Shown here in pieces: positions 1-43,918 of a DNA stretch of 43,918 bases. Below the pieces are notes generated by a model. That model searched no databases. It saw only the letters and a list, made by a program, of their open reading frames with translations, and had not been told where the DNA came from. This DNA comes from a virus. The position numbers were made by a program, and so were the translations under genes. The first letter of the stretch is position 1. Every line of letters starts with the position of its first letter. The stretch lies in IMG/VR virus record IMGVR_UViG_3300042516_003682, positions 1 to 43,918 of that record; one strand, given 5' to 3'.

Positions 1-127
1 GAGCCGGCCCCAGCGTCGAGCCGGCGGCCTGGGTGAGCCGGCCCCAGCGTCGAGCCGGCGGCCTGGGTGAGCCGGCCCCAGCGTCGAGCCGGCGGCCTGG
101 GTGAGCCGGCCCCAGCGTCGAGCCGGC
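1..127. repeat. 34-bp direct tandem repeat, about 3.7 copies
   Basis: A 34-bp GC-rich unit beginning GAGCCGGCCCCAGCGTC starts at 1, 35 and 69, and a partial copy starts at 103. Copies are identical and directly adjacent, with no spacers. The array is cut by the window edge, so the true copy number is unknown. It lies beyond the 3' end of the vWA gene. It may be an intergenic repeat, a binding array or an assembly end inside a repeat; no function can be read from the sequence. Confidence 0.95.
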
Positions 128-143
128 CACGATCACGGCGAAC

Positions 144-184
144 GGTTGTACGTTAAACCGGCGCCGGCGTTTTAACGTACAACC
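144..184. repeat. Perfect 14-bp inverted repeat (stem-loop)
   Basis: The left arm at 144-157 (GGTTGTACGTTAAA) is exactly matched by its reverse complement at 171-184. The 13-nt loop is itself GC-palindromic (CCGGCGCCGG). The arms are AT-richer than the surroundings. It could be a bidirectional terminator, a protein-binding palindrome or a recombination site. It sits between two copies of the sequence CCGGCCACGATCAC (near 124 and 214), as if a hairpin segment had been duplicated or inserted there. Confidence 0.8.
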
Positions 185-217
185 CCGGCCGGGGCGCCAG
201 ACCGGCGCCCCGGCCGG
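185..217 (-). terminator. Terminator-like GC hairpin after the vWA gene
   Basis: A perfect 14-bp stem (185-198 with 204-217) closes a 5-nt loop (AGACC). It starts only 6 nt past the stop codon of the minus-strand vWA gene, where a transcript would end. There is no run of U after the stem on the minus strand, so it is not a classical intrinsic terminator. It could act as a 3' stability hairpin. The structure is certain; the role is inferred. Confidence 0.5.
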
Positions 218-223
218 CCACGA

Positions 224-1486
224 TCACCGGCGCAGCGCTTGAACGTGCGGGATGATTCTGATGCCCGCGGCGAGGCAGATAGCACGGCACTCCGCGTGTG
301 ACTGGGAGCCGATTCCAAAATCAGTCAGCCCGCCAACGCCCTCATCTGACACCCAAAACCGCGGCGCCGGCTGACGGGCCAGCCAACGGAGCGCCGGGCC
401 GTCAATCAAGTTATCCCCACCGGGCAGCGCCTTGCGGACGGCGGCCACGCTCGCCGCGCGGCCACGCTCCGCGCCGATCACGATCCGGCCGGAGCGCTTC
501 GCGGTGCTGCCGGAGTAAAACGCCACAGTAGCGCCGGGTGCTTCCAGGATGAGGCGCTCAATATCCTCATCATCGTAGTGCATGGATCCGGACGCATCGC
601 ACAGCACGGTCCCACCCTTGACGGGGCGTTTGGCCCCGAAAATGGCCCCGTCGACCGGGAGCCGGTGGACGGCGGACGGGATCACGCCGGTATCGGCAAA
701 CCGCCGGCCAGGGGCTCGCCGCGGCTTGACGGCACGATCCAGCGGCGGCCGGTGGACGTCTGACACCGGCGCCCAGGATCCGACACCCTTGACGGTCTTA
801 AGGCGCTGCGCCGTCGCACGGTCGCCGCCGTCCTTCTTTTCGCCGCCGTCGCCCCCTTCCGGGAATTCAAAGTCGAAAGCGCGGGCCATGGGGATCGTCC
901 ATTTCCGGAACCCCGCCGCGCCGCTGAAGATGCGCCGCTCCGCGGCGTATCGGTTGCGCCGTGGCACGGCCGCGATGCGGACGGCGCGGACCATGGATTC
1001 CAGCCGGCTTTCGATCGCGGCCAGCGTCGCATGATCCACGCCGCGGCGCTGGAACGCTTCCATAAGGCGCTCCCGCTGGGGCTCCAAAAACCAATTGACG
1101 AGCAACGCGCCGGCGATCGACCGCTCTGAACCGCCGCACACTTGCGCGATGGAATCGGCTTCCGCGCTTGTGATCGCGTCGGCGTCGACCATATCACGGT
1201 AATCGAGGAAGCGCCCGATCCGGTTGTCCTCACTCCATTGCAGCGCTTCCATGCTCACCTTCTGGCGCTTACAGACGGTCTCCGCGGCCATGCGCGGCGT
1301 GATCCGCGCATGCACTAACTCGTGATTCCGGACCATGCGCGCCGTCGGCGTATCGGCCAACGGAGCGTATAGGTTTGCCTTGCGCGTATCGGTCGCTCCG
1401 GCAAGGTCGCCGGGGCTTCCAGTGACGGACCAACGGCGGCCGTCGATGGCGGCCGGCACGGGGCGGTTTGTATCGGGAATCATCAT
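224..1486 (-). CDS. vWA-domain protein with an HExxH motif, partner of MoxR-type ATPase
   Basis: The protein has 420 residues. The C-terminal third carries a von Willebrand A metal-binding (MIDAS) motif, DASGS, at about residue 297. HELVH near residues 55-59 fits the HExxH pattern of zinc metallopeptidases. A combination of an HExxH-containing N-terminal region and a vWA-like domain is known from DUF2201-type proteins, which sit beside MoxR ATPases; CobT is another vWA partner of an AAA+ ATPase. Here the upstream gene is just such an AAA+ protein. A chaperone or remodelling pair is the likely role, with an unknown target. The start at ATG-ATG follows CGGAGACCCG, the leader motif shared with the plus-strand operon. 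Whether HELVH binds zinc is unproven. Confidence 0.75.
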   Translation of the reverse strand: MMIPDTNRPVPAAIDGRRWSVTGSPGDLAGATDTRKANLYAPLADTPTARMVRNHELVHARITPRMAAETVCKRQKVSMEALQWSEDNRIGRFLDYRDMVDADAITSAEADSIAQVCGGSERSIAGALLVNWFLEPQRERLMEAFQRRGVDHATLAAIESRLESMVRAVRIAAVPRRNRYAAERRIFSGAAGFRKWTIPMARAFDFEFPEGGDGGEKKDGGDRATAQRLKTVKGVGSWAPVSDVHRPPLDRAVKPRRAPGRRFADTGVIPSAVHRLPVDGAIFGAKRPVKGGTVLCDASGSMHYDDEDIERLILEAPGATVAFYSGSTAKRSGRIVIGAERGRAASVAAVRKALPGGDNLIDGPALRWLARQPAPRFWVSDEGVGGLTDFGIGSQSHAECRAICLAAGIRIIPHVQALRR

Positions 1487-1521
1487 GGGACGGGTCTCCG
1501 GATTGGTGGATGGATGGAACC

Positions 1522-1552
1522 GCCGGGGGCGCCCACTGTGGGCGCCCCCGGC
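1522..1552 (-). terminator. Perfect hairpin between the MoxR and vWA genes
   Basis: A 14-bp perfect stem (1522-1535 with 1539-1552) with a 3-nt loop fills most of the gap between the MoxR stop (1559) and the vWA start (1486). No U tract follows on the minus strand. It may set the ratio of the two proteins by partial termination or by protecting the upstream message. The hairpin is certain; the function is inferred. Confidence 0.5.
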
Positions 1553-1558
1553 CTGCAG

Positions 1559-2239
1559 TCACTCCGCGGCCACGGCGAGGGAATCGAGCACGGCGCGCCA
1601 GTTGGCGCCGAACGTCGCCGCCGCGGCGGTCTCCGGCCCAACGGCCGAACGGAGCCGCGCGAACGCGAGCCACGAGCGGAGCGTGATCCGATCGTCGCCG
1701 GTCGCCGTCACGGTGCCGCGGGCAGCATTGTGGAGATCCGCCGGAAGCGCCGCGATTGCCGCCGGGTGCGGCTCTAGGATTTCCACCGCCGCAGCGAAGC
1801 GGTCGCGGAGCGCCGGAATAAGATCCTCCGGCCGGCCGTTCATGGTCCCGACAACATGGAACCCCGGCGCCGGCGTGATCGTCTCGCCGCTGGGGAGCGT
1901 GATCCGGCACGACTCGCGGTTATCCATCGCGGCCAGCATGAAAGACAGCGTATCACCGCCGGCGTGATCCACTTCGTTCACAACAACCCGCGAACCCTCC
2001 CGCATCGCGGCCACAATGGGACCGTCTTGCCAGACAAACTCCCCGCCGCGCGGATGGTAGTGGCCACGCAACTCCGCGGCCGGGGTCTCCGGCGTGATCG
2101 TGATATTCCGAACGCTGCCGGAGTAACGCGACTGCGCCGCGTAGGACTTGCCCGTGCCGGGGGGACCATAGAGCAGCGTATTTCCCTCGCCAACCCCGAC
2201 AACCGATTCCGCAACCGTCCAAGCGTCAAACTTAGCCAT
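1559..2239 (-). CDS. MoxR/CobS-type AAA+ ATPase
   Basis: This 226-residue single-domain ATPase has Walker A GPPGTGKS (25-32), a Walker B-like strand VVVNEVDHA (85-93, with Asn where Asp is usual), sensor-1 GTMN (131-134) and a possible arginine finger RDRF (145-148). The order and size fit the MoxR/CobS clade, which works with a vWA protein to remodel targets. The vWA partner follows 72 bp downstream. I start at MAKFDAW because TTGGGAGAG lies just upstream; a longer frame adds 14 residues without a ribosome site. It lacks the GAFTGA loop of sigma-54 activators, so it is not a promoter activator. Confidence 0.85.
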   Translation of the reverse strand: MAKFDAWTVAESVVGVGEGNTLLYGPPGTGKSYAAQSRYSGSVRNITITPETPAAELRGHYHPRGGEFVWQDGPIVAAMREGSRVVVNEVDHAGGDTLSFMLAAMDNRESCRITLPSGETITPAPGFHVVGTMNGRPEDLIPALRDRFAAAVEILEPHPAAIAALPADLHNAARGTVTATGDDRITLRSWLAFARLRSAVGPETAAAATFGANWRAVLDSLAVAAE

Positions 2240-2339
2240 GGTGAAAACTCTCCCAAAAAACCCTATCAAACCCTCCCGCACGGGGCCGGGGCGGGCGCCC
2301 CGAAAAACCCCGGCGGGAGAATACTGTGGCCCTGTAGCG

Positions 2340-2489
2340 TCACTCCCCGATAGCGCGGGCCAGCGCTTCCAGGTCGGCCACGGTCGGCGCGGCCTGCAGG
2401 GAACCGAACTCCGCAGCGAGCGCCTGCAGCGCGTCGCAATCGTCGAGGCCCGTCCAATCGTCGAGATCCATCCATTCGCAGTCGCTCAT
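2340..2489 (-). CDS. Small acidic hypothetical protein (49 aa)
   Basis: It begins MSDCEWMDLDDWTG after GGGAGTAAG, a good ribosome site, and is rich in Asp, Glu and Leu. No family is recognised. It is the gene upstream of the MoxR/vWA pair on the same strand and is probably co-transcribed with it. The 100-bp gap to MoxR carries a GC-rich foldable segment (about 2281-2310) and the motif GCTACAGGGCCACA, which recurs at 12160-12173. Confidence 0.55.
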   Translation of the reverse strand: MSDCEWMDLDDWTGLDDCDALQALAAEFGSLQAAPTVADLEALARAIGE

Positions 2490-2542
2490 GATTCTTACTC
2501 CCGGGGTTGTGTCGGCCGGTTGCCTTGTCGGCCGTCGAAAGA

Positions 2543-2571
2543 AACATATGCCCAACGGTCAAGTCTTGCAA
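2543..2571 (-). promoter_or_regulatory. Possible sigma-70-type promoter
   Basis: On the minus strand TTGCAA (2566-2571) and TATGTT (2543-2548) are 17 bp apart, each matching four of six consensus bases. They precede the 49-aa gene and the MoxR/vWA pair. The stretch around it (2490-2647) is AT-richer than its surroundings and holds no gene. Confidence 0.3.
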
Positions 2572-2647
2572 CCGAAAAATTTTCTGGCGGCCGAAAAACG
2601 CCAATAGGACAGTTGGTATCGTCGCTTTTCATGGTCGCCGGATCCCC

Positions 2648-2878
2648 CTATCGGTAGGGTAAAATCCGATCCGCCGCGTCGATCACGGCGGCCAGCGTGC
2701 GCCGGACGGGGCCGGGATTCTGTGGCACGGGCGCCAGCACGGGCGCCGGCCACGGGGCCGGGGCGGCCACGGGAGCCGGCCACGGGGCCGGGGCGGCCAC
2801 GGGAGCCGGGGGGGCTTGATTCAGTGCCACGGCGAGCGCCGCGGCGGCCACGGTCAACGCTAGGGGGTCTCTTGCCAT
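2648..2878 (-). CDS. Pro/Ala-rich secreted or membrane-anchored small protein
   Basis: The 76-residue product has a hydrophobic N-terminus (LALTVAAAALAVAL) like a signal peptide or anchor. It is followed by near-perfect repeats of PAPWPAPVAA and a short basic tail. No family is recognised. The start ATG is preceded by CGGAGACCCGCC, the same leader seen at the vWA gene and the plus-strand operon. It is the first minus-strand gene of the divergent pair. The proline repeat is also a DNA repeat (about 2740-2810) and may vary in copy number. Confidence 0.55.
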   Translation of the reverse strand: MARDPLALTVAAAALAVALNQAPPAPVAAPAPWPAPVAAPAPWPAPVLAPVPQNPGPVRRTLAAVIDAADRILPYR

Positions 2879-2971
2879 GATGGCGGGTCTCCGTTGGGTG
2901 CCGGTCGCTCTCTTGTGTCGCCCGGTTGCCTTGCTATCGGCGCGCCAGGCGCCGGAATTTAGCCCGCCGAA

Positions 2972-2987
2972 CGGCACGGGGGTTGCT
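2972..2987 (+). promoter_or_regulatory. Sigma-54-like -24/-12 element (P0)
   Basis: CGGCACGGGGGTTGCT has GG (2973-2974), ten bases, then GC (2985-2986), close to the sigma-54 consensus TGGCACG-N4-TTGCW. It points to the plus-strand operon but lies upstream of the tetranucleotide repeat, so its transcript would cross both repeats before the first gene. Confidence 0.4.
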
Positions 2988-2989
2988 TC

Positions 2990-3117
<128 letters not shown>

Positions 3118-3130
3118 GGGCAGGGGGGCC

Positions 3131-3144
3131 GTCTATATATAGAC
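3131..3144. promoter_or_regulatory. 14-bp palindrome GTCTATATATAGAC
   Basis: This perfect palindrome is one of the few AT-rich spots in the control region and directly abuts the iterons. It could be an operator, a melting site or a -10-like element. No -35 box is visible at the right distance because the GCGT repeat lies there. Confidence 0.5.
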
Positions 3145-3226
3145 CCGTCCGCCGCAAGTGGACCCGTCCGCCGCAAGTGGACCCGTCCGCCGCAAGTGGA
3201 CCCGTCCGCCGCAAGTGGACCCGTCC
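3142..3226. repeat. Four 19-bp iterons plus a partial fifth
   Basis: The unit GACCCGTCCGCCGCAAGTG occurs at 3142, 3161, 3180 and 3199, all identical and directly adjacent. The first 9 bases of a fifth copy start at 3218. Each unit spans nearly two helical turns. The array ends 17 bp before the sigma-54-like element at 3243, a distance compatible with an upstream activator array. Iterons are also typical of replication origins. Either reading is inference. Confidence 0.9.
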
Positions 3227-3242
3227 GTAATAAAGACCCGTC

Positions 3243-3258
3243 TGGCACGGCAGTTGCA
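3243..3258 (+). promoter_or_regulatory. Sigma-54-like promoter P1 for the small-gene operon
   Basis: TGGCACGGCAGTTGCA matches the consensus TGGCACG-N4-TTGCW at every fixed position, with GG-N10-GC spacing. A start about 12 bp past GC (near 3269) would give a 35-nt leader containing CCAGGAGACCCG before the ATG at 3304. Iterons lie immediately upstream. Confidence 0.6.
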
Positions 3259-3303
3259 CTTGGTCAAGTTGTGCGACGGAAACCCAAACCAGGAGACCCG
3301 GCC

Positions 3304-3702
3304 ATGACAAAGCGGACCATCGAAGTCGACGACGTACTCCCCGATTGCGTGGAAACGGCGATTGATTATGTGAACGACCTTCTCCGCGACTACATCAAGG
3401 ACAACGAGCCGGACGCCGTGCCGTGCTTGTCAAACGACCTGGACTATGACGGCCGCGTTCACGAGATCGTCGATGGCGCCGTGCCGATTTACGACGGACA
3501 GATCGAGGCCGCGTGGTTTCTCCACGGCCGCGACCTGGAGGAAGCCTACGAAAACGCCGGAGTCGGTGAGAACCCGCGCGAGAACGGCGGCATGGCGGCC
3601 ATCCATTACTACATCTACGAGAAGGTGGCCGAGTGGTACGCGGCTAACGCCGAACGGATTTTCGACGAACTGCGGCACGGCGATTGCACTGACAAGGAAT
3701 AG
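3304..3702 (+). CDS. Hypothetical phage protein, 132 aa
   Basis: First gene of the plus-strand operon. The start is fixed by AGGAGACCCGGCC just upstream. The product is acidic and begins MTKRTIEVDDVLPDCVETA; a motif HYYIYEKVAEWYAANAERIF sits near the C-terminus and looks helical. No signal peptide or catalytic motif is visible. It resembles small conserved phage/plasmid proteins of unknown role; I do not assign a family. A sigma-54-like element for the next gene lies in its last 30 bp. Confidence 0.7.
   Translation: MTKRTIEVDDVLPDCVETAIDYVNDLLRDYIKDNEPDAVPCLSNDLDYDGRVHEIVDGAVPIYDGQIEAAWFLHGRDLEEAYENAGVGENPRENGGMAAIHYYIYEKVAEWYAANAERIFDELRHGDCTDKE
3673..3688 (+). promoter_or_regulatory. Sigma-54-like element P2
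   Basis: CGGCACGGCGATTGCA, inside the 3' end of the preceding gene, has GG (3674-3675), N10 and GC (3686-3687), with one mismatch (C for T) at the first base. A start near 3699 would leave a 38-nt leader to the ATG at 3737, with AAGGAGACCCG placed normally. Confidence 0.45.
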
Positions 3703-3736
3703 CCCCGAGTGACGCAAACACAAGGAGACCCGAGCG

Positions 3737-4012
3737 ATGAAAAACACAAGCAGCGACCCGAACTTTCACCCTATCTACACCTTGGCGAAAACGGCAATTG
3801 AACAGAGAAGCAGCGATGGGTGCTTGGCCGATGGCGCAGCCAGGGCGGCGGCCGACGAGTTGCTCGCGCACTGGGGTTGCGCAATCCGTAACTGGGGAGG
3901 CTGCGGCCCTGGTGCCGCGGAGGTCGAGAAAATGATTGTCGGAGACCTTCGCGACGTCGCCGCGGCCCTGATGGAAGTGGCGGACGAAATCCTCTGCAAT
4001 CAGGCGAAGTAA
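3737..4012 (+). CDS. Hypothetical protein, 91 aa
   Basis: The ATG follows ACACAAGGAGACCCGAGCG, a leader almost identical to that of the next gene. The product is probably helical, with four cysteines and a WG-rich middle (HWGCAIRNWGGCGPG). No family is recognised. It belongs to the plus-strand small-gene operon between sigma-54-like elements P2 and P3. Confidence 0.65.
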   Translation: MKNTSSDPNFHPIYTLAKTAIEQRSSDGCLADGAARAAADELLAHWGCAIRNWGGCGPGAAEVEKMIVGDLRDVAAALMEVADEILCNQAK

Positions 4013-4038
4013 TTCCACTACACAAGGAGACCCGAGCG

Positions 4039-4290
4039 ATGAAAAGCGAATTGAGCGTGTATCGAGACAAGGACGGCAGTTGCTCTATCTGGCGCGGCGA
4101 AAAGGCTCTCGCCGGAGGGCTGTCCGACAAGGACGCGATGGAGATGGCGGCTGGGCCGGAGTTGCTGGAGGCGCTTGCCACTCTCGTAGGAATCGCAGAG
4201 ACCGACTGCATGGATGACAAAAGCAACGTATGGCGGTCGGCCATGATCGACGCAAACGCCGCCATCGCAAAAGCGGAGGGCCGCTCATGA
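4039..4290 (+). CDS. Small conserved phage-type protein, 83 aa
   Basis: It begins MKSELSVYRDKDGSCSIWRG. The C-terminal part reads ELLEALATLVGIAETD and ends AIAKAEGR, a pattern seen in many short phage early proteins of unknown function. The leader is TACACAAGGAGACCCGAGCG. That includes ACAAGGA, which matches the core of the CsrA consensus. The stop overlaps the next start (ATGA), so translation is probably coupled. Confidence 0.65.
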   Translation: MKSELSVYRDKDGSCSIWRGEKALAGGLSDKDAMEMAAGPELLEALATLVGIAETDCMDDKSNVWRSAMIDANAAIAKAEGRS

Positions 4291-4493
4291 CGACAGTTAT
4301 CCCCGCATGGATCCGCAAGCGCGACGAGACCGGCGTATGGGCCATCCTCGGCAGCGAGCCGCCGGCCGACGCGCAAGAGACATTCATTCCGGCCACGCGA
4401 GTGGAGTCAGTGGTCGAGTCAGAGCATGAGATCGAGGGCCGGCGGTTTGGAATCATAGTGGCACGGGACTTGCACTCTAAGGAGGCAAACTGA
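4287..4493 (+). CDS. Hypothetical protein, 68 aa
   Basis: The start is the ATG overlapping the previous stop (ATGA at 4287), with GGAGGG 7 nt upstream; a longer in-frame extension is rejected. The protein begins MTTVIPAWIRKRDETGVWAI and looks like one small beta-rich domain. No family is recognised. The sigma-54-like element P3 lies in its last 35 bp. Confidence 0.6.
   Translation: MTTVIPAWIRKRDETGVWAILGSEPPADAQETFIPATRVESVVESEHEIEGRRFGIIVARDLHSKEAN
4459..4474 (+). promoter_or_regulatory. Sigma-54-like element P3
   Basis: TGGCACGGGACTTGCA matches the consensus with GG (4460-4461), N10 and GC (4472-4473). However, the predicted start near 4485 falls in the ribosome site AAGGAGG of the gene at 4493, so it would give an almost leaderless message for that gene. 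It may serve genes further on, or be non-functional. Confidence 0.4.
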
Positions 4494-4771
4494 TGAACAC
4501 CACAAACACAGTCGACAGTTTCACCGGCGACATCATCGCGTTTCTGAATTGCGGCGGGCGAGCCGATGAGTTTCGGTCGCTGCTCCGCAAGCGAGACAAC
4601 GGCGAGCAGCCGGCCGACGAGTTCATCCAGGAGGCGGTTATTGCCGTGCTTTCGCCCATCATGGTTGAGACCCCCGCGCTAGTTCAGCAGTTGGTCGGCC
4701 GGGCGCTGGTCCGTCACGTTGACTGGCGGGCGATCGCTCAATGGGCAACCGTCAATCCGGAGGCGAACTGA
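4493..4771 (+). CDS. Hypothetical protein, 92 aa
   Basis: The start overlaps the previous stop (TGATG) and has AAGGAGG 7 nt upstream. The product begins MNTTNTVDSFTGDIIAFLN and is acidic and mostly helical. No known domain is seen. It ends one base before the glycosylase-like gene, whose ribosome site GGAGG lies inside its 3' end. Confidence 0.65.
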   Translation: MNTTNTVDSFTGDIIAFLNCGGRADEFRSLLRKRDNGEQPADEFIQEAVIAVLSPIMVETPALVQQLVGRALVRHVDWRAIAQWATVNPEAN

Positions 4772-4772
4772 A

Positions 4773-5243
4773 ATGCAAACCTTCCTTCCCTACAACAACT
4801 TCATCGACTCGGCCCGCTGCCTGGACTACCGCCGGCTCGGCAAGCAGCGCGTCGAGTGCAAGCAGATTCTGCAGGCGCTCGGCGTCCCGGTCGGTGGACC
4901 CCTGCGTGATAAGCCAAGCAGTTGGCGGAATCATCCGGCGACCCGTATGTGGCAAGGACACGAGTATTCGCTGTGCGTGTATGCCATCGCAATCTGCGAC
5001 GAGTGGCGCCGCAGAGGCTACCGTGACACACTACAAGAGCAGTTCTACGACGCCGCCAACACGCTCCTGCGATTCGGAAAAGACGAATCCGGCCGGCCGC
5101 CGTGGCTGGGGTGCGATGAGTTCCATGCGTCGCACAGAAGCAACCTGCTCCGCAAACTTCCGGCCCACTACGGCAAGTTCGGCTGGAGCGAGCCAGACAA
5201 TCTGGAATATGTCTGGCCGATTGGCACGGCACTTGCAGTTTAG
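4773..5243 (+). CDS. Pyrimidine-dimer DNA glycosylase-like protein
   Basis: The 156-residue protein opens MQTFLPYNNFIDSARCLDYRRLGKQRVE, abridged here as MQTFLPY, then LDYRRLGKQRVE. It continues with WRNHPATRMWQGHE, IAICDEWRRRGYRDT and FHASHRSNLLRK, ending in an FGW...YVWP segment. This block order matches the bacterial and phage family annotated as pyrimidine-dimer DNA glycosylase (Pyr_excise, PF03013, distant from T4 endonuclease V). Members are proposed to cut at UV dimers or act as small DNA-binding glycosylases. The ATG is preceded by GGAGGCGAACTGAA. Assignment is from remembered family pattern, so function should be taken as putative. Confidence 0.7.
   Translation: MQTFLPYNNFIDSARCLDYRRLGKQRVECKQILQALGVPVGGPLRDKPSSWRNHPATRMWQGHEYSLCVYAIAICDEWRRRGYRDTLQEQFYDAANTLLRFGKDESGRPPWLGCDEFHASHRSNLLRKLPAHYGKFGWSEPDNLEYVWPIGTALAV
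5222..5237 (+). promoter_or_regulatory. Sigma-54-like promoter P4
   Basis: TGGCACGGCACTTGCA, preceded by T, matches YTGGCACGRNNNTTGCW in full, with GG (5223-5224), N10 and GC (5235-5236). It lies in the last codons of the glycosylase-like gene. A start near 5248 gives a short leader with ACAGGAGGCCGGAGCG before the ATG at 5271. Confidence 0.55.
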
Positions 5244-5270
5244 TCATTTCACCAACAGGAGGCCGGAGCG

Positions 5271-5450
5271 ATGAAGTGCTGTCTGTGTAAACGAGAAATC
5301 CTGCCCGACGCTGACGGCTGGGCAGGCGGACACAACCCGGAGCCGATTGCCGTTAGGGGCGGCGACCGATGCTGCGGCGAGTGCAACGACCGCGTAGTGG
5401 TGCCGACGAGAATTGCCATTTTCTTTACCAGGAAGGAGACCGCGAAATGA
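5271..5450 (+). CDS. Small zinc-ribbon-like protein, 59 aa
   Basis: It begins MKCCLCKREILPDADGW and has two cysteine pairs: CxxC at residues 3-6 and CCxxC at about 35-39 (CCGECND). These are the four ligands expected for a treble-clef or zinc-ribbon fold. The ribosome site ACAGGAGG is 9 nt upstream. The stop overlaps the next start (ATGA). Its tail also encodes the ribosome site GGAAGGAGACC of the next gene. Zinc binding is inferred from cysteine spacing. Confidence 0.65.
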   Translation: MKCCLCKREILPDADGWAGGHNPEPIAVRGGDRCCGECNDRVVVPTRIAIFFTRKETAK

Positions 5451-5626
5451 AAGTCGCAAAGCAGAAGATTATCCGTCTGACGAAAAAAGAGGCCACGGCC
5501 CTGATGACTGGCCTGGAACTTGCAGTGCGTCACTGTGGCGCTCCGGAATGTCCCAAGATCGCCAAGAGTTTCTTCTCGGCCATCGAGAAGTTGGACAAGG
5601 CGTTCAAGTTCGGGATTTACCAATGA
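5447..5626 (+). CDS. Hypothetical basic protein, 59 aa
   Basis: It starts at the ATGA junction after GGAAGGAGACCGCGAA. The protein begins MKVAKQKIIRLTKKEATAL and is helical and lysine-rich with two cysteines (HCGAPEC). No family is recognised. It is coupled to both neighbours by four-base overlaps. Confidence 0.6.
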   Translation: MKVAKQKIIRLTKKEATALMTGLELAVRHCGAPECPKIAKSFFSAIEKLDKAFKFGIYQ

Positions 5627-5919
5627 TCGAGGAATACAGGGTGTCGCCGCGGGTAGTCCTGCGGCCTGGAGACAAGTTCCGCGTCAGCGGGGGGCCGTAC
5701 TGGAAAACAGACGACGGCCGCAAGATCCCGCTGGCGCACCGTGGCATCTGCACGTTTGTGCGGGCCACGCGGTCGGGGGCAAGGGTCTATATCGAGGCGA
5801 GAAACAAGGATGGCGCCGTGCTGCTCCACGTTGAGGGCAGGCGGAAAAACAAGGCTGCTCCGGAAATCGTGTGCCGTCCGTACAAGATCCGGGGCAAAGT
5901 CAGGAGCAAGAAGCGATGA
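5623..5919 (+). CDS. Hypothetical protein with an SH3-like beta core, 98 aa
   Basis: It starts at an ATGA junction. The opening MIEEYRVSPRVVLRPGDKFR and the following GGPYWKTDDG resemble small KOW/SH3-barrel phage proteins, with a basic tail rich in Arg and Lys that could bind nucleic acid. The family is not recognised; the fold statement is an impression from the beta-strand pattern. Confidence 0.6.
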   Translation: MIEEYRVSPRVVLRPGDKFRVSGGPYWKTDDGRKIPLAHRGICTFVRATRSGARVYIEARNKDGAVLLHVEGRRKNKAAPEIVCRPYKIRGKVRSKKR

Positions 5920-6149
5920 AGAAGTTTGCACCAAACGAGCGGCCGTATGCGACGTTCGTGCGGAGGTACATGGATGGGTACGTTGCCGGGGAGTCTGGCG
6001 CCGAAATCGCCAAGCGGCTCGGAACGACAGAGGCGGCCATGCTGGTGTATGCCTCGGACCTGCGCCGGATGGGCGTCAAGGTGCCGCGGCTGAAAGATCG
6101 TGTCGACGTTTCATATCTCAACCGGATTATCAGAAAGGCGGTGAAGTGA
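5916..6149 (+). CDS. Putative helix-turn-helix protein, 77 aa
   Basis: The start overlaps the previous stop (ATGA). Residues about 24-50 (SGAEIAKRLGTTEAAMLVYA) fit a helix-turn-helix: EIAKRLG, a short turn, then a recognition helix. The rest is basic. It may be a small regulator of this operon. No other domain is visible. Confidence 0.55.
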   Translation: MKKFAPNERPYATFVRRYMDGYVAGESGAEIAKRLGTTEAAMLVYASDLRRMGVKVPRLKDRVDVSYLNRIIRKAVK

Positions 6150-6397
6150 TGGGCTACGTCAAAAACGCGATGATCGCGGTCCAGGAGGCTGGCTGCTTGT
6201 GGGTCGATGATGCCGTGATCGAGCGGCTGCGGGACGCCGGCCATGAGCCGCAGGTGCGGCGGGTTGTTGTCGACGGCTACGACGGCCCCGTGGAAATCGA
6301 CGCCATCCTGGCCTCGGACGGGATGCGGCTGATGGACGCTGCCGACGAGGACGATGCGGAGATTATTGCCGACGCGCTCGCGGAGTTGATCGCATGA
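6149..6397 (+). CDS. Hypothetical acidic protein, 82 aa
   Basis: It starts at a TGATG junction with AGAAAGGCGGTGAAG upstream. The product begins MGYVKNAMIAVQEAGCLW; the second half is very acidic (DAADEDDAEIIADAL). No family is recognised. The stop overlaps the next gene (ATGA). Confidence 0.55.
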   Translation: MGYVKNAMIAVQEAGCLWVDDAVIERLRDAGHEPQVRRVVVDGYDGPVEIDAILASDGMRLMDAADEDDAEIIADALAELIA

Positions 6398-6801
6398 ACC
6401 TGCTGGATGCCGACGATGTAGCCAAGCAATCCGGAGTCTCGCGGCGGACTGTCGTCAGCAACGCCGCGAGACTCGGAGGGGTGGTGTACCTGGGCAACAA
6501 GGCGTTTGTCTCGGCGGACCTCTATGCCCCGTCCGTGGCAAAAGCGCCAATCCCCGTTCGTGGCAAACATATGACGCTGCAGCAGGCGGCCGACATTCTC
6601 GGCTGCTCTCGGTCGACCGTCTTGCGAGTGCTGGAGCGAACCGGCCTCGGGGAGAAGATCGGCCGGCGGCGATACCTGCCGGAGTATCAACTGCGGGCGG
6701 TGAAGAACAATATCCTGGCGCAAGGCATCACGCGCCTTCACTCTGACAAGAAAGCGATGAGCGACCATGGAAAAAGAATGGCCCGATCCCGTTGGTCATA
6801 A
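6394..6801 (+). CDS. Double helix-turn-helix DNA-binding protein
   Basis: The 135-residue protein carries two HTH units: LLDADDVAKQSGVSRRTVVS (about 3-22) and MTLQQAADILGCSRSTVLRV (about 60-79). The second fits the MerR/excisionase-type HTH_17 pattern, followed by LGEKIGRRRYLPEYQL as in that family. It may be an excisionase or an operon regulator. The gene starts at an ATGA junction. Its final 35 bp overlap the next small gene. Confidence 0.7.
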   Translation: MNLLDADDVAKQSGVSRRTVVSNAARLGGVVYLGNKAFVSADLYAPSVAKAPIPVRGKHMTLQQAADILGCSRSTVLRVLERTGLGEKIGRRRYLPEYQLRAVKNNILAQGITRLHSDKKAMSDHGKRMARSRWS

Positions 6802-6946
6802 CAGACTGACCCGCTACAACATCGCCGACTGGCTCCGCGCGCTTGCGGCCATGCGAATCATTCAGCGTCGGGAGGCGGCCCAGGTCGCCCTGGCCGTCCG
6901 CAAGCGGATTGCCTGCGGTCAGACGCCGTGGCCGAGCGAGTCTTGA
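6767..6946 (+). CDS. Hypothetical protein, 59 aa (last gene of the plus operon)
   Basis: The frame reads MEKEWPDPVGHNRLTRYNIA and then a helical segment with many Arg and Ala residues. It overlaps the HTH gene by 35 bp and converges on the minus-strand HNH gene, overlapping it by 28 bp. The ribosome site is weak, so I am only moderately sure it is translated. The frame stays open across two conflicting frames, which favours a real gene. Confidence 0.45.
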   Translation: MEKEWPDPVGHNRLTRYNIADWLRALAAMRIIQRREAAQVALAVRKRIACGQTPWPSES

Positions 6947-7206
6947 GCGTGACGCTTGCTATGGCACGGCTGGCAGAGCAGCCGCAGGTTGTGCATCGCG
7001 TCGGTGCCGCGCGGCTTCTCGATGATATGGTCGACGTGCGCCTCGCGGCCGGCCACCAGGATCCCGCACAGTTGGCACTTGCCCTCATCCCTGGCGATCA
7101 CGGCCAGCCTTGTCCTGCGCCACGCGGCAGAGCAGTACCCGCGCTCCGCAGCAGTCGGCCTGGGCTGGGCCGGTCGGGGCCGGAATGTCGGGATCCGTTT
7201 AGGCAC
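6919..7206 (-). CDS. HNH endonuclease
   Basis: The 95-residue nuclease has CQLC (44-47), the HNH core HVDHI (57-61), the Asn in MHNLRLLC (about 73) and CQPCHSKRH (78-84): two zinc-binding pairs around a beta-beta-alpha metal site. Standalone HNH proteins in phages nick DNA, aid packaging by terminase or act as homing enzymes. The start is GTG, overlapping the upstream stop by 8 bp; no ATG is available near it. It is the last gene of the long minus-strand operon, converging on the plus operon with no room for a terminator. Confidence 0.85.
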   Translation of the reverse strand: MPKRIPTFRPRPAQPRPTAAERGYCSAAWRRTRLAVIARDEGKCQLCGILVAGREAHVDHIIEKPRGTDAMHNLRLLCQPCHSKRHAQDSLGHGV

Positions 7207-7513
7207 GGTGCGCGTTTTGCCGCCACCCGAGCATCAAAACTCGGTGCGAGTCCCTGGAAAACCACCACTCCACCACTAGTTTGGCGATGGCGTTCACCAG
7301 CACGCTGATGAGAAACATGGCCAGCACGCTGCCGTACTCTTTGCGAACCCGGATTGACATGCGCGCCTTGAGGACGTCGCAGAGTTTGTCGGGGTCACAG
7401 TTGGCCGGCCATTCCTCGACGGCCATCTCGATGAGCCGGTCGCGGATCCGGGAGTGGGCCGCGAGCCGCAGACCGCCGCGCTTGGTGACGTATGACTTGA
7501 GGGGCGTATACAT
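7199..7513 (-). CDS. Single-pass membrane protein, 104 aa
   Basis: A soluble, basic N-terminal half (MYTPLKSYVTKRGG) is followed near the C-terminus by a hydrophobic segment (LAMFLISVLVNAIAKLVV). The start overlaps the previous stop (ATGA). It sits between the zinc-finger lipoprotein and the HNH gene. No family is recognised. Position beside a lipoprotein and other membrane proteins makes a lysis or envelope role possible, but nothing proves it. Confidence 0.6.
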   Translation of the reverse strand: MYTPLKSYVTKRGGLRLAAHSRIRDRLIEMAVEEWPANCDPDKLCDVLKARMSIRVRKEYGSVLAMFLISVLVNAIAKLVVEWWFSRDSHRVLMLGWRQNAHRA

Positions 7514-7752
7514 CAGTGTTTGCCCGTGCCTTTGCAGATCGGACAAACCACAAACACGGTTCCGTCACCAATTTTTCCGGCGCCCCGGCAATTTTCACAG
7601 CGTCCCGATGGGGCCGGCTTGGCCGTCCCCGACTGCATGAGGGCGTAGCGGCCGGCGGCGGCGACAAATGGCTGCAGGTCTTGCCCCCTGCGAGGCAAGG
7701 CGACGCATCCTGGCAAGAGGGCCAACGTGGCAAACACAAGAGCGCGGGTCAT
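7513..7752 (-). CDS. Lipoprotein with a DnaJ-type CxxCxGxG zinc motif
   Basis: The 79-residue product starts MTRALVFATLALLPGCVALP: a signal peptide with lipobox LLPGC, so it would be acylated and membrane-attached. The C-terminus has CENCRGAGK and CPICKGTGK, two CxxCxGxG repeats as in DnaJ zinc fingers. A lipoprotein with such a tail is unusual. A role as an outer-membrane spanin was considered but zinc repeats are not typical. It starts at an ATGA junction with the peptidase gene. Confidence 0.65.
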   Translation of the reverse strand: MTRALVFATLALLPGCVALPRRGQDLQPFVAAAGRYALMQSGTAKPAPSGRCENCRGAGKIGDGTVFVVCPICKGTGKH

Positions 7753-8750
7753 ACGTTGCCGACTGCTCCAAAAGTAGTGTGCTGCCGACGCGGCCAGCCG
7801 GCCACGCTCGACAGGGCAATGCACTGGGCTTTGTCGATCGTCGAGGCCAGCGCCCAATACGAGCCGTGCGGAATCTCGATCGACGTCCCCATGATCTTGC
7901 GGGGGCCGGAGTTCCAGGCCGCCCACGAGTTGTTCCACAAGACGAGCGCTTGGCCGTACTTCTGGTGTGTTTCCGGCCGGTCGTCGTACCCCAGGAAACT
8001 TTGCGCATGGTGCCAGATGCCGACCTGACGGGAAAATCCGTCTTCGTTTCTGGTCCGCTCAAAAGCCATGGAACTGCAATTGAAAATCCCATAGCCCTGA
8101 AACAAAAAGTCCCGGACCTGCTCGCGGCCGGACAGCACCGTGGCCGTGCGGGCGATGTGCTGCGAGGACTCGTCGAGCCACTTCTGGCTCGGCTGGCGAG
8201 AGCCACCCAGACGGATGGTCTTGTCGGTGTATTCCGTGAGGTCGATGCCGAACTCTGGGTAGGGCTTCCGAATCAAGAATCCCTTGGTCGTGGCGACCTG
8301 GGCCGCCTTGGAGCAAATCCAGCCGTCGCTGTCGTACCCCCGCCACGCCCAAAGTGACTCCGACGCGACCACCGAGTCTTTGACGCCGGCCTCGGGGAGT
8401 TCCGGCGCGCCTTCCAGTTTGCCAGTTTTTTCGTCGGGCTTGTTGCTGGCGATTTCCATCCCCAGCGACGTCAGCAGGCAGTTGGATGCCGCGCGGGCCA
8501 CACAGTCGCCGGTCAGTTGCGTCGGCCCCGGCCAGCAGCCGGGGAACACAGACTGGACTGTGGGAAACAGAAGAATGAGTTTGCCCTTGCCGGCCTCGGC
8601 AAACTCCCAACTGTAGGCGACGCTGCCGCCATCGGGATCGCCGCCGCGGCGGATGATGGAGTCGACGAGTTCTTCGTCGGCGCGCGGATCTGGCCTGCAG
8701 CCGATGAAGCCGCCAGCGTAGGCGTCGAGTGGATTGAACTCGTCACTCAT
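7749..8750 (-). CDS. Papain-like (C1-type) cysteine peptidase
   Basis: The 333-residue protein has the three papain blocks in order: QLTGDCVARAAS with Gln78 and Cys83, HHAQSFLGYDD with His248, and NNSWAAWNSGP with Asn274. These correspond to the oxyanion Gln and the Cys-His-Asn triad of family C1. There is no signal peptide or prodomain. Possible roles are virion maturation, cleavage of a host protein or cell-wall attack; the gene lies among small membrane proteins, not in the capsid module. The start at MSDEF overlaps the previous gene by 8 bp. Activity is predicted only from motif order. Confidence 0.7.
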   Translation of the reverse strand: MSDEFNPLDAYAGGFIGCRPDPRADEELVDSIIRRGGDPDGGSVAYSWEFAEAGKGKLILLFPTVQSVFPGCWPGPTQLTGDCVARAASNCLLTSLGMEIASNKPDEKTGKLEGAPELPEAGVKDSVVASESLWAWRGYDSDGWICSKAAQVATTKGFLIRKPYPEFGIDLTEYTDKTIRLGGSRQPSQKWLDESSQHIARTATVLSGREQVRDFLFQGYGIFNCSSMAFERTRNEDGFSRQVGIWHHAQSFLGYDDRPETHQKYGQALVLWNNSWAAWNSGPRKIMGTSIEIPHGSYWALASTIDKAQCIALSSVAGWPRRQHTTFGAVGNV

Positions 8751-9228
8751 CTTTGCCGATGCCGAACGTCCATGAGAGTGCGCCGCAGGCTGCGATCAGC
8801 CGGGGCTTCGTCTCGTCATCGAGCGCCTTCTGGTCTGCGCCGAGCGCCGCCAGAAACGTCTGGTCGATGGCTTCCGCCAACCCCGAATACTTGCCCACGC
8901 TGGCCTTGTCGATCGCCAGCCGGAGCGTGCCGGCGTGGAATGCCACGAAATCATCGGTGGTCTTGATGATCGGCTGATCGCGATCAAAGTCGCGCAGCAG
9001 GATGAACGACATGGCTTCGTACAAGTTCGACAGGTACACGCGGTCGGTCGGCAGCATCTTGGCGGCGATGGGCCGCACCTGGGCCGACCACTCCAGAAAC
9101 TCCTGCGCCGGCCTGGGCGTCGAGACTTCCTGGTCGCGAGGGGGCCATGGCAGATCGAGATCGACGCCCTTCCAGCAGAAAAACAGCAGCGTCAGCACGA
9201 CGATCCACCTCATGTGCGAGTTCATCAT
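8743..9228 (-). CDS. Membrane-anchored hypothetical protein, 161 aa
   Basis: An N-terminal hydrophobic segment (WIVVLTLLFFCW) would anchor or export it; the remaining 140 residues are predicted periplasmic or external and mostly helical. No catalytic motif is recognised. It starts at ATG-ATG overlapping the previous stop, with GGGAG upstream. Its context is the run of small membrane proteins around the cysteine peptidase. Confidence 0.6.
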   Translation of the reverse strand: MMNSHMRWIVVLTLLFFCWKGVDLDLPWPPRDQEVSTPRPAQEFLEWSAQVRPIAAKMLPTDRVYLSNLYEAMSFILLRDFDRDQPIIKTTDDFVAFHAGTLRLAIDKASVGKYSGLAEAIDQTFLAALGADQKALDDETKPRLIAACGALSWTFGIGKDE

Positions 9229-9458
9229 TCGTCGCTCCCGTCAACGAGCGCCAGGGTCAGGACGTCGATGGCTTTCTTCTGGTCTTCACCGAGGCAGTCC
9301 GTCAGCCGGAGCCGCGTTCTCACGGCGGCAAGGTTGGCCATCGCCTCCTGGTAGTCAGGCGCGCTCGACGGCACGAGGGCATCCGGCAGCAACTTGAGTT
9401 GCGGCCACGCCGCCACGAGGGCGGCTAGACCGGCGGCGACATACTGCAGTGTGGTCAT
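9225..9458 (-). CDS. Small protein with an N-terminal hydrophobic helix, 77 aa
   Basis: It begins MTTLQYVAAGLAALVAAWPQ, a likely single membrane helix, followed by a soluble helical tail. The ATGA junction with the upstream gene fixes the start. The tail phrase (DALVPSSAPDYQEAMANLAA) is not a known family. It could be a holin-like or accessory lysis component; evidence is only the topology. Confidence 0.55.
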   Translation of the reverse strand: MTTLQYVAAGLAALVAAWPQLKLLPDALVPSSAPDYQEAMANLAAVRTRLRLTDCLGEDQKKAIDVLTLALVDGSDE

Positions 9459-9736
9459 GCCAGCACCTTGGCGGCGGCCCAATCAAAGAACGCCTTCCCT
9501 TCCGGCGACCGGAGGACGGCCTCCAGGTGGTAAAGCGCCTCGTCGTCGATTTCGGTATTCGACTTGCCGGCCGCCCACTGCACGGCGGCAACCACGGCGA
9601 GCGACTGGTCGTGCGGGGTCTTGGCGGTCGCGACGGCCTGGAGGCGCCCAATGAGCGGCGCCCATTCGGCCAGCAGTTTCAGTTTTTCCAGGATCGGGAG
9701 GTTCACGCCGTAGATGTCTTCAATCGGGTCGGTCAT
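9455..9736 (-). CDS. Hypothetical helical protein, 93 aa
   Basis: It begins MTDPIEDIYGVNLPILEKLK after AAGGAGCCAAAAC, a good ribosome site. It is all helical with no signal or metal motif. It overlaps the upstream gene by 17 bp and the downstream one by 4. No family is recognised. Confidence 0.6.
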   Translation of the reverse strand: MTDPIEDIYGVNLPILEKLKLLAEWAPLIGRLQAVATAKTPHDQSLAVVAAVQWAAGKSNTEIDDEALYHLEAVLRSPEGKAFFDWAAAKVLA

Positions 9737-9905
9737 GTTTTGGCTCCTTGCCAGCGAGAAACTTCAGGTATTGCGGCGACATGGTGCGGGGTTGGCTCGT
9801 CAACTTGCCCCAGTGGCTCGGGGGGGGCTCGGGGACGAGATTCATGAGGGGCGGTGAGTCGTCTCCGTAACTCAATCCGGCGATGTAACGCGGCTCATCA
9901 CTCAT
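9720..9905 (-). CDS. Hypothetical proline-rich protein, 61 aa
   Basis: It begins MSDEPRYIAGLSYGDDSPPL; a proline-rich middle (VPEPPPSHWG) is followed by a basic end. It overlaps both neighbours (8 bp upstream, 17 bp downstream). No known domain. Confidence 0.5.
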   Translation of the reverse strand: MSDEPRYIAGLSYGDDSPPLMNLVPEPPPSHWGKLTSQPRTMSPQYLKFLAGKEPKHDRPD

Positions 9906-10086
9906 GGGCAGCGAACTGGATCACCGAATAGGCGTCATGGAAGACGCAGGCGGCGATGTCTTGAATTTCAGCCTTGGTGAGTTTGCGGTCGAACGTCCAC
10001 ACCTCATCCTCAATCTCCTTCTCGTCGATCTTGAGGAAGAGTCTGGCCTCCTTGCCAACCACCACAAGACGCAGTTCGGCTGTCAT
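9898..10086 (-). CDS. Hypothetical beta-rich protein, 62 aa
   Basis: I choose the start MTAELRLVVVGKEARLFLK because GGAGCCACACAACG precedes it; an upstream in-frame start would add 7 residues. Short strands (LRLVVVG, ARLFLKI) are followed by a helix. No family is recognised. The 5' part overlaps the tail of the next upstream gene by 77 bp, an unusually long overlap. Confidence 0.5.
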   Translation of the reverse strand: MTAELRLVVVGKEARLFLKIDEKEIEDEVWTFDRKLTKAEIQDIAACVFHDAYSVIQFAAHE

Positions 10087-10417
10087 CGTTGTGTGGCTCC
10101 GTAGCATTATTCATTCTAGCGAATACCCCCGCGCCGAGTCGGCATTCCCGCTCCGCTTCACTCCAGCCGGCGCGGATCTCGGCGGCCGCGATGCGGATTT
10201 GCTCGGGCGAGGGGATGAACACCAGCGGCTCAACCCTGTCTTCCAGGCCGAGGGACTTGGCGTAGGCCACGAGTTCGTCGGACCCCATGCCCATTTCATC
10301 GCAGACTTCGTCGAACGACAGGTCGCTGTACGACCACAGTCGCCGCAGTTTCCGCTTCTGGTTGGCCAGTTCCTTGTTGGCCTGGATCTCCTCGGCCGAC
10401 TTACGGGGAGACGGCAT
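10010..10417 (-). CDS. Helix-turn-helix protein with an EEI-AxE-GWSxxE tail, 135 aa
   Basis: The middle reads LSFDEVCDEMGMGSDELVAY, a plausible HTH. It is followed by SPEQIRIAAAEIRAGWSEAE, which closely parallels TPEEIAERCAAVRLGWSAEE in the gene at 12181. The two are paralogues of one DNA-binding architecture. The last 30 residues are low in recognisable features and overlap the next gene, so the functional domain may end near residue 105. It overlaps the glycosyltransferase gene by 17 bp. Confidence 0.55.
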   Translation of the reverse strand: MPSPRKSAEEIQANKELANQKRKLRRLWSYSDLSFDEVCDEMGMGSDELVAYAKSLGLEDRVEPLVFIPSPEQIRIAAAEIRAGWSEAERECRLGAGVFARMNNATEPHNDDSRTASCGGWQGGQTLPQDRREGD

Positions 10418-11258
10418 CGGGAATTATGGCCGCATACCGACAGCCTGGATTGAGGTACATCTGGAATCCGGCCCGTTTCATAGAGCGGTGCAAGGCAACG
10501 TGTTCGCAGTCGCCGCCGACATACTCGACGCCATCGGCCAGAAACGCGTCGCGGCGGTAGACCGTCAGGCCGCCGAACGCGGAGTTCATCGGGATCGGCT
10601 CGCTGCCGACCGGCGGCAGGAGCGAGTGAAACCAGACATGACTGCGGCGATCTTCCCACCAGTTCAATCTCGCGGCCCAAGCGTCGTACTGCGCAAGGCG
10701 CAGTTCGCCTTCGTCGCCGATCTCGGCGAACAGCGACAGGCTGGCCATGCCGGCAGGGTTTTTTCGCGTGTCGCTGGAGTGGTGCGCCAGCCAGCCCACG
10801 CTATTGAGCAGCCCGCCGGGAGAAAACCCGCCCATCGGGTCCATGTCCAGGACGGCAAAAAACCCAAAGTCAGCGGCGTTAGCCGCCGCCCACAGCCGGC
10901 AGCGGTTGCGGTATTCCGCGAGGGCGATTGTCCGGTCCTCCTCAAAGCCCCGCAGGTCGGGTCGCCCTAGAGAAGCGTGTTCGACGGTCATCCAGGGCCG
11001 CGTCGACGCAAACTCGTCGAGGACTTTGTCGGTCCCGTCTGTAGAGTCATTTTCGTAGACGTAATACTTGACCTCGCGAAACGGCGCGACGGCCGTCTCC
11101 AGAAGGGGCAGCGTGTTTTCCAGGTATGGCATCGCGTTGCGGGCGATAGACAACACGCAGAGTTTTGCGTCAGCCGCGACGCCGCGACCCATGTCCACAA
11201 ATTCGTCGTACTGCTTCTGGTACGCCGGCTCGATGTTCCAGTAGTCATCGGGTTTCAT
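10401..11258 (-). CDS. GT-A type glycosyltransferase
   Basis: The 285-residue enzyme has an N-terminal nucleotide-sugar fold (KLCVLSIARNAMPYLENTL), ENDSTDGT at about 69-76 and a DMD metal motif at 138-140 (FAVLDMDPMGG), as in family-2/69-like glycosyltransferases. The later stretch has GDCEHVALHRSMK, a possible acceptor/catalytic region. I start at MKPDDYWN, since the longer frame overlaps the FkbM gene by over 100 bp. With FkbM next to it, it likely builds or modifies a glycan on the phage or host surface; the substrate is unknown. Confidence 0.75.
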   Translation of the reverse strand: MKPDDYWNIEPAYQKQYDEFVDMGRGVAADAKLCVLSIARNAMPYLENTLPLLETAVAPFREVKYYVYENDSTDGTDKVLDEFASTRPWMTVEHASLGRPDLRGFEEDRTIALAEYRNRCRLWAAANAADFGFFAVLDMDPMGGFSPGGLLNSVGWLAHHSSDTRKNPAGMASLSLFAEIGDEGELRLAQYDAWAARLNWWEDRRSHVWFHSLLPPVGSEPIPMNSAFGGLTVYRRDAFLADGVEYVGGDCEHVALHRSMKRAGFQMYLNPGCRYAAIIPDAVSP

Positions 11259-11868
11259 TGACGAGGATCCAGAGGTGGTTTGGGTGGGCGTTTTGATAGG
11301 GATGGTTGAAGATCTGCAGGTCTTCGTGGCCCAGGCGGCGGACAGCCTCGCCAACCTCGGCCCGATTGTCGTGGATCTCGACGAGCCAGCGCGTGTTTCG
11401 GAACAGTGACGGCGTGGCGCTGTTTAGGGCGAGATGCTCCGCGCCCTCGATGTCCAGTTTCACGAAGTCGATCTCGTCGCAGCCAAACAGGCTCCGCGCG
11501 GTGTCCAGAATCCCGTCCATCGTCATGGCGTTGACGGTTGACTTGGCCTGCACAGGGGCGTCGCACTGGTCGCCGCCGCCGATCGGATGCTCGGGCAGGA
11601 TCGACGATTGGTCCGGGTTTTCGCGCTGGTAGAAATCGACGGTTCCGGCCTCCAGGGAGCAGGCGGCCTCGATCAGCGTGGCGTTGGCCGGCAGGATGAC
11701 GCGGAGTTTCTTCGCCACCCGTGGATCTGGCTCCAGAGCCAGAACGTGATCGAACCTCTCGGCCAGCCACAGCGTCCACTCGCCGTCATTGGCGCCGATG
11801 TCGACGGCGACGCGGCAGGGGCCGCGGACGAGGCTTTTCTGCAGCGGCTCCAGGAACGATTCTTCCAT
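11245..11868 (-). CDS. FkbM-family SAM-dependent methyltransferase
   Basis: The SAM-binding loop is VDIGANDGEW (about 22-31), followed by LALEPDP; later comes FVKLDIEGAEHLAL, the second diagnostic FkbM block, and a WLVEIHD strand. The length of 207 residues fits. FkbM enzymes mostly O-methylate sugars. The gene immediately follows the VRR-NUC gene and overlaps the glycosyltransferase by 14 bp, so methylation of a glycan made by that enzyme is a natural reading, though not shown. Confidence 0.85.
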   Translation of the reverse strand: MEESFLEPLQKSLVRGPCRVAVDIGANDGEWTLWLAERFDHVLALEPDPRVAKKLRVILPANATLIEAACSLEAGTVDFYQRENPDQSSILPEHPIGGGDQCDAPVQAKSTVNAMTMDGILDTARSLFGCDEIDFVKLDIEGAEHLALNSATPSLFRNTRWLVEIHDNRAEVGEAVRRLGHEDLQIFNHPYQNAHPNHLWILVNETR

Positions 11869-12147
11869 TTACACGCACTCCTCCAGGAACTTTCTGGCGT
11901 CCTGCTCCGAAAACACCACGGCGCACAAGCACCCCGCAGCCGCCAGTTCCTTCATGCGGCGAATCTGGATCGGGCTCGGCTCGTTCCCAGGCACTTTGGC
12001 CTCCATCCACACGGCCCGCCCGCCCTTCAGGCACAAGATGTCTGGCAGGCCGGCCATCTGGTAGGCGTTGCCGTGGATCTTGATGGGGAACCACCCCAAC
12101 GCTTTCGCGGTGGTCATGACTTTGGCGACGATCGTGCGCTCCAGCAT
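11869..12147 (-). CDS. VRR-NUC domain nuclease
   Basis: This 92-residue protein is a single VRR-NUC module: YQMAGLPDILCL supplies the Asp, AVWMEAK the Glu-x-Lys, and a Gln follows in PSPIQIRRM, the PD-(D/E)xK arrangement. Standalone phage VRR-NUC proteins are thought to cut branched DNA such as Holliday junctions. The ATG lies after a weak ribosome site; the gene stops exactly one base before FkbM starts. Confidence 0.85.
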   Translation of the reverse strand: MLERTIVAKVMTTAKALGWFPIKIHGNAYQMAGLPDILCLKGGRAVWMEAKVPGNEPSPIQIRRMKELAAAGCLCAVVFSEQDARKFLEECV

Positions 12148-12180
12148 GGGGCGTAAGTGTGTGGCCCTGTAGCCTGTGTG

Positions 12181-12507
12181 TCAATACGAAAAAGTCATAT
12201 TTCGCTGGTCAAACTTGGTGTAGTGCGGCGGCCGCCAGCGGTCAGGTTTGCCGCACAGGCGCCGCGCCTCCTCTTCCGCAGACCACCCAAGCCTGACGGC
12301 AGCGCACCGCTCGGCAATTTCTTCCGGCGTGGGGTCCGCGGCCGGCGGTCGCGTGCGCCGCTGCTTCCGCTCGGGCAGGCCGTACTTCTTGCGCAGATGC
12401 CAGAGATTGCCCCTGGCCACGCCGATTCGCGCGGCGAGTTCGTCATTCTTGAGGTCGGTGTGCCAGAGTTGGAACAGCAGGGGGACGTCAATGATCTTGG
12501 CCATCAT
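12181..12507 (-). CDS. Helix-turn-helix protein with a GWSxxEE tail, 108 aa
   Basis: LKNDELAARIGVARGNLWHL is a clear HTH with a following basic stretch (RKKYGLPERKQRR). It ends in TPEEIAERCAAVRLGWSAEE, shared with the 10010-10417 protein. It starts at ATG-ATG overlapping the upstream stop, with CCGGAGAA before it. A small phage regulator or DNA-distortion protein is likely. The repeated motif GCTACAGGGCCACA lies just beyond its 3' end. Confidence 0.65.
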   Translation of the reverse strand: MMAKIIDVPLLFQLWHTDLKNDELAARIGVARGNLWHLRKKYGLPERKQRRTRPPAADPTPEEIAERCAAVRLGWSAEEEARRLCGKPDRWRPPHYTKFDQRNMTFSY

Positions 12508-12758
12508 TTCTCCGGTTTCTGACAGGGGCAATCGGGGTGGTGCAACATGAAGCCATAGCCGCGCGCCCTCACGAAGCGGTGTCCGTCGTGTTCGATTGTC
12601 ATGGCATACGGCGACGCGGACGTTCTCGCGGCGACGTCCGCGCGGATCGCCATGACAGCCCAGATGACGCCGACCGCAATGCCACACAGAAACAGCGTCC
12701 CGACGCAGAACTCTGCCAGCGTCAGCCCTTGCTCGGCGAGTGCGTCTTTCAGTGACAT
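12504..12758 (-). CDS. Single-pass membrane protein, 84 aa
   Basis: After MSLKDALAEQGLTLAE comes a hydrophobic helix (GTLFLCGIAVGVIWAVMAI), then a soluble tail with CPC near the end. The tail is short and beta-rich (YAMTIEHDGHRFVRARGYG). No family is recognised. It overlaps the upstream gene by 10 bp and is coupled to the HTH gene by ATGA. Confidence 0.6.
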   Translation of the reverse strand: MSLKDALAEQGLTLAEFCVGTLFLCGIAVGVIWAVMAIRADVAARTSASPYAMTIEHDGHRFVRARGYGFMLHHPDCPCQKPEK

Positions 12759-12988
12759 TTCGGCTTCCTGTATCCTTCGTATGCGTATTGCGCCCAGCGT
12801 TCCCACGATCCGTCAGACTGCATGGCGCTTACGAATTGAATCCTGTAAGTGTGCTGACCAAAGAGAAGCCCAGTTGTGCCGTCTTCTCTTGTGTAGTAGG
12901 CGATGTCTCGCGAGTCTGGAATTAGATATTTTCCGCAGCCGGCAACCTCTTCTTCGCGGCCGTCAAACGGGCCGCCGATGAATCGCAT
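12749..12988 (-). CDS. GGPxDG-type hypothetical protein, 79 aa
   Basis: The start MRFIGGPFDGREEEV matches a common opening of small phage proteins (GGPxDG) of unknown function. It is at a TGATG junction. The tail is aromatic (HTYRIQFVSAMQ, WAQYAYEGY). The long upstream extension of the frame overlaps the previous gene and is rejected. Confidence 0.6.
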   Translation of the reverse strand: MRFIGGPFDGREEEVAGCGKYLIPDSRDIAYYTREDGTTGLLFGQHTYRIQFVSAMQSDGSWERWAQYAYEGYRKPKCH

Positions 12989-13338
12989 CAGCACTGTTGC
13001 GACGTCCTCTCCAGCAGCCCACGAAGCGCGGCCTGTCGCGTGCGCTCGTTTGGGTTCGTGCGGAGCGCCTTCCACGCAGCCCACTCGACAGCCTTTCGCT
13101 CCGCGTCGGTGAGCCGCAGCCTGCCGATCTCCTTGCTTGCCGACTCCGCAGACTCGCAAGCCGCCTTCCAATCTGCGGCTTTTTCAGACAAGCACTCCGC
13201 TACCGCGAGCCGCAGTCTCGCGATCTCTTCAGCCGCTTCTTCAAACAACTCACCGCTGTGAGCAAGGTGCAGCCCTCGCCAGTGTCGGAGGCGGGAGACG
13301 ATGTCTCCTTCGTAGGCGGCTTTGGTTATGGTGTGCAT
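12988..13338 (-). CDS. Phage protein with LTDxER...LLER C-terminal module, 116 aa
   Basis: The N-terminal part is a coiled-coil-like helix (EEAAEEIARLRLAVAECL). The C-terminal block reads LTDAERKAVEWAA...LRGLLERT and is shared with the next three upstream genes. Its ATG is preceded by CTGGAGCGAACGAA, which is at the same time the LLER codons of the upstream gene. Function unknown; these modules are widespread in small phage proteins. Confidence 0.6.
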   Translation of the reverse strand: MHTITKAAYEGDIVSRLRHWRGLHLAHSGELFEEAAEEIARLRLAVAECLSEKAADWKAACESAESASKEIGRLRLTDAERKAVEWAAWKALRTNPNERTRQAALRGLLERTSQQC

Positions 13339-13637
13339 TTCGTTCGCTCCAGCAGCGATCGGAGCGTGGCGTCCACCCTATCAGGCCCGCCAGTTCCGAC
13401 ATAGTAGGCAATCGCCTCACGCTCCGCGTCGGTGAGCGTGGGAGAGCGGTAGAGCGGGATGATGCCGTGATTCCCTGTAACTGCCTCGTCAATCGCCTTG
13501 GCCTCTTCTTCGATGCCATAGACATCGTAGATTCGCTGGCCGTCAGCAAGCACCACAGCCCACGCCACCGGCTCCCGGTGAGAACCAGCGGATGCAGGAG
13601 ACGGCTCGGCACCGCCCTGCGTGTTGTCATCGTTCAT
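13326..13637 (-). CDS. EPVAWA...PLYR phage protein with LLER module, 103 aa
   Basis: Two recognisable parts: REPVAWAVVLADGQRIYDVY leading to IIPLYRSP, a motif common in small phage proteins, and the LTDAEREAIAYY...LRSLLERT C-terminal block shared with neighbours. Start chosen at MNDDNTQGG after CAGGAGCGGCGAACG. No biochemical role is known for either part. The DNA of its LLERTK end carries the ribosome site of the next gene. Confidence 0.6.
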   Translation of the reverse strand: MNDDNTQGGAEPSPASAGSHREPVAWAVVLADGQRIYDVYGIEEEAKAIDEAVTGNHGIIPLYRSPTLTDAEREAIAYYVGTGGPDRVDATLRSLLERTKCTP

Positions 13638-13665
13638 CGTTCGCCGCTCCTGATCCTGCGTGTTC

Positions 13666-13887
13666 TCAGCCCAATCGCTCCAGCAGTGCTTGCAGCGTTT
13701 TCGCGTGATCGCCCGCCCCGTAACCGGCGTACCACGCAATCGCCGCACGCTCCTCGTCGGTGAGCGTGGGCTGGCGTGTCCGTGCCTCCCACTCCAACTC
13801 GCCTATCATCGCGTCGATCATCTCGCCGATGCGGTGGTCGCATATGCCGCGCAGCCGCTGGCGCAGGCGGGCGTTAGCGTCAGTCAT
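13666..13887 (-). CDS. Small LLER-module protein, 73 aa
   Basis: A short helical N-terminus (MTDANARLRQRLRG) precedes the shared module LTDEERAAIAWYA...LQALLERLG. Start at an ATGA junction, with GGAGCGAACGAA upstream, which is the LLERT coding end of the upstream gene. It is the most reduced member of the four-gene set. Confidence 0.6.
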   Translation of the reverse strand: MTDANARLRQRLRGICDHRIGEMIDAMIGELEWEARTRQPTLTDEERAAIAWYAGYGAGDHAKTLQALLERLG

Positions 13888-14519
13888 TTCGTTCGCTCCA
13901 GTAGCCTGCCAAGAGTGACGGCGACCCTTTGGCACTCCTCGTCATCGTCGTTGTCTGCGTACGATTCCGCAGCACACGCAATCGCCTCCCGCTCCTCTGC
14001 CGTCAGCGTGAACGGCGTCAGCGAGCAGTGCAGCGTTGTGCGGCCAACAACGTAAGGGCAGGTCTGCGGGGTGCGGTAGAGCGGGATGACTTCCGCCATG
14101 CCGACAACCGCGCCTTCGGCGTCTTGGCGGCTGTACGACAGCCACATCGGCCTGCCGTTCTTCGTGACCGCCGCCCACGCCACCGGCTCCTGTTTCGCGT
14201 TTCGCGAATCTAGAAAATGCCCCCGCCCACCCGTCGCTTCTCCCTTTGTGTCGGGCCGCGTGTCGTCTAGGGGCCGCCCCTCGCCGCTTCCATCACTGGA
14301 GGCCGGTGGCTGCGCTGTCGCAGGCGAGGGGCCATCTGTCTCCACGCATGGTGGAGCAGTCTGATTGCCGGTTCGCTCCCGCTCGCGGAGCATGGCGTCG
14401 GCCCAGCGGTAGGCGTGCTTCAGTAGGTATTCCCACTGCAATGCAGTTGGATACTGATTGGCCTCGTCGGACAACAGCCCGGTGAGGGCCGCTGCGGCGA
14501 AGTGGTCGCGGTCTGTCAT
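13884..14519 (-). CDS. EPVAWA...PLYR protein with LLER module, 211 aa
   Basis: The largest of the set. It has an N-terminal helical domain (ALTGLLSDEANQYPTALQWE), a linker rich in Pro, Ser and Gly, the block QEPVAWAAVTKNGRPMW to VIPLYRTP, and the C-terminal LTAEEREAIACAA...GRLLERTK. It shares two blocks with the 13326 gene, so the two look like duplicates with different N-termini. The ATGA junction fixes the start; the longer upstream frame is rejected. Role unknown. Confidence 0.6.
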   Translation of the reverse strand: MTDRDHFAAAALTGLLSDEANQYPTALQWEYLLKHAYRWADAMLRERERTGNQTAPPCVETDGPSPATAQPPASSDGSGEGRPLDDTRPDTKGEATGGRGHFLDSRNAKQEPVAWAAVTKNGRPMWLSYSRQDAEGAVVGMAEVIPLYRTPQTCPYVVGRTTLHCSLTPFTLTAEEREAIACAAESYADNDDDEECQRVAVTLGRLLERTK

Positions 14520-14896
14520 AGCCCAAGCACCTTTCTCTCGGCCTTCGTCAACTTCGCCAGCGCCTTCTTCCTGTCGGCGGCTTTCTGCTTTTCCTCGGCT
14601 TCGCGCTTCTTGCGTTTCGCGTCGGCGATCTTGTGATCCCTGGCCCAGACCTGCAGTTCCAGGGAGTATTTCGACAGGTCTTTGACCTTGCTGATTCGGG
14701 CGCACAGTTCTGCCGTCAGTTCGTCCGCAAACACACGATCCAGCCGCTGACTGTAGGCGCGCTTGTCATAGCCGTCCCAGCCGCCGGACTTTGGGTTCGG
14801 CGGCCCCTTGCCGTCCAACTCGTCGAGCAGAAGCAGAATGCGGCTGCACTCGACTTCCAAGCCCGTCGAGCGCAGATGGTCACTGTTGCACGGCAT
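14516..14896 (-). CDS. Lys/Glu-rich coiled-coil protein, 126 aa
   Basis: Start at MPCNSDHLRST after AAGGAGCCAGACG. The second half is strongly charged and predicted coiled-coil (AKRKKREAEEKQKAADRKKA). No known family. It precedes the LLER-module genes in the operon and is coupled by ATGA to the first of them. Confidence 0.6.
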   Translation of the reverse strand: MPCNSDHLRSTGLEVECSRILLLLDELDGKGPPNPKSGGWDGYDKRAYSQRLDRVFADELTAELCARISKVKDLSKYSLELQVWARDHKIADAKRKKREAEEKQKAADRKKALAKLTKAERKVLGL

Positions 14897-15029
14897 CGTC
14901 TGGCTCCTTCTCAAGAAAACTGGCCGGCGCCGGCGGCCCCTCGCGCCACCACAAGGCCGCAGTGGCCGCGATGCCGGCGAGGAAGCACACCACGAACAGG
15001 GCCATTTCCCATCGGTCGACGGTCTTCAT
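14880..15029 (-). CDS. Small single-pass membrane protein, 49 aa
   Basis: From MKTVDRWEMALFVVC onward there is one hydrophobic helix (LFVVCFLAGIAATAALWW) and a short Pro/Glu-rich tail. I choose this start because GAGGAG lies 12 nt upstream and the longer frame overlaps the next gene. Topology suggests a holin-like or regulatory membrane peptide; no family is recognised. Confidence 0.5.
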   Translation of the reverse strand: MKTVDRWEMALFVVCFLAGIAATAALWWREGPPAPASFLEKEPDDAVQQ

Positions 15030-15048
15030 GAGTCGGCGGTACTCCTCT

Positions 15049-15252
15049 TCACTCAATGTCGGCCCCGTTGATCGTGTCGAGGATCTCCTCGGCCAGCCGG
15101 ATCTCGCCGTCATCGGAGTCCGGGTGGTCGATCGCGTCGCGGCACAGGCACTGAATGCGGTGCATGAGGACGATCAGCGATTCGCCGTTCAGGGCGGCTT
15201 CAAACTCTTGGATCTCGTCGGGGATCTGGAACGTCAGCGTGGCGCGCATCAT
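15049..15252 (-). CDS. Hypothetical protein, 67 aa
   Basis: It begins with two Met codons (ATG-ATG at the previous stop) and reads [20 protein letters not shown]: a beta strand followed by helices, as in small phage proteins of the same opening. It is acidic. No function can be assigned. Confidence 0.55.
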
Positions 15253-15386
15253 TTGCCTTTCTTTTTGGCCTTGGCGGCAATATCGAGGGCGATCGCAACG
15301 GCCTGCTTTTGCGGCCGCCCTTCTTTCTTGAGCGTCTTGATGTTCTGACTGACCGTCTTCTGGCTATAGCCCTTCTTCAAAGGCAT
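15249..15386 (-). CDS. Small basic KKGYSxKT-type phage protein, 45 aa
   Basis: The short product [19 protein letters not shown] continues with [18 protein letters not shown] and a Lys-rich tail. This matches a small phage/plasmid family often annotated as DUF6496-like, of unknown role. The start ATG follows GGAAGACG. It overlaps the upstream gene by 23 bp. Confidence 0.65.
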
Positions 15387-15582
15387 CGTCTTCCATCTTT
15401 CTGTTGAAGTATTGGACGAGTTGCGTCTGAAACGCCCCCAGCGACTCGTCGAGCATCTTGCCGGCAAATACGACGCCGCTGGATCGCGTGTCCTTGCCGA
15501 TCTCGGCCGTGGCGAACGCAAACGCGCTCCGCATGGCTTTGATCGCCAACTCGATCTGCTCCAGCGTCACGCTCGCATCCAC
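15364..15582 (-). CDS. Hypothetical helical protein, 72 aa (GTG start)
   Basis: The frame is long, but the region from [17 protein letters not shown] is the real protein: it starts at GTG (15582), with AAAGGACGGCAATCG upstream. It overlaps the acetyltransferase end by 16 bp. The product is helical and ends in an acidic tail. No family is recognised. Confidence 0.5.
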
Positions 15583-15974
15583 CGATTGCCGTCCTTTGCG
15601 AACATGGTTGGCGACAGGCCCGCCGAACGAGCCACGACCATCATGGGCGGCGCGAAGACCGCCACCGCCCCCGGCGTGTCGTGCAGATAGGTCGCGTATA
15701 GGGCTTTGGCCGCGAGCGTGGCGACGCCACGGCGGCGGTAGTGTTCGTCGACGTAGGCTTCCAGGGTGTTCCAGATGCAGCCTTCGGTCTCTTCCCAGGC
15801 TTCTGTCCGGCACCACCCGACGATCTCGCCCTTGTCCCGGACCACGGCGATCCGGCCGTTGAAGACGTTGGTCTCCATTGCAGCCCGGAACACGCTCCCG
15901 CGCTTGGTCAGCGCGTAGATGTTGGACAGGTCGTCGTCGTCGAAGTTGGCGAGCGCGTCAGTTGTGACGTCCAT
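15567..15974 (-). CDS. GNAT-family acetyltransferase-like protein
   Basis: The 135 residues follow the GNAT plan: a beta-hairpin with NGRIAVVRDKGEIVGW, then LEAYVDEHYRRRGVATLAAK, which contains the RRRGVA phosphate-binding turn of motif A for acetyl-CoA. The C-terminal half is shorter than in many GNAT enzymes. The substrate is unknown. It overlaps the methyltransferase gene by 17 bp. Confidence 0.7.
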   Translation of the reverse strand: MDVTTDALANFDDDDLSNIYALTKRGSVFRAAMETNVFNGRIAVVRDKGEIVGWCRTEAWEETEGCIWNTLEAYVDEHYRRRGVATLAAKALYATYLHDTPGAVAVFAPPMMVVARSAGLSPTMFAKDGNRWMRA

Positions 15975-16671
15975 GTGCGATCTCTGCGTACTCGGGATTC
16001 AGTTCGATGCCGACGCCTTGTCGGCCCATTTCTTCTGCAACTGCACAAACCGTGCCGGAGCCGGCGAAAATATCGAGGACCGTGTCGCCTGGATTGCTCG
16101 ACACGCCGACGATGCGGCGCACCAGTTCAGACGGGAGTTGCGTCGGGACGCCCTTGACGCGTTCTTTGAACGTCCCGCACACGCGGCTGATCGTCCAAAC
16201 GTCGCCCATGATCTTGCCGCCGGCCGCCGCACGTTTGTCGCCGTACTTGGTCTGCCGGTCGGACGGCACCGTGACGGCGTCCTTGTTGAACGTGAAGTTC
16301 TTGGGGTCTTTGACGGCGTAGAACATCGGCCGGCTCGTGCGGCCGAACTTGTTGTGGCAATAGACCCCGAAGGTCTCGTGCCAAGTGATCCGGTTGCGGA
16401 TCGTGAAGCCGGCGGCCCGAATCCCCAGGTCGATCTCGGCGCCGTATTCCTGGCCGCTGATGATCCAGAGGGATCCGGTGGCTGACAAAATCCGGTGGCA
16501 CTGGGCGATCCACTCGCGGCACCACTCGGCGTAGTCATCGCGGAGGTCGGCCTTTTTGCCAGCCCCGTAGTCGACGCCGATGTTGTAGGGCGGGTCAGTC
16601 AGGATCAGGTCGACGCTTTCGTCGGCCAGTCGCCGCATGACCTCAAGGCAGTCGCCGGTGACGATGTTCAC
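15958..16671 (-). CDS. DNA methyltransferase (N6-adenine/N4-cytosine), beta-type
   Basis: The 237-residue enzyme has TDPPYN (25-30), the catalytic DPPY, near the N-terminus and the SAM-binding FAGSGT (202-207) near the C-terminus, followed by VGIELNPEY. This order is that of beta-class amino-methyltransferases. Start is GTG at a GTGA junction, with CGGAGGGTGG upstream. No restriction partner is adjacent, so it is probably an orphan phage enzyme that protects DNA from host restriction or helps regulation. Confidence 0.9.
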   Translation of the reverse strand: MNIVTGDCLEVMRRLADESVDLILTDPPYNIGVDYGAGKKADLRDDYAEWCREWIAQCHRILSATGSLWIISGQEYGAEIDLGIRAAGFTIRNRITWHETFGVYCHNKFGRTSRPMFYAVKDPKNFTFNKDAVTVPSDRQTKYGDKRAAAGGKIMGDVWTISRVCGTFKERVKGVPTQLPSELVRRIVGVSSNPGDTVLDIFAGSGTVCAVAEEMGRQGVGIELNPEYAEIAHGRHN

Positions 16672-17027
16672 GCTGGCCACCCTCCGCGAGTCACGCAGGC
16701 GCCGGGATCCCACTCGGGGATCGGGAGCCAGTAGTCAACGGCCTGCAGGTCGCCCATCTCGGCCACGAACCCTTGATCCTGCAGGTACGAGTGCCAGACA
16801 CCGTCGCGGAGCCAGCCAGCGAAATTGCGGTACGTCCCGTTGGTCAGCACGAACTGGCCGACGATGACCGTCTGCATTTCGTCAGGCAGTTGCTCGGCGA
16901 CGGGAATCCATGGTGAGTCCCATCTTGTGCTTTTTGTGCATGATCCCTGACAGGCTCCGTCCGAGGAACGTGGCGATGTGTGGCTCTGTCGCCCCAGAGG
17001 CGACGAGATCTCGCAGTTGTTGCTCAT
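16668..17027 (-). CDS. DUF551-like protein with unclear start
   Basis: The C-terminal part WIPVAEQLPDE...VDYWLPIPEWD is the DUF551 signature of small phage proteins. The first recognisable residue is Trp in DSPWIPV, yet there is no ATG, GTG or TTG just before it. The nearest in-frame ATG (17027) gives 119 residues but runs 146 bp inside the neighbouring gene. A rare start or a +1 frameshift from the upstream frame are alternatives. Start confidence is low; the domain call is moderately secure. Confidence 0.5.
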   Translation of the reverse strand: MSNNCEISSPLGRQSHTSPRSSDGACQGSCTKSTRWDSPWIPVAEQLPDEMQTVIVGQFVLTNGTYRNFAGWLRDGVWHSYLQDQGFVAEMGDLQAVDYWLPIPEWDPGACVTRGGWPA

Positions 17028-17277
17028 CGGCGTCCGACCATCGGCGTCCGCCGTTGGCGGCAGCAGCGCGGTACTTGGCTCGCAGTTCGTGGCGTTTTTC
17101 ATATTGCGGCGTCCCTTTTCTTTGTTTTGCCCGACACTTCTCGCGTCCATGCTCGGTGTTGTAGTACCGCTTCCAGGCGTCTTTGGCCGCCTGCGACTTG
17201 TACCAGCGGATCATCGACTCCCTGGCGGGAGACCCTTCGACGGCCCGCATCGCTCGCTGTTTCTCGATCTTATTCAT
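16882..17277 (-). CDS. Basic protein with a Myb/SANT-like DNA-binding end, 131 aa
   Basis: The N-terminal 70 residues are Lys/Arg-rich and probably bind nucleic acid (RYYNTEHGREKCRAKQRK). Then RRWSDADEQQLRDLVASGAT and HIATFLGRSLSGIMHKKHKM form a Myb-like HTH: WSDxDE, then GRSxxxIxxKxxxMGL. The tail (TMDSRRRATA) lies over the DUF551 frame. It may be a phage regulator; the upstream gene overlaps it by 8 bp. Confidence 0.65.
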   Translation of the reverse strand: MNKIEKQRAMRAVEGSPARESMIRWYKSQAAKDAWKRYYNTEHGREKCRAKQRKGTPQYEKRHELRAKYRAAAANGGRRWSDADEQQLRDLVASGATEPHIATFLGRSLSGIMHKKHKMGLTMDSRRRATA

Positions 17278-17368
17278 CGAACCACGTTGTGTACGGGAGC
17301 AAGGTGACGTAGACGGCCACGCCGATCAGCGACATGACGGTGGCGACGTTCAGCCAGAGGTTAAGCAT
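17270..17368 (-). CDS. Tiny single-pass membrane peptide, 32 aa
   Basis: The frame MLNLWLNVATVMSLIG is followed by VAVYVTLLPYTTWFDE. Most of it is one hydrophobic helix. It overlaps csrA by 8 bp upstream and the Myb-like gene by 8 bp downstream, a spacing like the rest of the operon, which supports translation. Function unknown. Confidence 0.5.
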   Translation of the reverse strand: MLNLWLNVATVMSLIGVAVYVTLLPYTTWFDE

Positions 17369-17531
17369 TCTTGTTGCTCGTCAGGAGTTCTTCCCGGTAG
17401 ACGCCGACGTCATGCGGCGCCTTGATGCCGATGCGGACGGCGCCGTTCGGCAGGACTTTCACGATGGCGATCTCGATCCCCTTGCTGGGGATGAGGACTT
17501 TCTCGCCCGCTTTCCTTGTCACTACAAGCAT
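17361..17531 (-). CDS. CsrA/RsmA carbon-storage regulator homologue
   Basis: The 56-residue protein begins MLVVTRKAGEKVLIPSKGIE and contains VRIGIKAPHDVGVYREEL, which matches the whole CsrA fold. CsrA dimers bind GGA in RNA hairpins, often over ribosome sites, and alter translation and decay. The conserved basic residues (R6, K7, R46) are present. The start is preceded by CGGAGTCAGCC. In this genome many leaders contain AAGGAGACCC, possible targets. Host or phage target is not established; phage-encoded CsrA is uncommon. Confidence 0.9.
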   Translation of the reverse strand: MLVVTRKAGEKVLIPSKGIEIAIVKVLPNGAVRIGIKAPHDVGVYREELLTSNKNA

Positions 17532-17549
17532 GGCTGACTCCGTTCAGCG

Positions 17550-17996
17550 TTATGTGGCAGCGTAGCCTACAGAGGCAAGCCAATCCTTGCAAGCCTCTTT
17601 CACCGATCCACTCTTGTGCTTTCCTGCACACCACTTGATGTATGCCATTCCCTGTTCGGTTTCTGACACTTGTGCAAGTGTCATGCCGGAGTAGCGGCCG
17701 TCGAAGAAAATAAAGTCCGGAGCCGATGGCTTCAGTGTCCGCGCGGCCAAGACGTCCATCTTGAAGCCGCAGAAACAACACTCGATCAGCCACTGGCCGC
17801 GATAGTCGTCGATAATGTCAAAATAGGTAGACCCGCAGTCGCAGGTGTAGTCGCCCTCCGAGCGGCCGATGATCTCCATGGGCCGCGTTTTGTGGGCCGG
17901 CGCAGGCGCATTCTCTGGGGCCGGCGGCTTCCTGGCGGTCTTCTTTTTCTTCTGGTCCGGGACTTCTTCCGGCGAAATGTCGAAAAGCAGGCTCAT
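17550..17996 (-). CDS. Zinc-finger protein with an ExoX-C-like end, 148 aa
   Basis: A Pro/Lys-rich N-terminus leads to a zinc site with CDCG (about residue 52) and CCFCG (about 73), then FDGRYSGMTLAQVSETEQGM and YIKWCAGK. The latter resembles the C-terminal helper domain of ExoX-type exonucleases, which follow a GKYKG...L..V pattern. It lies directly after the UvrD-like helicase (ATGA junction), so a role in recombination or repair is likely. No nuclease active site is seen. Confidence 0.6.
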   Translation of the reverse strand: MSLLFDISPEEVPDQKKKKTARKPPAPENAPAPAHKTRPMEIIGRSEGDYTCDCGSTYFDIIDDYRGQWLIECCFCGFKMDVLAARTLKPSAPDFIFFDGRYSGMTLAQVSETEQGMAYIKWCAGKHKSGSVKEACKDWLASVGYAAT

Positions 17997-19639
17997 AGTT
18001 TCAGGTTCATCCGGTAGTCCACCGGCTCCGAGGACACAATCAGTTCGTGTCTGGCCCTTGTCACGCCGACGTACTCGATGCGGCGCTCTTCGTCGTGCTG
18101 CTCGCGATCAGACCGCTGGGCTTCGTCGATCCGCCGCGTCGTGGTGGTCGACATCACAACAACGTCGGCCTCCATGCCCTTCGCAGCATGAATCGTGCCG
18201 AGCCTGATCTGTGGCCGTGTCGCCAATTCGGCGCCCCATTTGACGGCCGAGTTCCGCCAGCGGTCCCCGCCAGTTACCAGATCCCCCCAGGTGCCGCCGT
18301 TCACCCGGTCGACCATGGCCTGCGTCATGCCGGTGTCTTCCAGGTCGGTCGGAAACACGACGTCCCAGCGGCGCACCGTGAGTTCGTTCTGCCACAGGGT
18401 CTTCGTGCCTCGATCCAGGAGTGGCCCGTCCTTGCCGCGGGATGGCAGTTCCTGGATGGCGCAGGCAAAGTCATCGCCTGACACGGCCTCGCCATGCTCC
18501 AGATCCCACAGGGCTTTGATGCCCCGCATGGCGGCGGTGTTGTCCTTGGACTTGAGTTTGGCGAACGGCATCTTCCGTTTGCGGAGGGCTTCGGCCCAGT
18601 CCTCCAGCGTGAAGTTGCAGCGGGCCAGAATCAGCGTCGGCCGCTTGGGGTCCAGGCTGGGGATGACCGCCGATGGCCCGCCGGCCCGAGAAATCTTGCC
18701 GTCATGGTCGGCGGGGGCCACGCCGCGGTCGAAGTAGCCGTCGTGCATCTGCCGCAGGCAGCGTTCGCCGAGGGCCAGAATCGGCGCCGGGCAGCGGTAG
18801 GACTTCGGCATGATCCGCGTCTTGTCCGCCTCCCATGACAGAAAGTGCTTGGCGTCGGACCCGCCAAAGGAAAACACGGCCTGGAACGGATCGCCGGCGA
18901 TGTAGACCCACTTGACGTCAGGCCCAGCCGCCAGCCGCTTGCAGACGCGATCCACCAGGGCCGAGGCGTCCTGGGCCTCATCGAAGATCCATGCCCGCAC
19001 CCCATGCGGCAGGTCGCCCTCTGGGTCGACCTCATACAGCCCGTCCGCCTCAAAGTGGATGCCGGCGTAGCGGGCCAGCAGGTCGCTGAAGTCGCAGCGG
19101 CCCTCCAGGCGCTTGGCCTGCTCGTACCGCTGGATGAACTGCCGGCACTGGGCGAACGGCGGGACGTCCTGGCCAGCCCGCACCATGCGCTCAATGGTCT
19201 TCTTGAGCGGCTCGATCCGGGCGCGGCTGACCTCCCAGCAATTCAGGGCCGACGCTGCAGCCCTGTCCCCAGCATACACGGCGTAGCCGCTGTCATCGTC
19301 GATGATCGTCCGAATGTCCACCTTGAGGGCGTCGGCCAGCCATGTCTGGCTCGCCCTGGTGTCGTCGATCAGTTGCCCCTTGGCCACGGCCAACTGCCGG
19401 TGGGCGACGCCGTGGCAGGTCTTGAACCACCCGTCCCTGGCCAGCACCTCCGGAGGGATACCCCATGAGGCACTGGCCCGGGCGACGGCCTCGGCGCGGG
19501 CGGCCCGAGTGAAACTGGCGAACCCGATCGCAAATGGGCTACCGCCGAGGGCGTTCTTGGCACCCTCCATGACCTGCAAAAGTTCCGTAGTCTTCCCAGA
19601 CCCCGCAGATCCAATCAGTTTGGCCGTCTTTTCTGCCAT
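17993..19639 (-). CDS. UvrD/Rep-type superfamily 1 DNA helicase
   Basis: The 548-residue protein carries SF1A motifs: Walker A GSAGSGKTT (10-18), DEAQD (220-224), GDPFQAVF (249-256), YRCP, and near the end GTIHAAKGMEADVV and YVGVTRARHELIV. Start MAEKTAKLIG follows GGAAAGTGG. These helicases unwind DNA 3'-5' in replication and repair. It is the next gene after the prim-pol, separated by a 15-bp perfect hairpin. Confidence 0.92.
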   Translation of the reverse strand: MAEKTAKLIGSAGSGKTTELLQVMEGAKNALGGSPFAIGFASFTRAARAEAVARASASWGIPPEVLARDGWFKTCHGVAHRQLAVAKGQLIDDTRASQTWLADALKVDIRTIIDDDSGYAVYAGDRAAASALNCWEVSRARIEPLKKTIERMVRAGQDVPPFAQCRQFIQRYEQAKRLEGRCDFSDLLARYAGIHFEADGLYEVDPEGDLPHGVRAWIFDEAQDASALVDRVCKRLAAGPDVKWVYIAGDPFQAVFSFGGSDAKHFLSWEADKTRIMPKSYRCPAPILALGERCLRQMHDGYFDRGVAPADHDGKISRAGGPSAVIPSLDPKRPTLILARCNFTLEDWAEALRKRKMPFAKLKSKDNTAAMRGIKALWDLEHGEAVSGDDFACAIQELPSRGKDGPLLDRGTKTLWQNELTVRRWDVVFPTDLEDTGMTQAMVDRVNGGTWGDLVTGGDRWRNSAVKWGAELATRPQIRLGTIHAAKGMEADVVVMSTTTTRRIDEAQRSDREQHDEERRIEYVGVTRARHELIVSSEPVDYRMNLKL

Positions 19640-19678
19640 GTTCCACTTTCCGGTTTTGAGAATTGGGATTTGTGGTAT

Positions 19679-19711
19679 GTCGTAACTCGTTGCTGTGCAA
19701 CGAGTTACGAC
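19679..19711 (-). terminator. Perfect 15-bp hairpin between prim-pol and helicase
   Basis: Arms 19679-19693 and 19697-19711 pair perfectly around a TGT loop; the flanks (GTGGT/ACCAC) can extend the stem further. It sits in the only untranslated gap (84 bp) of the replication operon, right after the prim-pol stop. A U-rich run does not follow on the minus strand. It could terminate, protect the message or bind a protein. Structure certain, role inferred. Confidence 0.55.
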
Positions 19712-19723
19712 GACAAAAACCAC

Positions 19724-21448
19724 TTAACCGCTTTTCCGCGCACTTTCGGCGCTGCTCACCCGCGTTTCGCTTGTAGTAATTAGGGAATCGCCCGCCGCGA
19801 TCTTCTCCAGCGCCCGGATGTGCTTCCCGGTGAACCGGATGTACCGCCGCGTCGAGCCGCCGTCGCCGGCGTAGCGGCCCACCGGAAACGCTGCCTCGCC
19901 GGTTGCGGCCAGGAGCATCTTCTTGATCTTGAGTTTGTCGCCCTCCTCCAGACGCCTCTGGCGCCTGTCTACGTCCTCCCAGACGCGAGACCACCCAAAC
20001 CACAGTTCCCAGATGCCGTCCTTGCTGCGGACCCAGGCGGGCCTCCCAGACGCATCCGGCTCGCCGTCCTCCTCTTCTTCCTCCCCCGGCTCCGGAGTCA
20101 TGCAGAGGGCGTCGAGCATCCAGCCGGCGACGGCCGAATACCGGAGGTTCTCGGCCGTGGCGTCCTCCTGGACGGCCTCGTCCATGAGTTTGGCCTTCAA
20201 CCCGCGAACCGCCGGCTGGCCGGCCCGCGGCCCCTTGGTCTTGGCGGCCGAGCCGCACCAGATCACGCCCCACTCCTCGGGGACGGCATCCAGGATGACC
20301 GTGTGGGTGGCCTCCAGGACGGCGCAGGCGACCTTGGCCGATGACCTGTAGGTCTCGGCGTCCATGGTGACGTCGACCATCTTGGTCTCGCCCTTGCAGA
20401 ACACCGGGATCGAAAGCACGAACGACACCGGATCCGAGTGAACCACCTTGAGCCGCCACCGGCCGGGGAACCACTCGCCGTCACGGTACTCCAGCCCGTT
20501 GAGCGTGAACGGGCAGTCGACCGGCTCCTCGGCCTCGACGGGGTCATCCATGCCGCCGGACTCGATTCGTTCCTCCAGCCGCTTTTTCAGGAACTCCGGC
20601 CCGCCGCCCTCGGCCCGCACTTTGATGGCCCAGCGGATCTGGCCGCGCCAGATGTTCTCGACCTCGATGTCCGGCAGCGGCGGCACGCACTGCATCAAGT
20701 TGATGGCCTTGGACTCGATCAACGTCTCCTGCTGCTCGCGCGGATCGTGGGGGTCCAGCATCCGCACACACTTCGACGCTATGTACCGCACCATCGTCAG
20801 GTGCCGGGAGCCAGAGTCCGCCTTCTTGTGGAGGATCTCGCTGGCCGGCGGCTTGGCGGCCTCGTCCCGCCCGGTGGCCTTGACGATGGCCTGCATGAGT
20901 TCCGGCGGGATCTCGGCGACGGCGACTTCGTCGGGCGAGAACCCGTACTTCCACCGATACCGGACGCCAGACGCATGGACGGACGGCGGAAACACCGACT
21001 GCGCCCCTTTGCCGCCGCCGCCGATCCGGACCTCCAGGCCGCCGATCTTGATGACGGCCTGCTCCGGGAGCCGGTCGTCGAACTTGAAGATCCGGTGTTC
21101 GCTGCGGTGCGAGATGTAGGTCGGCGTCTCGACCAAGTGCAGGCCGAACTTTTCGGCCGTCTGCTTGCCGGTCTCGTCGTCCCATTCGATGTCGACGATG
21201 CCGGACTCCCGGCCCAGCGCGACGCCGATATTGGTGTTGGTCGCGCCGTCGAACCAGTCGGCGAGGGTTTCCTCGTCCGCCGTGGCCACGGTCTGCCAAC
21301 GCGAGTCCACCGGATGCTTGCCGGGGGTGCCGCAGGCGGTCCCGTATAAGCAGGTGCAGGTTTTTCCGTCCGCCCGCAACCCGTTGATCCGCAGACAGCG
21401 CCAGCCCATCGCGGCGTAGGACGCCGCAGCCTTAAAGAAATCTTCCAT
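19724..21448 (-). CDS. Bifunctional DNA primase/polymerase-domain replication protein
   Basis: Of 574 residues, the first about 200 form a prim-pol domain: AAASYAAMGWRCLRING, a Cys-rich turn TCTCLYGTACGTPGKHP, W at 51, GRESGIVDIEWD with metal-binding D86/E88, and a later YISHRSEHRIFKF. The C-terminal part has no Walker motif, so unlike many phage prim-pols it lacks its own helicase, which is encoded nearby. Start MEDFFK follows CGGAGGCAGAT. It would prime and perhaps fill DNA in phage replication. Confidence 0.85.
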   Translation of the reverse strand: MEDFFKAAASYAAMGWRCLRINGLRADGKTCTCLYGTACGTPGKHPVDSRWQTVATADEETLADWFDGATNTNIGVALGRESGIVDIEWDDETGKQTAEKFGLHLVETPTYISHRSEHRIFKFDDRLPEQAVIKIGGLEVRIGGGGKGAQSVFPPSVHASGVRYRWKYGFSPDEVAVAEIPPELMQAIVKATGRDEAAKPPASEILHKKADSGSRHLTMVRYIASKCVRMLDPHDPREQQETLIESKAINLMQCVPPLPDIEVENIWRGQIRWAIKVRAEGGGPEFLKKRLEERIESGGMDDPVEAEEPVDCPFTLNGLEYRDGEWFPGRWRLKVVHSDPVSFVLSIPVFCKGETKMVDVTMDAETYRSSAKVACAVLEATHTVILDAVPEEWGVIWCGSAAKTKGPRAGQPAVRGLKAKLMDEAVQEDATAENLRYSAVAGWMLDALCMTPEPGEEEEEDGEPDASGRPAWVRSKDGIWELWFGWSRVWEDVDRRQRRLEEGDKLKIKKMLLAATGEAAFPVGRYAGDGGSTRRYIRFTGKHIRALEKIAAGDSLITTSETRVSSAESARKSG

Positions 21449-21471
21449 ATCTGCCTCCGTGCGAGAAAGAA

Positions 21472-21504
21472 GCGCCGCCGGGGGCTTTCGCTCCCCGGCG
21501 GCGC
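21472..21504 (-). terminator. Terminator-like hairpin upstream of prim-pol
   Basis: A 12-bp GC stem (21472-21483 with 21493-21504) with a 9-nt loop is followed on the minus strand by TTCTTTCTC, a weak U-rich run. It lies 24 bp before the prim-pol start. The whole gap 21449-21638 (190 bp) has no gene; it also holds a small CCCACG-GCTT-CGTGGG hairpin (21597-21612). It may attenuate transcription into prim-pol or end the upstream unit. Confidence 0.5.
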
Positions 21505-21638
21505 CGATGGCCGTCTGCTGCAGTGGCGGGAGAAGAGCGCCCTGCAGGTCAGACAACTTCCAGCGTTACGACGCCACCTCTGGCTGGGCGACCGGCCCAC
21601 GAAGCCGTGGGTTTGGGCCGCCGGTCCAGCCGCTTTGA

Positions 21639-22418
21639 CTACTCCTCGCCGAGATCGTCGGCCTCGACGGCCGCCGCGATCGGCGGGGCGGTGAACATCG
21701 CGCGGACGGGATCCGCGTAGACACGCTTGGCGACCTCGCCCTGCTCGGGCGTGATCGTGCCGACGAGCCGCGGCACGATCTGGGAGTACGGCTGGCCGCC
21801 GCGCCCCTTGGCCTTCGACAACTTGAGACCGATCACGGCCTCGTGCGGGAACACCGGGAGCCGCTTGAGGAACGGGATGATGTTCCGCAGGCTTCCGGGG
21901 CCGACCGTCACGAGAATCGGCCACGTTTCGCCCTGACGCAGAATCGCCAGGACGCGGGCCTCCTTGCACCGCTTGCCGGTGCCGCCGCGTCCGCTGCCGT
22001 AGCCGAACTCCGGCCCGTTGGACAGCGAGACCCAGTCGTACTTCCGGTCGCCGATCCGATACTTCTCCAGCGACTCCGGCCGGATCGAAGTCCCGATGTC
22101 ATCCGACACGCGGTAGCCGATCTGCAGATCGTTGGTCACGATCACAGGTCGCGCATCGCTCGGATCTTCTTCGGGCCACAACACTCCTTTCTTGCCGACG
22201 CCCACCAGCAGGCCGACGATCTCGTCGGTCATGGTGAGGTTGCCGTCGACGTCGATCGTCCACTGGGTCGCGCCGCCGAGAGGCGTCTTGACCCGCACGA
22301 GATCCGTCTCGTGCATCTGCTCGCCTTCCAGGTTCGCAGCGATGATCGCCATCTGCCGCGAGTCCGGCGCCAGCGCCGGGTAATCGACCGTCTTTACCGC
22401 CAACTCTGCAGTAGCCAT
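21639..22418 (-). CDS. Conserved phage replication/recombination-associated protein, 259 aa
   Basis: The pattern HETDLVRVKTPLGGATQW, EIVGLLV, KRCKEARVLAIL, PGSLRNIIPFLKRL and GLKLSKAKGRGGQPYSQIV matches a phage family that I recall as ssDNA-binding/recombination-associated but of unproven function. Start after AGGAGGCCATAA. It lies between a coiled-coil gene and prim-pol, in keeping with a DNA-processing role. There is no catalytic motif. Confidence 0.6.
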   Translation of the reverse strand: MATAELAVKTVDYPALAPDSRQMAIIAANLEGEQMHETDLVRVKTPLGGATQWTIDVDGNLTMTDEIVGLLVGVGKKGVLWPEEDPSDARPVIVTNDLQIGYRVSDDIGTSIRPESLEKYRIGDRKYDWVSLSNGPEFGYGSGRGGTGKRCKEARVLAILRQGETWPILVTVGPGSLRNIIPFLKRLPVFPHEAVIGLKLSKAKGRGGQPYSQIVPRLVGTITPEQGEVAKRVYADPVRAMFTAPPIAAAVEADDLGEE

Positions 22419-22455
22419 TTATGGCCTCCTGTAGCCTTAGAACACCGAACCAGCG

Positions 22456-22905
22456 TCAGCCAACCGTGACATGACGCAACTTCATCTCCGTGTATTCACC
22501 GACGAGGCCGTCGAACGGCGTCCCGGCGGCAAACGAGGAGCCGGCCTCCTTGCCGGCCTCCTTTGCCCGCTCGACGAGCCACGACTTGAGAGTCGTGGTC
22601 GCCACCGTCGTGATCGCATCCTCGATCCCAACGGCTCGCGCTGCCTCCAGCACCGCGTCGCGCCGATCCCTCGGCACCGACAAGTGAAGGGACTCCTCCA
22701 CCCGCCAACTCCTCCCTGCAACCCGAACTCCGTCGAGTCGTTGCACCGTCATGTCCTCCACGGCGATTTGCTCCAAACTCGCGCGACGCTTCTTCATTTC
22801 GTCGAGTTGTGCAGATACCGTGCCAATCTGCCGGTCGAGTTGCGTGATTTCTTCAAGCAGCCCCGACAGCCCGTTTTGTGCCACTGTAGCCTCTGATGAT
22901 TGCAT
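22456..22905 (-). CDS. Conserved coiled-coil phage protein, 149 aa
   Basis: The N-terminal 60 residues form a coiled coil (LLEEITQLDRQIGTVSAQLD); the second half, including SFAAGTPFDGLVGEYTEMKL, resembles a conserved phage block that often accompanies replication genes. Start after AGGAGGTCATAG. The 5' end overlaps the SNF2 helicase gene by 53 bp. Role unknown. Confidence 0.6.
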   Translation of the reverse strand: MQSSEATVAQNGLSGLLEEITQLDRQIGTVSAQLDEMKKRRASLEQIAVEDMTVQRLDGVRVAGRSWRVEESLHLSVPRDRRDAVLEAARAVGIEDAITTVATTTLKSWLVERAKEAGKEAGSSFAAGTPFDGLVGEYTEMKLRHVTVG

Positions 22906-24229
22906 CTATGACCTCCTGTCTGCTCTCCAACGCCTTGTAAACCGATCCATCGACCGTCTGGTTGCCGTCAACGGTGGCCACCAGACTGTAGAAGTGCGTT
23001 TTCTTGGTTTGTCCCGGCCGATGCAGCCGCGCGATCGCCTGCAGGTAGTCGCTCAAACTGTGGCCCAGGCTGTAAAAGACCCCGTAGGCCGCGCGGGTCA
23101 GGTCGATGCCGACGCCGCCGCTGGCTTGATTGGCGATCAGCACGGTGGTCTTTCCGGCCTGCCAGTCGGCCAACTCGTTGTGCTGCCCGTTGAGGACGCT
23201 CACCGTTCGGCCGGCGGCGACACACGCGGCCGCGGCGGCTTCGCCGTCCGCCTTGTAGCGATGAAACACGACGAGCGGCTCGGATGGGTCCAAACAGTCC
23301 AGGATATCAGCCAGCGCCGCCGCCTTGCTGGGAGTGGCGTCGATTTTTGTGGCCTGCCGGGAGCCATCGACATGAATACTGCCGCCGCAGACTTCCAGCA
23401 GCCGGATCAGATGCACCAGGACATTGGCCGGCGTGACCTCGCGGCCTTCGACCGTGGCGCAGAAGTCCTTCTCCAGAGTGCGGTACAGGTCCGCTTCCTT
23501 GGGCGAGAGTTCGACGTCCACTTGCTCGTGCATGATGTCGGGCAGATCCAAAACGTCTTCCGAACGACGGTGAAATGTTGTCTGTGCAATCTTCGTGCCG
23601 AACTCTTCTGTGTTTCTGTAGCCCACCACCCAGCCTGGGTAACCTGGGCGGGTGACAGCGTACCGCGACCGAAACGCGGTGAACGACTGGCCAAACGTCT
23701 GGCACTCGGGCGACTCGACGGCCCGGTAGACGCCAAAGGCATCGAGTGGCGAGTGGGCCAAAAGCGTCCCGGACAAGCCGATCCGCTTGGCCGTGGGGTT
23801 CTTCTTGCCCATCCGCGCCGCCCACCGGCTCGTCGTGCCGCTTGCCGACTTAAGTTTGTGGCACTCGTCGTAGCAGATGGCGTCCCACTTGGTCTTTTCC
23901 AGAAGCGGGATCCTCCAGGCCGATTCGTAGTTGGTGACCACGATCAGCGGCCTGGAGTCGGCCATGGCCGCGGCCACGAGTTGCTCTTTCTGCTTGGAAG
24001 ACCCCTTGGTGAGCAGCAGGATCCGGTAGTCCTGCAGCCACAGCCCCGCCTGCTTGCCCCAGGCCGGCACGACGGCCTTCGGGCAGCAGATCAAGACTTT
24101 GGACAGCCCCTCGCCCTTGAGGATCTCCAGGAGGCAGCGGGACTTCCCGGTCCCCATCCCCATATGCAGCAGAACGCACAGCCTGCCGGCGGCCCACGCA
24201 ATTGCGTCCCGCTGATGTTGCCAGAGCAT
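22853..24229 (-). CDS. SNF2-like superfamily 2 helicase/ATPase
   Basis: In the 458-residue protein are Walker A GMGTGKS (24-30), DECH (121-124), SGT (motif III), and the motif VI QAIARLHRPGQ (397-407), the SNF2 form. Only the two RecA cores are present, without a DNA-binding extra domain. Phage SNF2-type proteins translocate on or remodel DNA during replication or recombination. Start after AAGGAGGGAGCG. A 579-codon open frame on the other strand is a shadow. Confidence 0.92.
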   Translation of the reverse strand: MLWQHQRDAIAWAAGRLCVLLHMGMGTGKSRCLLEILKGEGLSKVLICCPKAVVPAWGKQAGLWLQDYRILLLTKGSSKQKEQLVAAAMADSRPLIVVTNYESAWRIPLLEKTKWDAICYDECHKLKSASGTTSRWAARMGKKNPTAKRIGLSGTLLAHSPLDAFGVYRAVESPECQTFGQSFTAFRSRYAVTRPGYPGWVVGYRNTEEFGTKIAQTTFHRRSEDVLDLPDIMHEQVDVELSPKEADLYRTLEKDFCATVEGREVTPANVLVHLIRLLEVCGGSIHVDGSRQATKIDATPSKAAALADILDCLDPSEPLVVFHRYKADGEAAAAACVAAGRTVSVLNGQHNELADWQAGKTTVLIANQASGGVGIDLTRAAYGVFYSLGHSLSDYLQAIARLHRPGQTKKTHFYSLVATVDGNQTVDGSVYKALESRQEVIDAIIRGYSGTKRAVGAA

Positions 24230-24267
24230 CGCTCCCTCCTTGGTGCGTGGAGGATAGCGGTCGATGG

Positions 24268-24786
24268 CTACCTGTCAACAAAACTCTTCCTGGGCCTGCC
24301 CATCTTCTGTCCGGATTGCTCCAGGCGGGACGACTCGGCGGCGCGGGCCTCGCACGACTGCCGCGACAGCACCCAGAGCCGAGACTGGCTGGCCCTGCCG
24401 GAGTGCAGAATCCGGCCGACGATTTTTCCTTCTTTGGCCAGCCGCGGCACCAGGGTCCAGAAGACACCTAGGATTTTTGCCGCCTCGTAGGCGCCGATGG
24501 CGTCGCCGAACTTGATTTTGGGCCGTCCCTTGGCGGCCAGCAGTTTGATTGCCGCCGGCCGCTCGTGGACAGCCGTCCGCGGCCTCCGGCCGCCCTGGCG
24601 GTTGGCGACGTAGTCACGGTAGTTCTGCTCGCACTCGTCCCTAGAATAAACGGCAAACTCCCGCCCCTCCTGGCCGCACACCACGCGGACAGAAATAGCC
24701 CCCGCGTCCGCCATGCGGCGGACCCGTGACCAGTGGACGCCCATAATGGCCGCCGCCTCCCACGCACCGATAGCCTCGTCTTTCAT
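24268..24786 (-). CDS. Tandem HTH regulatory protein, 172 aa
   Basis: It contains two similar halves: AIGAWEAAAIMGVHWSRVRR (about 5-24) and AIGAYEAAKILGVFWTLVPR (about 97-116). Each is a MerR/excisionase-like HTH, followed by basic and Ser-rich stretches. The duplication is internal. Start MKDEAIG is the first gene after a divergent region, so it may regulate the replication genes or its own promoter and the plus-strand integrase unit. The ribosome site is weak. Confidence 0.65.
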   Translation of the reverse strand: MKDEAIGAWEAAAIMGVHWSRVRRMADAGAISVRVVCGQEGREFAVYSRDECEQNYRDYVANRQGGRRPRTAVHERPAAIKLLAAKGRPKIKFGDAIGAYEAAKILGVFWTLVPRLAKEGKIVGRILHSGRASQSRLWVLSRQSCEARAAESSRLEQSGQKMGRPRKSFVDR

Positions 24787-24803
24787 GGTGGTATTGTGGG
24801 CAG

Positions 24804-24844
24804 AATATACCGTCCTTGACAATTGGAGTGGAGGCGGCAACACT
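24804..24844. promoter_or_regulatory. Divergent control region of the replication and integrase units
   Basis: This 85-bp gap (24787-24871) separates the HTH gene (minus) from the 65-aa gene (plus). On the plus strand TTGACA (24816-24821) is followed 17 bp later by AACACT, a weak -10. On the minus strand TATATT (24804-24809) is a good -10, with only a weak -35. Both promoters overlap, suggesting the kind of opposed switch used for lysogeny control. Confidence 0.35.
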
Positions 24845-24871
24845 CTAAAGACGACCACGGAGGGCCGCTAA

Positions 24872-25069
24872 ATGAGGCGATGGATCGTCATAGTCGATTG
24901 GGTCGACGGCAATGTTGAGGATTCTGACGAGATTGTCGTTCGCGCAAGAACTGCCGCCGGGGCAACTTCTAAGGCGCGTGCTGCATGGGCTTCTCGGGCC
25001 GAGTGGCCGTTGAGCCAGATTCAAAAAGTTTTCGTTTTGACGCCGAAACGACTTCGGCGCCTTGCGTGA
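24872..25069 (+). CDS. Hypothetical basic protein, 65 aa
   Basis: It begins MRRWIVIVDWVDGNVEDSDE after CGGAGGGCCGCTAA, a good ribosome site. A short beta strand opens the protein and the tail is Arg-rich. It sits just upstream of the integrase and probably shares its message. No family is recognised; an excisionase or recombination factor would fit the position but there is no supporting motif. Confidence 0.6.
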   Translation: MRRWIVIVDWVDGNVEDSDEIVVRARTAAGATSKARAAWASRAEWPLSQIQKVFVLTPKRLRRLA

Positions 25070-25110
25070 CCACAAGTAGGTGGCATCGTACTTCTTCAGA
25101 AGGGCCACCA

Positions 25111-25968
25111 ATGACGCTGACACAATTTCTCGACGAGATCTACATCCCACTCAAGGGCATCTGCAAGCACACTGAAATCCTCTACAAAATCACAATCTCC
25201 GAGTTCGGCAAATCCCTCGGCCACGAGCCGACGCTGGCCGACCTGGAGGAACTCAAGGTGGCACGGTTCCTGGCCAAGCGCGTCCGCGAGCGACGGCCGG
25301 CGACGGCCGCCAAGGACCGGAGCCAGATCCGCGCCATGTGGGAACTGGCGGCGCGGCGGCGGATGGTCGATATGTGGCCGACGATCGGCCTCGTCAAAGT
25401 GCCGGAGCGGGTGCCGGAGGCGTGGACGTCCGACGAGATGCGGCTGATCATGCAGTCAGCCAGCAAAGAGACGTCACTCTACGACGGCATCCCGGCGGCC
25501 CTCTGGTGGCGCGCGTTCTTGCTCGTGTGCTACGACACTGGCGAGAGAGTGGGGGCCGTCAAAGCCCTGCGGTGGCGGGACGTTCGCGGGGGGACGGTCC
25601 TGTATTCAGCCGAGAACCGCAAAGGCGGGCGGCGAGACATTCTGCGGGCCGTCAGCCCAGAGACCAAGGAGGCGCTTGATCAGATTCGCTGCGGGCGTGG
25701 CGCCGAGGACGCCGTGTTCCCCTTCCCCCGCATGAAGTCCTACCTCTGGACGCGGCTGGGCATCATCATCCGTCGTGCCGGCCTGCCGGCCGACAGAACG
25801 TGCAAGTTCCACAAGATCCGGAAGACAACGGCGTCCTACGCAGAGGCCGCCGGACTCTCGGCGCAGGCGATCCTGGATCACTCCGACCCCAAGACCACCC
25901 GCAAGTACCTCGATCCTAGGATCGTCGTCCAGGCCAATGCCTCGGACGTCCTGCCGAAAGTCAGTTAG
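25111..25968 (+). CDS. Tyrosine recombinase (phage integrase)
   Basis: The 285-residue protein has an N-terminal SAM-like core-binding domain (TLTQFLDEIYIPLKG) and the catalytic set R146 (TGERVGA), K171, H234-x-x-R237 (HKIRKT), H257 (DHSDPKTT) and Y266 (KYLD). It would integrate the phage at an att site, implying a temperate life. Start MTLTQF follows AGAAGGGCCACCA. No attachment core is obvious in the next 40 bp before the convergent gene. Confidence 0.93.
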   Translation: MTLTQFLDEIYIPLKGICKHTEILYKITISEFGKSLGHEPTLADLEELKVARFLAKRVRERRPATAAKDRSQIRAMWELAARRRMVDMWPTIGLVKVPERVPEAWTSDEMRLIMQSASKETSLYDGIPAALWWRAFLLVCYDTGERVGAVKALRWRDVRGGTVLYSAENRKGGRRDILRAVSPETKEALDQIRCGRGAEDAVFPFPRMKSYLWTRLGIIIRRAGLPADRTCKFHKIRKTTASYAEAAGLSAQAILDHSDPKTTRKYLDPRIVVQANASDVLPKVS

Positions 25969-26007
25969 GCGTCACGACCTTTGCCGACCGAATCGTGGCC
26001 GCTCACA

Positions 26008-26316
26008 CTACGGCTCCACCGGCAGCAACGCCACCGCCTCGCTCCAAGGGATCACCTCCACCGCAGGCAGGAGGACGCTCTGGTCGGCCGCTTCCCACAT
26101 CCCCTGTAGCAGCCCTCCCGGCCCCACTTCGGTCAGCACATCGGCACAGAGCATGAGCCTGCCGTCCGTCAAGACGCGAGGCATCGGCACGCAGTTGGTG
26201 GTGCCGTGTTCGGCGTGGAGTTCCGCGAGCCTCGCGGCGAGTTGCGGCGTGAAGACCAGCGCCAATTCTTTGGCGTCGGCGTCACTGATCGGCAGCGTCA
26301 GGTCGGCGAGCGTCAT
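26008..26316 (-). CDS. Hypothetical protein after the tail fibre, 102 aa
   Basis: It begins MTLADLTLPISDADAKELAL; a Phe-Thr-Pro (VFTPQLAARLAE) and WSEAVALLPVEP at the end are the only notable features. The start overlaps the fibre stop (ATGA), so it is coupled to it. Small genes in this place are often tail-fibre assembly factors or accessory virion proteins; no homology is recognised. Confidence 0.55.
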   Translation of the reverse strand: MTLADLTLPISDADAKELALVFTPQLAARLAELHAEHGTTNCVPMPRVLTDGRLMLCADVLTEVGPGGLLQGMWEAADQSVLLPAVEVIPWSEAVALLPVEP

Positions 26317-29300
26317 ACGTTTCGGCCCAGGGAGGTCTGCAATGCCTGCATTGCCGAATTGTAGGCCGACACCTGCGCCGCACTCATGCCCAGTCCAAAC
26401 GAATATCCGAGCAGTCGGTAGGTCCAGCCTTGAAAACTAGGCCCGGTGCCTATATCGCGCATGAACACTAGGAACGGCCTGTTGCTGCCGGCAATCGTTA
26501 CGGCCGACGATGTGCTGGCAACGGAGGCCGCGTTTTGGTAAAGGACAAACGATGCGGAACTATTCCGCGACGCCACTAAAAAATTAGTGGCTGACGAGAC
26601 TGTCGCATTGTTAATAAAACTGCCGCCGGAGGCGCCCGGCCCGCTGAACGCGTGAACCTTGTGATCGCCTCCGACTTGGGCGCGGCCCTGGATGTAATAG
26701 TAGTCGTCGGCGTCTCTTGCTCCGATGATTTCTATGTTGGTGTTCCAAGTCCCAGCGCCCTTGAATACACCGATGTGGTTGGTCGATGGCACGCCCATAG
26801 CGTCATACGTCAGCCCAGTATCCAGATACTTTGATGTGCCGTTGCCAGTCAGCCCTCCGCTCGCCCCCGTCTCAACGTAGTCCCCGCTGACGAACGGGCC
26901 TGTGTTTGTATCCGTCGTTCCGCCGTACTGCGTTCCGCCCAACGACGGCCCGCGATACAGCGGCACAAGGCACGCGGCCAAGCCGGTGCCGCAGAACAGA
27001 TTCAGCCGATAGAAACGATCCCTCAAGCCTGCCGCGTCGATGTCGTTGCAGAACGCATTCACCGCCGTCGCCGTAGTGGACGAGACGGTGCCGTTGTTGG
27101 AGTAGACGCGGTTTATCCAATCCTGCGCGTCAGCGTTGCTGACTTGCGGGGCGAGGGTGATGGCCCACTTGGATGCGAGGTAGCGTTCGATGCGCTGGCG
27201 TTCGGAGGCAGAGAGCGCCCTTGCGTATGAAATGTATTCACACAACTTCCCTTTAAAGAAGTTGTTTGCCCTGATGTTTGATCCGACATACAGAGTCGGA
27301 CTGCCGGAAGGAAGCGATGACGGGAACGTTCCCACTGTCGATACGATGGGCAGTTGCGCCCCGTCAAGGATTACGTTCAGCCCGCTCGCAAAAGAACCCG
27401 CTGCTCCGTCATACCGGGCGCAAAACACTCGCGGCGCTGTGCCTTTCCCAAGCACTGACAACGGGTTTGCGTGCTGGGAAGCCGCGCCAATTCCAGCGTG
27501 CGTACCAAGGAGACTAGAGGCGCTGGTGAATGACGAGTATGGGCCTCCGCTAAAAACGGAGGTAACGTGATAACCTGGCGCGTCTGTGTCGAGATAGTAA
27601 ACGGCAAATCGCGTCAGCCCCGTCAGCCCATTTTCTGCCGTGTAGTTATCCCGCGACAGCGTATCGTTCACGCCGTCGAAAGACAGCGGCTTCCGGCTGT
27701 TGTGCGATGCGCTGTGGATTACCGGGCGCGTAGTTGCATCAACGGTGGTGGCGTGCCTGTTGTTCCCAGACTTGTCGCGCCAATACCCCACTGGAGGAGT
27801 CGGATCAGGGACGTTCGCGATGCCCCATTTCTGGGCGAGGTACTTTTCGACGCGGGCGCGGTCGGTGGGGGAGAGGGCGGTATTGAAGACGATGACTTCG
27901 GCAATCGCCTCCAGAGAGTTGAACGTCGCGGCGCCAATCAGCAACGGCTCCGCAGCATTGCTTGAGGAGGCTGCGGTTGCTCCCGTTGTAGTGCCGCCAG
28001 CCACGCCCGACAGAAACAATGCCGCTCTGCTTGCTGCCGTTGCCTGCCCGCAGTCAAGGCGGATGGAGAACAGTTGGAATTGGTTTGCAGCGTCGTACAG
28101 GTTGTTTCGCTCTACGGTTGCCACTGACTGACCAGACACGCCAGCCGTCACTGTCACGCTTGCGTAGTTGTTGCGTGGATACAGACTCCTGTCGTCCAGC
28201 AGGACGGAAACGCCGACTTGGGTGGTTGCGTTGAGGTTTGTTCTCAACAGAGACGCGAAGTTGTTCGGGTCTGGCGTAGCGAATGGCTTGACGACCGCAA
28301 ACACAGTCCCGCCTTGAGAGTTGTGCAGGAAGTTCCAGTCGCTTACCGTTCCCGCGCTCATTGCCCTTGATCCGCCGCATGACAGAACAGTGCGGCCGTT
28401 GTGGCCTTCGTCAAGGCGAAGCGGCGCGACCGATGCGGTGCTCTGTATCAGATGTTTTCCGTTGCCGCTCAAGTCCTCCAGCCGCCGGACGGTGCCTCCG
28501 TTGGCGACAGGATTGCCGCCACTTGCGGCATCAAACATCTTGTCTGTGCGAGAGCCATCCCACCAGCCCGCGCACCCGCTGATCTCCGTAGGTGCCTCGA
28601 CCGCCGTCAACTCGTCCGGTACGGCCCTATGGACTCCGCTGATCCCCCACTTCGCGGCGAGGTAGGCTTCGACGCGGGCAGTGCTGGCGGCAGATAGCGC
28701 AGAGTCGAACCAGATGATTTCGCCCAACTCTCCAATGAAATTGAACGTACTGGCATATCGACCAATCGACCACGCATTGGCCGTTTGCGGCCACCCTGAG
28801 TGGTTGACGGAAGTCGCCGTCAGAAGGTACGGCGTGTTGCGGCCACCAATGGCAGTAAACAGGGCGCCTCGCGTGGCAGTGGCGCCAGAGCCGCTGGCGC
28901 GGTATGTGGGCGTGCCAGAGTTGGCGTACGGCGCGTCAGCGCTTCCAGACGAAAACGTATCGACTAGAAAATTAGAGCCAGAGTGGACGGTCACCCAACT
29001 GTCGGCGCCTGTGTATTTCGCAACGAAAAACCATGTGCTTGCGGTGTAGGCGGCGCCAGTAAAGTCCCAGCCGCTCGTCGCTGTGCTTGACAGCGAGACG
29101 CATCTCCTGCCGCCGATGCCAGACGAAACAACCGTCCCCTTGAGAGACGCGGTGGCTTGCGTCAGGTGCGAACTGCCGACCTTGGAGTTGACGCGCCCCA
29201 CCGGATCGCCATTCGCAGTCGCGGCAACTGTCGCGGATGTGTCCTGAAACAGAGTCGATGCGTCCGAAAAGTCCCACCACCCAACGCACCCACTGATCTC

Positions 29301-29447
29301 CGTAGGTTCCGACACCGCCGTCACCGGCCCAGCGTCGGTGGTGTAGAGCGACTGCGTGTCAGCCGCGTCCAGCCAGAGGGCGAGGCCGGAGATGGAGCGC
29401 GGCGTGAAGGTGCCGGAGGGACGAAGGGTGCGGGGGTTCATGCCCAT
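26313..29447 (-). CDS. Tail fibre/receptor-binding protein with LamG-like repeats
   Basis: The 1044-residue protein holds three LamG/concanavalin-A-like modules, each ending in a similar helix: VEAYLAAKWGI (about 260), VEKYLAQKWGI (about 550) and IERYLASKWAI (about 770). Each begins WWD or YW and contains an extended beta core. The N-terminal block SGLALWLDAADTQSL is a fourth, truncated module. The C-terminal 270 residues (VPLYRGPS..DYVETGASGGLTGNGT) are another virion domain. Such lectin-like folds bind sugars, which suggests host recognition. The start MGMNPRT is supported by GAGGAACTGACCG. Modules likely arose by duplication. Confidence 0.75.
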   Translation of the reverse strand: MGMNPRTLRPSGTFTPRSISGLALWLDAADTQSLYTTDAGPVTAVSEPTEISGCVGWWDFSDASTLFQDTSATVAATANGDPVGRVNSKVGSSHLTQATASLKGTVVSSGIGGRRCVSLSSTATSGWDFTGAAYTASTWFFVAKYTGADSWVTVHSGSNFLVDTFSSGSADAPYANSGTPTYRASGSGATATRGALFTAIGGRNTPYLLTATSVNHSGWPQTANAWSIGRYASTFNFIGELGEIIWFDSALSAASTARVEAYLAAKWGISGVHRAVPDELTAVEAPTEISGCAGWWDGSRTDKMFDAASGGNPVANGGTVRRLEDLSGNGKHLIQSTASVAPLRLDEGHNGRTVLSCGGSRAMSAGTVSDWNFLHNSQGGTVFAVVKPFATPDPNNFASLLRTNLNATTQVGVSVLLDDRSLYPRNNYASVTVTAGVSGQSVATVERNNLYDAANQFQLFSIRLDCGQATAASRAALFLSGVAGGTTTGATAASSSNAAEPLLIGAATFNSLEAIAEVIVFNTALSPTDRARVEKYLAQKWGIANVPDPTPPVGYWRDKSGNNRHATTVDATTRPVIHSASHNSRKPLSFDGVNDTLSRDNYTAENGLTGLTRFAVYYLDTDAPGYHVTSVFSGGPYSSFTSASSLLGTHAGIGAASQHANPLSVLGKGTAPRVFCARYDGAAGSFASGLNVILDGAQLPIVSTVGTFPSSLPSGSPTLYVGSNIRANNFFKGKLCEYISYARALSASERQRIERYLASKWAITLAPQVSNADAQDWINRVYSNNGTVSSTTATAVNAFCNDIDAAGLRDRFYRLNLFCGTGLAACLVPLYRGPSLGGTQYGGTTDTNTGPFVSGDYVETGASGGLTGNGTSKYLDTGLTYDAMGVPSTNHIGVFKGAGTWNTNIEIIGARDADDYYYIQGRAQVGGDHKVHAFSGPGASGGSFINNATVSSATNFLVASRNSSASFVLYQNAASVASTSSAVTIAGSNRPFLVFMRDIGTGPSFQGWTYRLLGYSFGLGMSAAQVSAYNSAMQALQTSLGRNV

Positions 29448-29450
29448 CGG

Positions 29451-29762
29451 TCAGTTCCTCGTCTGTTCTTCGACCACCGACCGCACGACTTGATGCAGTT
29501 CGCGCTGCCCGTGTGCCAACTCTTGCAGCGTCACGGCCTGCTGGCGCTGCACCTGTCCGATTTCTTTGAGCGTCTCCGATGTCGTGTCCAGGAACTCGAC
29601 ATGGGACCGCACCATCGGCTCGACGACCGTCCCGTGCAGGGCGATCGCGGCCTCGCGGCCAAAGAACATCACGACCGCGAGAATGACACACGGCACGCCG
29701 AACCTGTCGGCGATGCGGATGAAGGCGTCCAGCACACCCTGCTTGATCTCCTCCGTCGTCAC
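29451..29762 (-). CDS. Membrane/coiled-coil protein, possible holin, 103 aa
   Basis: From the GTG start (VTTEEIKQGV, preceded by GAGGGGGGCGACC) there is a membrane helix (VPCVILAVVMFFG) and then a long coiled coil (TTSETLKEIGQVQRQQAVTL). This topology is seen in phage holins and in membrane-linked tail helpers. Position just upstream of the fibre gene is compatible. No endolysin is adjacent. Confidence 0.55.
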   Translation of the reverse strand: MTTEEIKQGVLDAFIRIADRFGVPCVILAVVMFFGREAAIALHGTVVEPMVRSHVEFLDTTSETLKEIGQVQRQQAVTLQELAHGQRELHQVVRSVVEEQTRN

Positions 29763-29776
29763 GGTCGCCCCCCTCG

Positions 29777-30130
29777 TCAGGTCTTGAGGAGGACGACGCA
29801 CGACACCGCCGTGCCGGCGGCTTGGCCGGCGACGAGTTTCAGCGCTCCGACGCCGTAGGCGGCGTCAGGGAGGGCGTAAACGCGGGCCTCGGTGGCCGAT
29901 TGGGCCAAGGTGATGTCGGCCGCACTGCCGCTGGCGTCATACAGCCGGCCGAACGTGCCGTCTGTCGTGCCGCTGCACCAGAGTTGAATCGAGGTGGCCG
30001 CGGTTGCGCCGGTGCCGAGAAGCACCGCGCCGCCGGCAATGTCGTCCCAGCGAATCGTGGTGGCCGCAGCGGTCGCCGTGGACAGCGTGACGGGCAGGGA
30101 CTTGAACTTCCGCCTGATTTTCGGTTCCAC
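29777..30130 (-). CDS. Small virion-like beta protein, 117 aa
   Basis: It starts with GTG after AAGGAGGTGCAGA. The sequence is Ala/Thr/Gly-rich with repeated strands (LPVTLSTATAAATTIRWDDI, GGAVLLGTGATAATSIQLWC). It resembles small phage capsid/tail decoration proteins rather than an enzyme. No family is recognised. Confidence 0.55.
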   Translation of the reverse strand: MEPKIRRKFKSLPVTLSTATAAATTIRWDDIAGGAVLLGTGATAATSIQLWCSGTTDGTFGRLYDASGSAADITLAQSATEARVYALPDAAYGVGALKLVAGQAAGTAVSCVVLLKT

Positions 30131-30188
30131 TCTGCACCTCCTTGTGCGTTGCGGGCCTCTACGGGCCTCACGGGGCGTGCTACAGGGG

Positions 30189-30746
30189 CTATACCACCAT
30201 TGTAGCGGCCTGTAGCCGGCTCATTGCGGCATCGACGGCGACCTGGAGCGCCAGAATGCCGCCCCCGTTGACGATCTCGTCGTCGACGTATTCGTCGGGG
30301 ATGCCGCGCTCGCTCTCATGGCTCGCCGTCTCGCCGTCCAGGACGCCAAAGCCGGGACGCACCACCCGCCACACGACGCCGCCGCGGGCCTTGATGGCCG
30401 CCGCCTCGTTGGGGAACCGGACGTCGGTGAGACAGAAGTTGAACTCTGGGCTGGCTTCGATCTTCTGCATCGTCGCCATGACCCAGATTTCGGGATGGAT
30501 CATGTTTCGGCCCCAGTCGGTGCCGAGGGTCTGAAGGAGTCTCCGGGGTGAGCAACTGATCCACCCGAGTGCGTTCTCTTTGCGGCTCCTGTCCTGCAAC
30601 TGCTCGACCGTCAACCCGGTGACCGCCGATACGGCGGCATAGAGCGGGTCGGCGAACGCCAGCGGCACGAACCGATGCTCCAGGCACAACCGCGCCGCAA
30701 CCGTGTTCTTCCCCGCCCCGGCGGCCCCGCAGAGTCCAATGATCAC
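30189..30746 (-). CDS. Deoxynucleoside monophosphate kinase
   Basis: From the GTG at a GTGA junction the protein (185 aa) opens VIIGLCGAAGAGKNTVAARL with a P-loop (GAAGAGKNT at about 7-15). FADPLYAAV, LQTLGTDWGRNMIHPEIW and FCLTDVRFPNEAAAIKARGG follow, the signature of phage dNMP kinases (T4 gp1 type). It phosphorylates dNMPs for DNA synthesis, including modified ones in some phages. The long upstream frame shown by the open frame is not used. Confidence 0.88.
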   Translation of the reverse strand: MIIGLCGAAGAGKNTVAARLCLEHRFVPLAFADPLYAAVSAVTGLTVEQLQDRSRKENALGWISCSPRRLLQTLGTDWGRNMIHPEIWVMATMQKIEASPEFNFCLTDVRFPNEAAAIKARGGVVWRVVRPGFGVLDGETASHESERGIPDEYVDDEIVNGGGILALQVAVDAAMSRLQAATMVV

Positions 30747-31246
30747 AGCGTCATCTCCTCGCCGTCGAACTTGATCGTCACCCCCAGCGGCTCCGCGAGC
30801 CACCGCATACTGACGTTCGCCTCGCGGAGCATGGCCTCGGCCTTGACGATGCTCGACGTCCACCGCTCCGGCGTCGCGGCCCGCGGCTTGACATGGCCGA
30901 CGACCTCGGTGATCCCGGCCACGATGATCGCCCTGGCACAGTCCATGCAGGCGAACCAGGGGCAGTAAAGCGTCGCCCCCAGCGTCGGCGTGCCGACGCG
31001 GGCGGCCTGATAGATCGCCATCCGCTCCGCGTGTTCGATGTATTCGTATTTCGCCGGCCGCGCGAGCCGATCCGGCGCCGCCCACACGCCCGCCGGCACC
31101 TTGTTGACGCCGACGCAGACGTAGGCCGCGGCCCGCGGCACCAGGATCGCGCCGTTCTGGGTGTGCATATCGTGGCTCCCAGCAGCGGCCTCCTGGGCGG
31201 CGATGCGGAGCCAGTCGAGCGGGGTGTTGTGTAACTGGGTAGCCAT
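30743..31246 (-). CDS. dCMP deaminase-like zinc deaminase
   Basis: The 167-residue enzyme has the zinc-deaminase motif HAERM (H72, E74) and CPWFACMDCARAI with the C100/C103 pair. It begins MATQLHNTPLDWLRIAAQEA. dCMP deaminase makes dUMP for dTMP synthesis; the adjacent dNMP kinase fits a nucleotide-supply pair. A thymidylate synthase is not in the window. A GAGGTTAGGGACTG leader precedes the start. Confidence 0.85.
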   Translation of the reverse strand: MATQLHNTPLDWLRIAAQEAAAGSHDMHTQNGAILVPRAAAYVCVGVNKVPAGVWAAPDRLARPAKYEYIEHAERMAIYQAARVGTPTLGATLYCPWFACMDCARAIIVAGITEVVGHVKPRAATPERWTSSIVKAEAMLREANVSMRWLAEPLGVTIKFDGEEMTL

Positions 31247-31419
31247 CAGTCCCTAACCTCAAGCCATTTCCGCAGCCGCTCGTTCTCGCCGCGAAGACTT
31301 TCGATCTCTTCTGCGGCCGACTCAATCCAGGACTCAAGAACGAACTCGTAGCATCCGATGTCCTCGGTACGGTGCTTCAGCAAGTCACGCAGCACTTGCA
31401 GAATGTCCTTTTTGTTCAT
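31246..31419 (-). CDS. Small coiled-coil protein, 57 aa
   Basis: It runs MNKKDILQVLRDLLKHRTED, then a strongly heptad-like stretch (ESAAEEIESLRGENERLRKW, one-letter pieces abridged). It starts at an ATGA junction with the phosphoesterase gene and ends at the TGATG start of the deaminase gene. The coiled coil may mediate oligomerisation; function unknown. Confidence 0.6.
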   Translation of the reverse strand: MNKKDILQVLRDLLKHRTEDIGCYEFVLESWIESAAEEIESLRGENERLRKWLEVRD

Positions 31420-32573
31420 TCCGCCCCCGCAACGTGCATCGACACTAGGCCGCCTTCGGGGCGGTACAGAAACGTCTCCATCGCGCGCCGTGACCCGATG
31501 AACCCGTTCTCGGCGTGCCAGTCATCCGGCGGGCAGAGGGCCGGGGCCGTCCTGACGATCACGCCGTCGATTGTTTCGATGGGGCGTTGCCACTCGGCGG
31601 CCTGCGAGTGGTAGTGGCCGGTGTGCCACTCCCGGCAGACAGACTGGCTCCAGTGCCGCGGCTGCTCCAGCGCCATGATCTGGCCCAGTTTCCGCTTGGC
31701 CTTGTGGCCGTGGCAGAAGCCAATCAAGTTTTTGCCGTGTGTCGCGTACTGCCGGCCCGTCCACGCCTCGGACACCGTGACGCGGCCGTCGTTCCTGAAC
31801 CGTTCCGCCAGCACACGCTGAAAGGCCCAACTCAAGGTTTCGTCGTGGTTTCCGTTGACGACCAAGACGTCTGTCGGCGCCGTCGAGGCCGACCGCTCGA
31901 CGATTTCCAGCAGGCAGTCCCAGCCGATCTGGAGCATCTTCTGAAGCCGGCCGTCCCGCTCCAGTTGCGTGCCGGAGGTGGTCTGCCCCCGCGGGTTGTC
32001 GTAGTGCAGTAGATCCCCCAGGAACGCGATCGTTCGGCGGGCCGGCTTCATGGCGTCGCCAACGGCCAGCAACTCGCCAGACGCCTGCCGCACTACTTTC
32101 TCGGCGATGTAGAGGTCGTAATTGCTCCCGCCCGTCGTTCCCTGGTAGGCGTAGTTGCCGAAGTGGACGTCGGACACGACCACGACTTGCCAGAGGCCGC
32201 TGCGCTTCGCCGGCTTCGGCACGGCCTTGCGGCGCAGGTCTTTCGTCGCCGCCTTGATCATCGCCTCGACGCACTCGCGGACCCCAGGCCCAGCCTTGGG
32301 CTTGAGGCGAACGAAGACGCGGTGGAGTTCGACGGTCCCGCCACTCCCGTCGCCGCACTCCCACTTGGTCGCTTCAGACGAGGCGACTTCGTATGCCTGC
32401 ATATCGGCGCCGATATGCCGCAACAAATCTTCGACGGTCTTGATCCGCCGCGAGGTGCTTTTCGCCTCCAGCGTGTCGCCGTCCTGCCGCTGCGTGACCT
32501 GCTCGGAATCCGCAGCCGGCGTTTCCGCAGGCAGCGTCGAGAGGATCGCCGCCTTCAACCCCTTTGTAGCCAT
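31416..32573 (-). CDS. Calcineurin-like metallophosphoesterase
   Basis: The 385-residue protein has the metallophosphoesterase signature: SDVHFGN, GDLLHYDN, NGNHDE and GHYH near the end, the Asp/His/Asn/His metal ligands. The first 130 residues form an extra, lysine-rich domain. Phage members of this superfamily include DNA nucleases and nucleotide phosphatases, so either DNA processing or nucleotide turnover is possible. The start follows AGGAGTCGAAGC. Confidence 0.85.
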   Translation of the reverse strand: MATKGLKAAILSTLPAETPAADSEQVTQRQDGDTLEAKSTSRRIKTVEDLLRHIGADMQAYEVASSEATKWECGDGSGGTVELHRVFVRLKPKAGPGVRECVEAMIKAATKDLRRKAVPKPAKRSGLWQVVVVSDVHFGNYAYQGTTGGSNYDLYIAEKVVRQASGELLAVGDAMKPARRTIAFLGDLLHYDNPRGQTTSGTQLERDGRLQKMLQIGWDCLLEIVERSASTAPTDVLVVNGNHDETLSWAFQRVLAERFRNDGRVTVSEAWTGRQYATHGKNLIGFCHGHKAKRKLGQIMALEQPRHWSQSVCREWHTGHYHSQAAEWQRPIETIDGVIVRTAPALCPPDDWHAENGFIGSRRAMETFLYRPEGGLVSMHVAGAE

Positions 32574-32878
32574 GCTTCGACTCCTGGGAATCCGATCCTG
32601 CAGATGCCGCGCTCGTTGAGTTGCTTGGCGATTGCCTTGGCCAGCGTCCGGCGCGGGGTCTTGATGGCGCCGGCCCGAAACTGCCGCTTGATCTCGTCCA
32701 GTTCCGCCCTGGCCTCCGGGGCGACGTTGTCGATCCAGTAGCCGATGCCGTGGTAGGTGTCTGGGAGCGTGGCGACGACGGCGTCAAGCAGACTCGTCGC
32801 GGAGGCTCCAGAGGACGCGGGAGATGTCGCGGGCGGCCTCGGTAACGTGTTCTTCGCTGGCCGTGGGGAACGAGACAT
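32555..32878 (-). CDS. Conserved phage protein with HTH-like end, start uncertain
   Basis: The secure part is the last about 80 residues: LPDTYHGIGYWIDNVAPEAR, then KTPRRTLAKAIAKQLNERGI and FPGVEAWLQRG, a layout seen in small phage HTH-like proteins. No good start is near the region; the ATG at 32878 (MSRSPRP) overlaps the next gene by 95 bp, and a CTG near 32797 is another choice. The ribosome site is not clear for any of them. Confidence 0.45.
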   Translation of the reverse strand: MSRSPRPAKNTLPRPPATSPASSGASATSLLDAVVATLPDTYHGIGYWIDNVAPEARAELDEIKRQFRAGAIKTPRRTLAKAIAKQLNERGICRIGFPGVEAWLQRG

Positions 32879-33068
32879 GGATGCACTCATGCAGGATCGT
32901 CTCCAGGCGGGCACGGCCCGTGAGCCGCTCGTCGATCAGGATCTTCCGCGGCATCTTCGGATTCTTGGCGTCAGGCAGATACGCCCAGCCGGCCGCCCTG
33001 CCACGCAACCGCGTGAAGCGGAGGAGCCATTTGACGCCGTGGATGGTGAAGTGGTGGTCACCGGGCAT
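32784..33068 (-). CDS. Small zinc metallopeptidase-like protein (HECIH), 94 aa
   Basis: The sequence ETILHECIHVSFPTASEEHV carries HExxH with a downstream Glu-rich segment (EEHVTEAARD), as in small SprT/minimal gluzincin-type phage proteins. Residues before it (KILIDERLTG) form a beta strand leading to the active-site helix. At 94 residues it is a minimal enzyme. A role in cutting host or virion proteins is possible; activity is unproven. Confidence 0.6.
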   Translation of the reverse strand: MPGDHHFTIHGVKWLLRFTRLRGRAAGWAYLPDAKNPKMPRKILIDERLTGRARLETILHECIHVSFPTASEEHVTEAARDISRVLWSLRDESA

Positions 33069-33089
33069 ATAGATATGTTGCCATGTTGC

Positions 33090-33356
33090 CTATTGGTTGT
33101 CCACGCCGATTCCGATGATCTTACCCAGTTTATTGAGCGCGGCCTGGCGCTCTGGGCATCGGCACGGCTTGCCTGTAACCGCCGAAACTCGCTCCTTCGT
33201 GACTCCGACGGCCTCCAGGCCGGCGGCGACATAGTCGCCGAGGCCGTGCCTCGCCATGCAGACAGCCGACGGCGCCTTCTCGGACGGGAGCCGCACGACC
33301 CTGCCGCAGCGGGAGCATTGCCAGCCGTCTGGTTCTTTGAGAAACAGGCAGCGCAC
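33090..33356 (-). CDS. Zinc-binding small protein (GTG start), 88 aa
   Basis: From GTG at a TAGTG junction with the repeat protein gene, the product opens VVRCLFLKEPDGWQCSRCGR, with cysteine pairs CSRC and, at the end, CRCPERQAALNKLGKII. The cysteines could bind zinc. It belongs to a common phage accessory type of unknown function. The gene lies at the end of the tail cluster. Confidence 0.6.
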   Translation of the reverse strand: MRCLFLKEPDGWQCSRCGRVVRLPSEKAPSAVCMARHGLGDYVAAGLEAVGVTKERVSAVTGKPCRCPERQAALNKLGKIIGIGVDNQ

Positions 33357-36340
33357 TACGCTGGCGCCAGCGTGCATGTGATGTCCCCAGAGCCGAAGTC
33401 GGCGATGGTCAGGGTATTCAAGTAGTAGCCACTGAAACAGTATGCAGCGTCGCCGGCATTGTCGATGTCGCCGTAGAATCTTGTTGTCGAGCGGTACGCC
33501 ATCTTGTACGAACGACTTAGCAAGTCGTTTGGGCAGTGGGCCATGACGATTCTCTCGGACTCGTTGACGGCGTATTCCGCCAGTTCTTCGCACAGTTCTT
33601 CGCCTCCGCGATGGATCAGCGATTGCACGCTCACCGTCGCCTTCCACCCGTAACCGCTGGAGGCGTATCCGCTGCCGCCGGAGGTAAGTGAAATCGCCGT
33701 CACCTGTCCGAAGGTTGGCGACTCAAGGTCCGTATCCACCGTAGCGGTCGCCGTCGCGCCCTGCCCCGTATTGCTGCCAAACGAGACAACTGGAGTGTCA
33801 GCGTCAATCTCGCCAGTATGGAAGTTTTCGTGATATGAGCCTCCGTCGATAACGTCGACGCGCTGGATGGCGCCCGTCGTGGCGTAATACTTTCCGGCGT
33901 ACTCGATTGTTGCAGCCTCGATGTTGCCGGTCGTGTCATAGTATGACCCGCCGCTGTAGAGCGTGACGTCAGTCAGAACGCCGCCGGAGAATGTGGCATA
34001 TCCATACGCCGGCAGGACTTCGACGCCAGATGTGCAAGTAAACTGAACGGCGTCGTTGTCATCGTATCCGCTACCACCGTCCGTTACTGCCACAGACGAG
34101 ACGTACCAGTCGTTTCCGCTTTGTGTCAGGCTTACGGAGAGAACCGCGCCATCGCCCGTGCCGCTTGTGATGTTGCAGGCAACGACCGGCTCTGCCCGCT
34201 CCACGGTAAAAGCCCCAGACGCTTGCTCCACTTCAATGCCGTCATCGACCGCAAATGCCAAAAATCCGTCTGCCGTGTAGTCGCCGCCAGTCGTGTCGAT
34301 GGAAACGGAGGCTATTTCCCAGACCTCATCCCCGGACTGATCAAGCACGCTCGTTAGCGTGGCCGTTAGCGTGGCCGACCCGCCGGGGGCCGACACAGAA
34401 ATCGTTGGCTCGACGCGATCCAGAACAACCACGGCAAAAAGCGGCGAGTTCTCCTCGATTCCGTCAAGGTTCAGGGCAACGCTGTCACTCGGCAGATAGC
34501 CACTGCCCGGCGAGGTTACGCTAATGCTGTCGATCGTCCATGTCTCTTCACCCGCTGCCGTCGACAGCGGGGAGAGGCTAACGGACAGCGTGCTGCCGCT
34601 GCCTGTCCCGCTTGCGACGGATGCGGAAATGGTCGGTTCGATGCGGTTGATGATCTCTGCTGCATAGCCGTCGCCACCGCTGGTGAGCGTGACTTCCGCC
34701 ACGGCGCCGCTGGAGATTTTTGTGACGTCGGCTGTTGCCGCCTGAAGAAAAGCCCCCTTCGTCGGCGAAGAAATAGAGACGTTTGCGTACAGGGCAACCG
34801 GCGAGAGCGTTACCTCTACGCTTCCGCCAACGTGTCCTTCGCAGTCGACCCCAAAGCCAGTGGCAACATTGCCGCCTGCTTGCGGAAGATTCGGAAAAAC
34901 TCCTCGGTAAATAGCGTCGCATCCCGGCTGTCGGTCTAAGACGATAACTGCGTTGTCGACGGGCTGCTTCAAGGAGTAGCCAGCGGCCCCTGCGGCGACG
35001 CCTCCAGTTTGAACTCGCACGCCGTCTTCCGGCTGGCATTTCCCGTCGAAGGCGTTGCCGAACCCCCAACCGTTCATTCCCGGCGATCCGCCGTTTATGC
35101 TGCGCCACTCCAGGATCGGCTCAATGCCAGCCACAGTGAGCGTAATCTGTTCTGGCAGTCGGCAGAGGTCGCGCTCTGTCTCGTCCTGGCAGGCCGCAGT
35201 AGTCAACGATGCCGTGCCAGTTTCGTGACACCCGGCTGGAGTCCTTTCTAGCGATGCGGTCGCCTTGGCGCCGGAACCGCCACCGCCCGAGAAGGCTATG
35301 GTCGGCACTTCGCGATACCCGATTCCGCTACTGGTGACAGTCACAGAGTCGACTACCTGACGCACAGTCGCCACCGCCGTTGCGCCACTGCCGCCGCCAC
35401 CGCTAATGGTGACAGTCGGCGCAGACGTATAGCCGCTCCCGCCGGAATTGAGATACACACTAACCACCTGGCCGAAACTCACCGCCGCCGACGCGGTGGC
35501 GCCGGAGCCGCCGCCGCCGCTAATCGTCACCGTGGGCTGCGTCCAGTAGTTGGTGCCGCCGTTTTTGAGCGTCAGCGAGTCGACGTATCCGAGGACCGAA
35601 GCCGTCGCCGAGGCGCCTTCGCCGCTCCCCGTGATGGCGACCGCCGGAGCCGATGTATAGCCGCTGCCGCCGTCAGTTACGGAAATCGACGATACGCCTG
35701 GAAAGAATGAGCCGGGGGCGATTTCCAAGGACTCGAAACTCCCGCCGTCGGCAGACTGCACGGCATGAAAGACAACGCCTTCCCCAATGGCGCCAACGAG
35801 GGAATGCTCATCTGCGCCGGCCGTGAACGTGATCTTCAGGTCGCTGCGGATGCCGTCTGCGACGCACGCTTGGCATCCCTTCCACGAATACTCGCAGGCT
35901 GGAGATGGATAGAAAGCGCCGCCATAGACGAGGTCGACTGACTCGACGCCACCTGTCATGTAGTATTCGCCGGAGTTGTCGACAGTGACGGACTCCACGA
36001 CGCCGTCGATGACGTTAAGGAAGATGTCGGCGGCCACCTCCTCTACGATCCTGCCTGACACGGCGACTGATAGCCTTGCGCCATCTGTGTACCCGGATCC
36101 GCCACCACCACCGACGCCGACCGCCGATACGCCCCACGTTTCTGCGCCGGACGTCGTTCCGACTGGTGACAGCGCTACGGAAAACGTCGCGCCAGAGCCT
36201 CCCACTGGCGGCGCAAGCGAAAGCGACGGCTGGAGGCGATCCAGGATGACGTCGACGACTGGGGCGGCGCCGCACGCAGGCCGCGAGGCGCCCTCGTCTG
36301 CTCCGACAGTGATCGTGCCGTAGGCGAGCGTTTTAGCCAA
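33356..36340 (-). CDS. Tail protein with about ten SGYxxxPTVxxSGGGGSGA repeats
   Basis: The 994-residue product is made of beta repeats of the type GGSGYTSAPTVTISGGGGSG, each with a GSGY turn and a Gly-rich loop, well seen four times at the middle and in degenerate form across the rest. The C-terminus (SYKMAYRSTTRFYGDIDNAG) is a separate Cys-containing domain. It is probably a fibrous tail or baseplate-like surface protein. Start is TTG at 36340 (AGGATGG upstream); a second TTG at 36361 is possible. Repeats at DNA level can recombine. Confidence 0.7.
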   Translation of the reverse strand: MAKTLAYGTITVGADEGASRPACGAAPVVDVILDRLQPSLSLAPPVGGSGATFSVALSPVGTTSGAETWGVSAVGVGGGGGSGYTDGARLSVAVSGRIVEEVAADIFLNVIDGVVESVTVDNSGEYYMTGGVESVDLVYGGAFYPSPACEYSWKGCQACVADGIRSDLKITFTAGADEHSLVGAIGEGVVFHAVQSADGGSFESLEIAPGSFFPGVSSISVTDGGSGYTSAPAVAITGSGEGASATASVLGYVDSLTLKNGGTNYWTQPTVTISGGGGSGATASAAVSFGQVVSVYLNSGGSGYTSAPTVTISGGGGSGATAVATVRQVVDSVTVTSSGIGYREVPTIAFSGGGGSGAKATASLERTPAGCHETGTASLTTAACQDETERDLCRLPEQITLTVAGIEPILEWRSINGGSPGMNGWGFGNAFDGKCQPEDGVRVQTGGVAAGAAGYSLKQPVDNAVIVLDRQPGCDAIYRGVFPNLPQAGGNVATGFGVDCEGHVGGSVEVTLSPVALYANVSISSPTKGAFLQAATADVTKISSGAVAEVTLTSGGDGYAAEIINRIEPTISASVASGTGSGSTLSVSLSPLSTAAGEETWTIDSISVTSPGSGYLPSDSVALNLDGIEENSPLFAVVVLDRVEPTISVSAPGGSATLTATLTSVLDQSGDEVWEIASVSIDTTGGDYTADGFLAFAVDDGIEVEQASGAFTVERAEPVVACNITSGTGDGAVLSVSLTQSGNDWYVSSVAVTDGGSGYDDNDAVQFTCTSGVEVLPAYGYATFSGGVLTDVTLYSGGSYYDTTGNIEAATIEYAGKYYATTGAIQRVDVIDGGSYHENFHTGEIDADTPVVSFGSNTGQGATATATVDTDLESPTFGQVTAISLTSGGSGYASSGYGWKATVSVQSLIHRGGEELCEELAEYAVNESERIVMAHCPNDLLSRSYKMAYRSTTRFYGDIDNAGDAAYCFSGYYLNTLTIADFGSGDITCTLAPA

Positions 36341-37397
36341 AATACACCATCCTGAACTCAAGCGATGATGTTACTTGATCAAGGATTGAGCGGATGTTTC
36401 GCTCTGCCACGCCCTCGTCTTCGTCGAAGTAGAGGTCGGCAAGCCTCCAGGCCGGCTCGCTGTCGATCCGGTATCGCAGATAGAACGTCCCCTCGCCTTC
36501 CGTCAGCGGCTCCGGCGTCCTCCCGAGGGACACGCTGGTGACGATGGCGTTTGCCGGATTCGGGGCGAAGTTGATGATGCGAAAACGCAAGTCGCGGGTG
36601 TTGGCGTTGGCGGCGATGTCATACCTATTTGAAGGCAGCGCCGTTTCGACAGGCTCTTCGCAGGCGAATGATCGCGCCATTACGCCTTGCGCGACAATTT
36701 CGTCAGGCGATCCGACCGGAGTCAGTTTGTATTCAAACTGATCGCCGTCATTGGACTGCGAAACAACCGTGGCGAAGTTCGCGTCGACAATCCCGGTCAG
36801 CGGGTCATGGAGCGTGATGATCGAGTCGTTCCACGCGACATTTCCGACCGCGCGGGCAGAAACCTGATAGTAGTTGATGCCACCACCAGACATGATGTTT
36901 GGCCCGCAGTACGTTTTCTCGACGGCTCCTGCTTCGTCCAGGCGGAAACTGACGTACTCATCGCCGTCGCAAAGCGTCAGCGACTCCGGCGCGTCCTGCT
37001 GCTCGCGGCTACTGTCTGCGGTGTTGACAAGTTCCGCAGTCGCGATCAGCGTCTGGCCGACGCCGCTCACGAAGGCAAGCAGGCGGATAAAAAGCCGCTG
37101 ACCAACGCTCATGTTCAATTGCAACTTCGTCAGCGGAATGTCCACAGCCCCAGAGGAGGCGTCATAGATCGCAGGCAGCGAGTCCACCCACTCTCCGCTG
37201 CCTGCGGTCGACCACGCAGAGACGAAAAACGACTCCGCGTCATCGACTCCAGCGGTGTAATCACCAAGCGGCACAGAACCAAGGCTCGCGCCTTCTTCGG
37301 GCACGGTCGCTGCCGTATGGTCTTCCTCGTAGCCCTCCAGTTGGAACCGCAGCCACCACGAGTCAGCGTCAGTTGTGAAGTAAAACTTGCTAGGCAT
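36333..37397 (-). CDS. Virion/tail protein, 354 aa
   Basis: It begins MPSKFYFTTDADSWWLRFQL and is rich in Thr, Asp and Gly with strands typical of tail or baseplate proteins (GDEYVSFRLDEAGAVEKTYC, NNDS-like Asn turns). A fibronectin-like pattern is possible but not convincing. It lies between the repeat protein and the small Cys-rich protein, so a structural tail role is likely. Confidence 0.6.
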   Translation of the reverse strand: MPSKFYFTTDADSWWLRFQLEGYEEDHTAATVPEEGASLGSVPLGDYTAGVDDAESFFVSAWSTAGSGEWVDSLPAIYDASSGAVDIPLTKLQLNMSVGQRLFIRLLAFVSGVGQTLIATAELVNTADSSREQQDAPESLTLCDGDEYVSFRLDEAGAVEKTYCGPNIMSGGGINYYQVSARAVGNVAWNDSIITLHDPLTGIVDANFATVVSQSNDGDQFEYKLTPVGSPDEIVAQGVMARSFACEEPVETALPSNRYDIAANANTRDLRFRIINFAPNPANAIVTSVSLGRTPEPLTEGEGTFYLRYRIDSEPAWRLADLYFDEDEGVAERNIRSILDQVTSSLEFRMVYFG

Positions 37398-37400
37398 ATG

Positions 37401-37778
37401 TCACTGCTCTGGACACCGCTCGTTGCACGGCGAGAGAAACGCATTGGAGATCGTGTAGCCGAAGTGCGCGTCCGGCGTGTACGCGCTGCCTCCAGCGAGC
37501 AATGTCACCGAGGAGATGGTGTATTTCCCTGTTTCGGCATCCTGCGAGAGCGTTGCCGACACCTGGGCGCCACTTCCGGCCGTGGCGTCAATTCTCGCTG
37601 TCAGCCCTGCGGCCTGGAGGCCGCGCTTCAGGATGTACGTTCCGTCCAGGTAATCGCACTCTTCGCAGTTGCCGTCGGCAGGGTTGCCAGAGAAGCCCGT
37701 GAGTGTGAGCGTGAGGCAGTCGTGCTGCGAGTATTCGCAGACGTGGCACCGGCAGCACGGCGAGCATCCGAAGAGCAT
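37401..37778 (-). CDS. Cys-rich tail-associated protein, 125 aa
   Basis: It opens MLFGCSPCCRCHVCEYSQHD with many cysteines (CSPCCRCHVC, CEECD) and ends CNERCPEQ. The middle contains VTLLAGGSAYTPDAHFGYTI, a single copy of the same repeat as in the 994-aa protein, so both probably share a fold. GCGGAGTGCTAG precedes the ATG. Metal binding or disulfides are possible. Confidence 0.6.
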   Translation of the reverse strand: MLFGCSPCCRCHVCEYSQHDCLTLTLTGFSGNPADGNCEECDYLDGTYILKRGLQAAGLTARIDATAGSGAQVSATLSQDAETGKYTISSVTLLAGGSAYTPDAHFGYTISNAFLSPCNERCPEQ

Positions 37779-38141
37779 CTAGCACTCCGCGACGAGCAGA
37801 AAGCGGCGAGTGCCGCAGTGCATGATCCCAACCCACTTGTTTGCAGGTACGTCGCCCCAGTGATTCACGACGTCTGCCAATGATTCTCCGCTGGCCGTCT
37901 CGTTCGGAGGCGTGCCGTTCTCGTAGAGCGGGATCGTCATCAGCGTGTTCTTCGTCCAGGTGGCGGTTGTTTTGCCGATGCGGAGGCGGCATCCGCCGCT
38001 GCCGCGAGGGACGTCCTGAATGCGCACAGGCGCAGCCGGCCCTGACTCGACCATGGGGATCGAGTCGACGCGAGTGATGGTCTCGCGGAGTTTCGTGCGA
38101 AGACCAGGGCCGATGAAAAAGCGGTCGCTTTGCTTGGGCAT
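37779..38141 (-). CDS. Virion-associated hypothetical protein, 120 aa
   Basis: It begins MPKQSDRFFIGPGLRTKLRE and later has PRGSGGCRLRIGKTTATWTK and MHCGTRRFLLV. It is beta-rich with no known domain. It is tightly packed between two tail genes with overlaps or one-base spacing, so a structural role is likely. Confidence 0.55.
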   Translation of the reverse strand: MPKQSDRFFIGPGLRTKLRETITRVDSIPMVESGPAAPVRIQDVPRGSGGCRLRIGKTTATWTKNTLMTIPLYENGTPPNETASGESLADVVNHWGDVPANKWVGIMHCGTRRFLLVAEC

Positions 38142-39238
38142 TACTGGAGCCGCAGGTGTCCGAAAGTGTCTGCGAAACTGACTTCAGTGTGAACGCACCA
38201 CCGACGCACGATGACTTTAGGATTGGCAGTCGAACTCCGCGGCGTGCCGTCGCCGTTGAGCGGAATCGGCTGAGCGCACGGGAGTTGGGACGCGCCGCCG
38301 TCAGTTCCGTACGAGGCCACCAGCACCATGCCGCGAACCTTCCTGCCCTCTGTCCCCTCGACGAGATCCGGATCGTCTGGCCAGTTCGCGATTTTTCCTT
38401 CCCCGCTAAGAGCCAGCGCGAGACTGCCTACCTCGTGAATGCCGCCGCCGAGGGCTGCTGACTTGTTGATGATGTTGAATCCAGACTGCGGGACGGCGAT
38501 GTCCCATCCGATGAAGTCATCGTAAACCTCGCCTTCGTAGTACAGACCTTCAACTCGATTCCTTCTGTAAACAAACTCATATGAAACCGTCCATCCTCGG
38601 TAAAGTTCACCACCCCACGACTCGACTGTCGGCCGCGCCTGCAAGCCGCGAAACATTACCTCTCTTTTAAGCAAATTAAGAGAGCCAATCCGAAATGGAT
38701 CAGCATTTACCACGCCGACGTATTCGCAATACTTAGTCGGATCGTCTTTTTCAAATTCCTCAACCACTATTGTTGTCACTGGGGCAACTCGCGATATGCC
38801 CTCATACATATCGCCGACTGGGTTTGCTGCCGGCTCCGCAGCCCCGATAACCCCATTGTTGTCTGATTCGTTCCACGTTACGATCGGCATTTCCATCAGC
38901 GAGGTGCTGACCGACCAGTTGGCCGGCCGGACGTCGGGCGGCTGATTCCTGTTCTCCTCGCCGCTGCTGGTTGCCGAGGACTGGTACTGGAACGTGCAGA
39001 GGAACACCATCCGGCCGGCGCCCTCGTACTTGATGTCGTATGAGGTGCAGACGACTTGGCTGTTAATCGGATGCGGATCGCCGATTCGGATCTGGCATTC
39101 CGTCTCTGGGTTTACGACCTCTCCAGGCTCCGACAAGACAACGCGAAAGACCCTGGTCTGCGCGTCGGCGAGTTGCCCGCCATTGCTGGACCGGGAAAAC
39201 TGGTGGCCTTCGGTTATCTCTTTCGTCAACTTCGGCAT
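38141..39238 (-). CDS. Virion/tail protein, 365 aa
   Basis: From MPKLTKEITEGHQF (GAGGGGTAAAGTC upstream) the protein is beta-rich with long strands and an Asn/Gly-rich middle (VTWNESDNNGVIGAAEP). It lies beside the 122-aa protein and upstream of a chain of tail genes. A tail tip or baseplate-hub role is plausible; I recognise no family. Confidence 0.6.
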   Translation of the reverse strand: MPKLTKEITEGHQFSRSSNGGQLADAQTRVFRVVLSEPGEVVNPETECQIRIGDPHPINSQVVCTSYDIKYEGAGRMVFLCTFQYQSSATSSGEENRNQPPDVRPANWSVSTSLMEMPIVTWNESDNNGVIGAAEPAANPVGDMYEGISRVAPVTTIVVEEFEKDDPTKYCEYVGVVNADPFRIGSLNLLKREVMFRGLQARPTVESWGGELYRGWTVSYEFVYRRNRVEGLYYEGEVYDDFIGWDIAVPQSGFNIINKSAALGGGIHEVGSLALALSGEGKIANWPDDPDLVEGTEGRKVRGMVLVASYGTDGGASQLPCAQPIPLNGDGTPRSSTANPKVIVRRWCVHTEVSFADTFGHLRLQ

Positions 39239-39242
39239 GACT

Positions 39243-39611
39243 TTACCCCTCTGTGATGTCCACCCGCAGCAGGCCGCCGGCCGTGCCGGTGGCGCCATAT
39301 ACGACACCCTGCGCCAGCCGCACGATGGCCGGCTCCCCAGGCCGCAGCGTGCAAAACGGCGCAAGCGAGCCGCCGGCCAGAATGCCGACGCTGCACGTTG
39401 CAGCCGTGGCGGTCGAGAGATTCCGCAAAAACGCCATGCCGACGCTGGACAGGTTCGACGTCGAGATGCTCGTCTGACTGGTGGACAGTGTGAGCGTCTG
39501 GGACTGCAGCCCGATCGCTGCCATCGACGCCGTGACGCCGTTCACCGACACTTGGTTCGACAGATTTCCTTTGTCGACCTTCAGCGTCATGCTGTACGAA
39601 ATGTCTGCCAT
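39243..39611 (-). CDS. Small tail/virion protein, 122 aa
   Basis: Starts MADISYSMTLKVDKGNLSNQ after AAAGGAGCAACTCA. It is Ser/Thr/Gly-rich and beta-stranded, similar in style to small major tail or decoration proteins. Immediately downstream of the tape-measure gene, where tail-tip components usually lie. No family is recognised. Confidence 0.6.
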   Translation of the reverse strand: MADISYSMTLKVDKGNLSNQVSVNGVTASMAAIGLQSQTLTLSTSQTSISTSNLSSVGMAFLRNLSTATAATCSVGILAGGSLAPFCTLRPGEPAIVRLAQGVVYGATGTAGGLLRVDITEG

Positions 39612-39623
39612 TGAGTTGCTCCT

Positions 39624-42600
39624 TTACAAATCCAAGACAATTCCCATCTTTTCGGCCATGTCCTTGATACCAGTGGCCACCTCCTTGAGCGTCTCGTTCT
39701 GCCTTTGGAGTTCTGCCAGATTCTGATCACGAGACGAGTCGTCTCCGCGAAGCAGACGGTTCAGTTCTGCTTGTCCCTCGACGGTTGACGCGTCTGTGGC
39801 GCGAAGCGCCGCGCGAGACGGCCCCTGAAGAATGGCCGTCTGGACTGCATCGGCCATCGAGAAGATGCCAGGAGCCGCGGCACGCATCCTCTCGTCTGCA
39901 AAACGCTTGACTGCCTCTTCCTGCTGCGCCTTGGCTTCGTCGATTCGCGACCTGTCAGGCAGGCCGCCGCCGGCGTCGATAATTTCTTGCGTTATTTCGT
40001 CAAATCTGCGGCCGATGTCTGCAATGCCCTGCCGCGCGTCTTGCGCGGCCCTCTGCGCCGGAGACTGCATCAACTCCCGGCCGCGATCCGCCGAGGCATT
40101 GAGTTCGGCGAGGAGAGTCGACGAGTCGCGGGCGGACGCCACGCGAGAGTCCTGCTCGATCAATTGCTGCTCAAGTCGCGCGCGCTCTTCAACGAGTCTC
40201 TCGCGCCCCTGCTGATCCAAAACGCCGGTCGTCGCCAGTGCGCTGTTGATCTCATTGACGCGCTCCAGCGAGCGGGCCGTTTCTGCGCCGGCCGTGTTGA
40301 CGATTGATGCGTACTCTTCGATTGCCTGATCTACGACGTTCCAGTCAATTCTTTCTAGCCCAAGTTGATCTGCGGATTGCCGGATTACATCAAACTCGCG
40401 CTGAAGCGCATCTGCGAGTCCTTTGTTGCCAGCGGCCGTCGCGGCGGCGATGTCTTCCTCAAAGGTTTTGGAGTCAGGAAGCCCAGCACTGGCGGCGATA
40501 TTCAAGAATGCGTCTTCAGCGTTTTTAGCCCTCTGCGCCGCCTCTGACCTCTGCCGTGCTGGCCCAGCCTGCGACGCCTGCTGGCTGAACCGCTCGCGGG
40601 CGGCAGCGACCTCCTGCTCAACGCGGGCATTCGCAGCCTGCTGCTCCTGCAACTGCGTGTCGGCGATCCGGCGATCAAGTTGAGTCTGCGGCGTGCTTAG
40701 ACCAAGGTCCGCGCGGCGCGCTTGATCGGCGGCCGTCTGGGCCTGCTGAAGATTGGCCTGGGCCTCCTGGCGTGCGCGGTCGAGGACTTCGGCGAACCTT
40801 TCGAGCGCGGACGCCGCAGTCTCCGCTGACGTAGCGGCGGCCACGAGGGCGTCCTTCTGCGCTCGCAGCGGGCCAAGTTGCTCCTCAATTGCCCTGGCGG
40901 CCTCTGGCGTATCTGCGGACGAAAATCTTTCCACAAGCCTTGCGATCTCTTCGCCAATTCCTTGCGCTGCGACCGCAAGCCCGCCAGAGCCTAACTTCGA
41001 CGCCCTGTTCTGTATGTTTTCGACTTCATCGGAAAGACGCAGGGCGCCTTCCGAGAACCTGTCAGCGATTTGCTGAACCTCTGGCGCGAGGGAGGCCGCT
41101 AGCCTTCTGATAGATACAGACACGCTGTCGATTGCGTCGTCGATAGGCTTGGTGTCAATCCCCATCCCGCTATCAATTTGAGACTGACGAAGCGACCGCT
41201 CCTGCTCAAGAACGGACATGACTTCGCGCAGTTGAGCGATTTGCTCTTGCGCGGTCTGCCCTGCGCCAGATGCGCGGCGCTGATCTAGCCGCTTTCTCCT
41301 GGACTCAAGGTCTTTCTCAAGCGTTGCGATATCTTCGCCCGCTGGAGCATCTATTCCGAGGTCTCGCCGGAGTTTAGCGCGGTTAAGCCTTGCCTCGACA
41401 CCCTGGAATGACGCCTCCTCTGCGGCGACTAGGTCAGCGCCAATGGATTCCCTCGTCGGGCGGGCCACGCCCCTCGCAATCGCAGCCTGCTCCCTGCGGC
41501 GAGTGCTGTCGATCTGGCTCTGCAACCTGATTCGCTGCTCAAGGTCTGACTCTTTCTCAAGCCGCGACTCAAGTATCCCTCGCTGTGCGCGGAGCCTCGC
41601 GACATCGGGCGACAGAATCGTTGTCTCGGCGTTGTTTCTTTCCTCGGCCCTGCGGCGAAGTTCCTTCACCCGGTCTCCGATCTCGATGTTCTTTTTTCCG
41701 GACTCCGTTGCAGTTGATTTGGCTATTTCAGACGACAGGTTTCTGTAGGCTTCAGCAAGTGACTCGACTGCCGACTTCTGCCGTGAAACTGCCTCGTTCA
41801 GCGATTTTGTTCTCTGCTCTGCTTCGTCTTGCGCGAAAGCGTACTTGAGAAACGCAGTTACAACTTGGCCGCCAACCACTGTCGCTAGACCAATGAAAAG
41901 TCCGGTCGTTGCCGACAGGCCAGGGATCAGGCCGGACTGCCCAAGAAGGAGACCGAGTTGAGTGATATTGTTGCCGACAGCCCGCAACTTGTATTCAAGC
42001 GGGCCAGTCGCCGACATCAGGTCGTCAATGGCAAAAAGCCCCTGCTGCAGCGCCAGTTGGGCGACCGCAGCGCCTCGCACTGAAAGCGATCCGGCTGTAT
42101 TCCTAGACCGAGTCATCGCGGCTTCGATTTGCTGCGTGCTAAAGTTTTCGCCGCTAACCCTGCTTTGTTCAGCAACGAACGCAGCGAGTCCTTTCGTAGA
42201 CAGCCGAATCTTGTTGTCGAGCCTGTCGAGTTCCCTGACTCGGTCGTCAAGGCCCATGCTGCTCGCGGCAACCCTTGCCATCTCCTGCTGAAGCGCTGTA
42301 ATTCCAGACGTCACGCTGTCTATTTCGGACTGAATCGCGATCCTGGCGCCGCCGCTGGAGATCTGGCCGCGAAACTGCCGTGCGACAGAAATGTCAGACG
42401 CTGCATCGCGAGCACCCTGCGACAACTGCTCCGAACTGCCGCCAGACGCGCCAAGGAACAGTTCCTCCTGCCGCCTCGCTGTGTTGCGAATCTCGACCTG
42501 ATCAGTGATCTCTGCCTCGATCCTGCGCTGGTCGACTAGCAGCGCGTCAATTCGGCGAAGCCTGTTCTCTGCTTCGCTGTAGTCGTTGTTTCTGTTGAGG

Positions 42601-43918
42601 TTCGTTGCCCTGGTCAATTCAGCGTTGATCTGCTGGTTAATCTGCAGGAGTTTGTTGGCCTGCCGCTCCGCGTCTGGCGTCCCGAGAGTCCTGGCCTGCG
42701 CCGCGAGACCCTGCGTTCGCGGGATCGTTTCTGCGTTGAATCCCTCTCGTGTTAGGTTGATTGCGCGCTCGATTTCTGCCTGTCGCCGGAGCGGATCTCC
42801 TGCGGCAAGCCCAGCGACCTGACGATCGAAGTCGCGTTGAATGCTGCGCCTCGCGAGGTCTCGTGGCGCGAAGATTAGCGACTCGGTCTGCTGCCGAAGA
42901 TCGCGCGTCGTATTGGCTGCATTCAGCGACGCAGCCAACGCATCCACGGCCTGCTTGGCCTGCTTGGCCGACGCGGCACCGCGATTGAACTGCTCGACGA
43001 CGGCGGCAGCGCCGGAAATCAAGCCATTGAACTGCTGGCTATTGATTGCGCGCAGTTCAGTCGCCAGCCCAGACAGGCGCTCGCGAAGCGTTGTTACCTG
43101 CCGTTCGGCCCCCGGCGAGACGATCTGCTGGATCGCGGCAGAGTCCAGTTCGCGCTGGAATGACAGGTTGATGGCGTTCTGCCTGGACGTTTCGTTGTCC
43201 AGCCTTCGCTGCGCTATGCCCCTGTTTGCCAACTGCAGAGAAGTAACCGGCCGGCCCTCGCGCTCTGCTGTCGCAATTTCCAGTTGGTATCTGGCAACAC
43301 GCGCCGCGGCGCGAGCAACGCGCTCCGCGCTCTCTTCGGCCTGGACGGCGAGGTCTGCAAAGACGTCAGACCGAAAAGCCGCAGGCACCTCCTGCGCCCT
43401 GCCGCGCAGCGAGAGCGACCGCTGCAGCGACTCAAGCGCGCGGGGCTGAAAAAACGCGCCTCCGGAGTTGTTGGCATTGAGCGACCTTGAGAGCCGATCA
43501 AAGTCTCCAACTGCGGCAGTAGCCCGACCGAGCGCTATGAGGCTCGTTCGCAGTGATTCGATTCGCTGCCTGGACGCCTCGTATGTGGTCGAGCCTTCTC
43601 CAATTGACCTGTATAGATCCTGAAAACCAGCCTGCACCCTGCCGAGTTCTGGGTACAACTGGCTCTGCAGGGAGTTTGCCAGACCTTCGATCTGTCCGCG
43701 AACCTGCGTGAGCGGCCGGCCGATGTCCTCAAATGCCCGAAACTGGTCGCGCAGGCGGGCGGCATTCGGCAGGCCGGCGTCCACGTTGCGAGCCTGGAGT
43801 TGCTGGATCTCGCGGAGCGTCCGCTGAAACCGCTGCAACTGGGTCAGCGTGCCGTCCAGCGCCCTGGTGTTGAGGTTGAACTGGATGCCACGGGCTTGGC
43901 GCGCAAAATCCTGCAGTT
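39624..43918 (-). CDS. Tape-measure protein (5' end outside the window)
   Basis: More than 1,400 residues are visible, almost all helical and coiled-coil (repeated QR/AE-rich heptads). A hydrophobic segment (GLFIGLATVVGGQVV, about two-fifths through the visible part) marks the membrane-inserting part typical of tape-measure proteins, which set tail length and pass into the host. The frame stays open to the window end, so the start lies upstream. The large length implies a long non-contractile or contractile tail. Confidence 0.85.
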   Translation of the reverse strand, partial: LQDFARQARGIQFNLNTRALDGTLTQLQRFQRTLREIQQLQARNVDAGLPNAARLRDQFRAFEDIGRPLTQVRGQIEGLANSLQSQLYPELGRVQAGFQDLYRSIGEGSTTYEASRQRIESLRTSLIALGRATAAVGDFDRLSRSLNANNSGGAFFQPRALESLQRSLSLRGRAQEVPAAFRSDVFADLAVQAEESAERVARAAARVARYQLEIATAEREGRPVTSLQLANRGIAQRRLDNETSRQNAINLSFQRELDSAAIQQIVSPGAERQVTTLRERLSGLATELRAINSQQFNGLISGAAAVVEQFNRGAASAKQAKQAVDALAASLNAANTTRDLRQQTESLIFAPRDLARRSIQRDFDRQVAGLAAGDPLRRQAEIERAINLTREGFNAETIPRTQGLAAQARTLGTPDAERQANKLLQINQQINAELTRATNLNRNNDYSEAENRLRRIDALLVDQRRIEAEITDQVEIRNTARRQEELFLGASGGSSEQLSQGARDAASDISVARQFRGQISSGGARIAIQSEIDSVTSGITALQQEMARVAASSMGLDDRVRELDRLDNKIRLSTKGLAAFVAEQSRVSGENFSTQQIEAAMTRSRNTAGSLSVRGAAVAQLALQQGLFAIDDLMSATGPLEYKLRAVGNNITQLGLLLGQSGLIPGLSATTGLFIGLATVVGGQVVTAFLKYAFAQDEAEQRTKSLNEAVSRQKSAVESLAEAYRNLSSEIAKSTATESGKKNIEIGDRVKELRRRAEERNNAETTILSPDVARLRAQRGILESRLEKESDLEQRIRLQSQIDSTRRREQAAIARGVARPTRESIGADLVAAEEASFQGVEARLNRAKLRRDLGIDAPAGEDIATLEKDLESRRKRLDQRRASGAGQTAQEQIAQLREVMSVLEQERSLRQSQIDSGMGIDTKPIDDAIDSVSVSIRRLAASLAPEVQQIADRFSEGALRLSDEVENIQNRASKLGSGGLAVAAQGIGEEIARLVERFSSADTPEAARAIEEQLGPLRAQKDALVAAATSAETAASALERFAEVLDRARQEAQANLQQAQTAADQARRADLGLSTPQTQLDRRIADTQLQEQQAANARVEQEVAAARERFSQQASQAGPARQRSEAAQRAKNAEDAFLNIAASAGLPDSKTFEEDIAAATAAGNKGLADALQREFDVIRQSADQLGLERIDWNVVDQAIEEYASIVNTAGAETARSLERVNEINSALATTGVLDQQGRERLVEERARLEQQLIEQDSRVASARDSSTLLAELNASADRGRELMQSPAQRAAQDARQGIADIGRRFDEITQEIIDAGGGLPDRSRIDEAKAQQEEAVKRFADERMRAAAPGIFSMADAVQTAILQGPSRAALRATDASTVEGQAELNRLLRGDDSSRDQNLAELQRQNETLKEVATGIKDMAEKMGIVLDL

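Follow-up and report, generated by a model that had tools for sequence, protein, structure and literature searches.

A core csrA gene and candidate CsrA-binding leader hairpins in a phage family probably infecting Planctomycetota

csrA is a core gene of the phage replication operon

The window analysed here is the whole 43,918-nt viral contig IMGVR_UViG_3300042516_003682. This 43.9-kb contig carries an integrase gene (25111-25968), so the phage is probably temperate. By searching the 56-aa product of the gene at 17361-17531 (-) against Pfam, we found a match to CsrA of 57.2 bits (cut-off 27) in which residues 1-52 cover the entire domain; the initial annotation was thus right to call it a full-length CsrA homologue. 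The protein also matches PHROG 9500, "CsrA-like regulator", at 45 bits, which likens it to an annotated phage CsrA family (the PHROG entry being an annotation only), and it aligns with RsmE/CsrA structures over residues 1-50. T5, R6, R33, R46 and E48 are invariant in nine divergent phage CsrA copies, and both RNA-contact strands are retained (N-terminal MLxxTRK and C-terminal xxxREE), the window copy having V for L4.

We gathered relatives by three scans, made with csrA, with the leader described below and with a conserved 259-aa protein, and obtained more than 20 related contigs. csrA was found in all 18 that cover the locus, the window included, each time near genes for a 148-aa protein, a UvrD helicase and a prim-pol; a 19th contig carries a copy cut by the contig end, and the five contigs without csrA stop before its locus. 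Since every contig that spans the position has the gene, csrA is core and not accessory. In the window it is flanked by the UvrD/prim-pol genes and a methylase, with the 148-aa and UvrD genes (17550-19639, -), its upstream neighbours across the family, directly preceding it. The "accessory operon" in which csrA had been placed is in fact the replication operon, on the strand opposite to the genes at 3304-4290 and 13-16 kb from the leaders with which csrA had been associated.

A distant prophage of the lineage was found in a Planctomycetota genome (sampled from the phylum to which a Gemmatales bacterium belongs), with csrA sitting within a run of phage genes. This genome has 24 Sigma54_activat matches and 13 CsrA-family matches, the latter including the copy of the prophage. 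The hosts of the phage family are probably Planctomycetota. The GenBank phages searched include no close relative of the family, and CsrA matched just three of the records: two carry the name Acinetobacter phage, and the third is a Salmonella sequence. Elsewhere in the window, a 34-bp tandem repeat (3.7 exact copies) occupies positions 1-127 at the left contig end, and 224-2239 (-) encodes a MoxR-type AAA ATPase with a conserved 420-aa partner, a gene pair present in the compared relatives that cover the place (G002, G003, G005 and G006).

The csrA leader carries an ANGGAN hairpin on the ribosome site

Directly upstream of csrA, positions 17533-17548 (-) form the hairpin GCUGA-ACGGAG-UCAGC, whose hexaloop is of the ANGGAN type and contains the csrA ribosome site, GGA (17539-17541, -). 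The same hexaloop is seen in the RsmE NMR structures, and hairpins selected by SELEX mostly have 6-nt loops and at most 4 pairs (PMC7652899). The hairpin appears in both the MFE and the centroid fold, while the stability of the leader overall is unremarkable (z 0.53). In the family the stem changes in a paired manner, with variants such as UCCGA-AAGGAG-UCGGA and CGGA-AAGGAC-UCCG beside the window's own: 78% of the cells compared in the stem are paired, against 62 ± 4% after shuffling (0/500). G013, G014 and G016 lack the hairpin or have a weak one, and in G017, G020, G021 and G025 it is bulged or reduced to 3 bp. In two scans of viral contigs with a single csrA protein each, a GGA-loop hairpin with a 3-5 bp stem was kept in the 14 family-like copies and was missing from the two remaining, non-family-like ones. 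An unrelated 68-kb viral contig also has a csrA (near 6980, +), with its leader GGA in a small CGC-AGGAG-GCG hairpin. Inside the csrA gene of the window, codons 5-7 (17513-17519, -) spell ACAAGGA with the less common codons ACA AGG; we rejected this weak putative second CsrA site, which is kept among close relatives only.

The Planctomycetota prophage has its own version of the csrA leader hairpin, GUGA-AAGGAU-UCAC. Given the many CsrA paralogues of that genome, 13 family matches with only one from the prophage, the hairpins might be read mainly by host CsrA; the phage would then sense the state of its host, and its own copy would act as a supplement or competitor. However, the hairpin was found in none of the six other csrA leaders read in the prophage-bearing genome, and every covered family member retains csrA, most of them with the GGA-loop leader hairpin. 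We regard a main role for host CsrA as unlikely.

One loop geometry is enriched in leftward leaders

We counted hairpins with 25 loop geometries (0-4 bases, GGA, 0-4 bases) in the leaders of 15 family genomes, taking gene starts from a home-made caller, and compared them with flank shuffles. First, only the NNGGAN loop (two bases, GGA, one base) was enriched, with 62 hairpins against 15.3 ± 3.7 expected; the second-ranked geometry is the NNGGAN helix read one pair shorter. Relatedness among the genomes inflates these counts, which are not independent, but the effect is also seen in single divergent genomes, with NNGGAN as the top geometry in G005 (8 vs 1.3), G023 (5 vs 1.2) and G024 (4 vs 0.6), and with 6 vs 0.9 in G019 alone. 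The idea of a hexaloop came from inspecting csrA leaders, and these make up a minority of the hairpins counted. Second, the signal is specific to leftward leaders, where 51 hairpins remained after de-duplication against 13.9 expected (0/1000 shuffles). Rightward leaders, those of the early operon, were at background level (4/215), gene interiors showed no enrichment of the hairpin (2.6% vs about 2.3%), and 59 unrelated viral contigs, one of which has its own csrA, gave 12 hairpins against 11.0. Third, the signal varies with the first loop base: where this base is A, 15.8% of leaders carry the hairpin, against 1.5% otherwise and 0.9% in control phages, and among A.GGAG leaders it is found in 33/182 leftward, 2/62 rightward and 1/110 control-phage cases. 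The window by itself shows weak enrichment (3 vs 1.0), due in part to the contig ending short of most structural genes.

mRNA leaders often contain short stems. Together with the coincidence of the loop GGA with the ribosome site, this would fit protein-free structures that present or hide the Shine-Dalgarno sequence with CsrA uninvolved. Such structures hardly account for the enrichment of the CsrA loop alone among 25 geometries, nor for the difference between leaders with and without A at the first loop position, and we consider this explanation scarcely probable.

Other leftward genes with candidate CsrA hairpins

Hairpins recur across the family in the leaders of csrA, prim-pol, a 117-aa gene, a 111-aa gene and a tape-measure-like gene. 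The prim-pol gene (19724-21448, -; Pfam Prim-Pol 74.6 bits) has a covarying ANGGAN hairpin in relatives, with 65% of stem cells paired against 45 ± 4.6% (0/500); in the window this hairpin is reduced to a 2-bp stem (21453-21462). The putative target at 29777-30130 (-) encodes a 117-aa protein without a Pfam or PHROG match, and is preceded by GCAC-AAGGAG-GUGC (30134-30147, -), a hairpin present in the MFE fold whose stem lengthens to 5-6 bp in relatives. Paired stem changes are also seen in the leader hairpin of the 111-aa gene of the tail cluster, located between the tail-terminator-like and tape-measure-like genes. The latter, a large putative gene named from its size, position and sequence character with no family match behind the name, is truncated by the window end (39624-43838, -), so that its own leader lies beyond the window; its orthologues carry CUUC-AAGGAU-GAAG, CCUC..GAGG or AUUC..GAAU hairpins, with 89% of stem cells paired against 77% shuffled. 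With lower confidence, we add the leader of a 93-aa gene (9455-9736), in which UGGC-AAGGA-GCCA (9741-9753, -) has a 5-nt loop and is replaced by GCGC-AAGGAG-GCGC in G005, G015 and G016.

Within coding sequence, ANGGAN hairpins of 6-8 bp lie at 22307, 22551 and 22671 (-), the last two also present in the majority of close relatives, where some of the stem changes are paired. They are possible CsrA sites, or may reflect conservation at the protein level. We also considered a CsrB/RsmZ-type sponge RNA at the conserved 22551 and 22671 hairpins and rejected it: the region, 22419-22852, encodes a protein (DUF7307) that has a Pam3 gp33-like match, and an Rfam search for such RNAs gave no match.

The repeated leaders of the early region resemble promoter/ribosome-site cassettes

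The initial annotation had drawn attention to repeated GGAGACCC leaders and proposed that CsrA blocks their ribosome sites. The repetition is real: the motif occurs 7 times against 2.0 expected, a count equalled by 0/100 shuffles, and five copies lie directly upstream of gene starts, at 1492-1499 and 2885-2892 (-) and at 3292-3299, 3724-3731 and 4026-4033 (+). The positions first given for these leaders (1486, 2878, 3304, 3737 and 4039) are those of the start codons, and the copies at 2083 (-) and 17228 (+) are not leaders. As for the ACAAGGA core also put forward, it is present in both ACAAGGAGACCC leaders, that is in the ACAAGGAGACCCGAGCG sequences ahead of genes 3737 (3720-3736, +) and 4039 (4022-4038, +). 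These are only two of 13 ACARGGA places in the window, a number that is not significant against 7.5 expected (8/100 shuffles).

Binding of CsrA at these leaders has in its favour the motif being above chance, the ACAAGGA core at 3720 and 4022, and an independent scan of the collection with the leader itself, which returned three contigs, two of them carrying csrA. Against it, individual folds place the GGA of the GGAGACCC leaders in no ANGGAN hairpin, including both ACAAGGAGACCCGAGCG leaders, and rightward leaders lack hairpin enrichment, as described above. Moreover, the CCC that follows the Shine-Dalgarno sequence is not conserved among orthologues (group e132), and distant csrA-bearing relatives mostly lack the leader and have none of the sigma-54-type promoters discussed below. 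Because its bases drift in this way and distant csrA carriers do without these elements, we set the GGAGACCC leader apart from csrA, and CsrA control of the early operon through it seems very improbable.

The early region instead contains TGGCAC and TTGC boxes at the fixed spacing of sigma-54 -24/-12 promoters, in agreement with the consensus TGGCACG-N4-TTGC (PMC3224663). The pattern GGCACGNNNNTTGC occurs 6 times against 0.25 expected; five copies fall within the early rightward region, where four of them, all near-perfect, lie just ahead of a gene: TGGCACGGCAGTTGCA (3243-3258, +) ahead of gene 3304, CGGCACGGCGATTGCA (3673-3688, +) ahead of gene 3737, TGGCACGGGACTTGCA (4459-4474, +) very near gene 4493, and TGGCACGGCACTTGCA (5222-5237, +) ahead of gene 5271. 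Nine related contigs contain sites of this kind (G002, G005, G006, G009, G010 and G013-G016), and the reversed pattern was found 0 times in 22 records. Three of the five GGAGACCC leaders belong to the rightward early operon, and those of genes 3304 and 3737 follow near-perfect sigma-54 sites; the leaders therefore resemble promoter/ribosome-site cassettes. A combined promoter/leader pattern at fixed spacing gave no matches because the spacing varies.

The repetition of GGAGACCC may accordingly be a by-product of duplicated cassettes served by host sigma-54, which would explain the leaders and not csrA. Several details fit poorly: gene 4039 has the leader and no promoter of its own, two of the five leaders (1486 and 2878) are on the opposite strand without a sigma-54 site, transcription from the 4459 site would begin within the ribosome site of gene 4493, and no phage record encodes a sigma-54 activator. 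We nevertheless find duplicated cassettes a rather likely origin for the repeats. A phage-encoded activator was sought as Sigma54_activat and rejected, as the domain is in no phage record; this, and the several copies in one phage early operon, distinguish these sites from usual sigma-54 (RpoN) promoters, which they resemble in the TGGCACG-N4-TTGC boxes before rightward genes.

Other features surround these promoters. A 19-bp tandem array, GACCCGTCCGCCGCAAGTG (3142-3227, +), abuts the first sigma-54 site and may serve an activator, a repressor or a replication initiator; its counterparts in the relatives G002, G005 and G006 have 17-bp units with altered letters. The idea of the GACCCGTCC array as a GGA decoy was rejected, since GGA is lost in G005 and most of G006. 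At 2990-3116, beside a weaker sigma-54-like site, (GCGT)n is repeated without interruption for about 32 units as a microsatellite, in whose place G002 has a different GC-rich repeat. Within the early operon, 4773-5243 (+) encodes a pyrimidine dimer DNA glycosylase (Pfam Pyr_excise, 74 bits) with 83-94% identity in relatives.

Discussion

The protein family, the synteny, the enrichment of hairpins specific to one geometry and to these leaders, and the compensating stem changes are all observed in the sequences. From these, we judge it probable that ANGGAN leader hairpins allow the phage CsrA to repress translation of its own gene and of a selected set of core genes. In this model, CsrA dimers would bind hexaloops whose GGA is the Shine-Dalgarno core in the leaders of csrA itself, prim-pol, the 117-aa gene at 29777, the 111-aa tail-cluster gene and the tape-measure-like gene. 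CsrA on a hairpin would block ribosomes. CsrA would thereby regulate itself negatively and, depending on its level, act as a brake on proteins of replication and morphogenesis. With the loop GGA serving as the ribosome site, translational repression with negative autoregulation is the simplest reading, and the position of the targets in replication and tail assembly suggests dosage or timing control. CsrA binding, the direction of the effect and its timing in the infection cycle are what we infer here, and CsrA could instead activate or stabilise some targets. The broad idea that the phage regulates itself with its own CsrA thus stands, with the predicted sites in the csrA leader and those of other leftward genes rather than in the leaders first picked, which look like promoter/ribosome-site cassettes located mostly in the early rightward operon. 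The sigma-54-type promoters of that operon would be read by host RpoN. We only tentatively suggest, at somewhat less than even chance, a two-layer programme in which early genes depend on host sigma-54 and CsrA feedback times the translation of prim-pol and tail-assembly proteins.

The phage protein shares with CsrA, RsmA and RsmE the family, the invariant residues, the hexaloop, the position of GGA on the ribosome site and an apparent autoregulation. Unlike these regulators, including RsmE on its ANGGAN hairpins, it is the product of a core gene in a phage replication operon, and its predicted sites are in phage genes. Autoregulation of E. coli csrA and repression of glgC similarly work by repressing translation at GGA sites that overlap the ribosome site, but in multi-site leaders (PMC7652899), whereas the phage has a single compact hairpin on the Shine-Dalgarno sequence. 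The plasmid pQBR103 encodes RsmQ, likewise a CsrA homologue on a mobile element, which binds AnGGA, preferably in hairpin loops, and which was studied for its effects on host traits and discussed as a tool for host reprogramming (PMC9928087). In contrast, the phage sites lie in genes of the element itself, and their stems covary.

Our analysis provides a concrete list of candidate CsrA binding sites in this phage family, for which the evidence points to Planctomycetota hosts. As the visible sites belong to core genes of the virus itself and show paired stem changes, self-control of a phage by CsrA becomes directly testable. If the two-layer programme is true, a Csr-based clock or lysogeny brake would govern the virus and not its host.
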